Position numbers and translations under genes: made by a program. From a virus: 64,000 nucleotides of DNA. How positions within the stretch are numbered: the stretch's first letter is position 1; every line of letters starts with the position of its first letter. A model generated the notes under the pieces. The model did not search any database, was not told the origin of the DNA, and saw nothing but the letters and a program-made list of their open reading frames with translations. Positions 1 to 64,000 of this stretch are shown here, piece by piece. Where the stretch lies: positions 29,579 through 93,578 of IMG/VR virus record IMGVR_UViG_3300031576_000016. The stretch is one strand, 5' to 3'.

Positions 1-2
1 CA

Positions 3-1334
3 GCGCGGCGCACACCGGAAGACAAACCGGTCAACTACGAACACAACTGTTCCGACATCATCGGCCACATGATTGGCTGCTATGTCATTGGTGAAAATTC
101 TGAGTTGGTCACGGACGAGTCCGTGGTTGATGACCTGCCATCGAAGTTCCACATTGTCGTTGGCGCGGTCCTCTACAAGTATTGGGACAAGCCGGACCTT
201 CAAGAACGTATGGACAACGTCCTGCGCGAAATCGCTCAGGGCGGCTGGTTCGTGTCGATGGAAGCTCTATTCAAGGGCTTCGACTATGCGGTTGTTGCCA
301 ATGACGGCACAGCGCGCATCATCGCTCGCAATGAGGAGACAGCCTTCCTCACAAAACATCTGCGGGCATATGGCGGCACTGGTGCTTATGAGGACATGAA
401 GGTGGGGCGCTTGCTCCGCAACATCGTGTTTTCTGGCAAGGGATTGGTTCGCAAGCCTGCCAACCCAGACAGTGTCATCCTTACTCAGGCCAACGATTTT
501 CGAGGAACCTTGGGCAAACTGTCTGAATTTTTGCGCGCAAAGCTAGAATCGGGGTATTCAGAAGTAGCCTCACTGTCCTCGGATGTGACTCCAAAGGAGC
601 GAAGAGATAACATGGCAACCGAAAACGAAACACTGCAAAAGCAGCTTGCGGCTCTTCAAGCCGATAACGAAAAGCTTCAGAAGCAACTGGCTGATACCAA
701 CAGCAAGCAGTTGGAAGCTCAGGTCAAGGCTGCTGAAGACGCGAAGGCGAAGTCCGACGAAGCTCTCAAGACAGCGAATGAAAAGATTGTCGCTCTTGAG
801 AAGAATGCCGCGACCATCGCCGACGAAGTCAAGGCTCTCAAGGCAACCATCGAGAAGAGTGAAACGGCGCACAAGGCTGTGTCCGACGAACTCAACACCA
901 TCAAGGAAAAGGTCAAGACGGCTGCTCGCATTGCAGCGGTCAAGACTGCGCTGAAGGTCAATGAGAGTGACGCCGAAGCGGTCAAGGCCGCTGAAGAACT
1001 GGCGACCACGCTCACGAATCTCAGTGACGAGGGCTTCGCTGCCCACTTGAAGGCCATCTCGAAGTTCACGCCCGCGCAGCTGCCTCCGAAGGGCACGCCG
1101 GCCAAGGACCCGCCGAAGGCGACCAACAAGCCGGCTCCGATGAGCGGCAAGGGGTCTGAAACTGAAGACCCGGCTGAAGGCGCTGCCGACTCGAAGACTC
1201 TCGACGACGCGGAGCCAGACGCAGAGGCTGCTCTGGCAACTTCTGAAGCCGCCGGAGCCCAAGTCCAAGCGGTGCGTAAAAGCATCGCGAGCTACTTCGG
1301 CTGCGAACCGGACGAAGAGAACGCCGAAGAGTAA
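3..1334 (+). CDS. Prohead maturation protease fused to coiled-coil scaffold (5' partial)
   Basis: The reading frame is open from the first bases of the window, so the true start lies upstream. The visible N-terminal part (to about nt 540) is a compact domain with a FHIVVGAVLY strand, a WFVSME segment whose serine is a candidate nucleophile, and the motifs LRAYGGTG, VGRLL and VRKPANPDSVI; this resembles the core-protease half of prohead protease/scaffold fusions. The rest (from about nt 612) is a long charged coiled coil rich in Lys, Glu and Ala, then a Pro/Lys-rich stretch and an acidic tail, as in phage scaffolds. It precedes the decoration and capsid genes, the classic position. The protease call is from motif resemblance and synteny; catalytic residues are not proven. 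Confidence 0.7.
   Translation, partial: ARRTPEDKPVNYEHNCSDIIGHMIGCYVIGENSELVTDESVVDDLPSKFHIVVGAVLYKYWDKPDLQERMDNVLREIAQGGWFVSMEALFKGFDYAVVANDGTARIIARNEETAFLTKHLRAYGGTGAYEDMKVGRLLRNIVFSGKGLVRKPANPDSVILTQANDFRGTLGKLSEFLRAKLESGYSEVASLSSDVTPKERRDNMATENETLQKQLAALQADNEKLQKQLADTNSKQLEAQVKAAEDAKAKSDEALKTANEKIVALEKNAATIADEVKALKATIEKSETAHKAVSDELNTIKEKVKTAARIAAVKTALKVNESDAEAVKAAEELATTLTNLSDEGFAAHLKAISKFTPAQLPPKGTPAKDPPKATNKPAPMSGKGSETEDPAEGAADSKTLDDAEPDAEAALATSEAAGAQVQAVRKSIASYFGCEPDEENAEE
612..1334 (+). CDS. Nested in-frame scaffolding protein (internal start)
   Basis: Inside the protease/scaffold reading frame an ATG at 612 is preceded by a perfect AAAGGAG at 593-599, 12 bases upstream. Initiation here would give a free scaffold of about 240 residues starting MATENETLQKQL, exactly where the coiled coil begins and the protease domain has ended. 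Nested in-frame scaffolds are known from phages such as lambda (Nu3 within C). The spacing is somewhat long, and the product is inferred from the site and the domain boundary. Confidence 0.5.
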   Translation: MATENETLQKQLAALQADNEKLQKQLADTNSKQLEAQVKAAEDAKAKSDEALKTANEKIVALEKNAATIADEVKALKATIEKSETAHKAVSDELNTIKEKVKTAARIAAVKTALKVNESDAEAVKAAEELATTLTNLSDEGFAAHLKAISKFTPAQLPPKGTPAKDPPKATNKPAPMSGKGSETEDPAEGAADSKTLDDAEPDAEAALATSEAAGAQVQAVRKSIASYFGCEPDEENAEE

Positions 1335-1370
1335 TCCCAAGACAGAAACCTACAAAGGAGACTTCGTCCC

Positions 1371-1838
1371 ATGCTGAAACCTGACCGAGTAATTCTCGAA
1401 ACTGACATCACTCTGACCTGTGAATCCGTCGCAGAGCGCGGCGTCGTCCTATGCCACAAGACCAGCGGTTCTGGTGCGGCGATGGGCGACCATGCAGGCC
1501 AGTCCGACTTGTATGCGAACCCTTCTGGAAAGAAGGTCGCGGGTCTGCTGATGTGCGACGTGGTCAACGTTGACCTCACGCGCTATCACCTGAACTTCCA
1601 CAAGGACGAAGTCCCTGTTGGAAACCGCGTGTGGTTGCTCCGCAAGGGCACTGTCGTGACCGACAAGGTCACCGGCTCGCCGACTGCTGGCGCGACTGCG
1701 TACTTGACTGCCAACGGCGTTCTGACTCCGACTGTGTCCGCGACTGGCGGCGTTGTTGCAACACCAAAGGTCGGCGAGTTTGCCGGCGGTCTGGATGAGA
1801 ACGGCTTCGTTCGAGTTCACATCAACCTACCGGCCTAA
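1371..1838 (+). CDS. Capsid decoration-like protein
   Basis: A 155-residue protein preceded by AAAGGAGA at good spacing. It is predicted to be mostly beta, with many Gly, Thr and Val residues and no membrane segment. Small beta proteins placed between the scaffold/protease and the major capsid gene are usually head decoration or cement proteins that bind the expanded capsid lattice. It ends 33 bases before the capsid gene and is probably co-transcribed with it. The assignment rests on gene order, size and composition; no diagnostic motif was recognised. Confidence 0.55.
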   Translation: MLKPDRVILETDITLTCESVAERGVVLCHKTSGSGAAMGDHAGQSDLYANPSGKKVAGLLMCDVVNVDLTRYHLNFHKDEVPVGNRVWLLRKGTVVTDKVTGSPTAGATAYLTANGVLTPTVSATGGVVATPKVGEFAGGLDENGFVRVHINLPA

Positions 1839-1871
1839 CCCACGGACAGAAACCATAGGAGTATGACACAA

Positions 1872-2897
1872 ATGGCAACCAAGCGCCTCAAAAAGCCGAC
1901 CCCTGAAATGAACGCACTTCTGGTGCGTGCAGGGTCCAATGACTACGAAGTCGCTCGCGCGGCTCAACGTGAGCTTGCGAAGGCACTCTCGCTTCCCCTG
2001 AAGCAAGGTGTCATGAAGGGCGACATCATCGCGGGCATCTTCGAGCCCATCCGATTTCAACCGGGTGCCGCAACGGAATTCCCTCTCGACTTCCTCAGCC
2101 CAGGAACTGAGAAGGACTTCGTGGCCTACACGATTCCGAGTGTTGGCCGCATTCCCGAACGTCACATCGAAGGCGATTACGTCATGGTTCCGACCTATGA
2201 CGTTGGCTCCTCGATTGACTGGCACCTGAAGTACGCGCGTGACGCACGCTGGGACATCATCGGCCGAGCCATGCTCGTCCTTGAGTCCGGCTTCGTCCGC
2301 AAGGCCAACAACGACGGCTGGCACACGCTGCTTGCAGCGGGCGTCGGTCGCAACTTGGTCTCCTACGACGACAAGTCCACTGCTGGCCTCTTCACGAAGC
2401 GCCTCGTCGCCATCATGAAGACCGTCATGCGGCGCAATGCGGGCGGCAACAGTACCTCCCTCAACCAGGGCAAGCTGACCGACCTGTACATCAGCCCGGA
2501 AGGTCTCGAAGACATCCGGTCCTGGGACTTGAGCCAGATTGACGAGTTCACTCGTCGCGAAATCTTCCTCGCTGGCGGAAGCGGTCCTGACGGCGTGGCC
2601 GCGCTGTCCAAGATTTTCGGCGTCGTGCTTCACGACATCGACGAGCTTGGCGTGGGCCAGGAATACCAGGGCTACTACGAAGACACCCTCGGCGGCACGT
2701 TCCCGGACGACAAAGTGGAACTCGTCGTTGGTCTCGACATGCAGAATCGCGACTCCTTCGTGATGCCGATTCGCGCTGAAGTCGAAATCTTCGAGGACCC
2801 GACCTTCCACCGTCAACGTCGGGCTGGCGTCTATGGCTTCGGCGAGCACGGCTTTGCCGTTCTCGACAGCCGACGCATCCTCCTGGGCGCATTCTAA
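1872..2897 (+). CDS. Major capsid protein
   Basis: A 341-residue protein following the protease/scaffold and decoration-like genes. The start is placed at ATG 1872 (MATKRLKKPT): the AGGAG at 1857-1861 is 10 bases from it but only 1 base from the alternative ATG at 1863. Features include an N-terminal helical arm, a mixed alpha/beta core with IPSVGRIPERHIEGDY and ARDARWDI segments, and a C-terminal strand region ending VLDSRRILLGAF. There is no attached scaffold, fitting a separate or nested one upstream. A strong terminator follows directly, as expected for a highly expressed unit. The call rests on synteny and overall character. Confidence 0.82.
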   Translation: MATKRLKKPTPEMNALLVRAGSNDYEVARAAQRELAKALSLPLKQGVMKGDIIAGIFEPIRFQPGAATEFPLDFLSPGTEKDFVAYTIPSVGRIPERHIEGDYVMVPTYDVGSSIDWHLKYARDARWDIIGRAMLVLESGFVRKANNDGWHTLLAAGVGRNLVSYDDKSTAGLFTKRLVAIMKTVMRRNAGGNSTSLNQGKLTDLYISPEGLEDIRSWDLSQIDEFTRREIFLAGGSGPDGVAALSKIFGVVLHDIDELGVGQEYQGYYEDTLGGTFPDDKVELVVGLDMQNRDSFVMPIRAEVEIFEDPTFHRQRRAGVYGFGEHGFAVLDSRRILLGAF

Positions 2898-2936
2898 GCG
2901 TTCCCATCTACCTCCTGTGATGGGTGCAGGGTTCGA

Positions 2937-2969
2937 GGGGCGGTCCTGATGGACCGCCCCTTTTCTTTT
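2937..2969 (+). terminator. Rho-independent terminator after capsid gene
   Basis: A perfect 10-bp GC-rich stem (GGGGCGGTCC, 2937-2946, with GGACCGCCCC, 2951-2960) closes a TGAT tetraloop and is followed by TTTTCTTTT. It lies 40 bases past the capsid stop codon and before the next gene. Confidence 0.93.
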
Positions 2970-2998
2970 CGTGTATCTTCCTTGGGAGGACACTCTGC

Positions 2999-3517
2999 AT
3001 GGCACTACCAACTGAACTCACCGACATACTTCGCGTCTTGGTCAATGACGCTGATTCGACTTCTTACACGGACGCAATTCTGGAAAAGACGCTCGCTGTA
3101 GCGGCTCGCCAGGTCACCGTCGAGATGGACTTCACTCAAGACTTCAAGATTACCATCGGCACGACGCCGGCTATCGCGCCGGACCCAACAGACGATGCTG
3201 GTGGAACACGCGACGACTCATTCATCAACCTCGCGACTCTCAAGGCGGCTTGCATCATGGACCAGGGGGCCGCGCTCCTGGCTGCGAAGCAAGCCATCGC
3301 GGTCGGCGACGGCTCATCGAAGATTGACTTGCGCGAACGCGCAGCGTGGTTGCTCAAGCTGCTGGAAAAAGGCTGGTGTGCAGCCTTCGAGAACGCCAAG
3401 CTCGAATATAAGTCCGGGCAGGTACAGGTTGCTGGAGCGGCCGTCATGACCCCGTTCCGCCTTTACGCGGCTGGCATGTTCGGCGGACGCGATGTCCGCA
3501 GCGTCATGAACTACTAA
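2999..3517 (+). CDS. Head-tail connector/adaptor-like protein
   Basis: A 172-residue protein. The start at ATG 2999 is set by GGGAGGA about 8 bases upstream; an earlier in-frame start would lie inside the terminator hairpin. The N-terminal half (DILRVLVNDADS, YTDAILEKTLAVAA) is helical, and the middle has a helix pair with ERAAWLLKLLEKGW, a pattern reminiscent of small head-completion adaptors next to capsid genes. It is first in a run of closely spaced neck genes up to the tail tube. No family was securely recognised. Confidence 0.5.
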   Translation: MALPTELTDILRVLVNDADSTSYTDAILEKTLAVAARQVTVEMDFTQDFKITIGTTPAIAPDPTDDAGGTRDDSFINLATLKAACIMDQGAALLAAKQAIAVGDGSSKIDLRERAAWLLKLLEKGWCAAFENAKLEYKSGQVQVAGAAVMTPFRLYAAGMFGGRDVRSVMNY

Positions 3518-3526
3518 GGAGAAACT

Positions 3527-3721
3527 ATGGCAGTCCTAATCCGCCTTCGCACTGATGAAGACGTGGTCAACGGTCTGGTGACCGTGCGGCCGCGCGACAA
3601 CGGAGCCCGCGACGAATATACGCCGGCTGGGGCTCAAAGCATTCCCTCGGGTGAAGACCCGGGGCACTGGTCCGTCCTGGACGGCCGCTACATCACTGAC
3701 CCAACAGGATGGAATGGCTAA
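3527..3721 (+). CDS. Small conserved-type phage protein, unknown function
   Basis: A 64-residue protein with AAGGAGA 5 bases before the ATG. Its TAA stop shares a base with the next start (TAATG), implying translational coupling to the zinc-ribbon neck gene. It has no transmembrane segment or coiled coil and is rich in Asp, Gly and Arg. Position suggests a minor head or neck role; the sequence itself does not reveal one. Confidence 0.6.
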   Translation: MAVLIRLRTDEDVVNGLVTVRPRDNGARDEYTPAGAQSIPSGEDPGHWSVLDGRYITDPTGWNG

Positions 3722-4245
3722 TGGGAAAAATCTTCACGCTCGATGCCGATGTCAAGAACATCATTCGCGATGCCATCGACGACCTCATTCTCGAACTCGG
3801 CAAGGATTGTCTTTTGGTCTATCCGCCGAAGATGACTTTGTGCGTCAACTGCGTGAGCGACCCCATCGGACACAAGCCATCCAATCGTTGGAAAAATGGT
3901 GGGCCCATGCGCTTTCCTCTGGGCTCGCTCTGTCCACTTTGCAATGGCGAAGGCAGACGGGCCGAAGAAGTGACCGAGACACTGCGCTTTCTCTGCGAAT
4001 GGGACCCAAAGAAGTTTCTCAAGCCGGTTCAAGGCGTGGACCTACGGGTGCCCTACGGCATGTGTCAGACCAAGGGCTACCTTACGGACTTGCCGAAGGT
4101 GCTTCGCTGCGACCACATGATTCTTCAGAACAACATCAGCGGCGTCCTGCGACTGAAGTACAAATTGGCTGGCGAGCCTGGCGACTACTCGAACATCATC
4201 CAGGGTCGCTATTTTGTGGCCACGTGGGAACGCACCAACCAATGA
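3721..4245 (+). CDS. Neck-region protein with four-cysteine zinc-ribbon
   Basis: A 174-residue protein. Start at ATG 3721 overlaps the previous stop; an in-frame ATG at 3709 sits directly against its own AGG and is less likely. A CVNC pair (about residues 41-44) and a CPLCNGEG pair (about 73-80) flank a GGPMRFPLG stretch, suggesting a zinc-binding knuckle with a DnaJ-like CxxCxGxG half. Proteins of this shape, with CxNCxxDP then CPxCxGxG, recur among neck genes of large phages. Further cysteines occur at CDHM and CQTKG. It overlaps the next gene by 4 bases (ATGA). A role in head closure or tail completion is inferred. Confidence 0.55.
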   Translation: MGKIFTLDADVKNIIRDAIDDLILELGKDCLLVYPPKMTLCVNCVSDPIGHKPSNRWKNGGPMRFPLGSLCPLCNGEGRRAEEVTETLRFLCEWDPKKFLKPVQGVDLRVPYGMCQTKGYLTDLPKVLRCDHMILQNNISGVLRLKYKLAGEPGDYSNIIQGRYFVATWERTNQ

Positions 4246-4940
4246 TAGACATCACGCTGGACATCGACCCTGTTCTCGTTGAGCAGGAGATAGCACAGGC
4301 CCTGGTCAGGAAGTTCTCTGGCATTCTCAGTTCGATGATTGGGCCGGTTCGGGCTCGTGTGGCGGAAGCAATCGAGACGCTCATCAAGCAGTCGCCGGAG
4401 TATGTCTCTTTGACTGAGTCGCGCGGCCAACTGCGTGGTGAACTTGGTCTCATTGGCGGCGGTCCCAGGCCGACAATTGACCCAGAGTCGTTCATCAACC
4501 TGCTCATCAACACAATTCAAAACAATGTCGAAGTTGAACTGGAGCCATTTATCCGGACCGGTTCCACTTTCGTTGGTGGGCTCGTGGTCCGCGTGCTACG
4601 CTCGCAATTCGACGACCTGGTCGCGTTGAGCGGCGCTGTCTACGTCTCTCCCGAGCGCGGCTACAGCATCCCTTGGCTGAATTGGCTTTTGCTTGGAGGT
4701 CCCGGGGACCTCATCACAACCCATTGGTACATGCACACCGGAGAAACCGAACATAGGTCTCGTACCGGCATGGGCGTCATGGTTCCGGTAGGCGGCGGGC
4801 ATTCCGGCTGGGGACTTGGGCCCAACGGCGGCACCCCTGACAACAACTGGTTGACTCGCTCGCTCGCGCCGCTCGTCAATGGGCAGCCGAAAGGCGTCAT
4901 CCATGTGATTCTCGAAGAAGAGCTACTCAGGAGGACATAA
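4242..4940 (+). CDS. Neck/tail-completion candidate
   Basis: A 232-residue protein starting at ATG 4242 inside the upstream stop codon. The N-terminal 80 residues are amphipathic helices (VLVEQEIAQALVRKFSGI, VRARVAEAIETLI). The C-terminal half is Gly- and Trp-rich (WLNWLLLGGPGD, GGGHSGWGLGPNGG) and ends with a glutamate-rich strand. It lies between the zinc-ribbon protein and a 321-residue virion protein. It may be the tail terminator or completion protein by order; homology was not recognised. Confidence 0.5.
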   Translation: MIDITLDIDPVLVEQEIAQALVRKFSGILSSMIGPVRARVAEAIETLIKQSPEYVSLTESRGQLRGELGLIGGGPRPTIDPESFINLLINTIQNNVEVELEPFIRTGSTFVGGLVVRVLRSQFDDLVALSGAVYVSPERGYSIPWLNWLLLGGPGDLITTHWYMHTGETEHRSRTGMGVMVPVGGGHSGWGLGPNGGTPDNNWLTRSLAPLVNGQPKGVIHVILEEELLRRT

Positions 4941-5905
4941 TGTCTGACTATACGAAACTGAAGGGCATCCAGCACATCGGCGATGTCCTTTTGAGCAAGA
5001 CCCTCGAAACCAACATCATCACCTATTTCAATTGGGGCCTCCTGGAAGTCGGCGGCTTTTTCAATGTGTCCATTCCGTCGCCCGGCGTCTATGGCGGCGA
5101 CCAGCACAAGCTTCGCCTGGTGAGTGAGGACCCATACTACAGCACTGGTCAGGTTTGGGAGGGGTTCCGAAGTGATTGGGTGTGGGAGACCGGCGTCGAA
5201 TACGACTACCAACCAATCCGCGTCAGCGGCGTGAATGTCGATGGCACGTTCTACCCGACAGCGACCACGACGGGCACCTATGCTCACAAAATCAACTACC
5301 CACTTGGGCGTGTGACATTTGACAATGCCATTCCGCCCACCAGTGTTGTGACATGCGAACATAGCTACCGCTATGTCCATTTCACCCACGGCGGTGTGCC
5401 TTGGTGGAGGCAGATACAGACCAACTCCATGCGTGGGGACGACGTTCATTTCCTTCAGCAGGGAAGCGGAGCATGGTCCATCCTAGCTCAAAATCGTATT
5501 CAGCTGCCGGCTGTCATTGTGGAAGCCACGCCACGGACATCGCGCCGGCCATATGAAATCGGCAGCACGCGAGCCTGGGTTCGTCAGGATGTGCTGTTCC
5601 ATGTCTTGGCTGACAATCCGGACGACGTGAAGTTTCTGCACGACGCCATCACCTACCAGTGGCAAAAGCAGTTCTTTCTATTCGACCTGAATCGCATGTT
5701 CCAAGACGAGAAATTCCCATTGGACGCAGGCGGGTCGCCAGTGACCGGCGCAATGATGTATCCGCAATTGGTCGCCCCTACAGGCGAAGGCGGCTACCGC
5801 TGGAACATTGTCAGCACGGCCAACATGCAGTCTACAGACGCGAGTATGCCCGGGTCCATATGGGCGACCACAATTCGTGGCACATTTGAACTGGATTTAC
5901 CGTAA
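4940..5905 (+). CDS. Virion structural protein (neck/tail)
   Basis: A 321-residue, mostly beta protein with many aromatic residues, and AGGAGG immediately before the start. The start shares one base with the upstream TAA. Segments such as YPLGRVTFDNAIPPTSVV and CEHSYRYVHF look like strands of a large beta domain; the C-terminus ends in WATTIRGTFELDLP. Proteins of this length just before the tail tube gene are frequent in large siphophages and are usually called neck or tail structural proteins. The precise role is unknown. Confidence 0.55.
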   Translation: MSDYTKLKGIQHIGDVLLSKTLETNIITYFNWGLLEVGGFFNVSIPSPGVYGGDQHKLRLVSEDPYYSTGQVWEGFRSDWVWETGVEYDYQPIRVSGVNVDGTFYPTATTTGTYAHKINYPLGRVTFDNAIPPTSVVTCEHSYRYVHFTHGGVPWWRQIQTNSMRGDDVHFLQQGSGAWSILAQNRIQLPAVIVEATPRTSRRPYEIGSTRAWVRQDVLFHVLADNPDDVKFLHDAITYQWQKQFFLFDLNRMFQDEKFPLDAGGSPVTGAMMYPQLVAPTGEGGYRWNIVSTANMQSTDASMPGSIWATTIRGTFELDLP

Positions 5906-5969
5906 GCGGTGTAAATCTTAGTGGGCAACGAACGGATAGTCTAACAACCCCACAGGGAGCACAACGAAC

Positions 5970-6995
5970 ATGGCAAATAAGCGCATCTTCTATGCCGTGC
6001 AGCAAGCCGCCTTTACCAAGTGCGGCATCGAGGCGTATTCTTCGCCCGACGACAAGGCTGTTCACGGCCTTCAGAGCCTCGGCATCAACACCAAGTTCAA
6101 CCTTGAACAGGTGTTCGAGATTGGTCAGATTTCCATCTACCAAAACATCGAGAACATTCCGGACGTGGAAATCACGATGGAAAAGGTTCTCGACGGCTAC
6201 CCGCTGATTTACCACCTTGCCACGCACGGTGCGACGGTCCCGAGTCTCTCGGGTCGCGCAAACGTCAAGGCAACGGTTGGTCTGTCGATTTTCAACGACA
6301 CGCAGGACTCCGCGTCCGGCACCACGATTGCTCAATGCCAGATGTCTGGTGTGTACGTGAGTTCGCTCGCCTACAACATCCAGGTCCAGGGCAACGCGAC
6401 TGAGCAAGTCACCATCGTGGGCAACAACAAGGTGTGGAACAACGCCTTCACCACGACTTCCTTCGACAACGATGACGCGCCGCTCGCGACCGAAGGCGTC
6501 AACCGTCGTCAGCACATCAAGTTCGGTGCGTCTGACCCGGCCGGCCCGGTCAACAGTCACTTGCCGCAGGACATCCCGGGCATCACAAGCTCCGGCACGA
6601 ACGAACTGACCAACGGCGAGTTCGGTGCTCACGTTCAGAGCATCAAGGTTTCCGCAAACCTTGGCCGCGAACAACTGTTCGAGCTTGGCCGCAAGGGTCC
6701 GTTCCACCGCTACGTCAACTTCCCGGTCGAAGTTCGTTGCGACATCGAAGTCCTCAGCACGGCCGGCGACCAGGTCAGCGCTCTCGAAGAAGCGAGCAAC
6801 CTGACTGACCGCAAGATTTTCATCTGGATGACCGAAGGCACGAAGCTCGACCTCGGCACCAAGTCCAAGTTGGCCTCGGTCAACTACGGTGGTGCGAATG
6901 CTGGTCAGAACGGCGGCAACGCCACTGTGACCTACAGCTATGTGACCTTCAACGACCTTACTGTCACGCATCCCGAAGACCCGAGCGCGTTGTAA
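5970..6995 (+). CDS. Major tail tube protein
   Basis: A 341-residue protein with GGGAG 10 bases before ATG 5970. A beta-rich fold, a long central loop and the segment IKVSANLGREQLFELGRKG followed by VNFPVEVRCDIE near residue 230 suggest a tail tube or major tail protein; it is also the last gene before a strong terminator and lies between neck genes and the tape-measure group. No sheath gene follows, consistent with a non-contractile tail. About 45 residues of this protein recur, diverged, in a separate small gene at 56,296-56,538 on the other strand. Confidence 0.72.
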   Translation: MANKRIFYAVQQAAFTKCGIEAYSSPDDKAVHGLQSLGINTKFNLEQVFEIGQISIYQNIENIPDVEITMEKVLDGYPLIYHLATHGATVPSLSGRANVKATVGLSIFNDTQDSASGTTIAQCQMSGVYVSSLAYNIQVQGNATEQVTIVGNNKVWNNAFTTTSFDNDDAPLATEGVNRRQHIKFGASDPAGPVNSHLPQDIPGITSSGTNELTNGEFGAHVQSIKVSANLGREQLFELGRKGPFHRYVNFPVEVRCDIEVLSTAGDQVSALEEASNLTDRKIFIWMTEGTKLDLGTKSKLASVNYGGANAGQNGGNATVTYSYVTFNDLTVTHPEDPSAL

Positions 6996-7006
6996 CCAAA
7001 CGCTCC

Positions 7007-7477
7007 TCACGGAGCATCCAAGGCCGAGACATTTGTCTCGGCCTTTTCTTTTTGATGTGGGCAGTAGCCGTAGAAGCCGATGGAGCAGTTGCAGTTCATA
7101 CATAGAACGCGATACCCTGGCGGGAAGCCTTCGCGCTTGAGCCAGAGATAGAACTTTCTACCAGTCATGCCAGATTTGCGGTGTTGATTGCCGCCTCCGT
7201 CGATGTGGTCGAGAGTCAGAAACTCAAGACGCCATTCTCCGCAACACGCACACTTCATGGTTCCCTTGCTGTAGGCTGAAAGAATCTCATGTCGCCAGCG
7301 TTGGTAGTCTTTCTTTTGAGCTACTCGCTCTACAGCACGAACCTGCGGCTGCTTTCGCCTGGCTCTAGCATAGACATTGTGACATGCTTTGCATATCTCT
7401 TGTCGCCTAGCTTTCGACATCTCTGACATTGGTTTTGTGTGACCGCACTTTTTACACCTGACTTCTGTGGTCTTCAT
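7007..7477 (-). CDS. HNH homing-type endonuclease
   Basis: A 156-residue protein on the strand opposite to its neighbours. The N-terminal part has CKKCG and CKACH zinc pairs; a CACCGEW pair follows, then the HNH core LTLDHIDGGGNQHR (DH plus downstream histidine) and VLCMNCN, which supplies the asparagine and second cysteine pair. Free-standing HNH genes of this type are mobile in phage genomes and cut intron-less or insertion-less alleles. A good SD (AAGGAAGGG) precedes the start. It sits between the tail tube and chaperone genes; its last residues are encoded by the antisense of the tail tube terminator, suggesting insertion close behind that terminator. Confidence 0.88.
   Translation of the reverse strand: MKTTEVRCKKCGHTKPMSEMSKARRQEICKACHNVYARARRKQPQVRAVERVAQKKDYQRWRHEILSAYSKGTMKCACCGEWRLEFLTLDHIDGGGNQHRKSGMTGRKFYLWLKREGFPPGYRVLCMNCNCSIGFYGYCPHQKEKAETNVSALDAP
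7020..7053 (+). terminator. Terminator after tail tube gene
   Basis: A 12-bp stem (AAGGCCGAGACA at 7020-7031 with TGTCTCGGCCTT at 7034-7045, a few inner bases forming the loop) is followed by a T-rich tail to 7053. It lies 24 bases past the tail tube stop. The same DNA on the other strand encodes the last codons of the HNH gene. Confidence 0.92.
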
Positions 7478-7566
7478 TGTAACCCTTCCTTGGATAACCG
7501 TGACTCATCCAAAGGATGATACATTCGCCACGTCGAAGCCGACCACTCGTGTAATATCAGGCGGGA

Positions 7567-7635
7567 GAGTTTCACTCTAGGCGGTGAAACTCAGGATGGT
7601 GAAAGATGAAACTTGTTGTTCACTACGGAGTGAAC
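7567..7635. promoter_or_regulatory. Leader with two perfect hairpins upstream of tail-chaperone genes
   Basis: The 192-base gap between the HNH gene and the gene at 7670 is the longest in the window. It contains two perfect inverted repeats: GAGTTTCAC/GTGAAACTC (7567-7575 and 7584-7592) and GTTCACT/AGTGAAC (7618-7624 and 7629-7635). The half-sites are related (TTCAC/GTGAA), and a further GTGAAA lies between them. This could be an operator, a 5' leader structure or an insertion scar; no convincing -35/-10 pair was seen. Confidence 0.4.
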
Positions 7636-7669
7636 CAGCCATCATTAGTAAACGGAAGGAACGCAAAGC

Positions 7670-7858
7670 GTGGAACCACTTCAGTACGAAGCAATCTGCA
7701 AATACGTCGGCAAGCTCTTTCTCGAAAGCAACTCACAACTCGAATCACAGTCGGCATTCTTCCACGCGAAGATGCAGGAACTCCGCGAGCAAGTCAAGAA
7801 GCTTGAGCAGGAGAGGGATGAGGCTCTGCGACTCATCGCCACGACGAAGCGGGAGTAA
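7670..7858 (+). CDS. Small coiled-coil protein before chaperone-like gene
   Basis: A 62-residue protein starting with GTG, chosen because GGAAGGA lies at 7654-7660, about 9 bases upstream. Residues from about 20 to 58 form a continuous amphipathic helix (MQELREQVKKLEQERDEAL) that probably dimerises. The stop is 2 bases before the next GTG start, so the two are likely coupled. Function unknown; position suggests tail assembly. Confidence 0.6.
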   Translation: MEPLQYEAICKYVGKLFLESNSQLESQSAFFHAKMQELREQVKKLEQERDEALRLIATTKRE

Positions 7859-7860
7859 TA

Positions 7861-8943
7861 GTGCAGCCTCACGAACGCGAACTTATCGTTGCCCGCATCT
7901 GCTCGGGCACCGTTCGTTGCCCGGTCCATTTCGACGGCCGCAACACCACCATCATCATGCGTCAGCCGACGCGCGAGCAACTCTACATCGCCGCCGAACT
8001 GTTCACTGATGTGTTTCGGGAGTCCGAGCTTGAGGGCCTCTTCAGCGAAGATGAGCTTTATGCGTTCTTGATGGACAACGACCTCTGGACTCTGGAAAAA
8101 GATAAGCAATACGTCGGGCTCCCCAAGGACATTGAGGAGTTCAAGCTGAAGCTGTTCAAGCTCACGTTCAAGTCGAATGAGCGGCAAGTCGCACGCAAGG
8201 CCCTGGCCCTGGCCAAGAGCGTCTATGCCGGGCTCGCCGCCGAGCGAGCGATGTATGCACACCTTTCCTGCCAAGGCGCAGCCAATCTTGCACGGAACAG
8301 GTATTTGTTGGGCTGCTCGATGTATTATCCAAACGGAAGCCCCGTCTTCGTTGGCGAGACCTTCTGGGAGGAGCCAAGTGACCTCCTGGACCTGGTCATG
8401 CAGTCTCAGAGCCATCTGCGTCTTGGCGAGGAAGCCATTCGCGAGATAGCCCGGACCGACCCCTGGCGAAGTATTTGGATATGCAGGAAGGGAGAGGGGC
8501 ACGTCTTTGGCGTGTCGCCCGTCGATTACACGGAGGAACAACGGTCGCTTGTGGGTTGGTCGAATCTCTACGACAACATCTACGAGCATCCGGACTGCCC
8601 ATCTGATGACATCATCGAAGACGACGACATGCTGGATGGCTGGCTCATCGACCAGCGGAGACAGCGTGAAGCGCGCCAACTCAAGAAGTCCGCCGAAGAC
8701 ATCGTGTCCAACGAAAAGATTCGTGGCAGCAGCGAAATCTTCGTCCCGGCCGGCACAAGCAAGGATGCCGCGAAAATCAATGAGCTAAACGACGAGATGA
8801 CTCGGGGCTTGTTGAAGCAGCGGTTCGACTACCTCAAGAAACACGGCAAGGTTGCTGAACAGGATATGCCGGACACGAAACGTAGGCTGCAAATGGCGGC
8901 GGCTGACTTGGGCGCGAAAGCCATAACAGGAAAGACACAGTAA
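7861..8943 (+). CDS. Tail assembly chaperone-like protein
   Basis: A 360-residue soluble protein with a GTG start directly after the coiled-coil gene. The N-terminal third has IIMRQPTREQLYIAAELF, a small alpha/beta region seen in phage proteins that act before tape-measure genes. A central helical region and an acidic DDIIEDDDMLD stretch follow, and the C-terminus is charged and helical. It overlaps the next gene by TAATG. The order tail tube, this gene, two more genes, tape measure matches the usual place of tail chaperones; the name is an inference from order. Confidence 0.5.
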   Translation: MQPHERELIVARICSGTVRCPVHFDGRNTTIIMRQPTREQLYIAAELFTDVFRESELEGLFSEDELYAFLMDNDLWTLEKDKQYVGLPKDIEEFKLKLFKLTFKSNERQVARKALALAKSVYAGLAAERAMYAHLSCQGAANLARNRYLLGCSMYYPNGSPVFVGETFWEEPSDLLDLVMQSQSHLRLGEEAIREIARTDPWRSIWICRKGEGHVFGVSPVDYTEEQRSLVGWSNLYDNIYEHPDCPSDDIIEDDDMLDGWLIDQRRQREARQLKKSAEDIVSNEKIRGSSEIFVPAGTSKDAAKINELNDEMTRGLLKQRFDYLKKHGKVAEQDMPDTKRRLQMAAADLGAKAITGKTQ

Positions 8944-9323
8944 TGGACCAAATGGACCGGCTACGCAACGTGGCCAACACTCGTAAGGAAGTTGAAGAGC
9001 ACGCGACCCAGCGAAGCTTCCAGGAAGCCTCCAGGCGGCGTCTGCTCAAGATACTCGAAAAGAAGCTCCACACGGCGTTCATCGGAGCCCTGTCGCACGT
9101 TGAGACCCACTTCGGTAGGCTCTGGGGGCATGGCAAGGACGAGATGGATTGCACTGAACAAGAACTGGCCTGGCGTGAGATTTGGAATCTGTGTCGCACG
9201 GATATTCTCACCAACGGCAACAATCAGCTTCGCGCGGTGCAGGCTGAGATGCAGTTGTACAAGATTGAGTGGAATCGGTATTCCACTCAGCTAGTAGTGA
9301 AACGGAATGGCCAGGACGTGTAG
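8943..9323 (+). CDS. Tail-region helical protein, unknown
   Basis: A 126-residue protein that is almost entirely helical, with a basic N-terminal half (QEASRRRLLKILEKKLHTAF) and a segment MDCTEQELAWREIWNLCRTDI. Its ATG overlaps the preceding TAA by one base, indicating coupled expression. No frameshift-type slippery sequence linking the two frames was noticed. It may partner with the larger chaperone-like protein upstream; no family was recognised. Confidence 0.5.
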   Translation: MDQMDRLRNVANTRKEVEEHATQRSFQEASRRRLLKILEKKLHTAFIGALSHVETHFGRLWGHGKDEMDCTEQELAWREIWNLCRTDILTNGNNQLRAVQAEMQLYKIEWNRYSTQLVVKRNGQDV

Positions 9324-9347
9324 TATCTGGCACAAAGGAGGAGGCAC

Positions 9348-10238
9348 ATGGCCGACCAAAAGAAAATCGAGAACAAGAAAAACTTCAAGGTCACCGTCGA
9401 TGACAAGGAACTCAACCTTGCCGTGCGCCGGCCGGACAACAAAGCCCGCCAAGGCGGACAACAGGTCTACAATCGAGCGTTCCGCCAGGCAATCGAGTCC
9501 GGCGCAATCGTTCGAGCCCGCATCGAAGCGGTGATGCGCGACCAGAACCTATGGGACGACGCCCGCCAGAAGCGGTTCGAGGAACTCAACAAGCGATTGC
9601 TCGATTACGAACTGTCGCTGAAAAAGGGTGGTCGCAAGCTCAAGGACGCCCGCGAGATGGCCATCCAGATGCGCCGGGACCGCTGGGAACTCCGTAATCT
9701 GAACTACGACCGCAACCAACTCGACCTTCACACGGCCGAGGCTCAGGCCGAGAACGAGCGCTTCAACTACCTCGTCGCGACCTGCACGGTGTATGGTGAT
9801 ACGGGGAAGCCATACTTCAAGGACGTGGAAGATTATCTCACGAGGGATAACGACCCCGTCGCTCCTCAAGCGGCCACAACGCTTGGGAAGATGATTTATG
9901 GCCTGGACGACGACTTCGAGCACCAGTTGCCCGAAAACAAGTTTCTCAGGAAGTACAAGTTCGTCAACGACACACTGCATCTCGTTGACACGACCGGCCG
10001 TCTCATCGACGTGAATGGTCGCCTGGTGGACTCCGAAGGACGCCTCATCAACGAGAAGGGCGAACTGGTGGACACCGATGGCAACCTCCTCACCGAGGAT
10101 GGCGAGTACAAAGTCGATTTCGCGCCGTTCTTGGACGACGACGACGAACCGATTTCTGAGGACACCGACAAGAGCACCCAGGACAACGCTGCTCCTGTCG
10201 AAGACGAAGAACCCGAACCGCAAGAAGTCTCGGTCTAA
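9348..10238 (+). CDS. Tail-region protein with six 7-residue G-R-L repeats
   Basis: A 296-residue protein with a very strong SD (AAAGGAGGAGG). Residues about 45-140 are charged helices. Nt 9987-10112 (residues about 214-255) contain six consecutive 7-residue units of the form D-x-x-G-R-L-I/V (DTTGRLI, DVNGRLV, DSEGRLI, NEKGELV, DTDGNLL, TEDGEYK), drifting towards the end, followed by a strongly acidic tail. The last gene before the tape measure, it may contact or solubilise the huge product, as an acidic tail-assembly factor. It is followed by a terminator. Confidence 0.55.
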   Translation: MADQKKIENKKNFKVTVDDKELNLAVRRPDNKARQGGQQVYNRAFRQAIESGAIVRARIEAVMRDQNLWDDARQKRFEELNKRLLDYELSLKKGGRKLKDAREMAIQMRRDRWELRNLNYDRNQLDLHTAEAQAENERFNYLVATCTVYGDTGKPYFKDVEDYLTRDNDPVAPQAATTLGKMIYGLDDDFEHQLPENKFLRKYKFVNDTLHLVDTTGRLIDVNGRLVDSEGRLINEKGELVDTDGNLLTEDGEYKVDFAPFLDDDDEPISEDTDKSTQDNAAPVEDEEPEPQEVSV

Positions 10239-10273
10239 TCTCCCCGCCGGATAGTCACGCTCACAAGCAATGG

Positions 10274-10320
10274 AAAGGGCAGCTTCGCCTCAGACAAGGT
10301 GCGCAGCTGCCCTTTTTTTT
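10274..10320 (+). terminator. Terminator immediately before the tape-measure gene
   Basis: GGGCAGCT (from 10277) pairs with AGCTGCCC (10305-10312), with further inner pairing, and an unbroken run of eight T follows (10313-10320). The tape-measure ATG is only 12 bases past the T run. Confidence 0.9.
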
Positions 10321-10332
10321 ATTGGGTAACCA

Positions 10333-13300
10333 ATGGCTGATTTCAACATTGTTGCGAGACTTCAGATTCAGCTTCAAGCTGGGTCTGCGGCGGCTGCGGT
10401 GCAGCAGCTTCAACAGCAGCTGCGCAACGCGAACCTGTCGCTCGCCTTCGGCCTCCAGCCGCAAGCTCTTGGTGGTCTCAACAACCTCAACCAGGGGCTT
10501 CGCGCGACTCAGGCTGCGGCCTCAGCAACCTCCTCCTCTCTGCGCAGTACCACCCAGGTCATCAATGATGGCTCCACGGCCATCGAACGCTTTGGGGCTC
10601 AAGCCGGGCTCGCCGCTCGCCGCTTCATTGCCTTCACCGTAGGCGCGTCTACCATTGTGAAAGTCGCGCAAGCCTTTCGAGAAGGTATTGCGGCCGGTAT
10701 TGATTTCAACCGCACGATGGTGAAGATTGCCCAGGTTGGCGGCGACACCAAGGGGCAGTTGGCTGAGCTTGCGTCAGAAGTGACCAGGCTCTCGACTACC
10801 TGGGGCATCTCGTCCAAAGAGCTTGCTAACGCGGCACTCGTTTTCAAGCAGGCCGGCTTGTCGGCTCAAGAAGTCAAGGGCCATCTTGAGACCCTTGCCC
10901 TCACGGACCTCGCGCCAAACTTCGAGTCGATGGCTCAGACGGCCGAAGGTCAAATCGCCATCTGGCGTCAATTCGGCACCAACGTAGACCAAACGCGCGA
11001 AGCCCTTGGTGCAGCCAACGCGGTTGCCGGCGGCTTTGCCGTTGAGTCGCGCGACCTTATCGAAGCCGTCCGCAAATCCGGCGGTGCGTTCAAGGCAGCT
11101 GGCGGCAGCTTCAACGAGTTCATTTCTCTGTTCACAGCCGTGCGTAGCACGACACGAGAATCGGCCGCTGAAATCGCGACCGGTATGCGGACAATCTTCA
11201 CCCGCATTCAGCGTCCTCAGACTGTTGAGTCGCTCCGCGAACTCGGCGTGAATTTGCGGTACACAGCGGATGAAGCCAAGAATCTTGGTCGTGCCGACCT
11301 CGAAAATCAGTTCGTTGGTCCATATGAAGCCGTGAGCCGCTTGAACGAGGCACTGCGGGACATTCCGACCACGGACCCGCGCTTCTTGCAGGTCATCGAG
11401 CAGCTTGGCGGCTATCGTCAGGTCAGCCGTGTTCTGCCGATGATTCTCCAGTTCAGTGAGGCTCAGAAGGCCCTGAACGTCGCTCAAACCGGCAGCCTGT
11501 CCCTGACAGCGGCAGCCGAGAAGTCTCAGGAATCGCTTGGCCGTCGCTTGAGCCAGGTCAACGAAGAGTTCCTTGGCTTCATGCGAAGCATCGTGGAGAG
11601 CAAGGGTTTCCAGAGCTTTGTGCGGTTCTCCCTGGACCTTGCCAGCGCACTCATCAAGGTCCTGGATGTGGCTCGGCCACTTATCCCGGTCATCACCACG
11701 CTCGCCGCAGTCCGTATCGCACAGAATTTCGGCCAGACGGCCGGCGGCTTCCTCTCGCACTTCATCGGCACGGCCCCGGGCAGCTTCACTCCGAAAAAGG
11801 TTGAACCTGGCGTTCGCTTCGCCAAGGGCGGTTATGTTCCCGGCTCGGGAGCTACCGACTCGGTCGCGGCTCACGTCATGCCGGGCGAACACGTCACCAA
11901 GAAAGATTCGACGCAGTCGGTTGACCGCCGGTATCCTGGCTTCTTGACAGCCATGAACCAGGGGGGCGACATTGGCGTCGAGAACTATTTCCGACATCGT
12001 TTTGCCGATGGCGGCGAAGCCCGCCAAGGGTTCGGCTTTGGTGACACGGTCAAGTCACTTCTCGCGAATAGCGTTCTCGGCCTTGGACTGCTAACAGGCG
12101 TTGATTCCGGTGACGCCTACGAAGTCGCAAAACAGCGAAGTGGCGAACAAGTCGAGCACGTCCAGAAAAGCCTTCAGGAAGACGAGAAGAAGAAGCGCCA
12201 AATCAAGCAAGCTTTCGGCGGCGAGACGCCGCGTCAGCGCTTCGGCTTTGGTGACAGCGTCAAGAAGTGGCTCTCGACCGGAATCTTGGCAGCCGGCTCG
12301 CTCGTTGGTGGTCACGGCCTGGACGACCAGGTTTCTGTTGGCCAACAGGAAAAGCGCGACCGCATCGAGAATGTGAAGGAGTCGCTTGAAGAAGAGCTTC
12401 GTCGCAAGAACAAGAAGAAGCCTCAGAAGCTCGGCAAGGGCGGTACGCCCGACCTGGTTGCCGCCGATGGCTCGATGGTTCTGCCTCTCATCGAGAAGCA
12501 CTTCGACGATGTCAAGCAAGACGACCGTGGTCGCTATGTTACAAAACAAAACAATCGCGATGTGTTCTTCGAGTACATGCCAAAAATCAACGCCCTGAAG
12601 ATTGACTTCTTGCAGGACGGCATCGGCGACTTCAAGCACACGAACAAGTCTCTCCAGAAGGGCACACTGTCCTTCCTGCGCAATCTCCAGGGCGTTGCCA
12701 AATCTGCTGGCCAAAAGGTATTCGGCATTGTTGCGGCGGGCTCGGAACAAAAGCGCTCGAAGATTTACAAAGAGGGTCTTGAAAAGCTCGGCTTTGTCGC
12801 AGACGACACGTGGTCGGAATACTACAAGAAAGCCGCCTTCGGCGGCGAGATGCGGCTGGCCAAGGGCGGCGATGACATCTTCAGCAAGTTGCCGAAGTAT
12901 CCAAAAGAGGATGAGTCTGAGCTTCCGCCACAATACGGCAACCCAATCAATGAGTTCATACAGAAGAAAACTGGCCTAAGTAAGAAAGAGATAACTGCCG
13001 CTGCTCTTGCCGGGAGCGTTGCCGCTAATGGACTCCTAGCTGCCACTAGCATGTGGATTCCAGGTTCGCAGCCGGTTGCTACCGGCATTACTGCTCTTGG
13101 AATCGCTGGTGTCAAGAAGTTACTGAAAAAGCGCCGTGGCTTTGCTGGCGGTCTGGATGTCATGCCAGATGGTCAGCATGAGTCGCTTCGTAATCTGTAC
13201 GACCAGGTCAAGGAATACGCAGAGACGCGATTCAGTGCTCACGCTGGCAGCCCGGAAAGCGACCAGAAGAAGAGCAAGGCAACCATCGCTCACATTCGCC

Positions 13301-16300
13301 GCCTGGCGGCTGCTACACTCAGCAGGAAGGAAGTGTTGCAGCGTATCCCGGCCGGCTCCTCGATTGCTGGCATCGGTGCCTTCGGTGTGGCTATCAAGAC
13401 GCCCGATGGCGACGTGATTCGCGCTCAGGCCGACAAAGCACCGGACCTCGCAAACAAATACGCCGCTGAGATTGGACGCAAGCCGTTCAAGCCTTGGCAG
13501 TACGCAACCGCTCGCCCGCCTATTGATGAAGTGTTGCAGCCGACAGCCACGATGACTGTCAAGAAGGGTGAACGCTCAACGTTCATGGAGCGTCTGCCTT
13601 ATGTGACGCCGCTCACCGAGCTTCCTCACCATCAGCAGGAAGAAGCTCATGAGAAGGCCCAGGCAGAACTGTTGCCGTCGATGGCCAAAAAGGGCTGGAT
13701 GCTTACTGACAAGCACAAGGGCAACCTAGCGGTTGACAAGGCCGGCCGGTTCATCGCGCTTGACCCGGCGACTGCCAAAAAGATGAATGAGGACCAGCAG
13801 TCGCGGCTTCTCAGGATTCTCGCTTCAGACAAAGCGGTTGCTACTGGCCTGCCAGGGGCTCAGGTCGATGAGTCTACGATTCACGACCCGCGTCTGAGTG
13901 TTAGCCCGCCAAGTCCAACAGTGCAGACGCGCGGTCGTAAAAAGTTCGACATCGGCGGCGAAGCCGCTTTGCCGGAAGCAATGAAGTTGTTGCAACAACG
14001 CTTCCAGACTTTCGACGTGTCGCGTATTGCTGAGAACGTGACGTTTCACGACAAGATTCCATCGAAGACTTTCCCAGAGCGTGGCGCGATTGGTAAGTTT
14101 TATCCGGAGACGGATGAAATTGCCCTTTCTCGCCAGTTGAAGTCTCCGCGCCTTCTTGCAAAGACGCTGCTTCATGAATTCGTTCATAGGATTGATTACG
14201 ACGAGGGCACGCAAAAGCGGCATGGCTCTCGCGACAAAAAGTCTGTTCCCGGCAAGTTGGCTGCGCAGCTTCAGCCTGCATGGTCTGAAATGGCGATGCA
14301 GAGATATTTCAAGGGTAAGACCAAGGAACAGTTGACTCCGAAGGAACAAGAGTCGCTGGCATATCTGACGGCTCCACATGAAGTTCTTGCCTACATGGTC
14401 TCGGACGTGGCCACTCGGGACAAGGACCAGGTTCCTGAAGAACATGAAAAGGCTGTGCAGACACTGCTCAGGCGTCACCTACCGGCTCGGCAACCGCAGA
14501 AGTACGAACGTGGCGGATGGGTTGTCCCTGGCGAAGGCAACACTGACTCCTTTCCTGCTGACCTTGCTCAGGGTTCGTATGTCATCCGGAAGTCCTCGGT
14601 TCAAAAGCTCGGCGCGTCCAACATCCTGAAGATGGCAACCGGCGGCACTGTCCCGGCATTGCTCATGCCTGGCGAGGTTGTTATTCCGCCAGGTAAGGCT
14701 CGTCAAATCGGTCGTCACGCTCTGACCGAGATGAACCTTCACGGCCGTATGCCGTTCGCTCAGGGCGGCTTTGTGCGGATGGCAACTGGCGACCAGGTGC
14801 CGAAACAGGAGACTGTCAAGGTCGGCGCGCTACCTGAACGTTTTCAGGATGACGTTGAAAGGATGTTTCGTGGACTTGGTGCCAAGGTTCAGAAGCCACT
14901 GCATGAACTTGAAGTGGTCATTGAGCGGTTCGGCAAGAACATTGTCCGCGTTGTGAAGATTGTCGATGTGGCTGTCACTTCTACCGCGTTGCCAAAATCG
15001 GCAGCTTCTGCTGCTACGACTCCAGCAACCAAGCCACAAACAGTGCCTGCGCTGCAAATAGTCCGGGACCTGAAAGCTCACTTGATTGCTCAGGCTGAGG
15101 CGGGTGGTAAGTCTGGCAAGCTTTCTTCCGAGCAGGTTGAGAAGCGCAAGGCTCGCTATGACAAAATGCTCAGTGAGGAAAATCCAGAACGGTCGCTAGA
15201 AAAGTATGCCAAGTTTCAAACGAAGGCCCCGTCCTTCAGTGGTTACTTGGACAAGCGAGACCGCAAGCAAGCTGCCGAGGACCTGAAGAGCACCATCTAT
15301 ACGTCGTACCTGGAGACTGGCACGACTAGCAAATACAAGAGCGCCAAAACTCCCGAAGAACGTGGTCGCGTGTTAGCTACGGCTGTGCCAAAGTACATTC
15401 GTCAAAATCTTGCCGATTTTGAGGGTGGTACTGAGACTGGTCGCAGCTATGAGACTGCGAAGAAGACTCGTGGCCTAGAGAGTCAATATCAAAAGGCGCT
15501 GAGGACACAGTCGCCAGAAGAAGCTTTGAAGTCGGTTGTTTATCAGGCAACAGCAAAGCGCATCCAGTATGAAGAAAGCTCTCGTCAAAATAAGGGTAAA
15601 GCGCCACGAACCCAAAAAGAGCTTCAAGCTGCAATTGAGGAACGATACCAGACGCGCATGGGCAAGTATGATGCCCACGACTTTGAGGGGCCGGCTGCGG
15701 ATGTGGCTCGCGCAAAACTGTTCGGGCACAAAGACCATATCAAACGCGGTGCCGAGGAAGCTTCTGCACGTACCGGCAAAAGCGTTGACGAAACCAGGGT
15801 CGATAGTCTTGAAGCACTCCATAGTAGCCTTGGCGATAGTTCTCAGGCTGCGGCCATTTATCGTCAGCAACAAACCACCGGTCTCCAAAGCCAACTAAAG
15901 CGCGGTAAAATCAGCCAGGCTACTTTTGAAAAGCGAGTGGCCAAGCTCGATTCTCTAAGCGACGATAAGGCATCGAAACTATTACTGTATACCAGGGATG
16001 GTACGCTGCGCGAGAAGGTTGGCAAGCAGCTTGCTGCCGCCGGCATTACCGCCGGTAAGACTCCTCAAGAGACTCGGGAGAACATTGGTAAACGCCTCCA
16101 GGAAATGAAGGGAGAGTTGGAGGCTGCTAAGCCGACAACGGTTCCCGAAGTTGCCGGTCGCGGCCTCACGCCGGAAGAGAAGCGTAAGCGACTCGTTGAC
16201 CAAGAAGTTCGCGGTGCGACCCTAGAGTCCGACTTGACTCCAAGCAAAGCCGACTTGAAGGAGTTGCGCAAGGACCCGGCCTTTGTAAAACAAGAGAAGC

Positions 16301-19300
16301 AAGACGCTGCACCATCAGCCCCGGAGAAAGCCTGGACTCAGCCAGCAGCCGCCGCCCAGACTGTTGCCCTTCCTACTAAGGTGGACGCGGTCAAAAAGTC
16401 TGTGCCTCGACCGACCGATAGGCAGCAACTTGAACGTCGCCTGAACGAACTCGAAGGCGTGGATGTTCCTTCTGCGCACGAGATGAAGGAAATTGCCGAC
16501 ATCCATCGGCAGTTGAAGAATCAGAAGACACCGGTTCCGCCACAACAACAGACCGGACGTGGCCGCGTTCGCGATACGCTTGCTCCGAGTGACCTACGTG
16601 ACATCCAGGAACAGACAAAGGACCTGGTTGTGCCCGAGGCCGCGATTTCGTCTGCCTCCGATAAGCTCAAGGCAGGGCCTACCGCTCAGGTCGCACGACA
16701 AGAACGCGAAGCTCGCGATAAGAAGCCGTCGCCAATCATTTTGCCTGGTGACCAACCGGCTGGTCCGCCGCGTCCGCTCTTCATTCCTGGTCAGACACAG
16801 GCGCAGCCTGATGCAAAGGTTTTCACAAGCGAAGCTGACTTCCGCCGCAGTCAGCAACCTTCTGCCAAAATTGTTACTGGCGATGAGACTCCGGTTCCAT
16901 CGCTGGTTCAACCGACTCGGGAAGAAGTCAAAAAGTATGGTCGTTCTGCTGCTGGCCCGACTGCGGTTGCAGCAGCAGCTAAACAGCCTCGTGACATTCG
17001 TCGCATTATGGACAAGTTGGCCACTTCCGGTTTGGTTGAAGACTTGGAAGTGCCTGGTAAGGGTGCTGACCCACGAGCCAAGAAGGGGCTTCTTCGTTAT
17101 CTGAAGCAGTATGGCGAAGAGATTGAGAAGGCTGGCAAAGGCACTTTGTCGCGTCGTCTTCAGAAGCTTGCTCGCAAGGCACCAGATTGGCAACCAAGCT
17201 TGCGTGGTATTCTGCCAGCCCCAGAAGAGGACACTACCACGTTTTCGTTCGCTGAGGAAGCGGCTGCCGCCACAAAGTCCAAGCCTCGCCCAAGCAAGAA
17301 GACCAAGGAACTGGACTTGGCGGTTGGCTACAAAGAGCCAAAGGTTGAATTTACGTTCCCTGAAGAAAAAGCGCCGCTGCCGCTTGAAAGCGACGTGAAC
17401 CAAAAGTCGCGGCTGCGCCGTGAGCAGGAAGAGGAAGCCAAGAAGCGGCACAAGAACGCCGTGGATTTGGCATCGCAGCCAAGTCACAAATTGCAGGGGG
17501 ACGCGGCAACTGTCCCGGTCAGTCTGACAAAAGAAGAAATCATCAGTAAGACCGTTAGCGATTTTGCTCCTACGGGCGAACCGAAGGAGCCGGATGTGCC
17601 GGCAAGTCTATTTGATAAGGACAAGAAAAAGAAACAGACTTCTCGCCAAGAACATCTCAAAAAAGAGCGCCAGAGGTTCATCAAAGAAGAGGGCGTAACT
17701 GAAGAAGCGATTGCGTTTCGTGAGCGGATGCTTGACAGCACGAAGTCGCTGGATGAAGCTCGCAAGCTCATAGCCAGTCCCGAGTTTGATGGCCACGAGA
17801 AAATCAATCCTTATTTCGATGTCTACGCTCAAGAGCGTCATGGACAGAAGAAGAAAAGGAAGCCAAAGACTTGCGGCCTTGCTCCGGAACAAAGCTTCTT
17901 TGATAAGCCGACGCCGCAGCCGCGTCCGACCAGTTCGTTGCCGCCTCCTCCTTCGGGCAAGGTGCCTGAGACCTATAGTTTCGCTGGGGACCCGCCGGAG
18001 TCGAAACGGTATCACGTCGAAGGTGACCCTCTGCATCCAGCCCAACAACAGGGCGGTGAGCACCGCTCGCGCGACTTCTACCGCACGTTGTACAACAGCA
18101 CAACGGCTGGCGATACGCTTGGCTATACCAAGAAGACGCGCCGCGAACTCGCAAAAGCCAAGGATGCTCTTGACCAGGCTCGTCTCGATGCTGCCGCTGA
18201 CCCTACCGACGACAATCGGTTGCGTTTCAAAGAAGCTGGGCGGGCTTATGACAAGCTTGAGAAACAAAAGGTAGTCGTCGGCCGACGCGAAGCCGACCCG
18301 TACTACGCTCGTCGATTGCTCGACCAGGCGAAGTCGGAATTGTTGCCGCACGAATACAAGGCGTTCGAGGCAGAGACACGTCGCGTTCACCCGAACCTTG
18401 CTTCGCAGGGCGGCGACCCAACCATCTTGCGTCAGTACAAGGAAGGCAAGAGCGACGACGAAATTCGCGATAACCATTATGGACAAACTGGCAGACGAGT
18501 TGGTCTATTTGGTGGAGCCGCTATCGGTGGGGCTGTTGGCTCATTGTTTGGTCCACTCGGCACCGTTCTTGGCGGCACCATTGGCGCTGCTGTTGGTCAA
18601 AAAATCGCAAAAGCCCTGCCTGGGTCTGCGGCGTTTGAGGAATCATTAGCAGAGAAGGGGACGGGCAACGTCAGTGTCGGTCATATTGCTGAGTACAAAA
18701 CCGACAAGGAGACTGGCCAAAAGCGGCTTATTGGCGGTGACCTTCGCGAAAAAGGCCAAGCTGAACTAACCAAGTATCTGGCTGGTCGCGGTCCTGTCAG
18801 CGATGCAACAAAGCACGCCTTTGAAACTGAGGCCATCGGGCGGGCGGAAGCCCGCGTCAAACGCGAACTGATTTCCGCGCAGGAACGTTGGCTGAAAGCT
18901 GTTCATCCAAATATCTCTGCGACCGAAAAACACAAGTTGGCTCTTGAGCAAGTTGATGCTGCTCTTGCTGGGCAGGCAAAGGTTGTCAAGAGTTCAACAG
19001 GTCGCTATTTGGGCGTTGAAACAGAGCACACGAAGGCGAGCGACCTGGATAAGGCCACAGGCGCTGGTGGTGTTGGTTTCCAATTTCGCTCAGCTAAAGG
19101 TGCTATTGGCGACTGGATGGCCGATAAGTATCGTAGCTTGAAGGCTGGCTACGAAAAGTTCGAGTCGTCTAAAGCTGGTCAAGTGCTGAGTGGCGCGGGC
19201 AGCTTTTTGTCCAGTCAACCGGTTACGTTCTTGGCTCCGCTACTTGGAGGACAAATTGAACAATCGGCCGGCACCGCTGAAAATGCAGTCAAGGCTGGTG

Positions 19301-22300
19301 CTAGTGGTGAAGGCACATATACAACTCGTCGTGGAATTGGTGGCGCTGCAACGGGCGCGATTCTTGGCGCAACTGTCGGTTCTATTGCTGGTCCGATTGG
19401 TGCCGCAGTTGGTGGTGCAGCTGGCGCTCTGGTTGGATTCACAAGTGCTATCAAGGATGCTGCAAACGAAATTCGTGAAGTAAAAATTGGCAATGCGTTG
19501 ACCATTATTTCGGACCGTTTGACCACGATTGCCAATGTGCCAGTACGAACTTTGCCAGGTGGACAGGCTACTGCTGATGACCCATTGGTTCGTTCTTCGA
19601 TGGCTGACGTTCTGCGTGAACTCACTACTTCTCGCAATGAAACACTCGACAAAAACATTAGTGAATCTAGCGGCTTCTGGCGTAGTGCCGGAGCCGTGTT
19701 CGGCATCTCGAATCCGGTTGATGTTCAAGGTCTCGCCGCGCGTCAGGAATCTGCTGACCGCCAGCAGGTTTCTCAAATCCTGCCGCAGAGCACGCAAATC
19801 ATCAACCGTCAGGCCGAAGTGTTACTACGCAACAATCCGAACATTGGCGCTCGCGACGTTGCTCGACGCCTCAGCACTGAGGGTCTCACTGGCCAACTGA
19901 TTCCTCGCATTGCTCAGGCTCGCCGCGTACCACTAGAACAATACTTGGATGAGCTTGCTTTGCAGGTTGCCCAAGTCAATACTCGATTGCGTGCTGAGTT
20001 GGCGCAGCACCAGGCTCGCGAAGGCCAGGAGAAGGTTATTCATACCTTTGGCCGGCTCGTGCTGGCGGTCCAATCGGCCTCCGACAGCCTGGTCACTCTG
20101 CGGGCGCAGGCTCAGTCTATGTCGGATGTGTTCTATGGCAACGTCACGGCTACGCCGGTCACCGCTCATTCCGAAGCTCTAACTCAGCTGGGACGCCAGG
20201 ACCGTGGAGCCATTCGCCCGCTTGAAACCATCTCTCACGTCGTTGGCGATGAGCGCGGCAACCGTCTGCTTGAGCACGGCCGGGCAACTGACGATGTGGC
20301 TCGCGTTCTACCGGCTATCCTGGCTCGCGTTGGTTCGACCAACCCGCTTGAGCCGTCTGACTTCTCCCGCCAGGTGCGCGAACAACTTGTCAGCGCTTTC
20401 GGCGGTACGCCAACAGGCGGACAAAACGCCGCCATCAACACCGTTCTGTCTGAGATTCAACGTGTCGGGGCGACGGGCGGCACCGCGCAGATTTTGCGTG
20501 AGATGCAGATTGACGCGACCGAGTTCACGCAGAAGCTCATCAACCCGCTGGCTGACCCGTTGAAGAAATTTGGTCAACAAGTTGCCCAGGACCTGGAGAA
20601 GGCCGGCAAGGAGTTTACCGAGAACGTCAACGAGTTTGTTCGTCGCACTCGCGTGGCCGGCGAAAGCATGGACCGCCTGGCTGCACTCCGCGTCACCACG
20701 GCCCGGGTACGAGCCGAGGTTACGGCCCAGCAAAGCGGACGCCCGAATGATGTGCTCAGCCAACTCTCTCTGCAAACTCTTCAGAGCGGTTTGCAGTCTC
20801 GTCAAGAACGATTGACTGGCGTCGTCGGTCCGGCAGCGAGCAACCCAGACTTCATCGGTCGCCAGCTTCAGACTGTTCGCGCTCGTATCAACGAAGCGAC
20901 CCATCGCCAGCAGGAAACCTTTGAACTGACCGGCGGACGCGGGCCTGCTTATGAAGCAGCAGCGCTTCAGTTGGCTCGGTTGAAGGACCAAGCAGCCAAT
21001 TTGCAAAATGCTCTCAAGCACCTGGCTGACGTGTCCGAGAGGAACGCAGCTGCGCAGGAAAAGTTGGGGGCACTCAAACAAGAAGCTGATGCTCGCATTG
21101 GCCTCGGCGAACGCTACCTGCGTGCTGACGGCGAAGAGATGATGCGGCTCAATCGCGGCAGCCTCCTGGTCAACCAGGCATACAGCCGGCCGCAAGGTCA
21201 GCGCGGCCTGGACAACCTATCGGTTGAAGACCGTCGTCTCGCCCTGGATTGGGTCGGGGCTGCACGTGGCACACGTCTACAAGGCTTCCAAGGAAGCCCG
21301 CTGGCTGATGACGTTCATCGCACGCTCATTCAAGAGAGTGCTGGCGGTGCGTTCAACTTGACCGCTGGTCAACAGAACGAGATGCAAGAGTTGCAGCGTG
21401 TCCTATTGGCAAATGCAGCTACTGCGGAGCAGGCTCAGAACCAACTCATCACATTCCAGCGTGAGTCGGCTGGTGAGTTTTTCCAGAACCTAACTCAGCA
21501 ACACGAGCAGTTTTTCAGTCGTCTTGAACAGACGCTCGCACGCGACCGTCTCTTTGAACAACAAAATCGTTTGAATGAAGTGGCAACTCAGCAGGCTTCG
21601 CTTCAGGGTTTGAATACGAATCGCGAAACTCTGCAACGAGCCGGCGTCACCAACGATGACCAAGTTCGCAATTTGCGCAGCAATCGCGGCCTTGTTAGCG
21701 AATACATGGGTCGCGTAAGCGAAGTACAAGCTTTGCGCCAAAGGTCAAGTAATCCGAGTGGCGCTGCCGATATTTTCGAGCGCACTTATGGCGACCGTCT
21801 TGGTTCGCAATTCTCTGATGCTGGCGGATGGGGAATCAACATTGGGCAAATGGGCCTTAGTTCTGGTTCCATAGGTCGCCTAACCGAGAATGTGCGAAAC
21901 ACCACAGGGTTCACGCCTGAGCAAACTCAAAGGGTTATCTCTAGGTTCTTGCAGCGTTCTGAAAACATAACTGGCCAAACTGGTAGTGCCAACACCAGAA
22001 GTGCTGTTACTGCAAACATCGAGGAGGCTATTCGTCGCGAACAGGCTTTGCAGTCGCAGGAAGCGCAGCAACGCTTGGCACCACTAGAGAATAACCTTCG
22101 CGGACGCCAAATCAACGTTGGTGGTCTGTCGCAGGCTGCGGCAAGTGGCAACTCAAACGCTCTGCTCCAGGCTATCGACTCATTTGATGGCGTTTCCAAC
22201 TCCTTCACAACGCTGGATACGCGCATCCAGAATACCGCAGCGTCGTTCATCAATCTATCGAATAGTGTTCGCACGCTTCAGACGCGCGTTGACAATAACA

Positions 22301-25300
22301 ACCCTAACGCTGGCGGCAATCCTTTCCGTTTTGCAACCGGCGGCACGGTTCCAAATGAACCAAGTCGCGTCTATCGGTCCTATGGCACTGACTCTGTGCC
22401 AGCCATGCTCACCCCTGGCGAGTTCGTGGTTCGGGCCGAAGCTGCGAGTGCCAACCGTGGACTTCTCGAAGCCATCAACCGCTCGAAGGGCGGTAGCGTC
22501 CAATACCACCAACGTGGTGGAGTCGCTTATCTGGCTGATGGTGGTTACGCAGATGATGAGCCGTGGGAAGTCAACGCTTACAACTCGCTGTACCGTCGCC
22601 GAAGCATGATTGGAGCCGGCGTTCTGGCTACCGGTGCTGCTTATCGTTATCGTAGTCAACTTGGCTCTGCTTGGCGAAACACCCTTGGTCGCGTTCCGGG
22701 TTTGAGATGGACAGCCGGGGGAACTCCAGCAGCGGCAGCGGCTCCTACTACTACCGCTTCGCCGCCAACTCCGGTAGTGGAGCCTATGCCAGCATCCGTT
22801 CCGGCCACGCAGCCTCGTCAGGGGCTCCTTGGTCGCGTTCGCGGGTGGTTCGGCGGGACAGCCCCAGCACCTGTTCCTTCTCCTGCTAATACCGGAGCCG
22901 GCTATTTCACGGCACCGGCCGACAATGTCGCGGCTGAGCTTGTTCCATCGCCTGCCCCTGCCGCTCCAGTAGACCCGGCTACCGCTCATACTGAACGTCT
23001 TAGTCGTCTGACTCCAGAAGCTCGTGCTCGCTACCAACGCATTATGGCGACCGAGCCAATCTCGCGTGCTGACGCTTTGGCAAGAGCAGAAGCGTACAAC
23101 CAACGCATTTTGGGTGCTCAGACACGAGGCGCAGAACGTGCTGCTGCTTACGGCCAACAGCAATCGAACTACGGCGCTGCACAACCACGCAATGCTCCGA
23201 CGCAACCTGTGGCCAATGAGCCGCCAGGCTCAAATACGTGGTCGCGTCCAAATCGCGTTATTCCTCGTCCTTCCCCGACCGCCGCTACCACTTCGTCCCC
23301 AGCGGCAGCACCAGGCGCAACCCCAGCGCCTGTTGTTGAGGCTCCTGCTCCGGCTGCGGCTCCCCGCGCAACCGGAGCAGCCTCTACTCGCGTCACGCCA
23401 ACAACCGCAACCGAGCCAGACATCTATCGCTTGGCTCTCCAGGAGACGGCTGGCACACCACGTACTGGCCCAACCATTCGTCAGCTTCAAGCGACGAACG
23501 GAGCGGCTCAGGCTCCTCGTCCGCCTGTTCCGCAGGCAGCAGCGGCAACGCCAACACCAGTTGCACCCGTTCGCACACAGGTGACCGCTGGCCAAGGCAT
23601 GGTAATCACGCTTGGCGCGAGCTTGGCCTGGAACCACCTGGCTCAGCAAGCCGGCTTCAATCAGAATGTCACCGACGCCGGCAACCTTGGCATTCTTGGC
23701 GGCGGCGTGGCATTGTCTACTCCGACCGTTGCTGGTGCTGGTCTGTCAGCAACCGTGGCTGCACCTGCGGCCATCATCGCTGCACCAGTGGCTGGTGTCA
23801 TGGCCGGCAACATCATCGGTCGCAACGAAGACGCGACATCGCTGTTGACGACTGTCGTTCGTAATACGCCGACACCGCTGGCTGTCGCATACCGTGCGGC
23901 CGGCATCGACGAGGATGTGGCTCGCCGAGGCAGTCGCGAATATCAACGCATCTCTTCCAATGTTCACCAGGCACTGACAGTTCCTGGTGGTGATTGGGGA
24001 CAACGCACTGCTGACGCAACTGCAAGCTGGGGTGAAAATGTGCCGGTAGCCGGACACATTGCTTCAGGTGTTGCGACATTTGGTGCTAACACAGGACGTG
24101 TGGTCACCGATGTTGTCACTGGCGTTGGTGCTGAATTGGCAACGCCGGTTGTCAACACGCTGGATGCTGGTGGTTCCTACATTCGTGCCAGCCAACAAGC
24201 GGCCTACACTGATGCTCGCGCAGCGTTCCAGCCATACTTCAGCAAGTATCTGGATGCCATCGAAGCTCGCCAAGATGAGCAGTTGAATGCGGCTGGCGCT
24301 TTGATTCCTTCGCTGAAGAGCGAAGTTGACGCCGCCATCGCTCAGACAGAATACCGCTCAGCGGTGCCGGAAGCTTCTCGCTCGTCGTTCTCCGCGCGTC
24401 TTGGTCGCATCTCGATTGGTAAGCCAACAGAGACCAGCCCAAACATCCTGAGCTTCATCGAAGACACATATGGTCAGGGTCACCTATGGAAGACAAATAA
24501 TGGTGTTCACCTACAAGATGTGATGCGGCAGCATGGCAGTCGCGTCGGCATGGGCGATGATGAAGGCGTTCGTATCGACTTCCAGAACCGCGCGAGTGAG
24601 AATCCGCGAGTCGGACGCGAAGCGATTTTCGCCAAGCTCCGTCAGCGCATCACTCAGCCTCTGGATGGAGCCGAAGGCCCGCGTCCTCGATTCGCTGTCA
24701 TGGACCGTTTGCGTGACGCTTACACTCCGGGCGACAACAACATCCGCACAATGATTGACCGGCTCCGTGGCGAAAGTGCTACCGAGCAAACAGTCCAGAC
24801 GGACCGTCACACGACATTGCTGACACAGGCGACTCAGTTGGACAATGACGAGCAACGCGCGGCATTGTTTGAACAGCCGACTCGGTTGCAGCAGCTACGC
24901 GAAAGTCTCCGGGCTCGTCGCGAAGTAGTGGCGGCTTTGGCAAACATGCCCGCCGACTACCGCAACTTGATGACATGGTACACCACTGGTTCGCCGCCGT
25001 GGATGCAACGCATTCGTCAGTACCAGCAGGCAGCAGTTCTGGCTGGTCTCGACATCGAACGCGACCAAATGCTGACGCCTATCGGCTACGCAGCAGACCG
25101 GTTCTCGAACGAACAGCGCGAACTCATCACCAATGTTCGCCGTGGTCAGATTGCTGAAATTCGCCGTCGTCAGAATGTGGATGCTCGGCTCGCCAATGGC
25201 GACACGCTCACGGCCATCTTGAATGAGGTGCCGGCTGGGTGGAAGTCCATCTACGAACAGTCGATTCGCGAAACAGGCGGCAGCAATGCCGCAGAGACTG

Positions 25301-28300
25301 CTCACCTGACCGAGACAATGGGCGGCGTGGCCGGCGTCTATACTCGCGTTATTGGCGGCAACTTCGAGGGCAACAACTCGGCAGGCCAGCTTGCTTCGGC
25401 CGCGCGTTTGATTCCGGATGATTTCCTACGTGCTCAGCTTTTGCCTGGTGGTCTTGAAGCCGACAACGCATTGTTCTCCTACCGGTCGAGTGACCTTCAG
25501 GATGCGATTGGGGCCGTTCGTCAACGACAGCTTCGCTTGCTACAAGAGGCCGGCGAAATCAATGCGGTTGGCGATGTGCCTCGTCAGCTTCGCAACGAAG
25601 GTGTCATCCCAGGCTTCGCTCCGCTCTCGTCCATTGCTCGTCAGTATCTGACTCCGCAGGCCCTGCCGCTTGATGCGTTCTTGGCCCAGGCCGGCAATTC
25701 GGAAGTGTCGCGTCGGTTCCGTCTGCGTGACGCTAACAACATCAAGCGTGAGAATCGCTCGTTCATGGCGATGCGACTCGACACGGCAGAAATCGCTGCT
25801 GCTCTGAATCCGCAGGCCGCGCCAGCCCCAGCCCCGAATGCAAACGTTCAACTCGCACGCGGCGGCATGGTCTATCTCGCCCAGGGCGGTATGCCTTCGC
25901 CGCTGTTCCAGCCGAGGGGCACGGACACCATCCCGGCAATGTTGTCGAAGGGCGAATTCGTCGTCAACGCAGAAGCAACCAAGCAGCACCTGCCGCTTTT
26001 GGTGCAAATCAACGAGGGTCGTCGCCCATCCTACCGCGAAGACGGCGGGGCTGTTGGTGGAGCTATGTCGGCTGTCGCTGCGACTGCTTCTACGGCCCCA
26101 TCCTCCCCTTCTCTGCTCAGTTCCGGAAACGAAGGCGACACCTATAACTTGGCCTCGATGCCGAGCAATGAACGCTTCTTGCTGACACAGACATTGTCTA
26201 CTCTTGGCAAGCACCAGGTCGGCTCGATTCAAGACGCTGACGCTCGTCTGACGGGTCTCGAACAACGTTCGTCGAGCACCGCAGCCACTCAAGACAACCT
26301 GGCCGACGACCGCATCATTTTCGCGAAACTCGTGGCCGACAACATCGACGCCGGTCACCGCAATGCCGACGTGTTGGTCCGGTCGCAAACTAACCTTCAG
26401 AAACGGTTCTTCCTCCACTTGGGCGGCTCCCAGGACAAGTTCCTTGACAAGTTCGGCATGTCGCTCACTCTGGCTCCGAAGCTCGCGGCCAATGCCGCTC
26501 GCGCGGGTGACACGAACAATGTCTCGATGAAGCTCTTCCGCACCGGCGGCGTCGTTCAGTATTACGCAACCGGTGGTGAAACCAGCATGTTCCAGCCGCG
26601 CGGTTCGGACACAGTTCCGGCCATGTTGAGCCATGGCGAGTTCATCGTCAATGCGGCCTCGACTCGGCACAACCTGGGTCTGTTGCGAAAAATCAACAAC
26701 ACCAAGGGTCCGGTCTATTATGCACGCGGGGGCCTGGTGGGTCCGGCCTACTTCTCTGAGGGTGGTCAGGCAGAACAACCGCAACCGCCGCCGATGCCGG
26801 CCACGCCGTCCGAGCCGATTTACATCGACGAGGCAGGCCCGACTGTGGCTCAGCAGAATGCCGCAGCCGGCATTCAGGAATCTGGCGGCGAAGTTCCACA
26901 AGCCAGCAATGCTGCGGCTACGGCTCCAACTCCTGAGCTTCCGAGTCAGACGCCGTTTGGCGAAGACCCAGACCGCCCAGCAGCGGCCATGTTCCGGTTC
27001 GCGGCCGGAGGGTTCGTCCGTCCACGTTACTTGGCCCAGGGCGGACTTGTCAGCTACTTCGATGGCGGTGGACCTGTGCCGGCTCCGGCCCCAGCGGAAA
27101 GCCCTGAGCAACAACAGACCTTCCAACGATGGCGAGATTACCTGGCTGAGCCGGCGAATCAAACGCCGCCTCAAATCCAGATGTTGGAAGGGTGGTTCAA
27201 TCGCGGCTTCGGTGCCAATGGTTGGGACCGCGCGGCATTGCGTGCTCGCCTGGCCCGAGACGGCAATCGTCTATCTCCACGTTGGCGAGGTTTCTTCCAG
27301 GCATGGTCTGGATGGGTCGGTCGTCAAAACACCGAGCGCGATGCAGCCGCACAAGCTCGTCTGGAAACATTCCGTCGTACCTTGGTGCCGACTGTCGGCG
27401 GCGCGCCAGCCGCGCCTCTGCCGCCCGAACAGGCAGAAGCTCGTTACCAGGCCGAGTATCGTCGTCTCCGCGACATCTGGACTCGTGGCGGCAATCCACT
27501 TCAGGGCAATCTCGAAGGCGACGACGTTGAGGCGTCGGTCAATCAGGAAACAACTGCGGCCATCGCTGCCGGTCGTGCGAATTTCCAGTTCCTCAGTCCG
27601 GAACAGCGTGCTCGCTATCGCATCCTTCGTGAAATGCAAGGTGCCCAGGTTCGCCAGCGCACGGCTCGCGGACAGGCCCTGACGTTCACCGGCGGTCCAA
27701 CAGCTGACAACGCGCAAGGACGCGCTCTTGGCGAAGGCATTACAGGTCAGCAGGCATTCGCAGCGGCTCCTGGCGCTGTGGCCGAAGAGAACCTGTCTCC
27801 GACCGAGCAGGCTGTCCTTGAGGAAGAATATCGCTTCGCGGCTCAGGACCGTTTCAATCGTGAGACCCAAGGTCTGACGACTCTCGAACAGTTGACGCAA
27901 TACTGGCAGCCGCGCGAAGGACAGTCGAGCCCAGCATTCCGCCAGGCGTTCCGCGCGAACTCCAGTCGATACACGCCTCAGCAACGGGCAGAGATTCAGG
28001 CTCAATGGGACTTCTACGACGCCTACCTCGCACGCCGGCCGGCTCTCGAAGCGGCTCAACAGCAAGCGCGCGAACAGCAACGTCAGCAGGAAGCACAGCG
28101 TCAGCGTGAGGCTCAGGAACGCGAGACCGCCAACCAGCGCGTGCAAACGTTCCGCGACCAGCAGGCCGCGCTCGACCAGGAAATTCAGTTCCAGGCTGCC
28201 GTCAATCCGAATGGCGGCTCGGCGAACTTCCTACGTGAACGTCAAGCCGGCGAGCAGTTCAACCAGAACATGCAGCGTTTCAACGCTCGTTGGGGCGAAC

Positions 28301-29208
28301 TCGAAAATCGTGACCGCAACGGCCGCGAAGAACGCGAATGGAATCGGATGCAGGCCCAATGGCGTCAAGTCGAACGCCAGGGTGGTGAAGATGGGGCACG
28401 TCGCTTGTTCGTGGCCCAGAACGCGGCTCAGGCCCATCAGGGCGCGGCCATCCAGAACTTGCAGCGCCGGCAGTTCATTGCCAACGCTCAGCAGCCGTTC
28501 CAGGCATTCGGCTTCTCCCGGCCTGGCATCGAAGGTCAGCGTCAGGCGGATGTCGCCGTGCTCGCCCAGCGTCAAAACTGGAACCAGCAGGTGCTCCTCC
28601 AGGACTTCAACGCTCGCCGGTTGCTTGGACAGCAGCCCGGCTTCCCGGTGCCGGCACGTGCCTTCGCTGAGGGCGGCGTCGTTCCTGGCAGCGGCGTCCA
28701 CGACACTGTGCCTTCCCTGCTCACTCCAGGTGAGTACGTCCTGAATCGCCACGCTGTCCAGCGGATTGGTGTTGGCAACCTCCACAGCATGAACCATTTC
28801 GCAAATGGCGGCTTGGTGGGCGGCGTGAACTACCTGGCCGGCGGCGGACAGGCCACAGGGTCTGGTGTGGGCATCAATCCGGAAGTCGCTCAGGCGTTCA
28901 GTCGCTTCGGTGACACCGTGGTTCAGATGGGCGGCGGCTTCAACGTCTTCAACGCAAGTGTGCAGCAGTTGACCAGTGCGTTTAGTATCTTCGGGGAACG
29001 TTCGTCCAAACTCACCGACGCCCTGAACAACTTCCCGGGCACGCTCAATATCCAAGGACATCAAACGGTGGAACTCATTCTCAACGGAGCCGAAGTTCTC
29101 GCAAGTATGCAAGGGGACTTGCAGGCTCTGGTCCAGGACGCAGTCAAGACGGTCGTTCGCGAACGCCTTGGCGGTATCCTCTCTGATGCCGGCGTGCAAC
29201 TGGAGTAA
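10333..29208 (+). CDS. Giant tail tape-measure protein with embedded enzyme-like domains
   Basis: A single uninterrupted frame of 6,291 residues. Residues about 100-460 resemble the tape-measure core (helical, DFNRTMVKIAQVGG, TWGISSKELANAA). Modules with GG...VPG...TPGE/KGE motifs recur near residues 499, 1,394, 1,437, 4,003, 5,177, 5,414 and 6,114. A 70-residue tandem repeat lies at 567-706. Enzyme-like domains follow: GNAT-like (about 705-836), kinase-like (about 940-1,180; D1126, N1131, D1144) and zincin-like (HEFVH at 1,281-1,285, E1350). Glycine-zipper hydrophobic stretches lie near 2,727, 3,001 and 4,453. A Pro/Ala-rich linker spans about 4,127-4,420 and a Gln/Arg coiled coil lies near 5,900. 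No lysozyme, transglycosylase or NlpC/P60 motif was spotted. No good SD precedes the start. It should set tail length and be ejected with DNA. Confidence 0.93.
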   Translation: MADFNIVARLQIQLQAGSAAAAVQQLQQQLRNANLSLAFGLQPQALGGLNNLNQGLRATQAAASATSSSLRSTTQVINDGSTAIERFGAQAGLAARRFIAFTVGASTIVKVAQAFREGIAAGIDFNRTMVKIAQVGGDTKGQLAELASEVTRLSTTWGISSKELANAALVFKQAGLSAQEVKGHLETLALTDLAPNFESMAQTAEGQIAIWRQFGTNVDQTREALGAANAVAGGFAVESRDLIEAVRKSGGAFKAAGGSFNEFISLFTAVRSTTRESAAEIATGMRTIFTRIQRPQTVESLRELGVNLRYTADEAKNLGRADLENQFVGPYEAVSRLNEALRDIPTTDPRFLQVIEQLGGYRQVSRVLPMILQFSEAQKALNVAQTGSLSLTAAAEKSQESLGRRLSQVNEEFLGFMRSIVESKGFQSFVRFSLDLASALIKVLDVARPLIPVITTLAAVRIAQNFGQTAGGFLSHFIGTAPGSFTPKKVEPGVRFAKGGYVPGSGATDSVAAHVMPGEHVTKKDSTQSVDRRYPGFLTAMNQGGDIGVENYFRHRFADGGEARQGFGFGDTVKSLLANSVLGLGLLTGVDSGDAYEVAKQRSGEQVEHVQKSLQEDEKKKRQIKQAFGGETPRQRFGFGDSVKKWLSTGILAAGSLVGGHGLDDQVSVGQQEKRDRIENVKESLEEELRRKNKKKPQKLGKGGTPDLVAADGSMVLPLIEKHFDDVKQDDRGRYVTKQNNRDVFFEYMPKINALKIDFLQDGIGDFKHTNKSLQKGTLSFLRNLQGVAKSAGQKVFGIVAAGSEQKRSKIYKEGLEKLGFVADDTWSEYYKKAAFGGEMRLAKGGDDIFSKLPKYPKEDESELPPQYGNPINEFIQKKTGLSKKEITAAALAGSVAANGLLAATSMWIPGSQPVATGITALGIAGVKKLLKKRRGFAGGLDVMPDGQHESLRNLYDQVKEYAETRFSAHAGSPESDQKKSKATIAHIRRLAAATLSRKEVLQRIPAGSSIAGIGAFGVAIKTPDGDVIRAQADKAPDLANKYAAEIGRKPFKPWQYATARPPIDEVLQPTATMTVKKGERSTFMERLPYVTPLTELPHHQQEEAHEKAQAELLPSMAKKGWMLTDKHKGNLAVDKAGRFIALDPATAKKMNEDQQSRLLRILASDKAVATGLPGAQVDESTIHDPRLSVSPPSPTVQTRGRKKFDIGGEAALPEAMKLLQQRFQTFDVSRIAENVTFHDKIPSKTFPERGAIGKFYPETDEIALSRQLKSPRLLAKTLLHEFVHRIDYDEGTQKRHGSRDKKSVPGKLAAQLQPAWSEMAMQRYFKGKTKEQLTPKEQESLAYLTAPHEVLAYMVSDVATRDKDQVPEEHEKAVQTLLRRHLPARQPQKYERGGWVVPGEGNTDSFPADLAQGSYVIRKSSVQKLGASNILKMATGGTVPALLMPGEVVIPPGKARQIGRHALTEMNLHGRMPFAQGGFVRMATGDQVPKQETVKVGALPERFQDDVERMFRGLGAKVQKPLHELEVVIERFGKNIVRVVKIVDVAVTSTALPKSAASAATTPATKPQTVPALQIVRDLKAHLIAQAEAGGKSGKLSSEQVEKRKARYDKMLSEENPERSLEKYAKFQTKAPSFSGYLDKRDRKQAAEDLKSTIYTSYLETGTTSKYKSAKTPEERGRVLATAVPKYIRQNLADFEGGTETGRSYETAKKTRGLESQYQKALRTQSPEEALKSVVYQATAKRIQYEESSRQNKGKAPRTQKELQAAIEERYQTRMGKYDAHDFEGPAADVARAKLFGHKDHIKRGAEEASARTGKSVDETRVDSLEALHSSLGDSSQAAAIYRQQQTTGLQSQLKRGKISQATFEKRVAKLDSLSDDKASKLLLYTRDGTLREKVGKQLAAAGITAGKTPQETRENIGKRLQEMKGELEAAKPTTVPEVAGRGLTPEEKRKRLVDQEVRGATLESDLTPSKADLKELRKDPAFVKQEKQDAAPSAPEKAWTQPAAAAQTVALPTKVDAVKKSVPRPTDRQQLERRLNELEGVDVPSAHEMKEIADIHRQLKNQKTPVPPQQQTGRGRVRDTLAPSDLRDIQEQTKDLVVPEAAISSASDKLKAGPTAQVARQEREARDKKPSPIILPGDQPAGPPRPLFIPGQTQAQPDAKVFTSEADFRRSQQPSAKIVTGDETPVPSLVQPTREEVKKYGRSAAGPTAVAAAAKQPRDIRRIMDKLATSGLVEDLEVPGKGADPRAKKGLLRYLKQYGEEIEKAGKGTLSRRLQKLARKAPDWQPSLRGILPAPEEDTTTFSFAEEAAAATKSKPRPSKKTKELDLAVGYKEPKVEFTFPEEKAPLPLESDVNQKSRLRREQEEEAKKRHKNAVDLASQPSHKLQGDAATVPVSLTKEEIISKTVSDFAPTGEPKEPDVPASLFDKDKKKKQTSRQEHLKKERQRFIKEEGVTEEAIAFRERMLDSTKSLDEARKLIASPEFDGHEKINPYFDVYAQERHGQKKKRKPKTCGLAPEQSFFDKPTPQPRPTSSLPPPPSGKVPETYSFAGDPPESKRYHVEGDPLHPAQQQGGEHRSRDFYRTLYNSTTAGDTLGYTKKTRRELAKAKDALDQARLDAAADPTDDNRLRFKEAGRAYDKLEKQKVVVGRREADPYYARRLLDQAKSELLPHEYKAFEAETRRVHPNLASQGGDPTILRQYKEGKSDDEIRDNHYGQTGRRVGLFGGAAIGGAVGSLFGPLGTVLGGTIGAAVGQKIAKALPGSAAFEESLAEKGTGNVSVGHIAEYKTDKETGQKRLIGGDLREKGQAELTKYLAGRGPVSDATKHAFETEAIGRAEARVKRELISAQERWLKAVHPNISATEKHKLALEQVDAALAGQAKVVKSSTGRYLGVETEHTKASDLDKATGAGGVGFQFRSAKGAIGDWMADKYRSLKAGYEKFESSKAGQVLSGAGSFLSSQPVTFLAPLLGGQIEQSAGTAENAVKAGASGEGTYTTRRGIGGAATGAILGATVGSIAGPIGAAVGGAAGALVGFTSAIKDAANEIREVKIGNALTIISDRLTTIANVPVRTLPGGQATADDPLVRSSMADVLRELTTSRNETLDKNISESSGFWRSAGAVFGISNPVDVQGLAARQESADRQQVSQILPQSTQIINRQAEVLLRNNPNIGARDVARRLSTEGLTGQLIPRIAQARRVPLEQYLDELALQVAQVNTRLRAELAQHQAREGQEKVIHTFGRLVLAVQSASDSLVTLRAQAQSMSDVFYGNVTATPVTAHSEALTQLGRQDRGAIRPLETISHVVGDERGNRLLEHGRATDDVARVLPAILARVGSTNPLEPSDFSRQVREQLVSAFGGTPTGGQNAAINTVLSEIQRVGATGGTAQILREMQIDATEFTQKLINPLADPLKKFGQQVAQDLEKAGKEFTENVNEFVRRTRVAGESMDRLAALRVTTARVRAEVTAQQSGRPNDVLSQLSLQTLQSGLQSRQERLTGVVGPAASNPDFIGRQLQTVRARINEATHRQQETFELTGGRGPAYEAAALQLARLKDQAANLQNALKHLADVSERNAAAQEKLGALKQEADARIGLGERYLRADGEEMMRLNRGSLLVNQAYSRPQGQRGLDNLSVEDRRLALDWVGAARGTRLQGFQGSPLADDVHRTLIQESAGGAFNLTAGQQNEMQELQRVLLANAATAEQAQNQLITFQRESAGEFFQNLTQQHEQFFSRLEQTLARDRLFEQQNRLNEVATQQASLQGLNTNRETLQRAGVTNDDQVRNLRSNRGLVSEYMGRVSEVQALRQRSSNPSGAADIFERTYGDRLGSQFSDAGGWGINIGQMGLSSGSIGRLTENVRNTTGFTPEQTQRVISRFLQRSENITGQTGSANTRSAVTANIEEAIRREQALQSQEAQQRLAPLENNLRGRQINVGGLSQAAASGNSNALLQAIDSFDGVSNSFTTLDTRIQNTAASFINLSNSVRTLQTRVDNNNPNAGGNPFRFATGGTVPNEPSRVYRSYGTDSVPAMLTPGEFVVRAEAASANRGLLEAINRSKGGSVQYHQRGGVAYLADGGYADDEPWEVNAYNSLYRRRSMIGAGVLATGAAYRYRSQLGSAWRNTLGRVPGLRWTAGGTPAAAAAPTTTASPPTPVVEPMPASVPATQPRQGLLGRVRGWFGGTAPAPVPSPANTGAGYFTAPADNVAAELVPSPAPAAPVDPATAHTERLSRLTPEARARYQRIMATEPISRADALARAEAYNQRILGAQTRGAERAAAYGQQQSNYGAAQPRNAPTQPVANEPPGSNTWSRPNRVIPRPSPTAATTSSPAAAPGATPAPVVEAPAPAAAPRATGAASTRVTPTTATEPDIYRLALQETAGTPRTGPTIRQLQATNGAAQAPRPPVPQAAAATPTPVAPVRTQVTAGQGMVITLGASLAWNHLAQQAGFNQNVTDAGNLGILGGGVALSTPTVAGAGLSATVAAPAAIIAAPVAGVMAGNIIGRNEDATSLLTTVVRNTPTPLAVAYRAAGIDEDVARRGSREYQRISSNVHQALTVPGGDWGQRTADATASWGENVPVAGHIASGVATFGANTGRVVTDVVTGVGAELATPVVNTLDAGGSYIRASQQAAYTDARAAFQPYFSKYLDAIEARQDEQLNAAGALIPSLKSEVDAAIAQTEYRSAVPEASRSSFSARLGRISIGKPTETSPNILSFIEDTYGQGHLWKTNNGVHLQDVMRQHGSRVGMGDDEGVRIDFQNRASENPRVGREAIFAKLRQRITQPLDGAEGPRPRFAVMDRLRDAYTPGDNNIRTMIDRLRGESATEQTVQTDRHTTLLTQATQLDNDEQRAALFEQPTRLQQLRESLRARREVVAALANMPADYRNLMTWYTTGSPPWMQRIRQYQQAAVLAGLDIERDQMLTPIGYAADRFSNEQRELITNVRRGQIAEIRRRQNVDARLANGDTLTAILNEVPAGWKSIYEQSIRETGGSNAAETAHLTETMGGVAGVYTRVIGGNFEGNNSAGQLASAARLIPDDFLRAQLLPGGLEADNALFSYRSSDLQDAIGAVRQRQLRLLQEAGEINAVGDVPRQLRNEGVIPGFAPLSSIARQYLTPQALPLDAFLAQAGNSEVSRRFRLRDANNIKRENRSFMAMRLDTAEIAAALNPQAAPAPAPNANVQLARGGMVYLAQGGMPSPLFQPRGTDTIPAMLSKGEFVVNAEATKQHLPLLVQINEGRRPSYREDGGAVGGAMSAVAATASTAPSSPSLLSSGNEGDTYNLASMPSNERFLLTQTLSTLGKHQVGSIQDADARLTGLEQRSSSTAATQDNLADDRIIFAKLVADNIDAGHRNADVLVRSQTNLQKRFFLHLGGSQDKFLDKFGMSLTLAPKLAANAARAGDTNNVSMKLFRTGGVVQYYATGGETSMFQPRGSDTVPAMLSHGEFIVNAASTRHNLGLLRKINNTKGPVYYARGGLVGPAYFSEGGQAEQPQPPPMPATPSEPIYIDEAGPTVAQQNAAAGIQESGGEVPQASNAAATAPTPELPSQTPFGEDPDRPAAAMFRFAAGGFVRPRYLAQGGLVSYFDGGGPVPAPAPAESPEQQQTFQRWRDYLAEPANQTPPQIQMLEGWFNRGFGANGWDRAALRARLARDGNRLSPRWRGFFQAWSGWVGRQNTERDAAAQARLETFRRTLVPTVGGAPAAPLPPEQAEARYQAEYRRLRDIWTRGGNPLQGNLEGDDVEASVNQETTAAIAAGRANFQFLSPEQRARYRILREMQGAQVRQRTARGQALTFTGGPTADNAQGRALGEGITGQQAFAAAPGAVAEENLSPTEQAVLEEEYRFAAQDRFNRETQGLTTLEQLTQYWQPREGQSSPAFRQAFRANSSRYTPQQRAEIQAQWDFYDAYLARRPALEAAQQQAREQQRQQEAQRQREAQERETANQRVQTFRDQQAALDQEIQFQAAVNPNGGSANFLRERQAGEQFNQNMQRFNARWGELENRDRNGREEREWNRMQAQWRQVERQGGEDGARRLFVAQNAAQAHQGAAIQNLQRRQFIANAQQPFQAFGFSRPGIEGQRQADVAVLAQRQNWNQQVLLQDFNARRLLGQQPGFPVPARAFAEGGVVPGSGVHDTVPSLLTPGEYVLNRHAVQRIGVGNLHSMNHFANGGLVGGVNYLAGGGQATGSGVGINPEVAQAFSRFGDTVVQMGGGFNVFNASVQQLTSAFSIFGERSSKLTDALNNFPGTLNIQGHQTVELILNGAEVLASMQGDLQALVQDAVKTVVRERLGGILSDAGVQLE
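12031..12450 (+). repeat. Tandem 70-residue repeat within the tape measure
   Basis: Two adjacent copies with a period of exactly 210 bases: 12031-12240 and 12241-12450. Both begin FGFGD(T/S)VK, continue with a short hydrophobic helix (VLGLGLLTG or ILAAGSLVGG), and end in a charged helix (VEHVQKSLQEDEKKKRQ or IENVKESLEEELRRKN). DNA identity is high at the start of each copy and low elsewhere, indicating an old duplication. Confidence 0.8.
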
Positions 29209-29211
29209 CCG

Positions 29212-30681
29212 ATGCCATTCGTTTTTTGGGCTGATATTGGATTGCCGCCGAGCGGCGGGCGAAGCCCGTATCGGGTCATCCCATCGCCGTTCGTGCAAAT
29301 CTCGAAAGGCTTCAATGTCACCGACGACGGTCGCATTGTCGGCACGACATTCCAAATCACCGTCAAGGGAAAGCTCACGGCTGACAAAGGGTCGCCCAAC
29401 TCGACCGGTCAATTTTGGGACACGACGGGCTATCCGCCTGATGAGAGCATTGCCAGCGACTCCCGGCTCGCGTCCATCTTCCGAAAGCAAGAGGCACTGC
29501 GGACGTTGTTCTCCGCGCAGAACCAGGGCGGCAAGTTGGAGTTCACTCCCTGGGATGGCACCGGTTCGATGCACTGCAATCCGCGCATCACGCGGCCGGT
29601 GGAGTTTGCTGAAGGCAACTGGTTCAATACCTGTGATTACACAGTTCAACTTGAAGCTGATTTGCTGTATCTCAACGGCTCGGTTCCAGGAAGCGGCGAG
29701 GACTATGGTGATGCCGCCAGCTACAAGGTCTCGAAGGCGACTGAGGAGTGGAACATCGAGGCTGGCGATGAACGAGCCCGGACCTGGCGAATGACACATA
29801 GCGTGTCCGCGCAGGGCAAGCTTTTTTACAGCCCATCCGGAACGCTCGACAAAACGCCGTGGGAAAATGCCCGCGACTATGTCATTGGCAAGATTGGCCT
29901 GGGAGCAAACCTGGCTCGGGCGACCGCAACCGGCGTCCTCAATGCTGGCGGGCTCAAGGCTTACAACCACATGCGCAGCCAGCACGTCAACGAGCTTGGC
30001 GGCGGCTTCTCGGTGACCGAGACCTGGTTGTGTTATGACCCAGGCAGCGGCATCCCGGCGATGGAGGACTTCACGGTCAACATCCGCACGGCGGACAATG
30101 GCATTACCCATGTGTCGTGTGAGGGAAGCGTGGTTGGCTTCGAGGAGCGCAGCACGGATTGGTTCACGCTGAATACGGCTCGCTACACGAATGCGACCGG
30201 GCAGTGGGCGGCAGTCAAGCCGATAGTGTTCAGTCGTTGTCAGACGATTTCTGGCCTCACGCTGAACCCGCTTCCGTTGTCGCTGACAGAGGCTCATAAC
30301 CAATACAACGGCACGGTCAACTACACGCAGGAATATGACAACCGCGCTGTGCCGACAATTGTAGGTGCCATCAGCGAAGTTGTCACACTACAGGACCATC
30401 ACGCCGCCGACGTGTTCGCTTCGATTCCAGTGTTGGGTCGAGCCCTGGGTCCAGTCTTGCAAAACATCGGCACCAAGACCGCGCGGAAGCGCGTTGTGCA
30501 GCTTGAGATTGTTATGCCGGCAGCGCGGATTGGATATTCGCCGAGCGTGCCGAATACCAACGCATTGGTGTTGTCGCTGATGCCCGTTGGCTACTCGGTC
30601 ATCTTCATGGACAGCGACGACGAAACATGGGTCGCTCGCACTGGACGGTACACGAGGAGCACCAGCTTCACCTGGGAATAA
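29212..30681 (+). CDS. Distal tail / tail structural protein
   Basis: A 489-residue protein with GGAG overlapping the tape-measure stop, 7 bases before its ATG. It is mostly beta; the N-terminus MPFVFWADIGLPP and a repeated strand pattern (TFQITVKGKL, CDYTVQLEADLLYL, FSVTETWLCYD) suggest the ring-forming domains of distal tail proteins. A helical insert near residues 215-250 contains an Ala/Gly-rich stretch. The position directly after the tape measure is typical for distal tail genes in siphophages. It ends 3 bases before the hub gene. Confidence 0.6.
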   Translation: MPFVFWADIGLPPSGGRSPYRVIPSPFVQISKGFNVTDDGRIVGTTFQITVKGKLTADKGSPNSTGQFWDTTGYPPDESIASDSRLASIFRKQEALRTLFSAQNQGGKLEFTPWDGTGSMHCNPRITRPVEFAEGNWFNTCDYTVQLEADLLYLNGSVPGSGEDYGDAASYKVSKATEEWNIEAGDERARTWRMTHSVSAQGKLFYSPSGTLDKTPWENARDYVIGKIGLGANLARATATGVLNAGGLKAYNHMRSQHVNELGGGFSVTETWLCYDPGSGIPAMEDFTVNIRTADNGITHVSCEGSVVGFEERSTDWFTLNTARYTNATGQWAAVKPIVFSRCQTISGLTLNPLPLSLTEAHNQYNGTVNYTQEYDNRAVPTIVGAISEVVTLQDHHAADVFASIPVLGRALGPVLQNIGTKTARKRVVQLEIVMPAARIGYSPSVPNTNALVLSLMPVGYSVIFMDSDDETWVARTGRYTRSTSFTWE

Positions 30682-30684
30682 CGG

Positions 30685-33600
30685 ATGCCTTTTACTCGTA
30701 CAACATTTCTTGGGGCCAGCATTCGTGGATTCAATACCGCGATTGGTTGGAACGGCCAACAAAGCACACTGACGGTGCAGTTGGTTGTTGACCCGCTGAA
30801 CGGCGACGTGTTCAATCCGCCGCCGGTGGGTACGCCCATTTATTTCCAGGTTGGTTACTTCTACTTTTTCGGTCTCCTACAAAAATGGGAGAAGAAGAAC
30901 GACAAAGACGGACTCCCTACATATGAAGCCGTCTGTGTGGACCCGAAGGAAATTCTCGATGGTGCCCAGGTCATCCTCGGCGGCTACAGCGGCACGACTA
31001 CTGGCATCCCAAATCTCTACAACGCTTTTGGGTTTTGGGAATCGACCGGCTTCGGCAACTCGTATACGAACGAAAGTGGTATGCCGTGGTTCCGAGCTAT
31101 GTCGGCTCTCACCACGATGGCCAACACTTTTGGCGGCACGCCGTTTGGCGGGCCACTCAATTTTCGCGGCTACACCTACAGTCTCGACCTGAGCCGACTG
31201 CCAGTTCCGCCGAGCTACTATCGCGTCGGCAATGTGTCAGCCAGCGTGCTCGAACTCATCCAGCAGATATGTGAGGACGCTCAGTGCGACTTCACAGTGG
31301 AGTTGTTCGGCTACCAGATTCGTATTCGTACTGTCAGCCGTTTCGCCCAGCCGCCGCTCGGCACCATCAACGCCATCACGAGCACCAATTGGGGCGGTAC
31401 GGTCGTTCGTTCCAACAGTGGCCTCGAATGCCGCAACGAACTGACAACGGCCTTCCTGGTCGGCGGCGATGTCAACACCCTGTATGAGACACAGGGCATT
31501 GTGCAATTCTGGGGCTATGACCTTGCCGGTTCCCCGCTCACTGGCACGGATACCTATTTCTGGTATCCGCGCATGGTTCTCAATCCGCCGGCTCCGGCCT
31601 ATGCGGTTGATGCCAAGAAGCGTTTCCCTGTGCCGGTCATCTCTGCCACTCGTCCAGCAGATTGGGACGCCTACCGTTGGCCTGACCCTGCTCCAACAGG
31701 GCCTGGTACTCAGAACGGCTACATCTGGGCTCGCAAGTCGCTGCGGATTACCGCAGCCACGAACGCTACCCCCATTGTTGTGACAACGGCAGAGCCGCAC
31801 TTATTCACAACCGGAACAAAGGTCACAGTTGCTGGTTGCCTTGGCAACACAGCCGCTAATGGTGCCGCCTGGGTCATCACCTATCGCACAGCGACTTCTT
31901 TTTCTCTGGACACATCGGCTGGCAACGGCAACTACACAGGCAGTGGAACTGTCATTTGGGACACGGTCGGTGCTGGCATTCCGGCCGGCGTTGTCAACAT
32001 TGGTCGCTTCACCTGGAGCAATCAACGTCAAGGCGGCGAGCTTCTCCAGGGCGAGAGCATGACTCTGAACGCGACCGCCGTCGCGGGCATTCTTGGCAGC
32101 ACGACCTACGACTGTAGCACGTTCGAGATGCGGTGTGCTCAGGCGAACATGGAGTCCTGGTCGAGCTACATGCACGCAGTCCGACCGGATATGGCTCAAC
32201 GGATTGGCCTGACGAGCCGCGTGCGAAACATGCACCCGGTTGAAGGCGTGGTGCTGCCGCGCGATGCTTTCAACGATGATGCAGCGGCTGTTCAACGTCG
32301 GCAACTGATGGCTGTGCAGGGTGACCTCGCACAAAAAGAAGTGGCGATGTGGCAATTCGTCAAGAGCCGCGCTGACGAGTTCATGGGCAAGAAGTTCCTG
32401 GTTGGCTTGCCATTCATTTTGCAGGCTCAGGACCCGGAGACGCTGCATCTGAAGTCGAGCTACAAGGTCACCGATGCCGGCTATCTGCCTGAAGGTGCCA
32501 CACCGCTCGGACTCACGTCGCTCAACGAAGACACGTTCAAGACGCAAGATGGGCGGTTCAAAGCGTTCGTCAAGTTCGACAACCTGGTTGGTGCTGACTT
32601 CGAGAAGATTTCCGCCCAGGGCACGGTGGTCGAGAACAACGTCCTCTTCATGGATGTGCAGGTCCAGCCGAATATCGTGTTCGCGCCGGCCCCGTCTGCC
32701 GTTGTGACATTGAGCGGCCCATTGCTCGACAAGGTCGATAGCGGCGTCACTGGCGACATGAGCATCATAGCGGCGATTCTTCAGATGAATCCGCCGCAAG
32801 CTCAGCAGGTATTGCAAGCCGGTCAGCAGGGAACGGTGGGTGTGCGGTGCTCGCCGCGAACACGCAACCCCGCTGCCATTGCTGTTCCTCTGCAAAGCAA
32901 CATCATGACCTATGGGCCGTGGTGGGCCGTAGGCGCGCCTGGCAAGGTGAAGTTCGAGCACGACCAGGGTCTGACGCCGTGGAACTACGGCAGCTACACG
33001 AACATGGCCAATGCCGGCCTCGCGCGTGTCGGCACCATCATCAGCACCATGCAGGTCTCGGAAGCTGGCACGATTGAACTCGCCGGCGCTCCAATGCGGC
33101 CAATGGGCGGCATGTTCAGCCTGGGCGACGTGCTCAGTGCCAACGGGCCGAACATGACGAACATGGACGTGAACTACAACACCAATGGTGTCACGACCTC
33201 GTTCCACTTCAAGACATACACTCCGCGTTTCGGCGTGTTCACCAAGGGCTACACAGAGCGGCTGAAGAAGCTCGGTCAGACGGCCCAGGAACTGCGTCGG
33301 GCAATGCGACTGTCGTTCAAGGAACAACAGGAAGTCCAGACTGCCCAGGGCGAGGCTGCTCGAACAAACAGGCGCTTCTTGGAAGGCGCGCCGCCGGCCG
33401 TTCTTCGCGAGTCGCCGAGTGAGCTATTCGTGGCTCGTCTATTTCACGACCCCAATGGCGGGGCAACCCGCGTGGGCGTAGCCGTCACAACGACCAAGGA
33501 AGGCTTGGAGTTCGTCAACGCTGCCACAGATGGCATCCGTGATGCGAAGGCTGATGAAGCATACCAGTCCACGGCTGCAATGGACCTGGCCGGCTTGTTC

Positions 33601-36222
33601 CGGCCGTTTTCGACGCGGCACAACGCGAAGTTCATGTCGCATTACCAGGACCCTACCCTTCACTGCTCAGTTGACCGTTACTCATTGGACCCCTGGAAGG
33701 ACTACAATGATATCGAAGCATTCCTATGGGGTGAGGAATATGAGGGGCTTCACGCATATCGACGTGGTGTTCGTAGAGATGCTCGTGCTGTCGGGCTCCG
33801 TGCGCCATTGGTCATGAGCGGCTGGGGTTACGATACCGATGGTAGGCCAACTCCACGTCTCGAAGGCGTTATTGTTGGCATTAGTGGTGGCTGTCCATAT
33901 GTCGTTTATAGTCCAGGGCACGGTCTCGCTAGTGGCTATAAGCTTTTCATTTCCGAATCGAGCAACACCACAATCAACGACCGCGAGTGGCCGGTCACAG
34001 TTATTGATGCTGACTACTTTGAGCTTACTGGCTCTTGTGTCAGTCCGGATGATAGCAGTAGTAGTTATAGCGGGTCGGAATCGTGGTCTTCTAATAGCTC
34101 ATCGAGTTCTGTTTCAGCTTCTTCTGATTCGTCGCTGAGTTCTTCTTCGACTTACTCTTCGAGTTCTACTTCAAGTTCGAGTAGCTCTGCTTCGAGTGAC
34201 AGTGACTCTTCCGCTTCGAGTATGTCCGATGCGTCCTCGGGCTCTACTGGTAGCAGCGAGTCGTCCTCCAGTGTACTCAATACGTCCGAGTCCAGCTATA
34301 CACAGAGCAGTAGTTCGTCCTGGAGCACTTCGAGCGATTCGTCGTCTACGTCGCTTTCGTCTTCGTCCGACTCCAGCTTCAGTTCGGTGAGCAATGCGTC
34401 TTCTGATAGCACCGAGTCACAAAGCTCTCTGTCTGAGTCGTCGTTGTCAAAAGAGACAACGTCACTTGGTATCTGGGTTGCTCTCGATTGGGAACCGGGC
34501 ACGCTATATCATTCGGAAAAGTGGAAGACAGGACCATACGATGCGATGTGGGACGCAAGGCGTGGCGTGTGGACTTCGCACGATATCGTGAAGGGCGTAG
34601 CCTCAAGCGCAATCCCTGGCGATATGGGAGGCGCAGCCAATGTCGTTGTGTGGCATAATCACGATGAAGCCACGTCATGGACTATGCAGTGTTGGAACTG
34701 GATGGAAGAAGATATTCCATCGGGCGCAAGGGTCTACTGCATGTACAATGTGGTGGATAATAGGTGGTATGCGTTCAGTAGCTCGGTCCCGGAGGAAGAT
34801 ACTTCGTCTAGTAGCTCACAGAGCAGCCAATCCAACTCGTCAGAGTCTTCCAGCACTCTATCGTCCATATCAAGTTCGACTGAGTCTTCCGCATCATCAC
34901 CAAGTGGATGTGGAGACTGCTACGCATTGCCTGACTGCTGGGCAGTTACTTTTGATGGCCTGGTCAATAGAAATTGTCAAGGGGATTCGTCCAGTAGTAA
35001 TGTGTACTTTGAGCCGGGCTCGGAAGTGCCAAATGGCTGCGGTCAATTCAATGATACGTTCGTCATGGAACGAACCGCTTTCTGCCAATGGGACTCAAAT
35101 CCAATTTGGACTGGATGCGGTGCTGACCCGCGACAAGTTCGACTTGAGTATGGCGTAGACCCAGATGGCATTTCTCCGGATATTGGTTGGTATCTTTGGA
35201 TTCCGGGCTCCAGTGTTCTAAGTGAAGTCGTCTACTTCATGGAAGAGGACCTATGGGATTGCACCGGCGTGAATATGATGGTGCAACTCAGAACTGCACC
35301 ACCGTTAGATGTTGATTGTAAGCCTTGGCCGCTTACTGTCATAGTTTCAGCTGTTTCCTGCTTTGACCTTGACTCTAGCAGTTCGTCGTCATACTCTTCT
35401 AGTTCGTCTTCATCAAGCTACACACAAACGAGTTCGTCTTCGCCTTCGAGTTCTAGTTCCGATTCGACATCTGCCTCATCTACGTCTATGTCGAGTTCGA
35501 CGCAAAGCTCTGGGTCTGAAAGCTCTGTATCAGAATCGTCGTCTAACTCAACATCTTCGGCATCGTCTGTTAGCTCGATGTCTGAAAGCTCAGCGTCGGA
35601 ATCAACAGCATCATCTGATTCGACTTCGTCGGGCTCGTCAAGTTCTTCGTCGAGTTCGCAAAGTTCGCAATCAGAATCCTCGGCGTCTGAGTCCTCAAAT
35701 TCAGAATCTACTGCGTCGTCTCATAGCACTGATTCTTCGTCCACGGCCTCTTCTACGAGTTCAGCATCGACGGTTGTCTCAAATTCGTCCTGGAGTAGCA
35801 CATCGTCAAGTCTAGCAAATTCTGAATCTAGTCAATCCGTTTCCGGTGAAGGATGTATCCTCTACGGACCGCCGGCTACGGTATCGAATGGTTGGCTAAG
35901 ACTTCAAAAATATGGCGTAAGCGTGGTTGATGGAGAACTTGTTTGTGTCAATTCGGGCTTTGACGAAATTTATGTGTGTTGCAATAATGGTGAAGACAAC
36001 AGTAGTTCGAGTTCGCATAGCATCTCTTCGCCGAGCAGCTTGACAAGCGGTAGTTCGCAGAGTCGTTCTGGCGGACATGATTTTGATAATCCTCATAGCA
36101 TCCGTGGCAACATACAACTTGCTTTTGTGCCTTCTGAAGCCAACGAAGCCAAAAAAGTTTTCATTGGCATTGTGCCGATGGCAAACGTAGAATTTGATGA
36201 CGATGAGTCGTCAGGAGTATAA
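30685..36222 (+). CDS. Tail hub/tip protein with serine-rich linkers and Cys-rich domains
   Basis: A 1,845-residue protein. The N-terminal ~350 residues (SASVLELIQQICEDAQCDF; DGLPTYEAVCVD) look like a baseplate hub or tail-tip domain. Two copies of a small beta module of the kind often annotated FCCH-like occur near residues 353-430 (PIVVTTAEPHLFTTGTKVTV) and 1,056-1,117 (VVYSPGHGLASGYKLF). After residue 1,120 come four serine tracts (about 1,124-1,256, 1,373-1,407, 1,563-1,720 and 1,773-1,794) separating small domains: a Trp-rich one (1,258-1,368), a Cys-rich one (1,408-1,560; GCGDC, NGCGQFN, FCQW) and a short one (ILYGPPATVSNG). The layout suggests a hub that extends flexible, surface-exposed receptor-binding or carbohydrate-bearing arms. 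Confidence 0.7.
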   Translation: MPFTRTTFLGASIRGFNTAIGWNGQQSTLTVQLVVDPLNGDVFNPPPVGTPIYFQVGYFYFFGLLQKWEKKNDKDGLPTYEAVCVDPKEILDGAQVILGGYSGTTTGIPNLYNAFGFWESTGFGNSYTNESGMPWFRAMSALTTMANTFGGTPFGGPLNFRGYTYSLDLSRLPVPPSYYRVGNVSASVLELIQQICEDAQCDFTVELFGYQIRIRTVSRFAQPPLGTINAITSTNWGGTVVRSNSGLECRNELTTAFLVGGDVNTLYETQGIVQFWGYDLAGSPLTGTDTYFWYPRMVLNPPAPAYAVDAKKRFPVPVISATRPADWDAYRWPDPAPTGPGTQNGYIWARKSLRITAATNATPIVVTTAEPHLFTTGTKVTVAGCLGNTAANGAAWVITYRTATSFSLDTSAGNGNYTGSGTVIWDTVGAGIPAGVVNIGRFTWSNQRQGGELLQGESMTLNATAVAGILGSTTYDCSTFEMRCAQANMESWSSYMHAVRPDMAQRIGLTSRVRNMHPVEGVVLPRDAFNDDAAAVQRRQLMAVQGDLAQKEVAMWQFVKSRADEFMGKKFLVGLPFILQAQDPETLHLKSSYKVTDAGYLPEGATPLGLTSLNEDTFKTQDGRFKAFVKFDNLVGADFEKISAQGTVVENNVLFMDVQVQPNIVFAPAPSAVVTLSGPLLDKVDSGVTGDMSIIAAILQMNPPQAQQVLQAGQQGTVGVRCSPRTRNPAAIAVPLQSNIMTYGPWWAVGAPGKVKFEHDQGLTPWNYGSYTNMANAGLARVGTIISTMQVSEAGTIELAGAPMRPMGGMFSLGDVLSANGPNMTNMDVNYNTNGVTTSFHFKTYTPRFGVFTKGYTERLKKLGQTAQELRRAMRLSFKEQQEVQTAQGEAARTNRRFLEGAPPAVLRESPSELFVARLFHDPNGGATRVGVAVTTTKEGLEFVNAATDGIRDAKADEAYQSTAAMDLAGLFRPFSTRHNAKFMSHYQDPTLHCSVDRYSLDPWKDYNDIEAFLWGEEYEGLHAYRRGVRRDARAVGLRAPLVMSGWGYDTDGRPTPRLEGVIVGISGGCPYVVYSPGHGLASGYKLFISESSNTTINDREWPVTVIDADYFELTGSCVSPDDSSSSYSGSESWSSNSSSSSVSASSDSSLSSSSTYSSSSTSSSSSSASSDSDSSASSMSDASSGSTGSSESSSSVLNTSESSYTQSSSSSWSTSSDSSSTSLSSSSDSSFSSVSNASSDSTESQSSLSESSLSKETTSLGIWVALDWEPGTLYHSEKWKTGPYDAMWDARRGVWTSHDIVKGVASSAIPGDMGGAANVVVWHNHDEATSWTMQCWNWMEEDIPSGARVYCMYNVVDNRWYAFSSSVPEEDTSSSSSQSSQSNSSESSSTLSSISSSTESSASSPSGCGDCYALPDCWAVTFDGLVNRNCQGDSSSSNVYFEPGSEVPNGCGQFNDTFVMERTAFCQWDSNPIWTGCGADPRQVRLEYGVDPDGISPDIGWYLWIPGSSVLSEVVYFMEEDLWDCTGVNMMVQLRTAPPLDVDCKPWPLTVIVSAVSCFDLDSSSSSSYSSSSSSSSYTQTSSSSPSSSSSDSTSASSTSMSSSTQSSGSESSVSESSSNSTSSASSVSSMSESSASESTASSDSTSSGSSSSSSSSQSSQSESSASESSNSESTASSHSTDSSSTASSTSSASTVVSNSSWSSTSSSLANSESSQSVSGEGCILYGPPATVSNGWLRLQKYGVSVVDGELVCVNSGFDEIYVCCNNGEDNSSSSSHSISSPSSLTSGSSQSRSGGHDFDNPHSIRGNIQLAFVPSEANEAKKVFIGIVPMANVEFDDDESSGV
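34054..34452 (+). repeat. Serine-rich tract 1 in tail hub/tip
   Basis: About 130 codons, mostly serine with scattered Thr, Asp, Glu, Ala and Tyr. All six serine codons are mixed, so the tract is not a simple DNA microsatellite and the amino-acid composition itself seems to be maintained. Confidence 0.85.
34801..34905 (+). repeat. Serine-rich tract 2 in tail hub/tip
   Basis: About 35 codons, mostly Ser with Gln, Asn, Glu and Thr, joining the Trp-rich domain to the Cys-rich domain of the hub/tip protein. Confidence 0.8.
35371..35838 (+). repeat. Serine-rich tract 3 in tail hub/tip
   Basis: About 155 codons; the longest tract. Units such as SSESSxSES and SSSS interleave with Ala, Thr and Met. 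Both AGY and TCN serine codons occur throughout. Confidence 0.85.
36001..36066 (+). repeat. Serine-rich tract 4 in tail hub/tip
   Basis: A short tract (SSSSSHSISSPSS and onward) before the final beta segment of the protein. Confidence 0.7.
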
Positions 36223-36225
36223 ATT

Positions 36226-36858
36226 ATGTCAGTGCCAATCATTGTCACATATCAGGGCGAGCAACTAGCTCTCCGAAAAATGTTTCAGTTGAATGACGGC
36301 GGCGTTGGTTACGGCGCTGCGTTCTTCCTGATTCGACTGTTCACCAACAACATCGTCCCAACAAAAGACCATATTTGGAGTGATTTTACAGAAGCCGCTT
36401 ATTCTGGCTACGCAATCGAAACATTTGCTCCTGGCAACTTTACGATTCCAGCCACGGTTGACGGCTTGACATTTACTGTAGCTGACAAAGCGATGTTTCA
36501 GCACAATGGCGGTGCCACAGCAGAAGTTGTCTACGGATGGCTCATGGAGTACGCTTGTCCTGGCTACCCAAGCGGAAGTATTGCAACGCCTACTTTTCGG
36601 CACTTGGTTTGTGCCCAACGTTTTGCTGAGCCAAAAACAATGGCTGCCGTCAGCGATATTATCATCGTTGATTTGAAGTATTACGCTTGCATTGCTTGTC
36701 CAGAAGACCCGGAGAGTTACGGCAACCTATCTTCTCTGTCTCGGTCTTCAAGTTCAAGTTCTTCTTCGTCTAGCTCTTCTAGCACTTCGAGTTCTTCTAG
36801 CTCGACTGCTTCTAGTGATTCTTCATCCGCATCGTCGGAATCATCATCGGTTTTGTAA
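36226..36858 (+). CDS. Small virion protein with serine-rich C-terminal tail
   Basis: A 210-residue protein with AGGAG at good distance, 3 bases after the hub/tip stop. Residues 1-165 form a globular domain (AAFFLIRLFTNNIVPTKD, EAAYSGYAIETF, VVYGWLMEYA), the pattern of a common small phage virion protein found near tail fibres. Residues from about 169 to the end are almost pure serine with a few Thr, Ala, Asp and Glu (nt 36,733-36,855), matching the linkers in the hub protein. It may form part of the same tip or fibre structure. Its stop abuts the first glycan gene. Confidence 0.65.
   Translation: MSVPIIVTYQGEQLALRKMFQLNDGGVGYGAAFFLIRLFTNNIVPTKDHIWSDFTEAAYSGYAIETFAPGNFTIPATVDGLTFTVADKAMFQHNGGATAEVVYGWLMEYACPGYPSGSIATPTFRHLVCAQRFAEPKTMAAVSDIIIVDLKYYACIACPEDPESYGNLSSLSRSSSSSSSSSSSSSTSSSSSSTASSDSSSASSESSSVL
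36733..36855 (+). repeat. Serine-rich C-terminal tract
   Basis: About 40 codons, over 75 percent serine, ending the 210-residue virion protein. Serine codons are mixed (TCT, AGT, AGC, TCG, TCA and TCC). Confidence 0.85.
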
Positions 36859-37533
36859 ATGGCACACATCATCATTCCGGCTCGTCTTCATTCTGTTCGC
36901 TTCCCTCGCAAGTTGCTCGCGCACTTTCGCGGCAAACCAGTTCTCCAGCATACTTGGGAGGCCGCTAAAGCGACCGGCTTAGATGTTGCAATAGCTACGG
37001 CTGATACGGAAATAGCCGAAGCTGCGCTTCGGTGGGGAGCCGAGGTCTACATGACTGGCAGATATAAAGATGGCACCAGCCGCGTAGCGGCTCTTGCCGC
37101 AACTCTCAATTTGGAGTGCGTTATCAATTTGCAAGGAGACGAGCCAACCGTCAAACCGGAAGATTTGCTAAGACTCGCCGAGTTCATGCGGACTCATCAC
37201 GAGTATTATATGGTGACTCTGGCTGCACCATTCGGATTTGGCCAAAATTACGACGACCGCAACCTAGTCAAGGTGACATCAGCCGGTTACCGAGCCCTTT
37301 ACTTCAGCCGGGCTCCAATCGAAGGTGCCATGAAACACGTCGGTGTGTATGGGTTTCATTGCCCCATCCCGCCACGAGATGAGCAATCACCACTGACGAT
37401 TGCCGAAGGTCTCGAACAAATGTTTTGGCTTGAAAGCGGCGTGCGTATCGGTGTCTTGAAAGTGGACGAGCCAACTTACGCGGTGGACGTTCCCGAGGAT
37501 TTGAAATGGTTAGAGACCCACGCGAATGCGTGA
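36859..37533 (+). CDS. kdsB: CMP-Kdo/CMP-sugar synthetase (KdsB-like cytidylyltransferase)
   Basis: A 224-residue protein of the 3-deoxy-manno-octulosonate cytidylyltransferase family, which joins CTP to Kdo or a related acidic sugar to give the CMP-sugar. Motifs: IIIPARLHSVRFPRKLL near the N-terminus (nucleotide-binding loop), DGTSR, and INLQGDEP (family signature with the metal-binding aspartate); the C-terminal VDEPTYAVDVPEDL also fits. It is slightly shorter than the usual ~245-250 residues. It starts directly after the tail gene stop without a clear SD and overlaps the next gene by 28 bases. Substrate (Kdo, sialic or another nonulosonic acid) cannot be told by eye. Confidence 0.85.
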   Translation: MAHIIIPARLHSVRFPRKLLAHFRGKPVLQHTWEAAKATGLDVAIATADTEIAEAALRWGAEVYMTGRYKDGTSRVAALAATLNLECVINLQGDEPTVKPEDLLRLAEFMRTHHEYYMVTLAAPFGFGQNYDDRNLVKVTSAGYRALYFSRAPIEGAMKHVGVYGFHCPIPPRDEQSPLTIAEGLEQMFWLESGVRIGVLKVDEPTYAVDVPEDLKWLETHANA

Positions 37534-38534
37534 ACCTTGGGCCAATCATAGGCACCAGGATATTTTCCGGCGGCGGGGCTGAAGCAGTTCATGCTTGCAA
37601 AGACCAGTCCATCAAAGAGACAACCTGGCCTCAGTGCGAGAAGTGTCCACTCTTCTGCACATCGGCTGCCACAACGCCAAACAACAAGCCAAAAAAGACC
37701 AAGGTTGCACCGGAGCCGCCTACAGGCTTGATTGTGAATCAGGCCAAGCAGGTCATGCCGCTTGCGAATACTTGGTCCAATGGCCATATCTTCCTGACTC
37801 TGTCCGGGCCAAGCCTGAAGCTTGTGCCACCGGAGGCCATGACAGAGCGCGGCATCGTTTCGTTCGGCGTCAACAACTCGGCAACTGTCATTCGTCCTAC
37901 ATTCTGGACCTATGGCGACAAGGGCGACAAATTCCACAACGTTATCTGGGAAGACCCGGGCATCATCAAATTTATGCCGGTACGCGGCTGGCATAAAAAG
38001 CATCCGCATATGGTTCGTAACAAGAACTCGGACGGAAGCTTCGCGACAACAGATAAGCAGGGAAGGTTCATGCCAGGCGTGCTGGGCTATGAACGCAACG
38101 CCGTCTTCAACCCTGCCGTGTGGCTTCATGAACCAACCTGCAATTGGGGCAACTCCAAGAAGGCTGCTGAAGAGAATAAGCTGCCCCACATTCTAAACAT
38201 CATGTTCGTCGTATTCCGCCTGAGCTATTACCTTGGTTTCCGACACATATATCTCTTGGGCTGCGACTTCAATATGGTCGTGGACCAGCCTTATGCGTTC
38301 GACGAGAACAAGAATCCGGGGGCCTGCACCAGCAATAACGGCACGTACCTCAAGCTCAACTATATGTTTTCCCTGCTGAAACCACATTTCGATGAGGTCG
38401 GCCTTCAAGTGTTCAATTGCACGCCAGGGTCCGGTTTCCGAACTTTTTCACAACTGCCATTCAAGGAGGCAATGGACAATGCCAAACGAAACGTCCCCGC
38501 AACCATCGACACCAAGGGCTGGTATGATTCGTGA
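37506..38534 (+). CDS. DUF115/GT42-like glycosyltransferase
   Basis: A 342-residue protein; GAGGA lies about 6 bases upstream, inside the end of the cytidylyltransferase gene. Motifs FLTLSGPSLKL, GVNNSA and LGFRHIYLLGCDFNM follow the scheme of DUF115/MptE-like proteins and of GT42 sialyltransferases (GPSL, RCN, ALGYKEIYLSGIDF). An N-terminal cysteine cluster (about residues 8-51, including CEKCPLFC) is extra and could bind zinc. Because the preceding gene makes a CMP-sugar, a CMP-sugar-dependent transferase is an attractive reading, but the donor is inferred. Confidence 0.6.
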   Translation: MVRDPRECVNLGPIIGTRIFSGGGAEAVHACKDQSIKETTWPQCEKCPLFCTSAATTPNNKPKKTKVAPEPPTGLIVNQAKQVMPLANTWSNGHIFLTLSGPSLKLVPPEAMTERGIVSFGVNNSATVIRPTFWTYGDKGDKFHNVIWEDPGIIKFMPVRGWHKKHPHMVRNKNSDGSFATTDKQGRFMPGVLGYERNAVFNPAVWLHEPTCNWGNSKKAAEENKLPHILNIMFVVFRLSYYLGFRHIYLLGCDFNMVVDQPYAFDENKNPGACTSNNGTYLKLNYMFSLLKPHFDEVGLQVFNCTPGSGFRTFSQLPFKEAMDNAKRNVPATIDTKGWYDS

Positions 38535-38739
38535 CCATGTTGCGAAGGTAACCAGTGCCAACAACTATATGGTTGTGACTTACGTGTTGGTAGACGGTGT
38601 CCTCAAGATGAACCGTTTCACCAGCAACTTTCCCAAGGGCGATTTCAATCGCTCGTTGACCCTGCTCCAGAACAACCTGACAGAGGAACTGGAGAAGGAC
38701 CAGATGAAGGTAAAAAATGATGAGCCGAAGCCTGGATAA
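38479..38739 (+). CDS. Small protein, unknown
   Basis: An 86-residue protein whose start at ATG 38,479 is supported by AGGAGG at 38,464-38,469. It overlaps the end of the previous gene by 56 bases and the next by 23 bases. The middle (NYMVVTYVLVDGVLKMNRF) is strand-rich and the C-terminus is helical and charged. Tight overlap implies coupling within the glycan operon; no function is recognised. Confidence 0.55.
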   Translation: MPNETSPQPSTPRAGMIRDHVAKVTSANNYMVVTYVLVDGVLKMNRFTSNFPKGDFNRSLTLLQNNLTEELEKDQMKVKNDEPKPG

Positions 38740-39061
38740 GGTTTGGGGCGTGGACCACACGCTCTACAGTTCCGGCGTTGCCGAACTTCATGTCCTTGAG
38801 ATGAAGAAGGGCGGCTACACATCCAATCATCTTCATCGTGTCCGCGCCAGTTACCTTCGAGTTATCGAGGGGGTGCTGAAGGTCAAGATTCACTATGACC
38901 ACCTGGTCATTACCAGGGCTCTGGAAATCGGGCAAGACATCACTATTCCGCTGGGGTATATCCACCAGCTTGAAGCGGTTACCGACTGCAAGGTGTTGGA
39001 GCTATACGAACCGAATCAGGATGGTGACATTGAGCGGTTCGACGAAGGGGGCGTGAAGTGA
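38717..39061 (+). CDS. Cupin-fold protein (sugar isomerase-like)
   Basis: A 114-residue single-domain cupin. It has the conserved beta-barrel motifs: a first motif with SNHLHRVRASYLRVIEGVLKV (HxH and glutamate spacing for a metal site) and a second with IPLGYIHQLEAVTDC. This type is close to the cupin half of mannose-6-phosphate isomerase/GDP-mannose pyrophosphorylase enzymes and to small sugar epimerase-like cupins. Location between glycosyltransferase genes supports a role in sugar metabolism. It ends with GTGA overlapping the next start. Confidence 0.72.
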   Translation: MMSRSLDKVWGVDHTLYSSGVAELHVLEMKKGGYTSNHLHRVRASYLRVIEGVLKVKIHYDHLVITRALEIGQDITIPLGYIHQLEAVTDCKVLELYEPNQDGDIERFDEGGVK

Positions 39062-39744
39062 TTGACTTCACAACCTTTCTTGCCGTCGATAGGCACCACC
39101 TAAAGGAGCTTCGTCATGTGTGGCCTGGGTGGATGCGGTATCGGCCTGAGCTACTGCAACGGCCGCTCATCATTGCTCGCGATGCTCCCATAGCTCCAGC
39201 GGAGCTTGACTTCCTCGAACATCCGAACATGAGGAGCTATGCCTGGAACTATGATGGTGACCAGCGCCGCAAGATGCTGGCAAGCTTTGTGCTGCTGGCT
39301 CCGCGCGTGGTGCAGACACCGTGGTTCCTGAAGCTTGATACGGATGTGATTGCCACACAAGCAAACGCTTCGTGGTGCAGTGAGGATTTGATAGCGGGCT
39401 CGCCAGCGTTTGTGTCGAATCCGTGGGGTTACACAAAGCCGGCCACAGCTATCAATACTTTGGACGATTGGGGAGATACGGTTCCGGAGCTTGCCAAGTT
39501 TGGACGATTGAAACTACCGTTCGACCCAACTGCCACACTTGTCAAGACTCCGGGACGGATTATCTCCTGGTGCTTCTTCGGACGCACCGATTGGTGTTCG
39601 TGGGCAGCCGGCCTATGCAACTGCAACCTTCCTGTTCCGAGCCATGACACATACCTCTGGTATGTCGCTCGACGCAGCGATGCCAAGTTCACAACCGTCA
39701 AAATGACAACCTTCGGATGGTCGCATCAGCGACTGAAAGTCTAG
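39058..39744 (+). CDS. Glycosyltransferase-like protein with DxD motif
   Basis: A 228-residue protein with a GTG start overlapping the cupin stop. FLKLDTDVIA provides a DxD-type nucleotide-sugar/metal site after a Rossmann-like N-terminal half; SWCFFGRTDW and PSHDTYLWYV further on resemble acceptor-site segments of GT-A enzymes. It is shorter than most family 2 transferases. The acceptor and sugar are unknown. It lies 1 base before the GT25-like gene. Confidence 0.6.
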   Translation: MIDFTTFLAVDRHHLKELRHVWPGWMRYRPELLQRPLIIARDAPIAPAELDFLEHPNMRSYAWNYDGDQRRKMLASFVLLAPRVVQTPWFLKLDTDVIATQANASWCSEDLIAGSPAFVSNPWGYTKPATAINTLDDWGDTVPELAKFGRLKLPFDPTATLVKTPGRIISWCFFGRTDWCSWAAGLCNCNLPVPSHDTYLWYVARRSDAKFTTVKMTTFGWSHQRLKV

Positions 39745-39745
39745 C

Positions 39746-40459
39746 ATGTTCTCGGAAGTCGTATGTCTATTGGTTGACAAACGGTGGGGACGCAGGAAAA
39801 TTATTCAAAACCAGGTTCGTTACTACCTTGGCATAAAGCCTCGCTTCTTTGTGGTTGGAAACGGCGAGATACTAAGTCAAGAGACATATGACCGCATAGA
39901 TACGCCTATCCCGGCGACAATCGCGCAAAGTGGCGAAAAGTGGCTACGTTTGCCGCATTCCTACAATGCGTTCTTATGTTTTCAGGAGATTGTCCGAGCA
40001 GCCAAGCAGCTTGGCCAAGAGAGTATTTTGTTACTCGAAGACGATGCCATTTTTGTCGATGATTTCAGCCAATCCTTTGAAAGGGCGAAGTCGGATATTG
40101 AGAAATTGGAAATCCCCTGGGATATTTTCTACCTCGGCGGCAGCCACAGGGCTGCCCGCACACTGCCTCTAACAGAGAACCTGTTCCGCGTCAATGGCAC
40201 AGCCTGCTTTCATGGTGTCGCACTGAGGAATACTGTCTACGACTCTATTTTGAATTTGCCGATGTGCGGACCTATCGACTTTGTTACGGCTCAATGCTTA
40301 CACTCCAAATGCGTAACCGTTGCCGCCTGGCCGAACCTGATTATCCAAACACGCGGCTGGAGTTTCTGTGAGGAACGTCGGGTGTGCCGACATGGGAGAT
40401 GGTTCACTAAAGGTCGGGTAGTTTATACTCTGGAGGAGCTAGGTGTCACAACATCATAG
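39746..40459 (+). CDS. GT25-like (LPS galactosyltransferase family) protein
   Basis: A 237-residue protein with the layout of family 25 transferases: an N-terminal VVCLLVDKRWGRR strand/loop, SYNAFLCFQEI, the acidic ILLLEDDAIFVDDF metal site, DIFYLGGSHRAAR and CGPIDFVTAQCL. A clear paralogue sharing all these segments lies on the other strand at 51,048-51,716. It ends inside the start of the methyltransferase gene (17-base overlap). Confidence 0.72.
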   Translation: MFSEVVCLLVDKRWGRRKIIQNQVRYYLGIKPRFFVVGNGEILSQETYDRIDTPIPATIAQSGEKWLRLPHSYNAFLCFQEIVRAAKQLGQESILLLEDDAIFVDDFSQSFERAKSDIEKLEIPWDIFYLGGSHRAARTLPLTENLFRVNGTACFHGVALRNTVYDSILNLPMCGPIDFVTAQCLHSKCVTVAAWPNLIIQTRGWSFCEERRVCRHGRWFTKGRVVYTLEELGVTTS

Positions 40460-41018
40460 AATCTTGGCTCGGGTCCTCAAACAGATTTGCCGCCGTCAGC
40501 AGCAGGTGCTGGGTGCAGAGATAGGCGTCTACAAAGGCGACCTGTCCCTTTCTCTGCTCACCGCTTTCCCCAACCTGCATCTTCACCTGGTTGACATATG
40601 GAAGGCAGTGCCGGCCGATTCCGCATACGCTCTGAGCGGCGATGGCGCGGCCAAGCAGAGTGAAGACGAGCACCTGGCCAACAAGCTGGAGACGCTCCAG
40701 AAGATTGAGCCGTTCAAGGACCGTGCTACTGTCTGGCACTGCACATCCGCAGAAGCCGCCCACGGCCTCATCACTCAGGGCTCGAAGGGCAAACTCGACT
40801 TCGTATTCATCGACGGCGACCACACCAAGGCAGCCGTCGCGCATGACATCCTGAAGTGGTGGGCTGCCGTCCGCAAGGGCGGGCTTATCACAGGCCACGA
40901 CTACGGGCACCGTCGCCACACTGGTGTCAAAGAGGCAGTGGATGAGTTTGTCAACAAGCACAAGCTCAAGTTCCACGTTGGCCGGGCAAGCGTGTGGGTC
41001 ATTCAAAAGCCGACCTGA
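40443..41018 (+). CDS. Class I SAM-dependent methyltransferase (Methyltransf_24-like)
   Basis: A 191-residue protein with GTG start and GGAGGAG upstream. The SAM-binding motif I is LGAEIGVYKGDLS, the acidic end of beta-2 is HLVDIW, and FVFIDGDHTKAAVAHDI matches the conserved segment of the family 24 fold; GGLITGHDYG follows. Such enzymes methylate sugars or glycans in surface-polysaccharide clusters. The acceptor here is unknown. Confidence 0.78.
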   Translation: MSQHHRILARVLKQICRRQQQVLGAEIGVYKGDLSLSLLTAFPNLHLHLVDIWKAVPADSAYALSGDGAAKQSEDEHLANKLETLQKIEPFKDRATVWHCTSAEAAHGLITQGSKGKLDFVFIDGDHTKAAVAHDILKWWAAVRKGGLITGHDYGHRRHTGVKEAVDEFVNKHKLKFHVGRASVWVIQKPT

Positions 41019-41034
41019 CAAAAGACAAACAATT

Positions 41035-41051
41035 CCCTTCGGTCGGAAGGG
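41035..41051 (+). promoter_or_regulatory. Hairpin overlapping a ribosome-binding site
   Basis: CCCTTC (41,035-41,040) pairs with GAAGGG (41,046-41,051) around a GGTCG loop. The 3' arm contains the GGAAGGGG that serves as SD for the GTG at 41,059, so folding could mask translation initiation. Confidence 0.4.
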
Positions 41052-41058
41052 GGGTGCG

Positions 41059-41871
41059 GTGGGAAAAAGTAAAGGCATTCTTTATTTCATTGTGGCGAGC
41101 AAGCGAGCAGTCGTCGCGGCCGTGAGCCTATGTGCGCTTCGCAAAGTCTATGACGGCCCGGTTCACATCGCCACTTCAACGTTCAGCGACTGGCACAAGA
41201 TAGCTCATCAAATCGTTGCGGACAAGCGCTTGAATCTGACGTGCAGCGATGTGCCGATTGTGCAGGTGAGGCGGCACGCGGTTCACACCAGTAAGACGTG
41301 GCTCCATCGGTATACGCCGTTTGACAGCACACTCTTCCTTGACGCGGACACCATCCCCGTTGGCGACTTCGATGAGGTCTGGCCTGTTGGCGACGAGATG
41401 GTTCTGACGCAGTTCTCGAACTGGTACAGTTGCGGTCAGCGCATCAAGAACCGCATTCATTGGTGGGACGGCGTGAGGCCGGACCTGGTGAAGCCGGCCA
41501 TCGACGGAGCCTATGCTGCGGTGAACACCGGTGTCCTGGGTTTCACGCGGAACACAGTGATGTTGGAACCGTGGCACCAACTGACAGTCGAAGGGGCCAA
41601 GACATTCATCCCAGATGAGATTGCTGCGCAACTCATCTACTTCAAATACGAGCATCGGTTGCTCGATGACCGCTTCAACTGCTCGCCGCAGTTCGGAGCG
41701 AACAAGAACGATGCCCGCATCTGGCACTGTCACGGTGGCAAGCATCTTCATCCGACCACGGCACCGCTGTGGACGCATACCCTCCAGGAATGCTGGCGGA
41801 AAAACATTGGCCACATCCAGTCGTGGATGACCCAACAAGAGCGCGAAAGGTACGCGAAATGTATATCGTAG
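41059..41871 (+). CDS. GT8-like glycosyltransferase
   Basis: A 270-residue protein starting at GTG 41,059, preceded by GGAAGGGG. The motif TLFLDADTIPVGDFDEVW is the DxD site of glycogenin/GT8-type enzymes; NTGVLGFTRNT and the C-terminal WHCHGGKH (HxxGxK-like) also match the family. An upstream in-frame extension would run into the methyltransferase gene. Sugar and acceptor unknown. Confidence 0.72.
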   Translation: MGKSKGILYFIVASKRAVVAAVSLCALRKVYDGPVHIATSTFSDWHKIAHQIVADKRLNLTCSDVPIVQVRRHAVHTSKTWLHRYTPFDSTLFLDADTIPVGDFDEVWPVGDEMVLTQFSNWYSCGQRIKNRIHWWDGVRPDLVKPAIDGAYAAVNTGVLGFTRNTVMLEPWHQLTVEGAKTFIPDEIAAQLIYFKYEHRLLDDRFNCSPQFGANKNDARIWHCHGGKHLHPTTAPLWTHTLQECWRKNIGHIQSWMTQQERERYAKCIS

Positions 41872-42785
41872 ACGTGATTGACCCCGCCGAGTATTCGACG
41901 GTGACCGTCCACTTCTCCCTTCAAGACCTCTGCAAGAAGATGGATTGGGAGTATGTGCCTGTTGAGCTATGGACCGCTCACAAGAACAACCCGCCTCAGC
42001 CACAGAGACAACACGACAAGGGCATCATCGTGTTCGCGGCCGCGCGGCTGAAGATTGACCGCGTGAAGACTTCGGACTTGAAGGCTGCCTACCCGACAGC
42101 GAAGCTCGTGTGCCTGGGCTCGGATACCATCTGGTACTTGAAAGGCCGGTCAACAACCGGCATGGTAGACCGCATCAAGAACACGGAGTTCATGACTCCG
42201 TATGATTGCGATTTGTTCCTGGACCTGATTGATGAGGTCGTTGACGCCTACAACTCCAAGGGCATCAACAGCGACACCTGGATGTGGTCGGTCTCCGAGC
42301 GTCTCTTGAACGACTTCCTGAGCCGGCCGCGCGGGGAGCCCACCAAGGACTTCATCGGATTGTGGCACCTGAACAACATGACCAGGCACAACATCTGGCA
42401 CACCATCGACCGCGCCGGCAAGACCTCTATCCGCAGCGGCCAGGTCAACTACAATCTGGACGAACTCTTCTCTGCTTATGCCTCGTGTCGGTTCACCATC
42501 GGGACCACGTCACCTTCCTGGACGACTCCCTACCGGACGATGAAGGGCTTCCGGGACTGGATTGGCCCGCCCTGCGGTAGCGTGCTCATCTACGACAACC
42601 ATCCGGACATCCTTCGGAAGTACACGTGCTGCCCGACTTACGATTACAACCGCCCCGACGAAATCATCACGCTCGCGAAGACCATCGACCGCGAAGCGGT
42701 CCTGCGCGAACAGGTGCAGTGGGCAAAGGACTACTGCATCGACAAACAGTTCCTTCGTCTCTTTCGGAAGCACAAGCTCGTATGA
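41859..42785 (+). CDS. GT-B-like glycosyltransferase (CgeB/GT1-like)
   Basis: A 308-residue protein starting at ATG 41,859 within the end of the previous gene. The N-terminal half (KGIIVFAAARLK, AKLVCLGSDTIWYL) is Rossmann-like. The C-terminal half has the order found in GT-B donor domains: YASCRFTIGTT, then KGFRDWIGPPCGSVLIYDN and a C-terminal helix. A conserved EALA motif of GT4 enzymes is not evident, so it is closer to CgeB-type proteins. Assignment is moderate. Confidence 0.5.
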   Translation: MYIVDVIDPAEYSTVTVHFSLQDLCKKMDWEYVPVELWTAHKNNPPQPQRQHDKGIIVFAAARLKIDRVKTSDLKAAYPTAKLVCLGSDTIWYLKGRSTTGMVDRIKNTEFMTPYDCDLFLDLIDEVVDAYNSKGINSDTWMWSVSERLLNDFLSRPRGEPTKDFIGLWHLNNMTRHNIWHTIDRAGKTSIRSGQVNYNLDELFSAYASCRFTIGTTSPSWTTPYRTMKGFRDWIGPPCGSVLIYDNHPDILRKYTCCPTYDYNRPDEIITLAKTIDREAVLREQVQWAKDYCIDKQFLRLFRKHKLV

Positions 42786-43504
42786 ACGTCGAGTTCGTCA
42801 CCCATTGTTGGCGCTACAGCCGGTTGCTCTGCTACCAGTTGTCGTCGTTCCATCTCTTCGCACCGCCTTCGGTAACCGTCACCATCTGCTACGCAGAAGA
42901 CGATGCGCCCACGGCCGACATGGTCCGCTATTTCGTTTGGGGTCTCAAGGGCGAGGCGTCCAACGGGCCAGTATGGAATCCGATGCCGATGAGCAGGGAA
43001 GAGGTCTGTCGCCGTGCCATCGGCCGCAACCGCGCGGCTCTGGCGTCGAAAGCGGACTGGCTCTGGTTCGCTGACTGCGACTATTGGTTCGGCGCGAGGC
43101 TGTTCCTGGCCCTCTCGACCCTGGCTGGCATTGCCCCCGAGCACAACCTGGTCTATCCTGGCGAGATTGTCCAGTGTTCCCAGGCTGAGGGGGACCGCCT
43201 GATTGACCTGGTGACCGGCCCGGACGTGAAGACGCTCTGCCCGACCTGCGATTCATTCCCCACGCACGCCTTCTGGAAGGCCATAGGAGGCGTCCAAATC
43301 GTCCGAGGGGAGTGGGCACGCCTCAACGGGTACTGCAAGGCTCACAAGCGGCACCAGAGGCCCACAGGGGCCTGGGCACGGAACGTGGAAGATGTGACGT
43401 TTAGGCAAGACATGGGGACTGCCGGGCACCGCATCAAACTCCCGGACGTGGTGAGGATTCGACATGGCCGGCGCGGGGGCTATGGCGGGGACGTGCTCAA
43501 CTGA
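42782..43504 (+). CDS. GT-A-like glycosyltransferase
   Basis: A 240-residue protein whose ATG overlaps the upstream TGA. WLWFADCDYWFGARLF carries a DxD site; AAIGRNRAALAS before it and FPTHAFWKAIGGVQIV after it fit the donor and acceptor halves of a small family 2-like transferase. The C-terminus is strongly basic. It is the last gene of the plus-strand glycan run; 35 bases separate it from the next small gene. Confidence 0.58.
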   Translation: MNVEFVTHCWRYSRLLCYQLSSFHLFAPPSVTVTICYAEDDAPTADMVRYFVWGLKGEASNGPVWNPMPMSREEVCRRAIGRNRAALASKADWLWFADCDYWFGARLFLALSTLAGIAPEHNLVYPGEIVQCSQAEGDRLIDLVTGPDVKTLCPTCDSFPTHAFWKAIGGVQIVRGEWARLNGYCKAHKRHQRPTGAWARNVEDVTFRQDMGTAGHRIKLPDVVRIRHGRRGGYGGDVLN

Positions 43505-43505
43505 C

Positions 43506-43539
43506 GGTCGGTGTATATCCTGGTGAAAGGAGACCGACC
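43506..43539 (+). promoter_or_regulatory. Inverted repeat enclosing the SD of the 68-residue gene
   Basis: GGTCGGT (43,506-43,512) and ACCGACC (43,533-43,539) are perfect complements. The loop contains AAAGGAG and the 3' arm ends directly before the ATG at 43,540. The stem would place the SD in a loop and the start codon at the stem base. Confidence 0.45.
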
Positions 43540-43746
43540 ATGCCAGACATCGTTTACATTCAGGGGCAGAAGGTGAAGAACGCCACAACGGACTTCGACA
43601 ACTTCGAGACCCCGGCCCCGGCAATCAAATTGCCAGGGAACATGGTCGTGGGTGGTGAGTTGGATTTGTCCATCGGCACCGCACCCGCGACAATGAGTCA
43701 GCGCGGCGACTCCATCGTGTGGATGGGCGACCGCAAGATGTCCTAA
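43540..43746 (+). CDS. Small protein, unknown
   Basis: A 68-residue protein with AAAGGAG about 7 bases upstream. It is beta-rich (MPDIVYIQGQKVKNATTDF; NMVVGGELDLSIG), without cysteine or membrane segment. It sits alone between the plus-strand glycan genes and the bidirectional terminator. Unknown function; codon pattern and SD support that it is expressed. Confidence 0.6.
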   Translation: MPDIVYIQGQKVKNATTDFDNFETPAPAIKLPGNMVVGGELDLSIGTAPATMSQRGDSIVWMGDRKMS

Positions 43747-43753
43747 AACGAAA

Positions 43754-43774
43754 GAGGCCGGCATTGCCGGCCTC
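43754..43774. terminator. Bidirectional terminator between convergent operons
   Basis: A perfect 9-bp stem GAGGCCGGC (43,754-43,762) and GCCGGCCTC (43,766-43,774). Read on the minus strand, TTTCGTTTT follows the stem; on the plus strand a looser T-rich stretch (ATCGTTTCATTT) follows. Flanking genes converge here. Confidence 0.85.
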
Positions 43775-43786
43775 CATCGTTTCATT

Positions 43787-44149
43787 TCACTTCTCGGTTG
43801 GTTCGGGCTCACCCCGATACTTCGTCCAACCCTTGCCCTTGCTGTCGTAGGTTCCTTCTTTGCGACTCGGCTTGCCCTGAGCGGTGAGCTTGCGAATCGG
43901 GAACAAGTGCCCCTTCTTCGCCTTGCTCTGGCCCAGGCTCAGTCGAGCGCTACAGTCCAGGCACTGGTACTCGTAGTAGTCGTCGCCGTTGACCGTGCGG
44001 ACCGCGAACCGAAGGTTCGTCTTCTTGCACGCGCCGCACTCACGCTCACCAAACACTTCCTGAGTGTCAGCAAGCAGCTTGAAGAGTTCGGCCGGCGTTC
44101 CAGCTTCAAGCTCGAAGCTGACCAGCGGCGTTGCGAATGTTGCCTTCAT
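43787..44149 (-). CDS. Zinc-ribbon protein next to annealing protein
   Basis: A 120-residue protein. The start at 44,149 (MKATFATPLV) is preceded by GAGGG; a TTG further upstream lacks an SD. A four-cysteine ribbon (ECGACKK at about residues 37-42 and YQCLDCSA about 25 residues later) sits between an N-terminal strand region and a basic, glycine-rich C-terminus. Last gene of the minus-strand operon, behind the putative recombinase; it may act in DNA or RNA binding. Confidence 0.6.
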   Translation of the reverse strand: MKATFATPLVSFELEAGTPAELFKLLADTQEVFGERECGACKKTNLRFAVRTVNGDDYYEYQCLDCSARLSLGQSKAKKGHLFPIRKLTAQGKPSRKEGTYDSKGKGWTKYRGEPEPTEK

Positions 44150-44213
44150 TGAACAAAAGCCCTCAAAAGTTTTCGCCAAAGTTTCTCAAGAAATCAGCGC
44201 GTGGCGAGCCCGC

Positions 44214-45038
44214 TTACTTCTTCCAATTCGGGTCATAACCCTTTACGTCATCAGGGATTTTCGTCGGGTCGTTCTGCAAAGAACTCAGGTGTTGAATCAT
44301 CTTCGCAGCAGTGCCGTGCGGAACGTCGTCGATGGACTTGTACTTGCGGCTGCCGGCGTTGATGTAGCCAAGGACGCTGATGTCGCACCGTTTGCACAGA
44401 GCCACGATGAACTGGACCTGGCTGGGAGCGATGACGCCGTTGACGCCGCTTTCTTCGAGCGGAACCTTGGTCTTCTCTTCGGCGGCGATGACGCGCTGAA
44501 GCTGAAGGGCCTTCCGGAGGCAGCGGGCTTCGGCGCGAGTGGCAGCTGTCGAACACGGATAGCGAGCGAACTCAAGCTCGGTGTTGCCGTAGAACACGTC
44601 GGCCACGTCGGAGAACTTCACCTTGATGGCTCCCTGACCTTCAGCCAGGTCCTCGGGACGGCACCACAGGAACTTCAGCTTGTACACGACGGTCGCGACG
44701 GAGAGCTTGCCGCCGGAGACTTCATCGACCAAGACGTGGGGCGCGGTGATGACCTGGCAGGTGCTCTCGATGATGGGGCCGAGCAGAAGGCGAGCCACGC
44801 GCCGGAGACCGGCGACGAACGGGTTGCCTTCGTTGTCCACTTCGTCCGGCTGGAACTTGGAAAGCACATAGTCGGACCAAGCCGGGTCGGTCATGGTCGG
44901 AGCTTCTTGAACCGGTGCCTTCTCCTCTTCCTGCTCATCGGGCTCCAGGTCAGCCACGGTTTCGAGTAGAGCGGAGTCGTCTTGCGGCTCACAGTTCTCC
45001 AATAGGGAATCCGGTTTCGTCGTTTTTCGTTCTGGCAT
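44214..45038 (-). CDS. Rad52/RecT-like single-strand annealing protein (putative)
   Basis: A 274-residue protein; start 45,038 (MPERKTT) set by GGAG 9 bases upstream. An acidic N-terminus (to about residue 55) precedes the core. The segment ARYPCSTAATRAEARCLRKALQL follows the AxTRAxxRALR helix seen in Rad52, Erf and Redbeta-type annealing proteins, and a strand region (VVYKLKFLW, IKVKFSDVADVF) precedes it. The C-terminus (SQVQFIVALCKRCDI, KSIDDVPHG) is a separate helical domain. Neighbouring HTH and zinc-ribbon genes suggest a small recombination module. The annealing role is inferred from motif pattern. Confidence 0.55.
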   Translation of the reverse strand: MPERKTTKPDSLLENCEPQDDSALLETVADLEPDEQEEEKAPVQEAPTMTDPAWSDYVLSKFQPDEVDNEGNPFVAGLRRVARLLLGPIIESTCQVITAPHVLVDEVSGGKLSVATVVYKLKFLWCRPEDLAEGQGAIKVKFSDVADVFYGNTELEFARYPCSTAATRAEARCLRKALQLQRVIAAEEKTKVPLEESGVNGVIAPSQVQFIVALCKRCDISVLGYINAGSRKYKSIDDVPHGTAAKMIQHLSSLQNDPTKIPDDVKGYDPNWKK

Positions 45039-45312
45039 ACTCTTGCACTCCTTTGCGAATACGTTCGCGGACTTCAACTTCTCGGGGTCGCCCCTTTGTG
45101 GGATGAGGGTGTCGCCCCTTTTTCAACGCTTGCTTCTGTGCTTCGCTGCGGGTTCGTCGTTCCAGACCATGATGCACCAAAGCGCGGCGGACCATGTTCG
45201 GATACGTGCCCTTCTCTTGGGCCAGTTCATAGGTACTTCGATTGCCCAGGACGTATTCCTGCGTAAGATACGCGGCACCGGCTGGGCCCATCAACCAGTC
45301 TTTTACTGACAT
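44989..45312 (-). CDS. Helix-turn-helix DNA-binding protein
   Basis: A 107-residue basic protein. STYELAQEKGTYPNMVRRALVHHG fits a helix-turn-helix with recognition helix, followed by ERRTRSEAQKQALKKG and HPTKGRPRE, an arrangement seen in small phage DNA-binding proteins associated with recombination genes. It overlaps the downstream annealing gene by 50 bases and the upstream gene by 10. Confidence 0.6.
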   Translation of the reverse strand: MSVKDWLMGPAGAAYLTQEYVLGNRSTYELAQEKGTYPNMVRRALVHHGLERRTRSEAQKQALKKGRHPHPTKGRPREVEVRERIRKGVQEYARTKNDETGFPIGEL

Positions 45313-45779
45313 AGTCCGACGATTGCCTCGATGTTGAAATCGTCAACAACGTAGGACACGTTGCGATTCCAGCAGTCCTCGATGGCCCGCTGATGCTCTT
45401 TGCTTCGTGCGATGAGTGCGATGTTGGGATTTGCGTAGATAGACTTGAGAGTGGAATAATGCTTGTCCTGTATTCGCAACCACTCCAGGTCCCACACATA
45501 GAAGAGCTTTCTCTTGGGGCCTGGAAACTTCAACACTTTGTCGGCGGTGAGCAACGTCGTAGCAATAATAGTACCGTCGTACCCATATGCTTCGACCAGT
45601 TGCATCGACGCGAAATTCATGGTAGGCACGCAGGGGCGGAACAAGTTCTCGTAGAACGCAATGAAATCTACATCGTGCCGCTGACCCATCAACTGGTTCA
45701 CGCGGGCAATCATAAAGTAGTTCAGTTGTGTTGGTCCGAGATTAGTGACCGCCACTGCGAGCTTTGTACGCTGTGACAT
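45303..45779 (-). CDS. Glycosyltransferase-like N-terminal domain protein
   Basis: A 158-residue protein. It looks like the first half of a GT-B enzyme: VAVTNLGPTQLNYFMIARVN, DFIAFYENLF, GTIIATTLLTADKVL, YVWDLEWLR and IALIARSKEHQRAIEDCW. No second nucleotide-binding domain follows, so it may be a stand-alone partner or a shortened transferase. Its ATG overlaps the TAA of the upstream gene by one base. Confidence 0.5.
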   Translation of the reverse strand: MSQRTKLAVAVTNLGPTQLNYFMIARVNQLMGQRHDVDFIAFYENLFRPCVPTMNFASMQLVEAYGYDGTIIATTLLTADKVLKFPGPKRKLFYVWDLEWLRIQDKHYSTLKSIYANPNIALIARSKEHQRAIEDCWNRNVSYVVDDFNIEAIVGLCQ

Positions 45780-45991
45780 TAGATGCCGGCTCCTTCTTCA
45801 AAAAAATCGTTCAGTTCCATAACCACAACTCGTTTGGTATTCCACAACGGTCTCTGCGTTTGCTTGTGACACGTGAGTGTCGCGTTACCATTCGGCTGGT
45901 GCGTCAGAAAACGCCCGCCGGGGCCGACGTTGATTGGAGATACACCACGTTTGATGTTGACCTCGAAATAACAATCGTCATGCACAATCAC
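45779..45991 (-). CDS. Small protein, unknown
   Basis: A 70-residue protein with a GTG start overlapping the upstream TGA (GTGA) and its own stop overlapping the next start. Compact, beta-rich sequence (CYFEVNIKRGVSPINVG, KRVVVMELNDFFEEG) with a single TCHK cysteine. The tight coupling on both sides supports that it is real. Function unknown. Confidence 0.55.
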   Translation of the reverse strand: MIVHDDCYFEVNIKRGVSPINVGPGGRFLTHQPNGNATLTCHKQTQRPLWNTKRVVVMELNDFFEEGAGI

Positions 45992-46968
45992 TTGATAAAC
46001 CTCCGGCGGTAGTCGTGAACGGCTTGCCTGATGCCGTGGGACAGTGGCGTCAGAGCGAGTTCACCAAGCGACAGTTTCATGCGGTTGAGCACGAGCCGCT
46101 TGCGTAGTTGGCCGTCTTGCTTCTCTGTGTCCCAGCTAATCTTACCCTCGAAGCCGGCAGTGGAGGCAACCAATGTTGCCAGGTCCTTGATGGATAGTTC
46201 TTGGCCGGTGCCGAGATTGACGGGATAGTCCGACTCGTCGAAGTCCTCCATCGTCTTGACGAGCAATTGTGCTGCGTCTTCCACGTAAAGGAACTCGCGC
46301 ATGGGCCGGCCCGAGCCCCAGAGTGTCACTTCGGTACGATGCTCGGCCACTGCATCGCAGAACTTTTTGATGAGCCCGCCCATGACCTTGGTTCGTTCCG
46401 GGTCGTAGCTGTCGCCGGGTCCATACAAGGTAGTAGGACACGCGCACACGGCATTCAACTGGTACTGCTCGCGATAATAGCGAGAGGCGAGTTGGATGTT
46501 ACGTTTGGCGTAGCCATGACACGCCACGGAGCGATGCGGCTCGCCATCGAAAAAGTATAGTTCGTCAAGCAGTCCTTCTTCGCGGCCGTCTTTGGTCAAG
46601 AATATCTGGTCGTCCGGATAAGCGCAGGAGGCGACGACGGAGACAACCTTCTTGACTTTCGCTTTGGCCGCAATGTCCAGCAGGTAGCAGCCCATGACTG
46701 TGTTGCGCATGAAGATGTCTGCGGGGAACTTCCGGTTGAACTCGATGCCGCCGTTGTAGCCGGCCAGATGGAAGACATAGTCTGGCTGCGTCTTTTGGAA
46801 GCCTCGCACCAGGTCATACGGGTCCATCAAGTTGTGGCCATGTGGCCAGCACATCACTGTGGTGTCGTCCTTGTAGAACTTCTTGCGAAGCCGCTCGATG
46901 AGATGGCGTCCGAGGAAGCCAAAGCCGCCCGTCACAACAATCCTACTGCCGTTGAGGTCGATACTCAC
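45988..46968 (-). CDS. GDP-L-fucose synthase-like SDR
   Basis: A 326-residue NAD(P)-dependent sugar epimerase/reductase. Start at GTG 46,968 is favoured by GGAG 8 bases upstream. The Rossmann motif is VTGGFGFLG; the body (PTTLYGPGDSYDPE, LWGSGRPMREFLYVEDAAQLL) is characteristic of GDP-4-keto-6-deoxymannose epimerase-reductase. The catalytic YxxxK is unusual: the tyrosine position before AK is His (CHGYAK). Such enzymes make 6-deoxy-hexose or 6-deoxy-heptose nucleotide sugars. It lies in the core of the sugar operon. Confidence 0.78.
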   Translation of the reverse strand: MSIDLNGSRIVVTGGFGFLGRHLIERLRKKFYKDDTTVMCWPHGHNLMDPYDLVRGFQKTQPDYVFHLAGYNGGIEFNRKFPADIFMRNTVMGCYLLDIAAKAKVKKVVSVVASCAYPDDQIFLTKDGREEGLLDELYFFDGEPHRSVACHGYAKRNIQLASRYYREQYQLNAVCACPTTLYGPGDSYDPERTKVMGGLIKKFCDAVAEHRTEVTLWGSGRPMREFLYVEDAAQLLVKTMEDFDESDYPVNLGTGQELSIKDLATLVASTAGFEGKISWDTEKQDGQLRKRLVLNRMKLSLGELALTPLSHGIRQAVHDYRRRFIK

Positions 46969-47956
46969 GAATGTTCTCCTTGTCAGCGAATATGACGCAG
47001 GAGCCGTCATAGTCGAACTTGAATGGTATGTGAATGAAAGTGGGCAATGCTGCGATGATGGCCGCGTGTTTCTCTGGAGGGGCAATGAGCATCAGGCAAC
47101 CGCCGCCGCCGGCACCCATCAGCTTACCGCCCCACGCGCCGCTCAGACGAGCCTTCACATAGGCTTCGTTGATTGTCGCATTCGAGATGTGCGGCGAGAA
47201 GCTGCTTTTGATTCGCCAGCTTTGGTCAATCAGGCTTCCGAGTTGTTCATAGTCGCCTTTGCGAAGAGCTTCGACGCCACGCTCGGCAAGTCGAATCATC
47301 GCCCACTGCTCTTCCTTTTTGTCTGCAAGCTGAGGCGCGTAGGTTTTGGCAACCTCAGAAGCTGTTCGGCTGATGCCGGTGAAGAACAACATCATGTGCT
47401 GCTCCAGGAGCACATCGTCGAAGTCCCAATTCGAGGAGACGCGAATCTCTCCGTTTGGTTTGAAGGTGACGATTTGCGCGCCCCCTCCATGAGCAGCGAA
47501 GGTTTGGTCCTGGCATCCGACTGTCTCCCCCATCCTCTTCTGCTCAATGTGGATGGCGTCATCGCGGAGTTCTTCCTTGAGCTTCAGCTTGCCATGCAAA
47601 GCACTCAGCGAGTGAATGAGTCCAACCACGAACGAAGACGACGAGCCCGTCCCTGAACGCCCCGGGAGGTCAGAGAAGTGAAAGATTTCGTAGCCGTGGT
47701 CCTCCAACTCCAGGTGTTGGATTGTAGCCTTGATAGCGCGGTGCTCAATTTCCAAATTGCTATTGACCGTTTCAATGGCCGAGTAAACCACGCGCGTTTT
47801 GTATTCGTGGAACGGTGGTAGAAAGCGCGCAGAGATGTAACTGTATTTGTTGATGGCTACGCCGACAACGATGCCGCCATGTTTCCGGAACCAGCCTGGG
47901 TAATCCGTGCCGCCTCCAAGTAGACTAATCCTGACTGGTGTTCGCGTGATAATCAC
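46943..47956 (-). CDS. hddA: GHMP kinase, D-glycero-D-manno-heptose 7-phosphate kinase-like
   Basis: A 337-residue GHMP sugar kinase. The GTG start at 47,956 follows GGAG and gives the family N-terminus IITRTPVRISLLGGGTDYPGW; an earlier GTG lacks an SD. The ATP loop is PGRSGTGSSSSF, and GAGGGGCLM is the third GHMP motif. It is closest to heptose-7-phosphate kinases (HddA), which form heptose 1,7-bisphosphate from sedoheptulose-derived heptose 7-phosphate. A nucleotidyltransferase gene further up the operon could use the product; the isomerase and HAD phosphatase steps were not seen. Confidence 0.78.
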   Translation of the reverse strand: MIITRTPVRISLLGGGTDYPGWFRKHGGIVVGVAINKYSYISARFLPPFHEYKTRVVYSAIETVNSNLEIEHRAIKATIQHLELEDHGYEIFHFSDLPGRSGTGSSSSFVVGLIHSLSALHGKLKLKEELRDDAIHIEQKRMGETVGCQDQTFAAHGGGAQIVTFKPNGEIRVSSNWDFDDVLLEQHMMLFFTGISRTASEVAKTYAPQLADKKEEQWAMIRLAERGVEALRKGDYEQLGSLIDQSWRIKSSFSPHISNATINEAYVKARLSGAWGGKLMGAGGGGCLMLIAPPEKHAAIIAALPTFIHIPFKFDYDGSCVIFADKENIREYRPQRQ

Positions 47957-48243
47957 TTCGGTTGTCTCCACAGATTGCAATGATGGCACTGCTTGGTGCT
48001 GTGTGTTATGTGGTCGCCCTGGTCAACATCATCAGGTAGTTTGCCGGTGCCTTTGCAGTGTGTGCAAAAAGGCCGCAAATCAAATGGTTTGCCAATCACA
48101 ACCAACTGCACAATCCGCGTCTGGCACTTGAGGCAGATGTCAATCACACCGTTGCAATTGCGAGTGCTGAAGTGGCCCATCCCCTTGTCGGTGTTGAAGG
48201 ACTGGCCGCAACAATCGCATGAGTAGGTCGCGGTCGTTGCCAT
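47953..48243 (-). CDS. Small multi-zinc-knuckle protein
   Basis: A 96-residue protein with four cysteine clusters: CDCCGQSF, CLKCQ, CTHCKGTG and CHHC. It probably binds two or more zinc ions, without a DNA-binding helix recognisable by eye. It is linked to its neighbours by GTGA and TAATG overlaps inside the sugar operon. Small zinc proteins of this kind are common in phages; role unknown. Confidence 0.6.
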   Translation of the reverse strand: MATTATYSCDCCGQSFNTDKGMGHFSTRNCNGVIDICLKCQTRIVQLVVIGKPFDLRPFCTHCKGTGKLPDDVDQGDHITHSTKQCHHCNLWRQPK

Positions 48244-49214
48244 TATGCGTTCCTCATTTTGGCCATCGCTTCGCGAGGCAGGAGGCGAAATAGCTCCACC
48301 ACTTCGTTGATGCCCTGTTCCAGAGGATGCTCTAACTGAAAGCCGGTGCTGAGAATCTTGGCGTTGGAGACCAGGTAGTTACGCTGGTCCGGGTCGCGAC
48401 CTTCGCCGATTTTCACGGCAGAGTGAGATAGTCCAAGAATGTCGCAAATCTTGTGGGCCAGTTGCAGCTTGGAAATGTTGGCCTTCGGATGGCCCAGGTT
48501 GTAGACGCCATCAGCCAGCACGTGGCCACTGAGAGCAAAGGCGAATGCTCGACACACATCTCGCACATGGACGTAGTTTCGCATGAAGTGCGGCTCGAAG
48601 ATTTCCAGGTACGGCACCGGCTCATAGGCTCGCTGGAAACGAAGGCGGCAGAGTGCGTGCGTGAAATCGTTCACCAATAAGTCGAACCGCATACGTGCGC
48701 TGGCTCCGAAGACTGTGGCCAGGCGAAACACAACTGTGTTGGCCCGGCTTCGCACAACAGATTCCGCTTCGCACTTCGTAATGCCGTACATGGAGATGGG
48801 CTTGAGGGTGTCGGTCTCTTTGCATTCGCCGGTCGCGTCGGTGACCCCGTAACCAGAGTTCGTGTTCGGGTAGACGATGCGCTGATTGGGACTGGCGTTC
48901 TCGACGATGGTCGTGATGGCGTGATGATTGACAGCAGCGGCCGTGGCAGTCATCTTGTCGCACGCCGGAGCCCCGACGATTGCCGCCAGAGGAACAATGG
49001 CGTCAACCTTCTTCAGCAGCTTCTTCATCTGGTCCTTTTGCGTCACATCCTGGTTGACGAACTCGAATAGCGGGTCGCCCACATAGGACGCAAGAGAGTG
49101 GCCGTTCTCATACATGAGATTGTCCACGGCCAGAACGCTGTGGCCGCGAGCTATCAGGTAGCCACAGAGCTTGGAACCAATATATCCCGCCGCGCCTGTG
49201 ATGAGAACTTTCAT
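48243..49214 (-). CDS. NAD-dependent epimerase/dehydratase (SDR)
   Basis: A 323-residue protein; the start at 49,214 (MKVLITGAAGYIG) has AAGGAG 6 bases upstream. It contains the TGxxGxxG cofactor loop, VDNLM, and an intact catalytic YGITK. HFMRNYVHVRDVCRAFAFAL matches extended SDR sugar epimerases such as UDP-glucose 4-epimerase relatives. It is adjacent to and overlapped by another SDR (ATGA), consistent with successive steps on one nucleotide sugar. Confidence 0.8.
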   Translation of the reverse strand: MKVLITGAAGYIGSKLCGYLIARGHSVLAVDNLMYENGHSLASYVGDPLFEFVNQDVTQKDQMKKLLKKVDAIVPLAAIVGAPACDKMTATAAAVNHHAITTIVENASPNQRIVYPNTNSGYGVTDATGECKETDTLKPISMYGITKCEAESVVRSRANTVVFRLATVFGASARMRFDLLVNDFTHALCRLRFQRAYEPVPYLEIFEPHFMRNYVHVRDVCRAFAFALSGHVLADGVYNLGHPKANISKLQLAHKICDILGLSHSAVKIGEGRDPDQRNYLVSNAKILSTGFQLEHPLEQGINEVVELFRLLPREAMAKMRNA

Positions 49215-50155
49215 GCCAACTCCTTTGCCGCTCTGACAATGGCCGTGCTGGATAGGCCACACTCCGGCGTGAAGCCCAAGCTTTGGGCCTTGTCCAGCGT
49301 AACCTGAACGTGCTTGTCGTCGCCCTTCCAGACGGCGTCGTCGCCGAGCCACTTGATTGGCTTCTCGATACCGATGGCGTGCATCACCAGGTCAGCGATG
49401 ATGGACACGCTGATGGAGCCGATGGCACTGACGTTGACGATACCGCGCAGGTGAGGCGGACCAAGCGTTGCCTCCACCATGAACCGGGCCGTGTCACCGA
49501 CGTAGGTGTACGGTTTGACCGAGCCGGGCTCGTCGCCAAGGAGTTCGAGGACTGGATTGTCGCTCTTGAGTTTCTCGATGATGGCCTTTACGACGCCGTG
49601 AGTGGCCCCGGGGCCGACGTTGGCAACCAGGCGGAAGATGAGCGGGGTGATGTGGCCAAGCTTCTCATAGGCCAGCACCAGAGCCTCTCCTGCCAATTTG
49701 GTCGCCCCGTATATCGACGACGGATTCGTTGGACCGTTCTCGGTCCCTGGCGTATGTAGGCATGAGCCGTAGACCGTTGCGCTCGAAGCGAAACAGAACC
49801 TGGTGCCAGGCTTGGCGTAGGCCAACAGGTGCTGCGTGCCCATGATGTTGGCACGGACTACTTCGCACGGCTTGTCGATACTGTCTTTCACGACTGCATT
49901 CGCGGCCAGATGGAAAATGAAATCCGGCTTGTAGAAGTACAGCGTCTCCGCGACTTGTCGTTGGTCTGTGATGTCTACCGCATCTTCGACCATAACGTAT
50001 CGCTTAGTGGCGGGGTCGCGAAAATACACATGCGTTTCGGGGTCGTTCTTTTTGCGTGCGATGCTGACGATGGATGTGATTTCGTTGTACTTCATCAACT
50101 CGCGTACAACGTGGCGTCCAATGAATCCGGTGCCGCCAGTGACTAAGGCTCGCAT
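49211..50155 (-). CDS. NAD-dependent epimerase/dehydratase (SDR)
   Basis: A 314-residue extended SDR. The second ATG (MRALVTGGTGFIG) is chosen because GGAG lies 9 bases upstream of it and only 3 from the first. Catalytic YGATK and the serine/threonine region FASSATVYG are intact; KPYTYVGDTARF matches UDP-hexose 4-epimerases. Only moderately similar to the neighbouring SDR, so they are probably distinct steps. Overlaps the phosphatase gene by 13 bases. Confidence 0.8.
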   Translation of the reverse strand: MRALVTGGTGFIGRHVVRELMKYNEITSIVSIARKKNDPETHVYFRDPATKRYVMVEDAVDITDQRQVAETLYFYKPDFIFHLAANAVVKDSIDKPCEVVRANIMGTQHLLAYAKPGTRFCFASSATVYGSCLHTPGTENGPTNPSSIYGATKLAGEALVLAYEKLGHITPLIFRLVANVGPGATHGVVKAIIEKLKSDNPVLELLGDEPGSVKPYTYVGDTARFMVEATLGPPHLRGIVNVSAIGSISVSIIADLVMHAIGIEKPIKWLGDDAVWKGDDKHVQVTLDKAQSLGFTPECGLSSTAIVRAAKELA

Positions 50156-50610
50156 AGACATAGACTCCTCAATAGTTCCACGGTGGTCACGTAATACATA
50201 GCGCCGGGTGCTTTGGCATTCCTCAGCCCGGGCCGCTGCGTGAGTAGTTTGGCGTGCAGGGCCTCAAAGGTTGCTCGTTTTTTGTCCGAGAGAAAAAAGG
50301 CTACCGCCAAGGCAGATGTAGGTCCGCGATGTTTACCCATCCGGCAGTGAGTGAGAATCGGCATCCGCTTCATCCAGCGTGCCGATTCTGCCAACTGAGC
50401 CAGCGTCATTAGATAGACGCTGTCAACGTAGTCGGCATCTTTTTTGGCCAGGCGAAGGTACATCGTGTCATACGGAATGTGCGTCAAGCGGCGACAGTAG
50501 TTGCGCGGTACGTTGTGGGCCACGTTGATGATGCAGCCTACTTGTCCGATTGTTTCAAAGGGCGCGTCCGCGTTCCCGTACCAGACTTCTTCGGTGAGCT
50601 TTTGGAACAA
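50143..50610 (-). CDS. Dual-specificity phosphatase-like protein
   Basis: A 155-residue protein with the cysteine phosphatase signature HCRMGKHRG (CX5R) in ILTHCRMGKHRGPTSALAVAF, preceded by the typical INVAHNVPRNY strand and a general-acid region (KKDAD). Phage enzymes of this family can act on proteins or on sugar/nucleotide phosphates. It shares 73 bases with the upstream gene in another frame. Given its neighbours, a role in sugar phosphate metabolism is possible but unproven. Confidence 0.75.
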   Translation of the reverse strand: MFQKLTEEVWYGNADAPFETIGQVGCIINVAHNVPRNYCRRLTHIPYDTMYLRLAKKDADYVDSVYLMTLAQLAESARWMKRMPILTHCRMGKHRGPTSALAVAFFLSDKKRATFEALHAKLLTQRPGLRNAKAPGAMYYVTTVELLRSLCLCEP

Positions 50611-50933
50611 TTGATAAACCTCGTGAAACCGATACGGATAGCTTCTTTGCCATCCTCAGTGCGTGTCCAGTGATGGTGGTTCTTGGCATCGTAAACGGAG
50701 CCCATCCAGCCATCTACTTCATATGGCTTCAAGGCTTCTACAATTTGCGCTTCATCCTTATTGCACCAGGGCATCGGTATGTCGATGGTTTTATGCTCGC
50801 ACTTTTTGCCAACGACCTTGGTTCGTAAAATGAAGTCGCACTTGACAAAGCCACGACCCATGAGTGCGTCAGCGAAGTCGGTGACGCTCATGTTGATTTC
50901 GATTGGCTGGCTGCCACTCAGGTCATCGCACAC
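50538..50933 (-). CDS. Small phage protein with uncertain start
   Basis: At least 131 residues from a GTG at 50,933. The frame is open further upstream, up to an in-frame TGA at 51,006-51,008, and that extension (CHIGRIHCSNQDDYVTIEV) reads like genuine protein. A well-formed AGGAGG followed by ATG (51,012-51,014) lies just above but is followed by AAC and then the TGA. The body is alpha/beta (FADALMGRGFVKCDFILR) with a basic C-terminal tail. No family was recognised. Confidence 0.5.
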   Translation of the reverse strand: MCDDLSGSQPIEINMSVTDFADALMGRGFVKCDFILRTKVVGKKCEHKTIDIPMPWCNKDEAQIVEALKPYEVDGWMGSVYDAKNHHHWTRTEDGKEAIRIGFTRFINCSKSSPKKSGTGTRTRPLKQSDK

Positions 50934-51029
50934 TTCGATGGTGACATAGTCATCCTGGTTGCTGCAATGAATCCTACCAATGTGGCAAGTACCCTTCAGT
51001 GTGATTCAGTTCATACTGTCCTCCTAAGT

Positions 51030-51059
51030 CAGGGCTCTTTCCCGCTCCTAAGAGCCCTG
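51030..51059. promoter_or_regulatory. Hairpin between GT25-like gene and the truncated-start gene
   Basis: CAGGGCTCTT (51,030-51,039) and AAGAGCCCTG (51,050-51,059) form a perfect 10-bp stem. Followed by GCTTTTCTT on the plus strand, it looks like a terminator in that direction; on the minus strand, in which the operon is read, no T run follows. It contains the stop of the GT25-like gene and precedes the SD of the next minus-strand gene. Confidence 0.5.
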
Positions 51060-51716
51060 GCTTTTCTTATCCTTGTAGTGGTCGTAACTGACATTGGTGC
51101 CTTCGCAGTAGCTGAAGCCGGCCATAGGCCAGATGATGTTCGGCCAGCAGGCGTAGGTGTTGACGTGCGCCTGCAAGCGTTTGGCGACCATGTCATCAAT
51201 TGGCCCGTACATTGGCAAATCCAAGATGCGTTGAAAGATTGTGTGTCGCAGTGCGACAGCATGGAAACACAGGCTACCGCCTGTGAGCCGGAGCAAGTTG
51301 TCTGAGAACGGGATGGGGCGAGCAAAGGCGTGGTTGGCCCCAAGATAGAACAAGTCCCAATCAGCAGGAAGTTGTGCCTGGGCCAGTGGAAAGATGGGGT
51401 CGAACTCGGGACAGAACGTGGCGTCGTCTTCCAGCAGCAGTAGGCTCTCGCACTTGTCGTGCTGGGCCTGGGTGATAATCTTGCGGAAGCACAGGAAGGC
51501 GTTGTAGGAATTCGGCCGCTTGACCCATGCCGGATACCCGAAGCGCATGGCCGGGGGCTCGATGTCCAGGTGGTCGTAGTTCTCCGGCGGCAACGTCTTG
51601 CCATCGCCAGCCAAGAAGAACTCAACCTTCAGGTTGCGCTTGGCAGCCTCAGCCGCGAGCGGCTCGCGATGGGCCCAACGTTTGTCGATGTTCAGACAGA
51701 CGACTTTGTCAAACAT
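51048..51716 (-). CDS. GT25-like glycosyltransferase, second copy
   Basis: A 222-residue protein with GGAGG 9 bases before the ATG. Same plan as the plus-strand gene at 39,746: VVCLNIDKRWAHRE, NSYNAFLCFRKI, LLLLEDDATFCPEF, DLFYLGANHAFAR, YGPIDDMVAKRL. Shared segments are clear though identity between them is only moderate, implying old duplication or separate acquisition. It is followed by a hairpin that includes its stop codon. Confidence 0.72.
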   Translation of the reverse strand: MFDKVVCLNIDKRWAHREPLAAEAAKRNLKVEFFLAGDGKTLPPENYDHLDIEPPAMRFGYPAWVKRPNSYNAFLCFRKIITQAQHDKCESLLLLEDDATFCPEFDPIFPLAQAQLPADWDLFYLGANHAFARPIPFSDNLLRLTGGSLCFHAVALRHTIFQRILDLPMYGPIDDMVAKRLQAHVNTYACWPNIIWPMAGFSYCEGTNVSYDHYKDKKSQGS

Positions 51717-52299
51717 TGCTGATGACCTCCTTGACCGTCTCGACTGTGCTCATTTGACGCTTGGCGAACTTGCCCTGATGAATGCCTATGGCACCCTCAA
51801 CAAAACGAAGGTAGTAGTCATCATCATCGCTGCGCCGGCTTGTAAGTAGCGCGTCTTCCATCTGCATGAAGCGAGACTGAAGCGGCCATTTCTCACACAT
51901 GGCAACCAAGCCGCCAGAGAGGTTCGAGCCGAATGGCCCGAGCCAGTCAACCTGCTCGTCCGGCAACTCGTATACCGACGCGGCCCTGAGCCCAGGTTCC
52001 TTTGTCTCGACCAGCACCTTGTAGGTGTCGCCCCAGGCAATGACACTCGGATGCTGAGCAATGATGACATCGCCGGTGATGTGGTCGAGCACCTTGCCTT
52101 CGCCTTCGCCGAGCTTCAGTAGCTTCCAGGCAAAGCGCGAAGAATACATCTGCATTTCCGCAAGGATGTCGTCAGTCGAGCCCTCGTCGATAACGACGAC
52201 CTCGAACGGTTCAGTCGGCGGTCTGGTCGCCAAGGCCCATAGGGTCCGACGAAGCAGCTGGGCCTGGTTGAGAATTTGGAATGCGATGGTAGTTTTCAT
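51709..52299 (-). CDS. Family 2-type glycosyltransferase (short)
   Basis: A 196-residue protein. The N-terminal TTIAFQILNQAQLLRRTL and the VVVIDEGSTDDI motif are those of family 2 GT-A enzymes; GDVIIAQHPSV replaces the usual DxD region, which may affect metal binding. Shorter than standard (~250-300), ending at FAKRQMSTVETVKEV. The start overlaps the upstream gene by ATGA. Confidence 0.65.
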   Translation of the reverse strand: MKTTIAFQILNQAQLLRRTLWALATRPPTEPFEVVVIDEGSTDDILAEMQMYSSRFAWKLLKLGEGEGKVLDHITGDVIIAQHPSVIAWGDTYKVLVETKEPGLRAASVYELPDEQVDWLGPFGSNLSGGLVAMCEKWPLQSRFMQMEDALLTSRRSDDDDYYLRFVEGAIGIHQGKFAKRQMSTVETVKEVISNV

Positions 52300-53198
52300 A
52301 GCTTGCGCTGTTTGACCTTGAGGGCTTCATCAGTCAGCCCCAGACACTCGAAGACCTGGGCCACACGCTCATAGCAGGTGTGATGTGCCATCACGTCCGC
52401 TTTGCCCTTCTCAATGAACGGTAGGCGTTCATCAGGCTTGTTCAAATAGTGGTCAATCAGTTTTTGAAATTGCTGTTTGGTAGTGGCGATGGGAAGTTGG
52501 CCTTTGGAAAAGACCTTGCGAAGCCCATCAACGTCGTCGCTCACACAGAAGCCGCCCGATGCCAGGACCTGAAACGGACGTTCAAAGGAGCCGGCGTTTG
52601 GGGAGATGGTTGCCGAGGCGTAGAGGTTGGCCACGTCGCTGGCATTGATGAGTCCGAGATACTGGTGGACAGGCCAGCCGGTGCCGCCAAAGACCTTCAC
52701 CTTGTACTTGGAGTTGGGGTCGCAGAGCCGCAGGATGTGCTCGTTGCAGTCACCCACGAAGGCGATGTCGCAGGCCAAGGACGGGTCGGCGGTGCCGGCC
52801 CGGTAGTCGAAGGTGTCCGCGCTGGGCAGGATGGGGGCGTAGAACAGACCGAGAGTCTGCCATTGTTCAAGTGGAGCTTCGGTGTTGGCAAACACGAAGT
52901 CGGGCCGGCCGGTCTCTTCCTTCAGTCGCCGCACCAACATCCTCTCCTGCTGAGTGGCTTGTTTCCACGGCGATGCCGAGAGTGCCGTTTTGACATTCGG
53001 CCGAGTCGCCAGGCACTTGATGATGGCCGGACATATTCCGGAAGTGACGCCGATGAAAATGTCCGGTTCAAATTCGTTGAACGCATCGAACGGCGACTTC
53101 GTCTGAGGCTGCCAGAATACGAAGTTGTGACCGACTGCGGTCAGCACTCGTCCCCAGCCGAAGGGAATGTCCTGGTGATACATGCTCATGATTTTCAT
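52296..53198 (-). CDS. CgeB-like glycosyltransferase (GT-B)
   Basis: A 300-residue protein with GAGGG 9 bases before the ATG. The C-terminal donor domain is recognisable: CDIAFVGDCNEHIL, KVKVFGGTGW, YASATISPNAGSFERPFQVLASGGFCVSDD, matching the CgeB-type layout with N-SFERPFQ-LASGG. The N-terminal half is shorter and less clear. Chained by ATGA overlaps with both neighbours. Confidence 0.7.
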   Translation of the reverse strand: MKIMSMYHQDIPFGWGRVLTAVGHNFVFWQPQTKSPFDAFNEFEPDIFIGVTSGICPAIIKCLATRPNVKTALSASPWKQATQQERMLVRRLKEETGRPDFVFANTEAPLEQWQTLGLFYAPILPSADTFDYRAGTADPSLACDIAFVGDCNEHILRLCDPNSKYKVKVFGGTGWPVHQYLGLINASDVANLYASATISPNAGSFERPFQVLASGGFCVSDDVDGLRKVFSKGQLPIATTKQQFQKLIDHYLNKPDERLPFIEKGKADVMAHHTCYERVAQVFECLGLTDEALKVKQRKL

Positions 53199-53869
53199 TG
53201 GATGGCCCTCGCCTTAGCAATGTCGCGCGACGAATCCACTTCCACCAGGTCAATCTTGTTGTTGGTCACCGCCGCGAGTGTGCCGCCGCGCTCCAACATT
53301 TCATTCAAGACTTCGTAGGCGAAGTGTTTCCTTCGGTGCGCGTCGGACATCAGTTCCTTGAATAGGTCTTGCTCGGGCTGGAGCAACGTCGCCACATGCG
53401 ACCACTTGGTTGGCAAGCCGTAAGAGAACACGGTCGCCTGGTCCTGAACCACGGTCACGCCGACTTCGCTTTCGCGGCCCTTTTTTTGGTCGATGACGAT
53501 ACTCGACCTGGTGAGGTCGATGCTCTTCAGAAGCTCTTTGTTGAAGACCAGGTCGCCATAGAGAACGACATGAGGCAGCCAGGGCGGACACGACATGAGC
53601 CCCAGGAGGATAGAGTGGGCCACGTTGGTTTCGGAGTAGCTCTCGTTGGTGACGATGTGAATGTCAGGCGGCAAGACACGACGTATCTTGTCGCTGCCGA
53701 ATCCGAGCACGACGACAATCCACGGATTGTCAAACTGCTCGCGCAGCAAACGAATCTGCCGACAGATGAGCGGCTCATCATTGGCACAGCGAATGGTCGC
53801 CTTTGGTCCACACGACTTCATCCTGCGGCCGAGGCCGGCCGCAGGTATAACGATGGCTGGTGTTGTCAT
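53195..53869 (-). CDS. Sugar-1-phosphate nucleotidyltransferase
   Basis: A 224-residue protein with the nucleotide-binding start AIVIPAAGLGRRM(K) and a lysine-containing segment CGPKATI; VVLGFGSDKI and VVLYGDLVFNKELL (aspartate metal site) follow. It belongs to the NTP_transferase fold (LicC/HddC/MurU-type), which joins a sugar phosphate to a nucleoside triphosphate. It could act after the GHMP kinase or provide another donor sugar. Both ends overlap neighbours by ATGA. Confidence 0.78.
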   Translation of the reverse strand: MTTPAIVIPAAGLGRRMKSCGPKATIRCANDEPLICRQIRLLREQFDNPWIVVVLGFGSDKIRRVLPPDIHIVTNESYSETNVAHSILLGLMSCPPWLPHVVLYGDLVFNKELLKSIDLTRSSIVIDQKKGRESEVGVTVVQDQATVFSYGLPTKWSHVATLLQPEQDLFKELMSDAHRRKHFAYEVLNEMLERGGTLAAVTNNKIDLVEVDSSRDIAKARAIQ

Positions 53870-54186
53870 AGGATAGCAGCGATTGTCATGAGAACGATTT
53901 GATTGCTTCGGACGCCCTTGAGCAACTTGATGTAGCGTTGGCTGGAGCCGTCGCTGAAGAATGCCTTGGTAGTGTCCAGGGCCTCCTCGATGGCTCCCAG
54001 CGTACTGATGACGACGTTGGGGTCGATGCTGAGAATCTCAGCGACCAGCGGGGCGATGAACGGTGTCCGCGCCTGCTTGACGACGGTGTCGAGCCGGGTG
54101 ATGATGGACGGAGCGCAGATGCGTTCGCCCGATTCAATCAAGGCGATAGCCTTGTCCAGAATTCGTTCCAGGTCAGCTTTGGTCAT
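53866..54186 (-). CDS. Small helical protein, unknown
   Basis: A 106-residue all-helical protein; start 54,186 (MTKADLERILDKAIAL) has GAGG upstream. No cysteine clusters beyond one. It joins the nucleotidyltransferase by ATGA. No family recognised; an operon-embedded accessory protein. Confidence 0.55.
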   Translation of the reverse strand: MTKADLERILDKAIALIESGERICAPSIITRLDTVVKQARTPFIAPLVAEILSIDPNVVISTLGAIEEALDTTKAFFSDGSSQRYIKLLKGVRSNQIVLMTIAAIL

Positions 54187-54991
54187 GTCGTCCTCGTAGT
54201 GCCCGGGCCTTGGCCTTCGCCATGACCCGCGACCAGTTCTTTTGCCAGACTTCCGACGCGACGGTTGCCGTGGAGCTATGGGAGCCGACGCGGACCGTAA
54301 CAAGTGACTCGGGGATGTGAACGATGGCGAACTCTTCCGAGATGCGCATCCATAAGTCGTAGTCTTCGCACGTCCGCATTTCCTCGTCGAACCAGCCGCA
54401 CTTCTTGATGGCAGCTTTGGTCACCAGGCTGTCACAATTCGGCAAGCATTCTTGCATGAGCCGGATGCGGCTGAATGGTTCCTTGTACTGACGCAGGCGA
54501 ATACCTTCGCCATTGAGCGTGTCGTAGTCGGTGTAAACCGCTCCGATGAAATCCGGGACCTCCTGCCACTTGGCAACCGACTTCTCGATTTTGCCAGGCA
54601 AGTAGGTGTCGTCGGAATCAAGAAAGCAAAAGGCGTCCGTGCCTTCCCACGCCACGCGGATGCCCCAATTGCGCGCGAAGCTTGGACCACTGGCTTTGCT
54701 GAAGCGACATAGCATCACTTCTGTTTCCATGCGCGGCTGAGCTTTGCCGACACAGACGATAGGCTCGCCTTGTTGCTGTGGTCCACGAGGACGATAGAGT
54801 CGCTTGTAGACCTTGTTGGCCGAGTCGTCGGTGGAGCCATCGTCAACAACGATGATGCGCTTGTTCGGGTAGCTCTGCCACAAGACAGAGTCCAGCGCGT
54901 CGTTCACCCACTTCTCGTGGTTGTGACATGGAATGACCACGGTAACAAGCGGCATGTTACTGTGCGTTTCTTGCGTTACAGGTTCTGACAT
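54173..54991 (-). CDS. Family 2 glycosyltransferase (GT-A)
   Basis: A 272-residue canonical family 2 enzyme: VTVVIPCHNHEKWVNDALDS, IIVVDDGSTDDSANKV, ARNWGIRVAW, CFLDSDDTYLPGKI (DxD) and CEDYDLWMRI. All conserved motifs are present, so it is probably active. The final residues are basic. Donor and acceptor unknown. Confidence 0.85.
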   Translation of the reverse strand: MSEPVTQETHSNMPLVTVVIPCHNHEKWVNDALDSVLWQSYPNKRIIVVDDGSTDDSANKVYKRLYRPRGPQQQGEPIVCVGKAQPRMETEVMLCRFSKASGPSFARNWGIRVAWEGTDAFCFLDSDDTYLPGKIEKSVAKWQEVPDFIGAVYTDYDTLNGEGIRLRQYKEPFSRIRLMQECLPNCDSLVTKAAIKKCGWFDEEMRTCEDYDLWMRISEEFAIVHIPESLVTVRVGSHSSTATVASEVWQKNWSRVMAKAKARALRGRHDQS

Positions 54992-55836
54992 ATGTCCGTG
55001 ACACTCCGAATCATGTACTGACGGTCTTCGAGCTTGGCGTAGTGCTGAAGCTTTTCGACCACGGTGTTGAGCAGCACGTTCTTGCCGTCCAGTTCGTAGA
55101 CGCTGGGGACGTTGCCGTTGATTTGCGGATGCTTGTGCATGTCAGTCTGAACGGTGAGGCCGTTGCCGGCAGGCGTTGGCAGGAGAAGGGAGAAGCGTTC
55201 CATCTTGTCGTTCAGGGCCACGTCCAGGTCCTTCACGAATGTCTGCGGCAGCTTCGTGCCTGGGCGAATCACCGTGTAGTAGGAGCCGACGACCGAAGGG
55301 ATAGCCAGGTCAATCGCGCGTTCCGGAGACACGAACTTCTGCTCCTTGGTCCGCTCGAAAATTTGGTTGATGCGCCAGGTCATTGTGTTGCCGAGTTGCT
55401 TGAAGAGCCTGGAGTGAAGCTCGGCCGGCTTGACGGCTGTCTGGTTGTTGATGAACACGACCTGGTGAGGTACGAGTGTTTGCGACAGCAACGCCTCAAT
55501 GGTTGGTTCGAGGATTTGCGGGTCGGTGCCGTCTTCCATGACAACCAGGACGCTCAGGCGAAGCTGAAGCATCTTGCGCATGGTTGTCGCCCAATCTTCG
55601 GGCTTGAAAGCCTTGGCGAAGTCGCCGGTCTCGGGCTGATAGGCGTTGCAGTACCGCCCATTGATGAGGAAGAACTGCCGCTCGTCATCCTCAGCCTCAA
55701 GCGTATTGCCGAGCGTGGTGAATGCCTCGACGCGGCCAAGCTTGCAACCCATCTGTGTCTTTTCTTCATACTTCGCGAAGATGCAGTCTTTGCATGAGGT
55801 ATGAATCTTTTGTAGTTCTTGCGGTTCGTCTGCCAC
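54976..55836 (-). CDS. Glycosyltransferase-like protein with N-terminal cysteine cluster
   Basis: A 286-residue protein with a GTG start and AAGGAG 7 bases upstream. The N-terminus has SCKDCIFAKYE, GCKLGR and a later GRYCNAY, probably a metal-binding knuckle. The rest is GT-A-like (RLSVLVVMEDGTDPQILEPTIEALLSQTL, VVFINNQTA) but lacks a clear DxD; VVGSYYTVIRPG may take that place. A divergent family 2-like enzyme or a non-catalytic partner. Confidence 0.55.
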   Translation of the reverse strand: MADEPQELQKIHTSCKDCIFAKYEEKTQMGCKLGRVEAFTTLGNTLEAEDDERQFFLINGRYCNAYQPETGDFAKAFKPEDWATTMRKMLQLRLSVLVVMEDGTDPQILEPTIEALLSQTLVPHQVVFINNQTAVKPAELHSRLFKQLGNTMTWRINQIFERTKEQKFVSPERAIDLAIPSVVGSYYTVIRPGTKLPQTFVKDLDVALNDKMERFSLLLPTPAGNGLTVQTDMHKHPQINGNVPSVYELDGKNVLLNTVVEKLQHYAKLEDRQYMIRSVTDICQNL

Positions 55837-55838
55837 GC

Positions 55839-56318
55839 CTAGCTCCTTTGTGCCGTAACGACGGCAAAGTTGTTTTGGATGCGCTTCTGAATGACCCTGA
55901 ACCCGCGCGTGGTGAAGACGCCAACCAACAGCGGGAGAGTAAACGATGACCGGCGAAGTTGCCAGCCTTCAGTCTGCTCGCCGTGGAGCAAGACATTGTA
56001 GTCTTCGATGCGGATGAGGTTCTGTAGGAACTGACGGGCCGCTTCGCCAACGTCAGGACACGCGACCGTGAGAATCCCCTTGTGAGCCAACTTGCCAAGC
56101 CAGTTGCCTAGCACTTCATCAACCTGTTGCGGTGGGAAGTAGCCGAGGATGTCGTGGGCCACAATCTCTTCGGCCTCGCCGTTCTCCACGAGCTTGTCCA
56201 GATTGTTCACATCGCCGACGACTCGACCATGCGTGTCCGGAGTGGGAGCAAAGGGGTCGATGTTGAGGTAGCCGCTTCGCACAGCGCCAGGGTTATCAAA
56301 CAGTAGGTTGACTCGCAT
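55839..56318 (-). CDS. Methyltransferase-like protein
   Basis: A 159-residue protein; the ATG at 56,318 has GGAG at 10 bases, while the GTG 9 bases upstream would be too close to it. GYLNIDPFAPT, VVGDVNNLDKLV, EEIVAHDILGYFPPQQVDEVL and GILTVACPDVGEA follow the order of predicted SAM-dependent methyltransferases that act near glycan genes, but motif I is weak and the protein is short. It overlaps the tail-tube-like fragment gene by 23 bases. Confidence 0.6.
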   Translation of the reverse strand: MRVNLLFDNPGAVRSGYLNIDPFAPTPDTHGRVVGDVNNLDKLVENGEAEEIVAHDILGYFPPQQVDEVLGNWLGKLAHKGILTVACPDVGEAARQFLQNLIRIEDYNVLLHGEQTEGWQLRRSSFTLPLLVGVFTTRGFRVIQKRIQNNFAVVTAQRS

Positions 56319-56538
56319 TGCGTTCACGCTCCATTTGGCCGCAGGTGCATCCTTTAGCCATGAGTGCCTGCGTACTACACACGCAGATAGGTTCGATTTC
56401 GCATCTGACTTCTACAGGGAAATTGACGTACCGATGATACGGACCTCTCCTTGGCAACTCAAAGAGTTCTTTTCTGCCAAGGTCTGCGGACACCTTGATA
56501 TTCTGTAACATGCTCGCGTATTCGTTGGTGTCGGTCAT
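56296..56538 (-). CDS. Diverged tail tube fragment with cysteine-rich C-terminus
   Basis: An 80-residue protein with an excellent SD (GAGGAG, 8 bases from ATG). Residues about 11-48 align closely with the tail tube protein at residues ~220-260: NIKVSADLGRKELFELPRRG and YHRYVNFPVEVRCEIE here against SIKVSANLGREQLFELGRKG and FHRYVNFPVEVRCDIE there. The coding DNA differs at many synonymous sites, so this is not a recent copy. The last 30 residues (CVCSTQALMAKGCTCGQ) differ from the tube and are cysteine-rich. Overlaps neighbours on both sides, which argues that it is expressed in the sugar operon. Confidence 0.75.
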   Translation of the reverse strand: MTDTNEYASMLQNIKVSADLGRKELFELPRRGPYHRYVNFPVEVRCEIEPICVCSTQALMAKGCTCGQMERERNASQPTV

Positions 56539-57554
56539 GCGTATTCTCCTCGGTACGGTATCCTGGCCGCATTGTGAAACAGCGTGTGCCAGTTGCTTGT
56601 AAACGATGGCATGGAAAATCTGGTCAGGATAGTGCGACGTGCCGCCGCTCCCAACTCGGCCACGAGCGAGCTATCGGCCAGCAACCGTTCCAGGTACTTG
56701 CGAAGGACGAGCGGGTCATTCGAGATTAGGCCGTTCTTGCCGTGCTCGATGACTTCGGGAATCATGCAGTTGGCCGTGGAGACACAGGCACAGCCGCAAC
56801 TCATTGCTTCAAGCAGCGCGGTGGGCACAGGCGAAATGAGGCTGGTGTTGAGGAAGATGCGAGCTTCGCGATAGGCCGCGACCAGGTCGGCTGTTGACTT
56901 GGCCGGCTTGGACAGCCCGGGGGTGTCGCCGACGACATGAACTGGTAGACCGCCGGCCGTCTTCCTCCAAAGCTCGAAGCCACAGCACCAGTCGCGGTTC
57001 ACCCAATCGTTGACCACGGAGAGGATGTGCCGCTTCTTCTCTACCTCAGCAGGAGAGAAGAGGTCGGTGTCGATGCCATGATGAATGATTTCTGCTTGCT
57101 GTTCGTCCCAGCCCCATTCTTTCCTGCTGAAGTCGCTGATGAAGACGTTGACGTGCCCCTTCATTTCGCGCAGCAGTTGACGCCGGCCCTTACCCCACGA
57201 TGGATACGGCAAGGTGTGTTCGAGACTCACGAGTGGAAGTTGAAAGCGATGGGAGAAGCGAATCGCTTTCTGGAACTGGCCGAATTTGTTCTGACTCAAC
57301 ACCAGGTCGAAGTCAAGCTCGGGCGGAATCTGGTGGTCGCCCAGGTCGGCATTGAGTAACACGTAGTTCGTGGGGAGCGGCGCGTAGGTGCGATTCCAGT
57401 CCTTGATGCCTGGTGCGCGAACGGCCCAGAACCGGTGACCCGTAAGGCAAAGGCCGGTTTCGTACCGCTCGTGGGTTGGGAACGTCAGGATATTGAGAGG
57501 CTTACCGTCTTCGCGGTGAGCGGCTCTCAGGATGCTTCCGACAACAGAGGGCAT
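56535..57554 (-). CDS. Family 4/1 glycosyltransferase (GT-B)
   Basis: A 339-residue protein; start 57,554 (MPSVVGSILRAA) has GGAG 8 bases upstream. IIHHGIDTDLFSPAE is the linker to the donor domain, and SLISPVPTALLEAMSCGCACVSTANCMIPEVIEHGKNG carries the EAMxCG and phosphate-binding motifs of family 4 enzymes. It overlaps the upstream small gene by 53 bases. Confidence 0.82.
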   Translation of the reverse strand: MPSVVGSILRAAHREDGKPLNILTFPTHERYETGLCLTGHRFWAVRAPGIKDWNRTYAPLPTNYVLLNADLGDHQIPPELDFDLVLSQNKFGQFQKAIRFSHRFQLPLVSLEHTLPYPSWGKGRRQLLREMKGHVNVFISDFSRKEWGWDEQQAEIIHHGIDTDLFSPAEVEKKRHILSVVNDWVNRDWCCGFELWRKTAGGLPVHVVGDTPGLSKPAKSTADLVAAYREARIFLNTSLISPVPTALLEAMSCGCACVSTANCMIPEVIEHGKNGLISNDPLVLRKYLERLLADSSLVAELGAAARRTILTRFSMPSFTSNWHTLFHNAARIPYRGEYA

Positions 57555-57708
57555 TGACCTTGCTCCATAGATAGCGGAACCAGCGAACGAAGAACCACGG
57601 CTGCTTGGGCTGACGAAGAGTCGGGGCGACTGGCAATTTTTCCAGCGTGGCCAGTTCCGCAAGCATTATCGCGTCTTCTGCCGTCATGGGAATCTCAACG
57701 ACGGTCAT
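57502..57708 (-). CDS. Small protein, possibly the truncated part of a longer gene
   Basis: A 68-residue frame from ATG 57,708 (MTVVEIPMTAEDAIMLAELA), helical with a Trp/Phe-rich segment (WFFVRWFRYLW) and a basic C-terminus. Its frame continues upstream through DIHEYITERRGPAKK to an in-frame TAG at 57,754-57,756 and beyond it to an ATG at 57,822. SD for the 57,708 start is weak (GAAGAAG). Confidence 0.45.
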   Translation of the reverse strand: MTVVEIPMTAEDAIMLAELATLEKLPVAPTLRQPKQPWFFVRWFRYLWSKVNALCCRKHPESRSPRRR

Positions 57709-57822
57709 CTTCTTCGCTGGCCCACGACGTTCAGTTATGTACTCGTGAATGTCCTAATAAAGGATGTCTCGTTCATATGGGGAAATGTCGAACAGTTCAC
57801 AGTAGGTTCGGGCTGCTGCCAT
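57709..57822 (-). other. In-frame upstream reading frame interrupted by amber codon
   Basis: From ATG 57,822 (3 bases after the upstream stop) 22 codons encode MAAARTYCELFDISPYERD and onward, then TAG, then 15 codons that read into the downstream 68-residue frame. Both sides read like natural protein, suggesting one original gene split by a nonsense codon, or readthrough. Confidence 0.4.
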
Positions 57823-57824
57823 TG

Positions 57825-58418
57825 TTACACCGCAATGTCTTGTGTTGCGCGACTGGCCAGGTAGTCCTTCAATCTCTTGATGATGGAATCCCAATCACGC
57901 TTGAGGAGTTCGAGTTGAGCCGCCATTCGATAGATGGGGCCTTCCAGGTAGGGCCGGCCAGTTTCGTGAGCGCGGCTCACACACACTGAGACGGGAGTGT
58001 CGAACCACACCGGAGTGGCGTTGATGTCGAGACGAAGGTAGCGAAGCAGGGTTTGTTCGGTAGTCGATGTCTCATCTATAATAACGTCGAACCCACGGTT
58101 TAGCAAAGCCCGAGTTGCGACATCCATCGCGGCGAATACCGAGCCCTCGGCTTCCACTTGGAACTCGCGGCCGTAGAGAGCACGCCGGAAGTCGTCACCG
58201 CAGACAATGACACGCGGGCGGTCCTGATGGCGGAACTCGAAGAACTGTCCCTCGTAGACTTTCGGTACGCGGTCGCCACGAACCCAATCGTCGCACCAAA
58301 CAGATTTGCCGCTGCGCGGGAGCCCGATGGTGAACAACAACCTTCCTCTGCTCACCGTTTGCCGCAAGGGGATTTCTTGTCCGTTGGCGTACAGCTTGGC
58401 TCCATATCCGGTAGGCAT
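57825..58418 (-). CDS. P-loop kinase of polynucleotide-kinase type (AAA_33-like)
   Basis: A 197-residue protein with Walker A GLPRSGKS in LLFTIGLPRSGKSVWCDDW, a CGDDFRRALYG segment, and DVIIDETSTTEQTLLRYL, which fits the lid/base region of T4 Pnk-like 5'-kinases and related small-molecule kinases. Substrate (nucleic acid 5' end, nucleoside or metabolite) unknown. GAGG lies about 10 bases before ATG 58,418. Confidence 0.75.
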   Translation of the reverse strand: MPTGYGAKLYANGQEIPLRQTVSRGRLLFTIGLPRSGKSVWCDDWVRGDRVPKVYEGQFFEFRHQDRPRVIVCGDDFRRALYGREFQVEAEGSVFAAMDVATRALLNRGFDVIIDETSTTEQTLLRYLRLDINATPVWFDTPVSVCVSRAHETGRPYLEGPIYRMAAQLELLKRDWDSIIKRLKDYLASRATQDIAV

Positions 58419-58633
58419 GTGACTTCAACCTCGGCTTGAGTTTCAATCCAGACGCGGGCTCCACAACTGAGCGGCTTGTCCGGACTGTAGATGATACGGC
58501 TGGGGCCGTGAATAACAGCGTCGTGGGCGTAGGTCACACCTTTGCTGGTGCGAATGCTGATGACTGGTTCATTGCGGCTGTGCCGCTTGTTGGAACGGAT
58601 TCGGTGCTGGTTGACGTGAATGCGTTTGAGCAT
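58352..58633 (-). CDS. Conserved phage protein, unknown function
   Basis: A 93-residue protein starting MLKRIHVNQHRIRSN; GPSRIIYSPDKPLSCGARVWIET is a well-conserved segment of a small protein found in many phages and plasmids. It overlaps the downstream kinase gene by 67 bases and the upstream gene by 65 bases, both in other frames. Cysteines at CGAR and near the C-terminus could bind metal. No known function. Confidence 0.7.
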   Translation of the reverse strand: MLKRIHVNQHRIRSNKRHSRNEPVISIRTSKGVTYAHDAVIHGPSRIIYSPDKPLSCGARVWIETQAEVEVTCLPDMEPSCTPTDKKSPCGKR

Positions 58634-59297
58634 AGTTCTTGATGGCCTCCACTGCCGCTTTGGGCGACAGGTACTTTTCCACTCCGCTGCCACGAATCCC
58701 TGGGGCGAAGTTCAAGTCCACCGCATAGGCTGTGGCCTTGCCAAGAACGAAATCGACAGCGAACAAGGGGCGGTCCATGCCGAAGTGTGGCCCAATGTCT
58801 AACTCGACCTGGAACACTTCGCAGTCGCCTTCGCCACAGTTCGAGCGCCAGTCGTCTTTCGCCCGATACTCAATCCAGAAGCGGTGCATCCCGACCTGAA
58901 GCATTCGCCAGCTTACGCCTGTCCAACTCGGAGCGCCGAAGCGACCGACGTATGCTGAGCAGAAGAGGGTGTTACACTGGCGGTCCAACTCTTCCAGCCT
59001 GCTGATGCAGCCATCCCATTTGAACCGAGATGTCTGCGTCAGCCTCTTGCCATCGCCGCCATGAGCGTTCAAATCGTGGTACACAACCAGCCAGCGGACC
59101 CAATGCTGTTCGGCTTCCCACCATATTTCCATCACGTCCTTGACCAGGCCATGTGGCGGGGTCGAGAGACCCATTCCTTCGAGCAAAGCAAACTGCTCGA
59201 TACGATTGGGTCCCTCGGTTCCCATTCGCCTGAACTCCGGGCCGTTCAGGTCGAAGTGGTGGTCATAGTAGTCAGAGAAGTTGCTGACCAGTTTCAT
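58569..59297 (-). CDS. Conserved phage protein, unknown function
   Basis: A 242-residue protein starting MKLVSNFSDYYDHHFDLNG, overlapping the PhoH stop by ATGA. The N-terminal signature with DYYDH and the C-terminal VDFVLGKATAYAVDLNFAPG are familiar from conserved phage proteins sitting next to PhoH. Gly/Trp-rich middle (WWEAEQHWVRWLVVYHD). Function unknown; the C-terminal strand-loop is faintly like ATP-grasp proteins, but this is weak. Confidence 0.65.
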   Translation of the reverse strand: MKLVSNFSDYYDHHFDLNGPEFRRMGTEGPNRIEQFALLEGMGLSTPPHGLVKDVMEIWWEAEQHWVRWLVVYHDLNAHGGDGKRLTQTSRFKWDGCISRLEELDRQCNTLFCSAYVGRFGAPSWTGVSWRMLQVGMHRFWIEYRAKDDWRSNCGEGDCEVFQVELDIGPHFGMDRPLFAVDFVLGKATAYAVDLNFAPGIRGSGVEKYLSPKAAVEAIKNYAQTHSRQPAPNPFQQAAQPQ

Positions 59298-60001
59298 TTC
59301 TTTTGGAGCCGTGGTGTTGGCCCCTCCCATCGTTTGTCCATCTGCCTGACGATGTCTGGCCGCTGACAATCGTCGTGAGTCAATCTCACGTAGCTAACCG
59401 CTGGCAGGCGAATCGGATAGCAGTAGCGCCGAATCATTTCGACGAGCGGATTCAGACCATCGTCGTACAAGTCGGTCTGCGTGAAGTCGCCGCTGATAAT
59501 GAGTCGCGTGCCAACGTCGAGCCGGGTGCAAAGCATACGCAACTGCCCACGGTCGGCATTCTGCGCTTCGTCGCAGATGATGATGGCTCGCTTGATGGAT
59601 TGACCACGCATCAGTTCGAGAGACTGAAGCTCAACAATGTTTTCTCGCATGAGCTTCAGCAACTCGTTGGCGCTGAAGCATTCGTTGAGCACATCAAGTA
59701 GAGGACGCATCCACGGCTGGACTTTCGCGTCTTTGTCGCCAGGCAGGAAACCCATGCGACCGCCGCACTCAACCATTGGTCGCGTGAGAATCAGTCTCTC
59801 GATGCGGCCCTCTTTGAGCATCTGAGCAGCGAGAGCACATGGGATATATGTTTTGCCAGTGCCGGCCGGTCCCGTACAAATGGTGACCGTGGATGTTTCG
59901 ATGGCCTTGAAATACCGTGCCTGATTGTCGGTTCGCGGCTTCAGTTTGCTGCGAGCCAGTTCGAGCGCGGACTTGTCTTGTTCATCTTGCCAGTTCTCCA
60001 T
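59294..60001 (-). CDS. phoH: PhoH-like ATPase
   Basis: A 235-residue protein. Walker A GPAGTGKT in TVTICTGPAGTGKTYIPCA, RPMVECGGRMGFLPGD, and Walker B AIIICDEAQNAD followed by ISGDFTQTDL match PhoH, a P-loop ATPase common in phages and related to RNA metabolism. GGAG lies 8-9 bases before the ATG. Overlaps the upstream gene by 20 bases. Confidence 0.93.
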   Translation of the reverse strand: MENWQDEQDKSALELARSKLKPRTDNQARYFKAIETSTVTICTGPAGTGKTYIPCALAAQMLKEGRIERLILTRPMVECGGRMGFLPGDKDAKVQPWMRPLLDVLNECFSANELLKLMRENIVELQSLELMRGQSIKRAIIICDEAQNADRGQLRMLCTRLDVGTRLIISGDFTQTDLYDDGLNPLVEMIRRYCYPIRLPAVSYVRLTHDDCQRPDIVRQMDKRWEGPTPRLQKK

Positions 60002-61121
60002 CGAGTAGTCTCCGCATTGTGTGGCCTACGTTGTGATAGGTAAAGTCATGCGCCCTCTCCACACCGTTCACGCCCTTGCTGATACGAAGCTCTTTGTTTG
60101 AATAAGCCTCTCGCATCGCTCGGCGTAGACAAGGAACGTCGATAGACCACCACTGTTCGTTCCCTGTGAAAAGGTCACTGAACGTGTCAGTCGCGCCACA
60201 AACCGGCTCTTGTCGGGCAGGCACCAACCAGCCCTGGCAATCACTCAGATAGTCCAGGAAGCCTGTGCAGGCCGTCACGATTGGCGTGCGGCCCATAGCC
60301 ATTGCGTCGAACGCCGGGAGACACCAGGCTTCGCCGTAAGAGGGCATGACAAAACAGTCACAAGCGGAATGCAGACGGAGGATGCCGTGGTCGGTCAGGC
60401 GGTCGAGAACAAGGACTTCTTCCTTGTAGAATTCGGGTCTGCCGCCATGCAGCTTCAACCCTTCCTTCATCTCGGTCGCCAAGATTCGCACACGCGCTTC
60501 CACGTCGTCTTTCGAGACGCCGGACTGGTTCGTCTTGATGACGAGTTGCACCGGCTCGGATGGGTCAAACTCCAGATGGAATGCTTGGATGAGCGCCGAT
60601 AGGTTTTTACGACGCACCAATTCGCCGACGAAGTAGAAGAGGAAGTCGCCGGTTTCGCGATATGGCTTCAAAATATCCAGGGGCTCGTATGACTGCATGA
60701 ACCGCTCAATGTTTGTGGCGTGAGGAACCACGCTCACAGGGATAGTTACACCGCTCGTCCTCGCGGCATCCACCATTTGACGGTTGATGACCAGGGCCTT
60801 GTCCATGCAGTTCAGTCGGCTGGCCCAGGCGCTGTCCTTGAAGTTGCTCGTTTCGCTCGCATACAAGGCGACGTTGGATGCGAAGTGTCCATCAAAATCC
60901 ATCTGATGGGGGAGGACGTGCTGGACGACCACGTCACAGCCGCGAGCTTCGCGAGCTTCTAGTTCGAGGATGCGGGCCGGCGGCTCGTGCTGAGTGGCAT
61001 TGAGCTTCAGCGGGCGTGCTACCACTTCGACGCCTGCCGCATCGAGGGACAGCATGTAGTCGATGGCAGCCTGGCCCCAGCCTGTGCCGTCACGATAGAC
61101 GCCGATGTAGAGAAGTTTCAT
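59982..61121 (-). CDS. Family 4 glycosyltransferase (GT-B)
   Basis: A 379-residue protein with AAGGA upstream. N-terminal KLLYIGVYRDGTGWGQAAIDYM, VVPHATNIERF, FLFYFVGELVRRKNLSALIQAF, and MPSYGEAWCLPAFDAMAMGRTPIVT carry the family 4 donor-binding motifs (E-x7-E region as EAWCLPAFDAM). The acceptor is unknown. Confidence 0.85.
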   Translation of the reverse strand: MKLLYIGVYRDGTGWGQAAIDYMLSLDAAGVEVVARPLKLNATQHEPPARILELEAREARGCDVVVQHVLPHQMDFDGHFASNVALYASETSNFKDSAWASRLNCMDKALVINRQMVDAARTSGVTIPVSVVPHATNIERFMQSYEPLDILKPYRETGDFLFYFVGELVRRKNLSALIQAFHLEFDPSEPVQLVIKTNQSGVSKDDVEARVRILATEMKEGLKLHGGRPEFYKEEVLVLDRLTDHGILRLHSACDCFVMPSYGEAWCLPAFDAMAMGRTPIVTACTGFLDYLSDCQGWLVPARQEPVCGATDTFSDLFTGNEQWWSIDVPCLRRAMREAYSNKELRISKGVNGVERAHDFTYHNVGHTMRRLLDGELAR

Positions 61122-61130
61122 AGGTGTTCC

Positions 61131-61790
61131 TTACAGTCCAAGCAGTGTTTTGAACGTGCCCGGAATCGCCGGCTGCACTCGACCAATGAGCACGTCGTCA
61201 ATGTAGTCAGGTTTGATACTGTAGAGCAACTGATTTTGCATGTGCCACTCGAAGTTGTGGCTCGCTACTGTCATTGACCAGCGTAGACTGGTAGTGCAAT
61301 AACTGTAGCCGGCTCGCGTTTGGGTGTGGCGTTGAAAGTCGGCACTTGTCATCCCAAAAATATGGATGACCTCTCTCATAATGGTCCAGTAAATCAGCGC
61401 GTCCCAATGTTGCGGCGGGCGGATGCTTTGCGCCGTGGCATCCCATGTTTGCCCACAACCTTCGTGCGCAACAATAGGGGTACACATTTTGTCAAGCTTG
61501 CAAATCGTGTTTTTCAACTGGTCTAGTGTGCAGCCTATCTTGTTGTACGGCTTTTTCCTGTCAGACTTCTTGTCATTTTCTTCTCGCCAGTCAGCCTCGC
61601 CTAGTGCCAAGGCCGTCTTGTGTTCATTGCGCGGCAACGCGGCAGTTCTCACAAAGATGTCGTAGTTTTTGTCTGTTGAAATTTCTGAGATGCTAGGCAG
61701 CCAACAGCATGTTGTAAATGTTCGACACCAGTTGCCACGTAACGCACGCATGTGACGATACTTATCGTCGTACAGGAGTTCCTGAATCAT
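61131..61790 (-). CDS. Protein of unknown function
   Basis: A 219-residue protein with an N-terminal charged region (LLYDDKYRHMRALRG), a CRTFTTCCWLP segment, and a middle with GCGQTWDATAQSIRPPQ. No recognisable catalytic motif. It shares an ATGA overlap with the upstream glycosyltransferase and lies 9 bases before the next one, so it is probably part of the same functional unit. Confidence 0.6.
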   Translation of the reverse strand: MIQELLYDDKYRHMRALRGNWCRTFTTCCWLPSISEISTDKNYDIFVRTAALPRNEHKTALALGEADWREENDKKSDRKKPYNKIGCTLDQLKNTICKLDKMCTPIVAHEGCGQTWDATAQSIRPPQHWDALIYWTIMREVIHIFGMTSADFQRHTQTRAGYSYCTTSLRWSMTVASHNFEWHMQNQLLYSIKPDYIDDVLIGRVQPAIPGTFKTLLGL

Positions 61791-63445
61791 TTCATGGCCT
61801 TACCGCGTATTGTCTCCCAGACATTGCGTTGTTCACACAACTGCAACATAATCTGGTAGGCAGTCTCTCGGCCAAACGGCTGAAACTTTGTCTCAGCCCC
61901 AAGCGTACTCGCTTCGTTGAAGTATTCACCACCCATTCCGTTCCCCAGGCTCGCCTCCCAATTGAGGTCGCGAATCATTCGCATCGCCATGTAGGAGTTG
62001 ACCATGTCTGGTCGGCCGGCCACGTAGACCATGCCCCAACGAATGAACTCTTCGTTGGACATTGTGGCAGCGGGAAACGGCGCGGGCTGGTGCAAGTTAG
62101 CAGGAAGAGACCACACATCCCCTCTCTGCTCAGTGTTCACTGAGTCAAAGTGTTGCTCCCATATCTTGCAGGTTCGTTCCCAGGTGTAGTGCTGCTCCAC
62201 CGCGCGACGGGCCTTCCAGCCTAGCTGTGCTCGCATCGGCGCGGGCATGGAGAGTAGTTCGATGAGCTTGCGGACGAAGTCCGCGTTGTCCGGCAGAGCC
62301 CGCTTGCATCCAGTCTCGGCTTCGCGATAGTAGCGTTGCACTGCGACCGGGACGCCGTGAAGCTTGCGGACCACGTCCGACATGGCCGAGTAGTCCGTGG
62401 CAATGACCGGCAGGCCGCAGGCCGCAGCCTCCACCATCGGCATTCCAAAGCCTTCGCTATTCGCGTACTGCACGTAGACATCGAAGATGTTGTAGACTTC
62501 GGCCAGGATGTGCCGGCTGATGCCAAGGTGCGTGTGCGGGAACAAGGCCGATGGTTCACCACAGTGGCGGCAGAACGCTTTCGCGTCTTGGAAGAACGCC
62601 GGGAACACTGCTCCGCAGTTCATGCACATATACGTGAACAACACCTTGTTGCTGATGCCGAACTCTTTGAGCAAGCGCGGGATGTCCCAACCAACATCCG
62701 GCCAGGACGTGTGCAGGTACAGGTACGCCTTCTGAGCGATGTCCGCCGGAGCTTCTTGAAGGAACTGCGCGAACGCTTCCATCAGGTCCGGGTACAGCTT
62801 TCGCTTTTGATTCCGCATGACCGTACCGATGACCAGGGCGTCGGCGTCGAGCCCCTTGGAGATTCGGTATTGTGACTTGTCAGGACGCATCATGTAAGAC
62901 TGCAAGTCTGCTCCGGGCGGCGTTGAGCCCAGCACGTTGACGAGTCCACCGCTCTGCTTACGAAGTAAGTCCACAGCCCAATCAGAGTACGTGAAGACCG
63001 CGTTGGCGCTGGTGTAGGTCGCCAGCCATTGCTCATCCTGGGGTTCCGCATCGACCGTGGGCATGATGGCCCAATGGAAGTAGGGACGGAACGGTGAGCG
63101 CTCCGCGAACTCCATCATCCACCAGTCGCGGATGTCGAAAACGATGTCGGGCTTGAAGTCTATGCAGGTCTCCTCGAACTTCCATTCGCCAAACTTGTTG
63201 GTCGATGTGGCGAAGTAGCGGTCGCGGTCACCGGGCTTGTGGCGGTTGTAGAAGACCGGGTAGAACTTCCACGGCACGTCCATCCAACGTAGGTCGTTGG
63301 GGTCGTTGGTATCGCCAAACGCAGCAAGCTCAGCTACTTCATACTTGCCCGTTCCGTGTAGGTACTTGAGCAACTCCAGACCATAGGTGGAGAACCCGGT
63401 CGAGAGGTAGCTGGCTTCGCCACACATTAGGATTCGCTTGCGCAT
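61787..63445 (-). CDS. Family 4 glycosyltransferase with zinc-ribbon insert
   Basis: A 552-residue protein, longer than usual. N-terminal RILMCGEASYLSTGFSTYGLELLKYL is the acceptor domain; TPPGADLQSYM and VIGTVMRNQKRKL start the donor domain. EGFGMPMVEAAACGLPVIATDYSAMSDVV is the donor motif. Between them a zinc ribbon is inserted: C274, C277, C292 and C295 (CMNC and CRHC). A C-terminal extension (from about residue 455) adds further helices. AAGG lies 8 bases before the ATG. Confidence 0.85.
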   Translation of the reverse strand: MRKRILMCGEASYLSTGFSTYGLELLKYLHGTGKYEVAELAAFGDTNDPNDLRWMDVPWKFYPVFYNRHKPGDRDRYFATSTNKFGEWKFEETCIDFKPDIVFDIRDWWMMEFAERSPFRPYFHWAIMPTVDAEPQDEQWLATYTSANAVFTYSDWAVDLLRKQSGGLVNVLGSTPPGADLQSYMMRPDKSQYRISKGLDADALVIGTVMRNQKRKLYPDLMEAFAQFLQEAPADIAQKAYLYLHTSWPDVGWDIPRLLKEFGISNKVLFTYMCMNCGAVFPAFFQDAKAFCRHCGEPSALFPHTHLGISRHILAEVYNIFDVYVQYANSEGFGMPMVEAAACGLPVIATDYSAMSDVVRKLHGVPVAVQRYYREAETGCKRALPDNADFVRKLIELLSMPAPMRAQLGWKARRAVEQHYTWERTCKIWEQHFDSVNTEQRGDVWSLPANLHQPAPFPAATMSNEEFIRWGMVYVAGRPDMVNSYMAMRMIRDLNWEASLGNGMGGEYFNEASTLGAETKFQPFGRETAYQIMLQLCEQRNVWETIRGKAMK

Positions 63446-63684
63446 TGTCTTGCCTTCTGTGCCTGTTCTAGTATTCGCGGTAGCCGATTTCTCAACTCAG
63501 CAAACAAACTTGTGATGCCAGCTTTGTGAGACTTAGCAAGCTCCCCACCTAAGTGTTCGGAGAACACGTCGATGAACACCTTGTCCCCATACGAGGTCAG
63601 ATATTCCAGAGCAGCAAGCTCGGCCTCATCCAGTTCAAACGCGGCCCGGATTACGAGTTGCGGTTTGGCAATGAGCTTAGCCAT
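63427..63684 (-). CDS. Small helical protein, unknown
   Basis: An 85-residue, mostly helical protein (FELDEAELAALEYLTSYGD, HKAGITSLFAELRN). It overlaps the glycosyltransferase start by 19 bases and the AP2 frame by 8. Probably an accessory gene; no family recognised. Confidence 0.5.
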   Translation of the reverse strand: MAKLIAKPQLVIRAAFELDEAELAALEYLTSYGDKVFIDVFSEHLGGELAKSHKAGITSLFAELRNRLPRILEQAQKARQCASES

Positions 63685-63998
63685 TGACTGCCTCCGGTGT
63701 CCTCATCCGATTTCTTGGACCACGTATGTTTCTAGCATCGAGGTAGTCGTCGTATGCTTTTGCCGCCTCTTCTTCTGTCACGAACCTGCCTATGTAATGC
63801 AATTTGCCGTCTATGCGGACGCTTGCTTCGTATGCCTTGCCCCTTTTTTTGCGATACTCCGCACGAGGTAACACCGCCATTCTTGGTGTTGCCACGCGCC
63901 CTGTTGTTGCAATCGCGGTGACTAAAGGCGAGGTTATTGAGGTCCCAAAAAAGCTCAGATGCGTTCGGCGCATTCTCCCAATTTACAATGTGGTCATT
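63677..63998 (-). pseudogene. HNH-AP2 endonuclease, apparently frameshifted (5' partial)
   Basis: At the right edge the minus strand encodes, in one frame, NDHIVNWENAPNASELFWDL and the HRDCNNRARGN tail of an HNH domain; the frame then drifts into non-protein-like sequence. One frame away, from about 63,880, the AP2-like DNA-binding domain follows (KAYEASVRIDGKLHYIG, VTEEEAAKAYDDYLDAR), which in intact HNH-AP2 enzymes is fused to HNH. A single-base shift near nt 63,875-63,885 would restore one protein. It could be a true mutation, a programmed event or an assembly error. Confidence 0.6.
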
Positions 63999-64000
63999 GC

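What the first reader, a model, noticed from the sequence alone, without database searches (positions are those of the whole stretch)
12445..14415. Tandem enzyme-like cassette inside the tape-measure protein
Residues about 700-1,360 carry three successive modules that look enzymatic rather than structural: GNAT-like, protein-kinase-like and HExxH zincin-like. Tape measures are ejected into the cell with DNA, so this may be an injected effector cassette, similar in idea to the polyvalent proteins described for phages and conjugative elements. To my knowledge this combination inside a tape measure is unusual.
Basis: partly seen in the sequence, partly recalled or inferred. Interest (0 to 1): 0.82.

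Follow-up and report, generated by a model that had tools for sequence, protein, structure and literature searches.

The report
Swappable enzyme cassette in phage tape-measure
A virus that infects bacteria carries a protein-cutting enzyme, and probably other protein-modifying enzymes, inside the giant 'ruler' protein of its tail, in a slot where related viruses carry different enzymes, which suggests that the ruler also delivers interchangeable tools into the infected cell.

Summary
The ORF is real: a 6,291-aa tape-measure protein (TMP) of a 93.6-kb uncultivated phage record. The kinase-like module is moderately supported. The GNAT-like module is unproven.

The larger result is comparative. 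In 130 sampled, distinct homologous TMPs the N-terminal core is followed by a repeated glycine-rich 'PGE' motif. Between PGE copies lies a variable cassette, with profile hits to zincin in 15, HAD-like in 41, P-loop plus HIGH-nucleotidyltransferase in 19, PD-(D/E)XK-like in 27 and kinase-like in 3. ADP-ribosyltransferase occurs in at least 2, including the window's nearest relative. Among 47 pairs with nearly identical cores, 11 lose alignment across the cassette and regain it downstream; 4 of them differ in detected enzyme families.

Best reading: an exchangeable effector slot in the TMP, working like polyvalent or polymorphic effectors. Delivery into the host is inferred, not shown. My searches found no such description of phage TMPs; TMP-like effectors of contractile systems are the nearest precedent.

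The parts
10333..29208 (+). 6,291-aa tape-measure protein ORF that holds everything below
   Evidence: Single open frame; PF10145 7.6e-24, TIGR01760 2.6e-22, PHROG tape-measure families
10585..11727 (+). Conserved TMP core (residues 85-465)
   Evidence: 41-53% identical to 15 relatives; 517 IMG/VR stretches encode a relative
11818..11970 (+). PGE motif copy 1 (from residue 496), left border of the cassette; family consensus ...GGLVPGSGGTDTVPAMLTPGEFVINKSAVQKIG...
   Evidence: Motif profile, at least one copy in 84 of 85 TMPs and 130 of 130
11971..14514 (+). First cassette (residues 547-1394): variable insert between PGE copies 1 and 2
   Evidence: No blastp match to any other closed first cassette (E <= 1e-3; E <= 1e-6); one match to L018 (E 7.7e-9) runs from the zincin into the PGE motif
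12430..12837 (+). GNAT-like segment (residues 700-835); unproven
   Evidence: Motif impression only; no family hit
13321..13881 (+). Kinase-like domain (residues 997-1183): glycine loop G1013-G1018, catalytic loop D1126-x-H-x-x-N1131, D1144
   Evidence: ABC1 23.9 bits vs cut-off 22.9 on residues 977-1186; catalytic-loop profile hits only kinases in the PDB
13957..14496 (+). Zincin domain (residues 1209-1388): HExxH at 1281-1285, D1288, Y1344, E1350
   Evidence: Profile E 6.4e-9; A2 alignment; AF2 block pLDDT 84-96 over residues 1210-1359; VIA Z 9.2 to lethal factor 1j7n
14515..14775 (+). PGE motif copies 2 and 3 (from residues 1395 and 1439), right border of the cassette
   Evidence: Motif profile
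18499..18615 (+). Glycine-zipper stretch 1 (residues 2723-2761), possible membrane-inserting segment
   Evidence: PF13488 7.6e-5, below its cut-off
18673..22332 (+). Conserved ruler-like part (residues 2781-4000)
   Evidence: blastp to relatives, e.g. 34% to L056 and 29% to L055
19330..19437 (+). Glycine-zipper stretch 2 (residues 3000-3035)
   Evidence: PF13441 6.6e-4, below its cut-off
22369..28663 (+). Further PGE copies start at residues 4013, 5183, 5412 and 6111 (28663), with variable inserts between them
   Evidence: Motif profile
28873..29205 (+). Conserved C-terminal part
   Evidence: blastp 29-36% to L055, L056, L065

Best explanation
The tape-measure protein of this phage group doubles as a carrier of exchangeable enzymatic effectors. 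After the conserved N-terminal core, PGE motifs bracket a cassette slot. In the window the slot holds a truncated kinase-like domain, a lethal-factor/IrrE/ArdC-like zincin protease and an unresolved GNAT-like segment; in relatives it holds ADP-ribosyltransferase, HAD-like, P-loop plus HIGH-nucleotidyltransferase, nuclease-like or kinase-like domains. Shown: the modules, their catalytic signatures, their position, and their turnover between close relatives. Inferred: the TMP leaves the tail with the DNA, and the cassette acts in the infected cell by cleaving or modifying host (probably defence or gene-expression) proteins.
For: Zincin found by a profile made without it (E 6.4e-9; 11 of 11 leave-one-out relatives recovered at E <= 2.2e-4), with HExxHxxD and the Glu kept; good model of that domain matching lethal factor (Z 9.2), IrrE (5.6), ArdC (4.6). 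Kinase. Nearest relative L055 has an ADP-ribosyltransferase (60.5 bits, cut-off 23.4) plus a zincin in the same slot. PGE in 130 of 130 TMPs. Hits in the first cassette: HAD 40 of 41, NTase 19 of 19, P-loop 19 of 19, PD-(D/E)XK-like 27 of 27; that region is 33% of the residues after PGE 1, and no hit lies before PGE 1. Turnover: of 47 pairs with core identity of at least 85%, all 47 keep a downstream match, 16 have no match of the isolated cassettes, and in 11 of these the full-length alignment also breaks over the cassette. On the core tree HAD, NTase and PD-(D/E)XK-like labels need 15, 11 and 17 changes.
Against: No test of activity, virion presence or delivery. GNAT has no profile support. 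Kinase models are low-confidence, and the isolated ABC1 score is only 1 bit over its cut-off. The zincin is spread less freely (4 changes, shuffled mean 14.5; 12 of 15 in one 33-row set), and 5 of 16 zincin hits lie outside the first cassette. Foldseek gave no PDB match at E <= 0.001, and the VIA output warns that models without a clear match typically reach Z 7-8. Of the 16 'no match' pairs, 5 align through the cassette when the whole protein is aligned, and only 4 differ in detected families, from few lineages, so divergence as well as replacement contributes.
Confidence: 0.6

Rival explanations
1. The domains work in the producing cell: the zincin processes the tape measure or other tail proteins during assembly, and the other domains are assembly or quality-control factors.
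For: Proteolytic maturation of tail proteins is known (recalled: lambda gpH). The zincin lies next to PGE copies 2 and 3.
Against: Zincin was found in 15 of 130 TMPs while all 130 have PGE, so it cannot be a general processor. ADP-ribosyltransferase, nucleotidyltransferase and phosphatase domains have no assembly role that I know of. Cassettes turn over while the core stays.
Confidence: 0.15
2. The cassette helps DNA cross the cell envelope: the zincin is a wall- or envelope-cleaving enzyme like the muralytic domains known in other tape measures.
For: Muralytic domains in tape measures are known (SPbeta-type TMPs are annotated as transglycosylase).
Against: No wall-hydrolase family matched the window cassette. 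The fold is nearest lethal factor, then IrrE and ArdC, which work inside cells (recalled). Kinase, ART and nucleotidyltransferase do not fit.
Confidence: 0.1
3. The cassette is mainly a decoy or escape surface: host defences such as SNIPE recognise tape measures, and cassette change alters the recognised surface; enzyme activity is secondary.
For: SNIPE associates with tape measures (PMC13190303, passages read). The cassette varies far more than core and downstream part.
Against: The catalytic columns of zincin, HAD-like and NTase domains are kept, which a mere surface does not need.
Confidence: 0.07
4. The cassette is decayed foreign sequence tolerated as tail spacer without function.
For: One relative's zincin copy (L022) lacks the full motif. 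The window's kinase-like part has an Arg (R1030) where I expect the usual Lys (my reading).
Against: 14 of 15 zincins keep the full HExxH motif at 15-22% identity to the window; 6,291 codons stay open.
Confidence: 0.08

Closest known systems
Polyvalent proteins (Iyer et al. 2017, PMC5512222; passages read)
   Same: Several enzyme domains in one large mobile-element protein; the same classes (peptidases, kinases without the C-terminal lobe, ADP-ribosyltransferases, GNATs); thought to be injected; cassette-like variation suggested there for kinase-containing loci.
   Different: The passages name MuF, portal, RNA-polymerase and conjugative-element carriers; the word 'tape' does not occur in the main text. 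Here the carrier is the tape measure, with PGE motifs as cassette borders.
Tape-measure-related effectors of contractile injection systems, Sle1 and Tme (PMC13277306: abstract and passages read; PMC11126660: search listing only)
   Same: A tape-measure-like protein carries variable functional domains and is ejected from a tail-like particle; the authors call it reconfigurable.
   Different: Bacterial contractile systems in Actinobacteria; in Sle1 a C-terminal, mostly helical functional domain after a coiled coil. Here phages, an internal slot after the N-terminal core, and enzymes of known superfamilies.
Polymorphic toxin systems (PMC3482391, search listing and start of abstract only)
   Same: Constant carrier with exchangeable effector domains.
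   Different: The cassette is internal rather than C-terminal; immunity genes were not looked for.
Tape measures with cell-wall enzymes (SPbeta YomI, annotations)
   Same: Homologous TMP core and an enzyme domain in a tape measure.
   Different: Annotated as transglycosylase, a wall enzyme, not a protein- or nucleotide-directed one; core about 23-29% identical.
Anthrax-lethal-factor-type zincins, IrrE and ArdC
   Same: Predicted fold and HExxH...E pattern of the window domain.
   Different: About 14-17% identity over the aligned parts; no cell-binding parts seen; a shared fold shows no shared target.

Membership tests
Phage tape-measure protein | PhageMin_Tail / TP901 core and place in a tail gene cluster | tested here: met
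   PF10145 85.1 bits (cut-off 33.2); TIGR01760 79.3 bits (cut-off 28.8); lies downstream of an ORF (5970-6995) that I read as the tail tube without library support and whose relatives carry homologous TMPs
Zincin metallopeptidase (gluzincin type) | HExxH plus a downstream Glu in a conserved context | tested here: met
   H1281/E1282/H1285 and E1350; columns invariant or at least 90% in 15 TMPs
Zincin metallopeptidase (gluzincin type) | Zincin fold | tested here: met
   Block pLDDT 84-96 over residues 1210-1359; VIA Z 9.2, 159 residues, rmsd 4.1, 15% identity to 1j7n; but Foldseek no match at E <= 0.001
Zincin metallopeptidase (gluzincin type) | Zinc binding and peptidase activity | not testable with these tools
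   Needs biochemistry
Protein-kinase-like fold (ABC1/APH side) | Curated family score | tested here: inconclusive
   ABC1 23.5 and 23.9 bits (cut-off 22.9) on short constructs; 20.3 and 21.2 on longer ones
Protein-kinase-like fold (ABC1/APH side) | Glycine loop, catalytic Asp/Asn and metal-binding Asp | tested here: met
   G1013-G1018, D1126, N1131, D1144; profile with two relatives hits 3 PDB chains, all kinases, best E 0.0097
Protein-kinase-like fold (ABC1/APH side) | ATP-anchoring Lys of strand 3, and the fold itself | tested here: inconclusive
   R1030 sits where Lys is expected (my reading); models low-confidence
GNAT acetyltransferase | Match to a GNAT profile | tested here: not met
   No hit at E <= 1 in Pfam, PHROGs, NCBIfam; a remote GNAT could still be missed, AF2 low-confidence
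Polyvalent proteins | Several effector-class domains in one mobile-element protein | tested here: met
   Zincin and kinase-like in the window; ART plus zincin in L055; census
Polyvalent proteins | Characteristic associated (LPD) domains | tested here: inconclusive
   LPD14 once (E 0.0015) and LPD1 once (E 0.0034) in relatives; none listed for the window cassette
Polyvalent proteins | Delivered into the host with DNA | not testable with these tools
   Inferred from what is known of tape measures
Polymorphic toxin | Exchangeable effector domain with an adjacent immunity gene | not tested
   Turnover seen; immunity genes not looked for

The most novel reading that the evidence does not exclude
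In a large phage group, so far seen by me only in metagenomic records and genome bins, the tape measure is a general-purpose, polymorphic effector-delivery chassis: PGE motifs act as exchange junctions, and each lineage loads its own set of enzymes into the slot to act on the host during the first moments of infection.
Probability: 0.5. Interest if true: 0.88.

Novelty: new variant of a known kind. Interest (0 to 1): 0.77.

Why it matters
If true, the ruler of a phage tail is also a magazine of exchangeable tools, so the many unannotated giant tape measures become a place to look for host-takeover and anti-defence enzymes. It would join polyvalent proteins, contractile-system effectors and tape measures into one theme, and it makes testable whether folded enzymes travel through the tail tube ahead of the DNA. 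It also bears on a noted gap: a study of phage protein shuffling saw mosaic signals in tape measures but could not confirm genuine recent cases (PMC10684548, passages read).

Tried and rejected
Homologues of the cassette itself: 8-mer scans of IMG/VR with the whole cassette, the kinase part, the zincin part and the TMP core of the window found none. Capsid relatives (L004-L014) showed no tape measure: a protein search of 11 records and a PF10145 search of 6 were empty. Record-wide protein searches with the zincin and kinase parts in 21 tail-tube relatives were empty; profiles worked where BLAST did not.

tblastn of the three parts against cultured phages gave no match for the kinase part and only E 0.6 or worse for the others; of the kinase and GNAT parts against plasmids, none and one at E 0.5. 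The Psychrobacillus phage Perkons hit for the GNAT part (E 2) lay in its tape measure, whose core matches (6.9e-22) but which has no PGE or zincin match of note; a HAD-profile hit at 0.0012 and a P-loop hit at 7e-4 in that single protein were judged chance. The plasmid hit showed no likeness by eye.

Kinase: a single-sequence model gave pLDDT 45 and was not searched. hhalign of the window kinase with the two other kinase-like domains gave nothing (probability 0.1), and phmmer only E 13 or worse at that place in the larger set, so common descent is not shown; only motif order is shared. The composite kinase motif and the T[LVIA]xHExxHxxD pattern were written after seeing the cases they count.

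Zincin: L060 (E 9.7e-4) was dropped because one of 20 shuffled sets reached 0.001; four hits at E 0.026-0.047 were not counted. HAD: the profile found no HAD structure in the PDB (one hit, LexA, E 0.097); the name rests on motif columns and PHROG polynucleotide kinase 3.4e-5 for L038. PD-(D/E)XK rests on motif reading and YqaJ E 0.02 in one member. The 'DFP' domain (79 TMPs) has no name; its profile A10 was made but not searched.

Turnover: my first wording (16 of 47 pairs unrelated) was too strong; one search shows that 5 of the 16 align through the cassette.

Sampling: two scans each kept the best 80 of 517 relatives, nearest to the window and to L025; 196 TMP ORFs were reduced to 130 by dropping those sharing over 70% of 6-mers with a kept one, which can also drop short fragments such as L050, the one TMP of 85 without PGE. 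Counts are of this sample.
Full report
WHAT IS THERE. The window is bases 29579-93578 of a 93,578-base IMG/VR virus record. The finding lies in one open frame, 10333-29208 +, 6,291 aa, a tape-measure protein (TMP): PF10145 7.6e-24, TIGR01760 2.6e-22. tblastn of residues 1-1489 against 50,697 cultured-phage records matched only the core, in 26 Bacillus phages, mostly SPbeta-like, at 23-32% identity; a relative's core matched 29 records, the 25 listed at under 30%. Close relatives came only from metagenomic virus records and from 13 contigs in genome bins, two called Gemmataceae, whose binning I did not check.

RELATIVES. The neighbouring ORF at 5970-6995, which I read as the tail tube without library support, led to 21 records. 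In 15 of 15 TMPs taken from them the window's N-terminal part (from residues 1-87 to 462-568) matched at E below 1e-80. An alignment of 16 cores then found 517 relatives in IMG/VR; each of two scans kept the best 80. After removing near-copies 130 distinct TMPs remain; many are cut by contig ends or by the 10-kb flank. The longest open frame met is 7,737 aa.

THE PGE MOTIF AND THE SLOT. Right after the core comes a 57-residue motif with consensus FASGGLVPGSGGTDTVPAMLTPGEFVINKSAVQKIGLGNLEAMNKGVQGFAKGGKVK. It occurs in 84 of 85 TMPs of the first sample (the exception is a 558-aa fragment) and in 130 of 130 of the larger one, 429 copies. Many PHROG tape-measure families match at the same places. 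The window has copies from residues 496, 1395, 1439, 4013, 5183, 5412 and 6111. An insert of at least 100 aa closed by a second copy is present in 113 of 130 TMPs: 117 to 2,310 aa, median 494. The window's insert (547-1394) has no blastp match to any other closed first cassette at E <= 1e-3; one match to L018 (25%, E 7.7e-9) runs from the zincin into the PGE motif. By contrast residues 2781-4000 and the C-terminus match many relatives.

ZINCIN. Residues 1209-1388. A profile built from 11 relatives, without the window, finds it at E 6.4e-9 among 85 TMPs; leave-one-out recovers 11 of 11 at E <= 2.2e-4. In 15 TMPs (15-22% identity to the window) the E, H and D of HExxHxxD are invariant; the first His and the later Tyr, Glu and Ala are at least 90% kept. 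Zincin families of Pfam match members weakly: SprT-like 5 of 15, M48 4, M78 4 at E <= 0.1. AlphaFold2 with these rows gives block pLDDT 84-96 over residues 1210-1359 and 68-85 beyond; the rest of the 701-residue model is poor (mean 57.7). VIA-align: lethal factor 1j7n Z 9.2 over 159 residues, rmsd 4.1; IrrE 5.6; ArdC 4.6; its notes warn that models without a clear match often reach Z 7-8. Foldseek alone had no PDB match at E <= 0.001. The pattern T[LVIA]xHExxHxxD, written after seeing the cases, occurs in 12 of 130 TMPs after PGE 1 and in none of 200 shuffles.

KINASE-LIKE PART. The isolated domain passes Pfam's ABC1 cut-off (23.5 and 23.9 vs 22.9 bits); longer constructs do not (20.3, 21.2). 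It has a glycine loop (1013-1018), D1126-x-H-x-x-N1131 and D1144, and ends soon after, as polyvalent-protein kinases are said to do (loss of the C-terminal lobe; PMC5512222, passages). Two relatives, L040/L025 and L112/L207, have a domain with the same motif order in the same slot; a profile of the three catalytic loops matches three PDB chains over 20-23 residues, a ribulosamine kinase (E 0.0097) and PI4-kinase twice (E 1.6), all kinases. Against: hhalign and phmmer do not link the window with these two, and its own model is poor (pLDDT 45).

GNAT-LIKE PART. No library hit, no useful model. L056 (same record as L015) has a segment next to its zincin that I read by eye as GNAT-like; it too has no Pfam hit. 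This part of the observation stays open.

THE CENSUS. Pfam over 81 first cassettes at E <= 0.01: ADP-ribosyltransferase exoenzyme 2 (best 1.8e-16), HIGH nucleotidyltransferase-associated 2 (2.5e-7), DnaJ 2, SprT-like 2, ABC1 1 (the window), LPD14 1, and 12 more families once each, several of them unrelated to enzymes (10 long cassettes were cut to 900 aa; L024 and two under 60 aa were left out). The best ADP-ribosyltransferase (60.5 bits) is in L055, the relative with the most similar core (57%), whose slot also has a zincin; L117 has one too (27.7 bits, cut-off 23.4); of 40 records searched, 3 matched and 2 passed the cut-off. Profiles grown from seeds that I chose by motif found, of 130 TMPs: HAD-like 41, P-loop 19, HIGH-NTase 19 (the same 19 TMPs), PD-(D/E)XK-like 27, an unnamed domain 79, kinase-like 2 plus the window, zincin 15; 106 of 130 have at least one profile hit, counting the unnamed domain and L060. 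HAD and NTase keep the columns I expect to be catalytic; the NTase profile hits two PDB proteins, one named nicotinamide-nucleotide adenylyltransferase, the HAD profile no HAD. In the first cassette lie HAD 40 of 41, NTase 19 of 19, P-loop 19 of 19, PD-(D/E)XK-like 27 of 27, unnamed 84 of 84, zincin 11 of 16 hits; this region is 33% of the residues after PGE 1, and no hit lies before it.

TURNOVER. Of 47 pairs with core identity of at least 85%, 47 have a downstream match and 31 a match of the isolated cassettes. Of the 16 others, 11 also show a break over the cassette in full-length alignment (under 30% of it covered) and 5 align through it; in 4 of the 16 the detected families differ (L200/L195, L200/L188, L066/L075, L066/L076), so few independent events are shown. 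Clearest case, L200 and L195: 84% over residues 4-593, then nothing until 984/1169, at the next PGE (988/1172), then 63%; one cassette has a PD-(D/E)XK-like, the other a HAD-like and the unnamed domain. L078 and L070: 96% to 536, resuming exactly at PGE 2, both with a PD-(D/E)XK-like domain. In L071/L075 and L191/L185 similarity resumes 15 and about 55 residues before the PGE. On a quick core tree HAD, NTase, PD-(D/E)XK-like and the unnamed domain need 15, 11, 17 and 11 changes (missed hits would add changes); zincin only 4, with 12 of 15 in one 33-row set that holds the window. In the window's clade the zincin therefore looks like an old, kept part.

HOW IT LIKELY WORKS. Shown: a conserved carrier, border motifs, variable enzyme-like cargo with kept catalytic residues. 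Established knowledge: tape measures leave the tail and reach the inner membrane; the lambda tape measure is labelled by inner-membrane ManZ during genome entry (PMC13190303, passages). Inferred: the cassette emerges with the tape measure and acts on host proteins. The glycine zippers downstream of the cassette (below Pfam's cut-offs) would fit membrane insertion. Open: whether a folded zincin fits the tube or travels unfolded, and which side of the membrane it reaches.

PRIOR ART. Searches for tape measure with polyvalent, kinase, acetyltransferase, metalloprotease, ADP-ribosyltransferase, polymorphic toxin, enzymatic domains and domain insertion, and for polyvalent proteins with zincin, showed no report of such cassettes in phage tape measures. 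Apart from the papers read in part, only listed titles and abstract beginnings were judged (20 of 277 papers, 15 of 73), and only open-licence papers are held. Nearest: Sle1/Tme effectors and polyvalent proteins. Hence 'new variant of a known kind'.

Noticed in passing
window 22510-25878 and 26749-28662: Further variable inserts of the same tape measure between later PGE copies (residues about 4060-5182 and 5473-6110); Pfam gives nothing above its cut-offs there.
   Followed up: no
L040 residues 1096-1440 and 18 other TMPs: A P-loop domain followed by a HIGH-type nucleotidyltransferase with conserved GGFAPxTAGH and ISxTxVR stretches inside the tape measure, in the same 19 of 130 TMPs; NMN-adenylyltransferase-like.
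   Followed up: partly
L020 residues 653-737 and 78 other TMPs: An unnamed domain of about 85 residues with invariant E, D and G and a DFPxGLG stretch, in 79 of 130 TMPs; perhaps nuclease-like.
   Followed up: partly
L055 residues 632-781: ADP-ribosyltransferase exoenzyme domain (60.5 bits) in the tape measure of the window's nearest relative, beside a zincin.
   Followed up: partly
G048 (record of L117): An open frame of 7,737 aa around the tape measure with an ADP-ribosyltransferase match inside.
   Followed up: no
window 30685-36222: 1,845-aa ORF after the tape measure with no PHROG hit at E <= 0.01 and no Pfam hit above cut-off; perhaps a tail-tip or adhesin protein.
   Followed up: no
window 61787-63445 (- strand) and L003:8720-9859: A glycosyltransferase (PHROG 6.3e-26) and a GDP-mannose dehydratase (Pfam 2.5e-110) in the phage record; sugar-modification genes.
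   Followed up: no
L043 228-2513 and 3683-7900: In a Gemmataceae bin contig zincin profile matches lie near the end of the tape-measure open frame and near the start of the next long frame; broken gene or sequencing error.
   Followed up: no

Follow-up and report, generated by a model that had tools for sequence, protein, structure and literature searches.

What is a piece of tail tube protein doing in a sugar operon, joined to a cysteine-rich end? The question arises from a short open reading frame (ORF), hereafter the chimera, in a stretch of viral DNA of 64,000 nucleotides (the window, analysed as a whole). A sequence-only reading of the window had described it as an 80-residue gene with a strong Shine-Dalgarno (SD) sequence, and had offered as explanations a decoy or regulator of tube assembly, a module presenting a substrate for glycosylation, or a recombination relic. 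The gene itself was confirmed, with an open frame, an ATG start and GAGGAG upstream, the sequence 5' of the start being CGAGGAGAATACGC-ATG, a strong SD. When the chimera was inspected for signs of a pseudogene (stops, frameshifts or a lost SD), none was found. The coordinates of the features discussed are collected in Table 1.

Table 1. Features of the chimeric locus and of the tail tube gene, in window coordinates.
Feature	Position	Strand	Remarks
Chimeric ORF	56296..56538	-	80 aa; ATG start, TGA stop; open frame intact
Tail-tube-derived part	56392..56526	-	Chimera residues 5-49, corresponding to 216-260 of the tube; strand-long loop-strand
Cys4 tag CVCSTQALMAKGCTCG	56338..56385	-	Chimera residues 52-67
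Charged tail QMERERNASQPTV	56299..56337	-	3' of the tag
SD of the chimera, GAGGAG	56546..56551	-	Within the end of the glycosyltransferase gene
Glycosyltransferase (group 1)	56535..57662	-	Overlaps the chimera at ATGA; listed TTG probably lies upstream of the true start
SAM-methyltransferase-like ORF	55839..56318	-	Start inside the last codons of the chimera
GGAG	56329..56332	-	In the tail of the chimera; possible SD of the methyltransferase-like gene, 10 nt before ATG 56318
Tail tube protein	5970..6995	+	341 aa; predicted major-tail-protein fold (SH-Ab15497/T5/P74-26)
Tube segment homologous to the chimera	6615..6773	+	Tube residues 216-268

A tail tube hairpin in the chimera

The 341-aa protein matched no Pfam or PHROG family, and its identification as the tail tube is supported by its predicted fold. 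An AlphaFold model made with 17 homologues (pLDDT 80, pTM 0.83) matched in Foldseek the major tail protein of SH-Ab15497 (E 7.5e-10), followed by the tail proteins of T5 and P74-26, and a giant tape-measure-like ORF with PhageMin_Tail is found downstream of the gene. The tube protein contains an internal repeat of homologous hairpin-loop units at residues ~33-71 and ~221-258 (hhalign 96%, E 3.7e-9), and the fragment in the chimera corresponds to the second copy, modelled as a strand (222-230), a loop and a strand (254-262). In a different contig of 197 kb (IMGVR_UViG_3300012000_000001, L036), three full-length tube paralogues were seen in tandem at 34993-37599.

The likeness to the tail tube with diverged DNA, claimed in the earlier reading, was borne out when both proteins and their DNA were aligned, homology and divergence being evident alike. 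Chimera residues 6-57 align without gaps to tube residues 217-268 with 61.5% identity (E 2e-21), and in the 93.6-kb contig as a whole only two places were retrieved (E 2.9e-18 for the match), the chimera being the sole second tube copy. Over a core of 37 codons the DNA shows 30 differences, distributed 8/4/18 over the three codon positions and thus mostly at the third (Fisher p 0.0005); part of them may predate the capture of the fragment. The AlphaFold model of the chimera itself was poor (pLDDT 56). Homology of its N-terminal half is to a single hairpin unit of the phage's own tube, a protein with the fold of the tail tube or major tail proteins of T5 (pb6), P74-26 and SH-Ab15497. With only ~45 of 341 residues, the chimera itself does not have the full major-tail-protein fold and cannot form a whole tube subunit, and both the invariant Gly240 and the near-invariant Glu234 are changed.

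The fragment was compared with 78 distinct tube sequences. At 4 of 42 positions it carries residues never seen in tubes, two of them important: position 240, Gly in 78 of 78 tubes, is Pro in the chimera (G240P), and position 234, Glu in 88% of tubes, is Lys (E234K). Of the hairpin positions that are invariant or nearly so in tubes, R233, L239, P244, F251 and P252 are kept and G240 is the one changed. The profile score of the fragment was lower than the tube median but higher than that of 17 tubes, and its mean identity to other tubes (0.559) was similar to that of the phage's own tube (0.557). As judged from these comparisons, the tube part is conserved to about the same degree as the tube and not generally decayed, and it is released from at least some of the tube constraint. 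With only a few sites departing from this level of conservation, the hairpin may matter in itself.

The cysteine-rich end as a recurrent tag

The earlier reading had called the end of the chimera new and cysteine-rich. The second adjective holds; the first does not, because the same end recurs as a tag on other phage ORFs. That it is common to many unrelated phage proteins had been missed, and it changes the question to be asked of the locus. When CxCx4LMxxGCxCG was searched as an exact DNA pattern in viral contigs, 20 stretches were retrieved, corresponding to 19 distinct ORFs, in 17 of which the motif lies 21 aa or less from the end; when its letters were permuted, the pattern had no match in these contigs. 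The chimera matches the pattern with all eight conserved columns kept and has 14 aa after the last Cys, so that its tag too lies near the C-terminus. A tblastn search with the cysteine-rich end (PICVCSTQALMAKGCTCGQMERERNASQPTV) located the tag at four places in the 595-kb phage genome LR756511.1, in which the tag profile gave seven matches, some of them partial or weak. Two to four tagged ORFs can occur in a single contig, and an RER-type tail follows the tag also in L003, L099, L024 and L025. The profile matches the window copy with E ~5e-15, a value to be read knowing that this copy is among the profile's own sequences.

The carriers of the tag are mutually unlike. They include KOW/SH3-like, DEAD-like P-loop, treble-clef and cement-like structural proteins, several of these labels being weak or by-eye assignments, and others without a family. 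Carriers in one phage share mostly the tag alone, with the exception of the KOW-like carriers of LR756511. None of the other carriers in six tagged contigs and in portions of LR756511 proved to be a fragment of a gene of its own phage, and a comparison of the tagged contigs, several of them read in part, revealed no convincing common gene family as a partner of the tag.

In prokaryote genomes the tag is nearly absent. In 84,980 species genomes the pattern gave four matches, only one of which (L063) has a convincing C-terminal form, the others (L064-L066) looking like chance. Plasmids gave no match, no counterpart was found in Pfam, NCBIfam or PDB sequences, and neither a tag of this kind nor tube fragments turned up in a literature search. 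By its sequence, the Cys4 tag looks like an undescribed recurrent C-terminal tag of phage proteins. The possibility that it is a DNA-level SD cassette, with Gly-Gly as GGAGG and RER as a GAGAGG-like sequence, was set aside as the main cause, since only 3 of 10 Gly-Gly pairs are encoded by GGA-GGN.

Several occurrences deserve separate mention. The L063 tag (1797-1850), the sole C-terminal one in the prokaryote genome collection, lies on a contig of an NC10 MAG; a prophage is one possibility, a phage contig that was binned with the MAG another. In LR756511.1 (L049, ~48211-48294) a tag (DLMARGCKCGQMERERNV) is found in another frame beside an ORF assigned by eye as a DksA/TraR-like zinc finger; tag and carrier look parted by a frameshift, and the next gene starts inside the tail of the tag. 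In two ORFs (L021, 1544-1624; L055, ~13416-13460) the motif is N-terminal instead of C-terminal. Matches to a looser pattern (L050, L051, L052, L054, L056, L057, L059, L061 and L062) had the look of chance or low complexity and were discarded.

The spacing of the cysteines (C1C9C1C) is compatible with zinc binding through four ligands. With a CxC pair and four ligands in a short tail at the C-terminus, the tag resembles the C-terminal metal-binding domain of SecA (SEC-C, PF02810). The second pair of SEC-C is CC or CH; that of the tag is GCxCG, and the tag conserves LM and Gly instead. PF02810 matched neither the chimera nor any of ten tags scanned. Weak matches to the tag region were obtained with two functionally unannotated families of small proteins, PHROG 28167 and 15999, at E values (0.012 and 0.0069, respectively) above the usual thresholds. 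The metal-binding domain of SecA binds ribosomes and SecB (PMC6620043).

Insertion into the sugar operon

The location between a methyltransferase and a glycosyltransferase, as described in the earlier reading, was also confirmed, and the chimera overlaps both genes: it starts within the ATGA that closes the glycosyltransferase gene and its end overlaps the start of the methyltransferase-like ORF. The 5' neighbour was assigned through PF00534 (E 3.5e-14). For the methyltransferase-like ORF no Pfam model scored above the cut-off and a scan with it alone retrieved no relatives, its label coming from sequence resemblance and synteny. Related operons have the order glycosyltransferase, methyltransferase, 54976-like, glycosyltransferase 2 and nucleotidyltransferase. 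In 13 contigs with such a syntenic operon, some of them near-duplicates of each other, the methyltransferase gene starts ~1-2 nt after the glycosyltransferase stop, leaving no room for the chimera. Therefore, the chimera is an insertion in the window. Elsewhere in the same operon, the region 57505-60001, between the glycosyltransferases at 56535-57662 and 59982-61121, contains AAA/polynucleotide-kinase-like, PhoH and other genes; as these are absent at the corresponding place in the related operons, in which the two glycosyltransferases adjoin, they represent a second, larger insertion.

The codon usage of the chimera looks foreign to its surroundings, with a GC3 of 43/80 compared to ~0.70 in its neighbours (p 0.002) and 4 of 7 arginines encoded by AGA/AGG (p 0.018), both being small counts. 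Thus, of the proposed recombination relic, the recombination is upheld by the insertion relative to syntenic operons and by the atypical codons, whereas the decay implied by the word relic finds no support, the ORF, SD and overlaps being intact and the tube part being conserved much like the tube.

No other copy of the whole fusion was found in viral contigs, in scans that may omit the records nearest to the window's genome, so its single occurrence is provisional. Among the INPHARED phages only the tag part was found, in LR756511, and the tube fragment was present in 0 of 17 other contigs with tube homologues. With no second copy, selection on the fusion as a unit cannot be shown.

Origin and possible roles of the chimera

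Two lines of evidence on the origin of the tube fragment disagree. By pairwise identity its nearest relative is the tube of the phage itself (79% in residues 223-260, 38 residues), with which it has the rare Lys226 and Arg256 in common, as would be expected from an old duplication of the own tube segment that gained the tag later, an origin compatible with several functions. A tree of ~42 informative columns placed the fragment outside the clade of the own tube, L032 and L026 with 88% support, although from few sites, and the codon usage is unlike that of the own tube (GC3 0.57 vs. 0.70-0.77). Taken together, these data make such a duplication very unlikely and favour, without certainty, the capture of the hairpin from a related phage.

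We propose that a tube gene, probably that of a related phage lineage, contributed a hairpin unit and a tagged gene its 3' end with CxCx4LMxxGCxCG, a tag that in many cases precedes an RER-rich tail, the two being joined by illegitimate recombination. The joined unit would then have settled in the conserved sugar operon, with the glycosyltransferase gene on one side and the methyltransferase gene on the other, in such a way that the insert spans from start codon to start codon and may leave translational coupling intact, so the chimera would probably be translated as a coupled small protein. To judge by the cysteine spacing, the tag would be a four-cysteine unit, probably a zinc knuckle, which could act like the C-terminal metal-binding tail of the SecA type as a docking element on unrelated proteins. 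The hairpin would have been captured as the N-terminal part, freed from some of the tube constraint and possibly repurposed. An acquired chimeric small gene, with the tag as its likeliest functional part and the hairpin as captured cargo, is the explanation that we prefer, at a confidence barely above even. The chimera resembles phage morons and other small inserted genes in being an extra gene of foreign composition in a conserved operon, and differs from them in its parts, a segment of a structural gene and a recurrent tag.

The main null explanation is that of a recent insertion with a functionless product, in which illegitimate recombination produced an open frame and decay is yet to come. 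Only one case of the fusion is known and its foreign codon usage suggests a recent arrival; still, the SD, the ATGA overlap upstream and the start overlap with GGAG downstream are all intact and every conserved residue of the tag is kept, and we consider this explanation unlikely. The main functional rival is a regulator directed at the tube, whose hairpin would mimic the edge of a tube subunit and bind either that protein or the chaperone serving it, with a metal or a partner brought in by the tag; it would tune tube polymerisation or cap stray tubes. The segment is indeed one complete strand-loop-strand with the conserved loop of the family, and its drift has been no faster than that of the tube. 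Against this role stand the place of the gene in a sugar operon ~50 kb from the tail genes, Pro instead of the Gly240 invariant in 78 tubes, and the absence of a counterpart of its fragment from the 17 contigs mentioned above; we know of no comparable regulator and regard this role as unlikely. Glycosylation of the chimera by the neighbouring enzymes, as a substrate-presenting module, found its sole support in the location between sugar enzymes; the chimera is absent from related operons and its sequence gives no hint of a glycan acceptor, leaving this proposal with hardly any credibility.

Recurrent C-terminal tags on unrelated proteins are usually a sign of a shared handling pathway. With no entry in Pfam or NCBIfam, hardly any occurrence in prokaryote genomes and as many as several copies in one phage genome, the tag may reveal a common process of phages. 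At its most speculative, it would be a phage-wide C-terminal address label that recruits unrelated small phage proteins to a common partner, for instance the host ribosome, and the window gene a tagged regulator of tail assembly acting through its tube-mimicking hairpin, a combination that we consider improbable. The chimera offers a defined cargo, part of a known structural protein, on which the effect of the tag can be tested.
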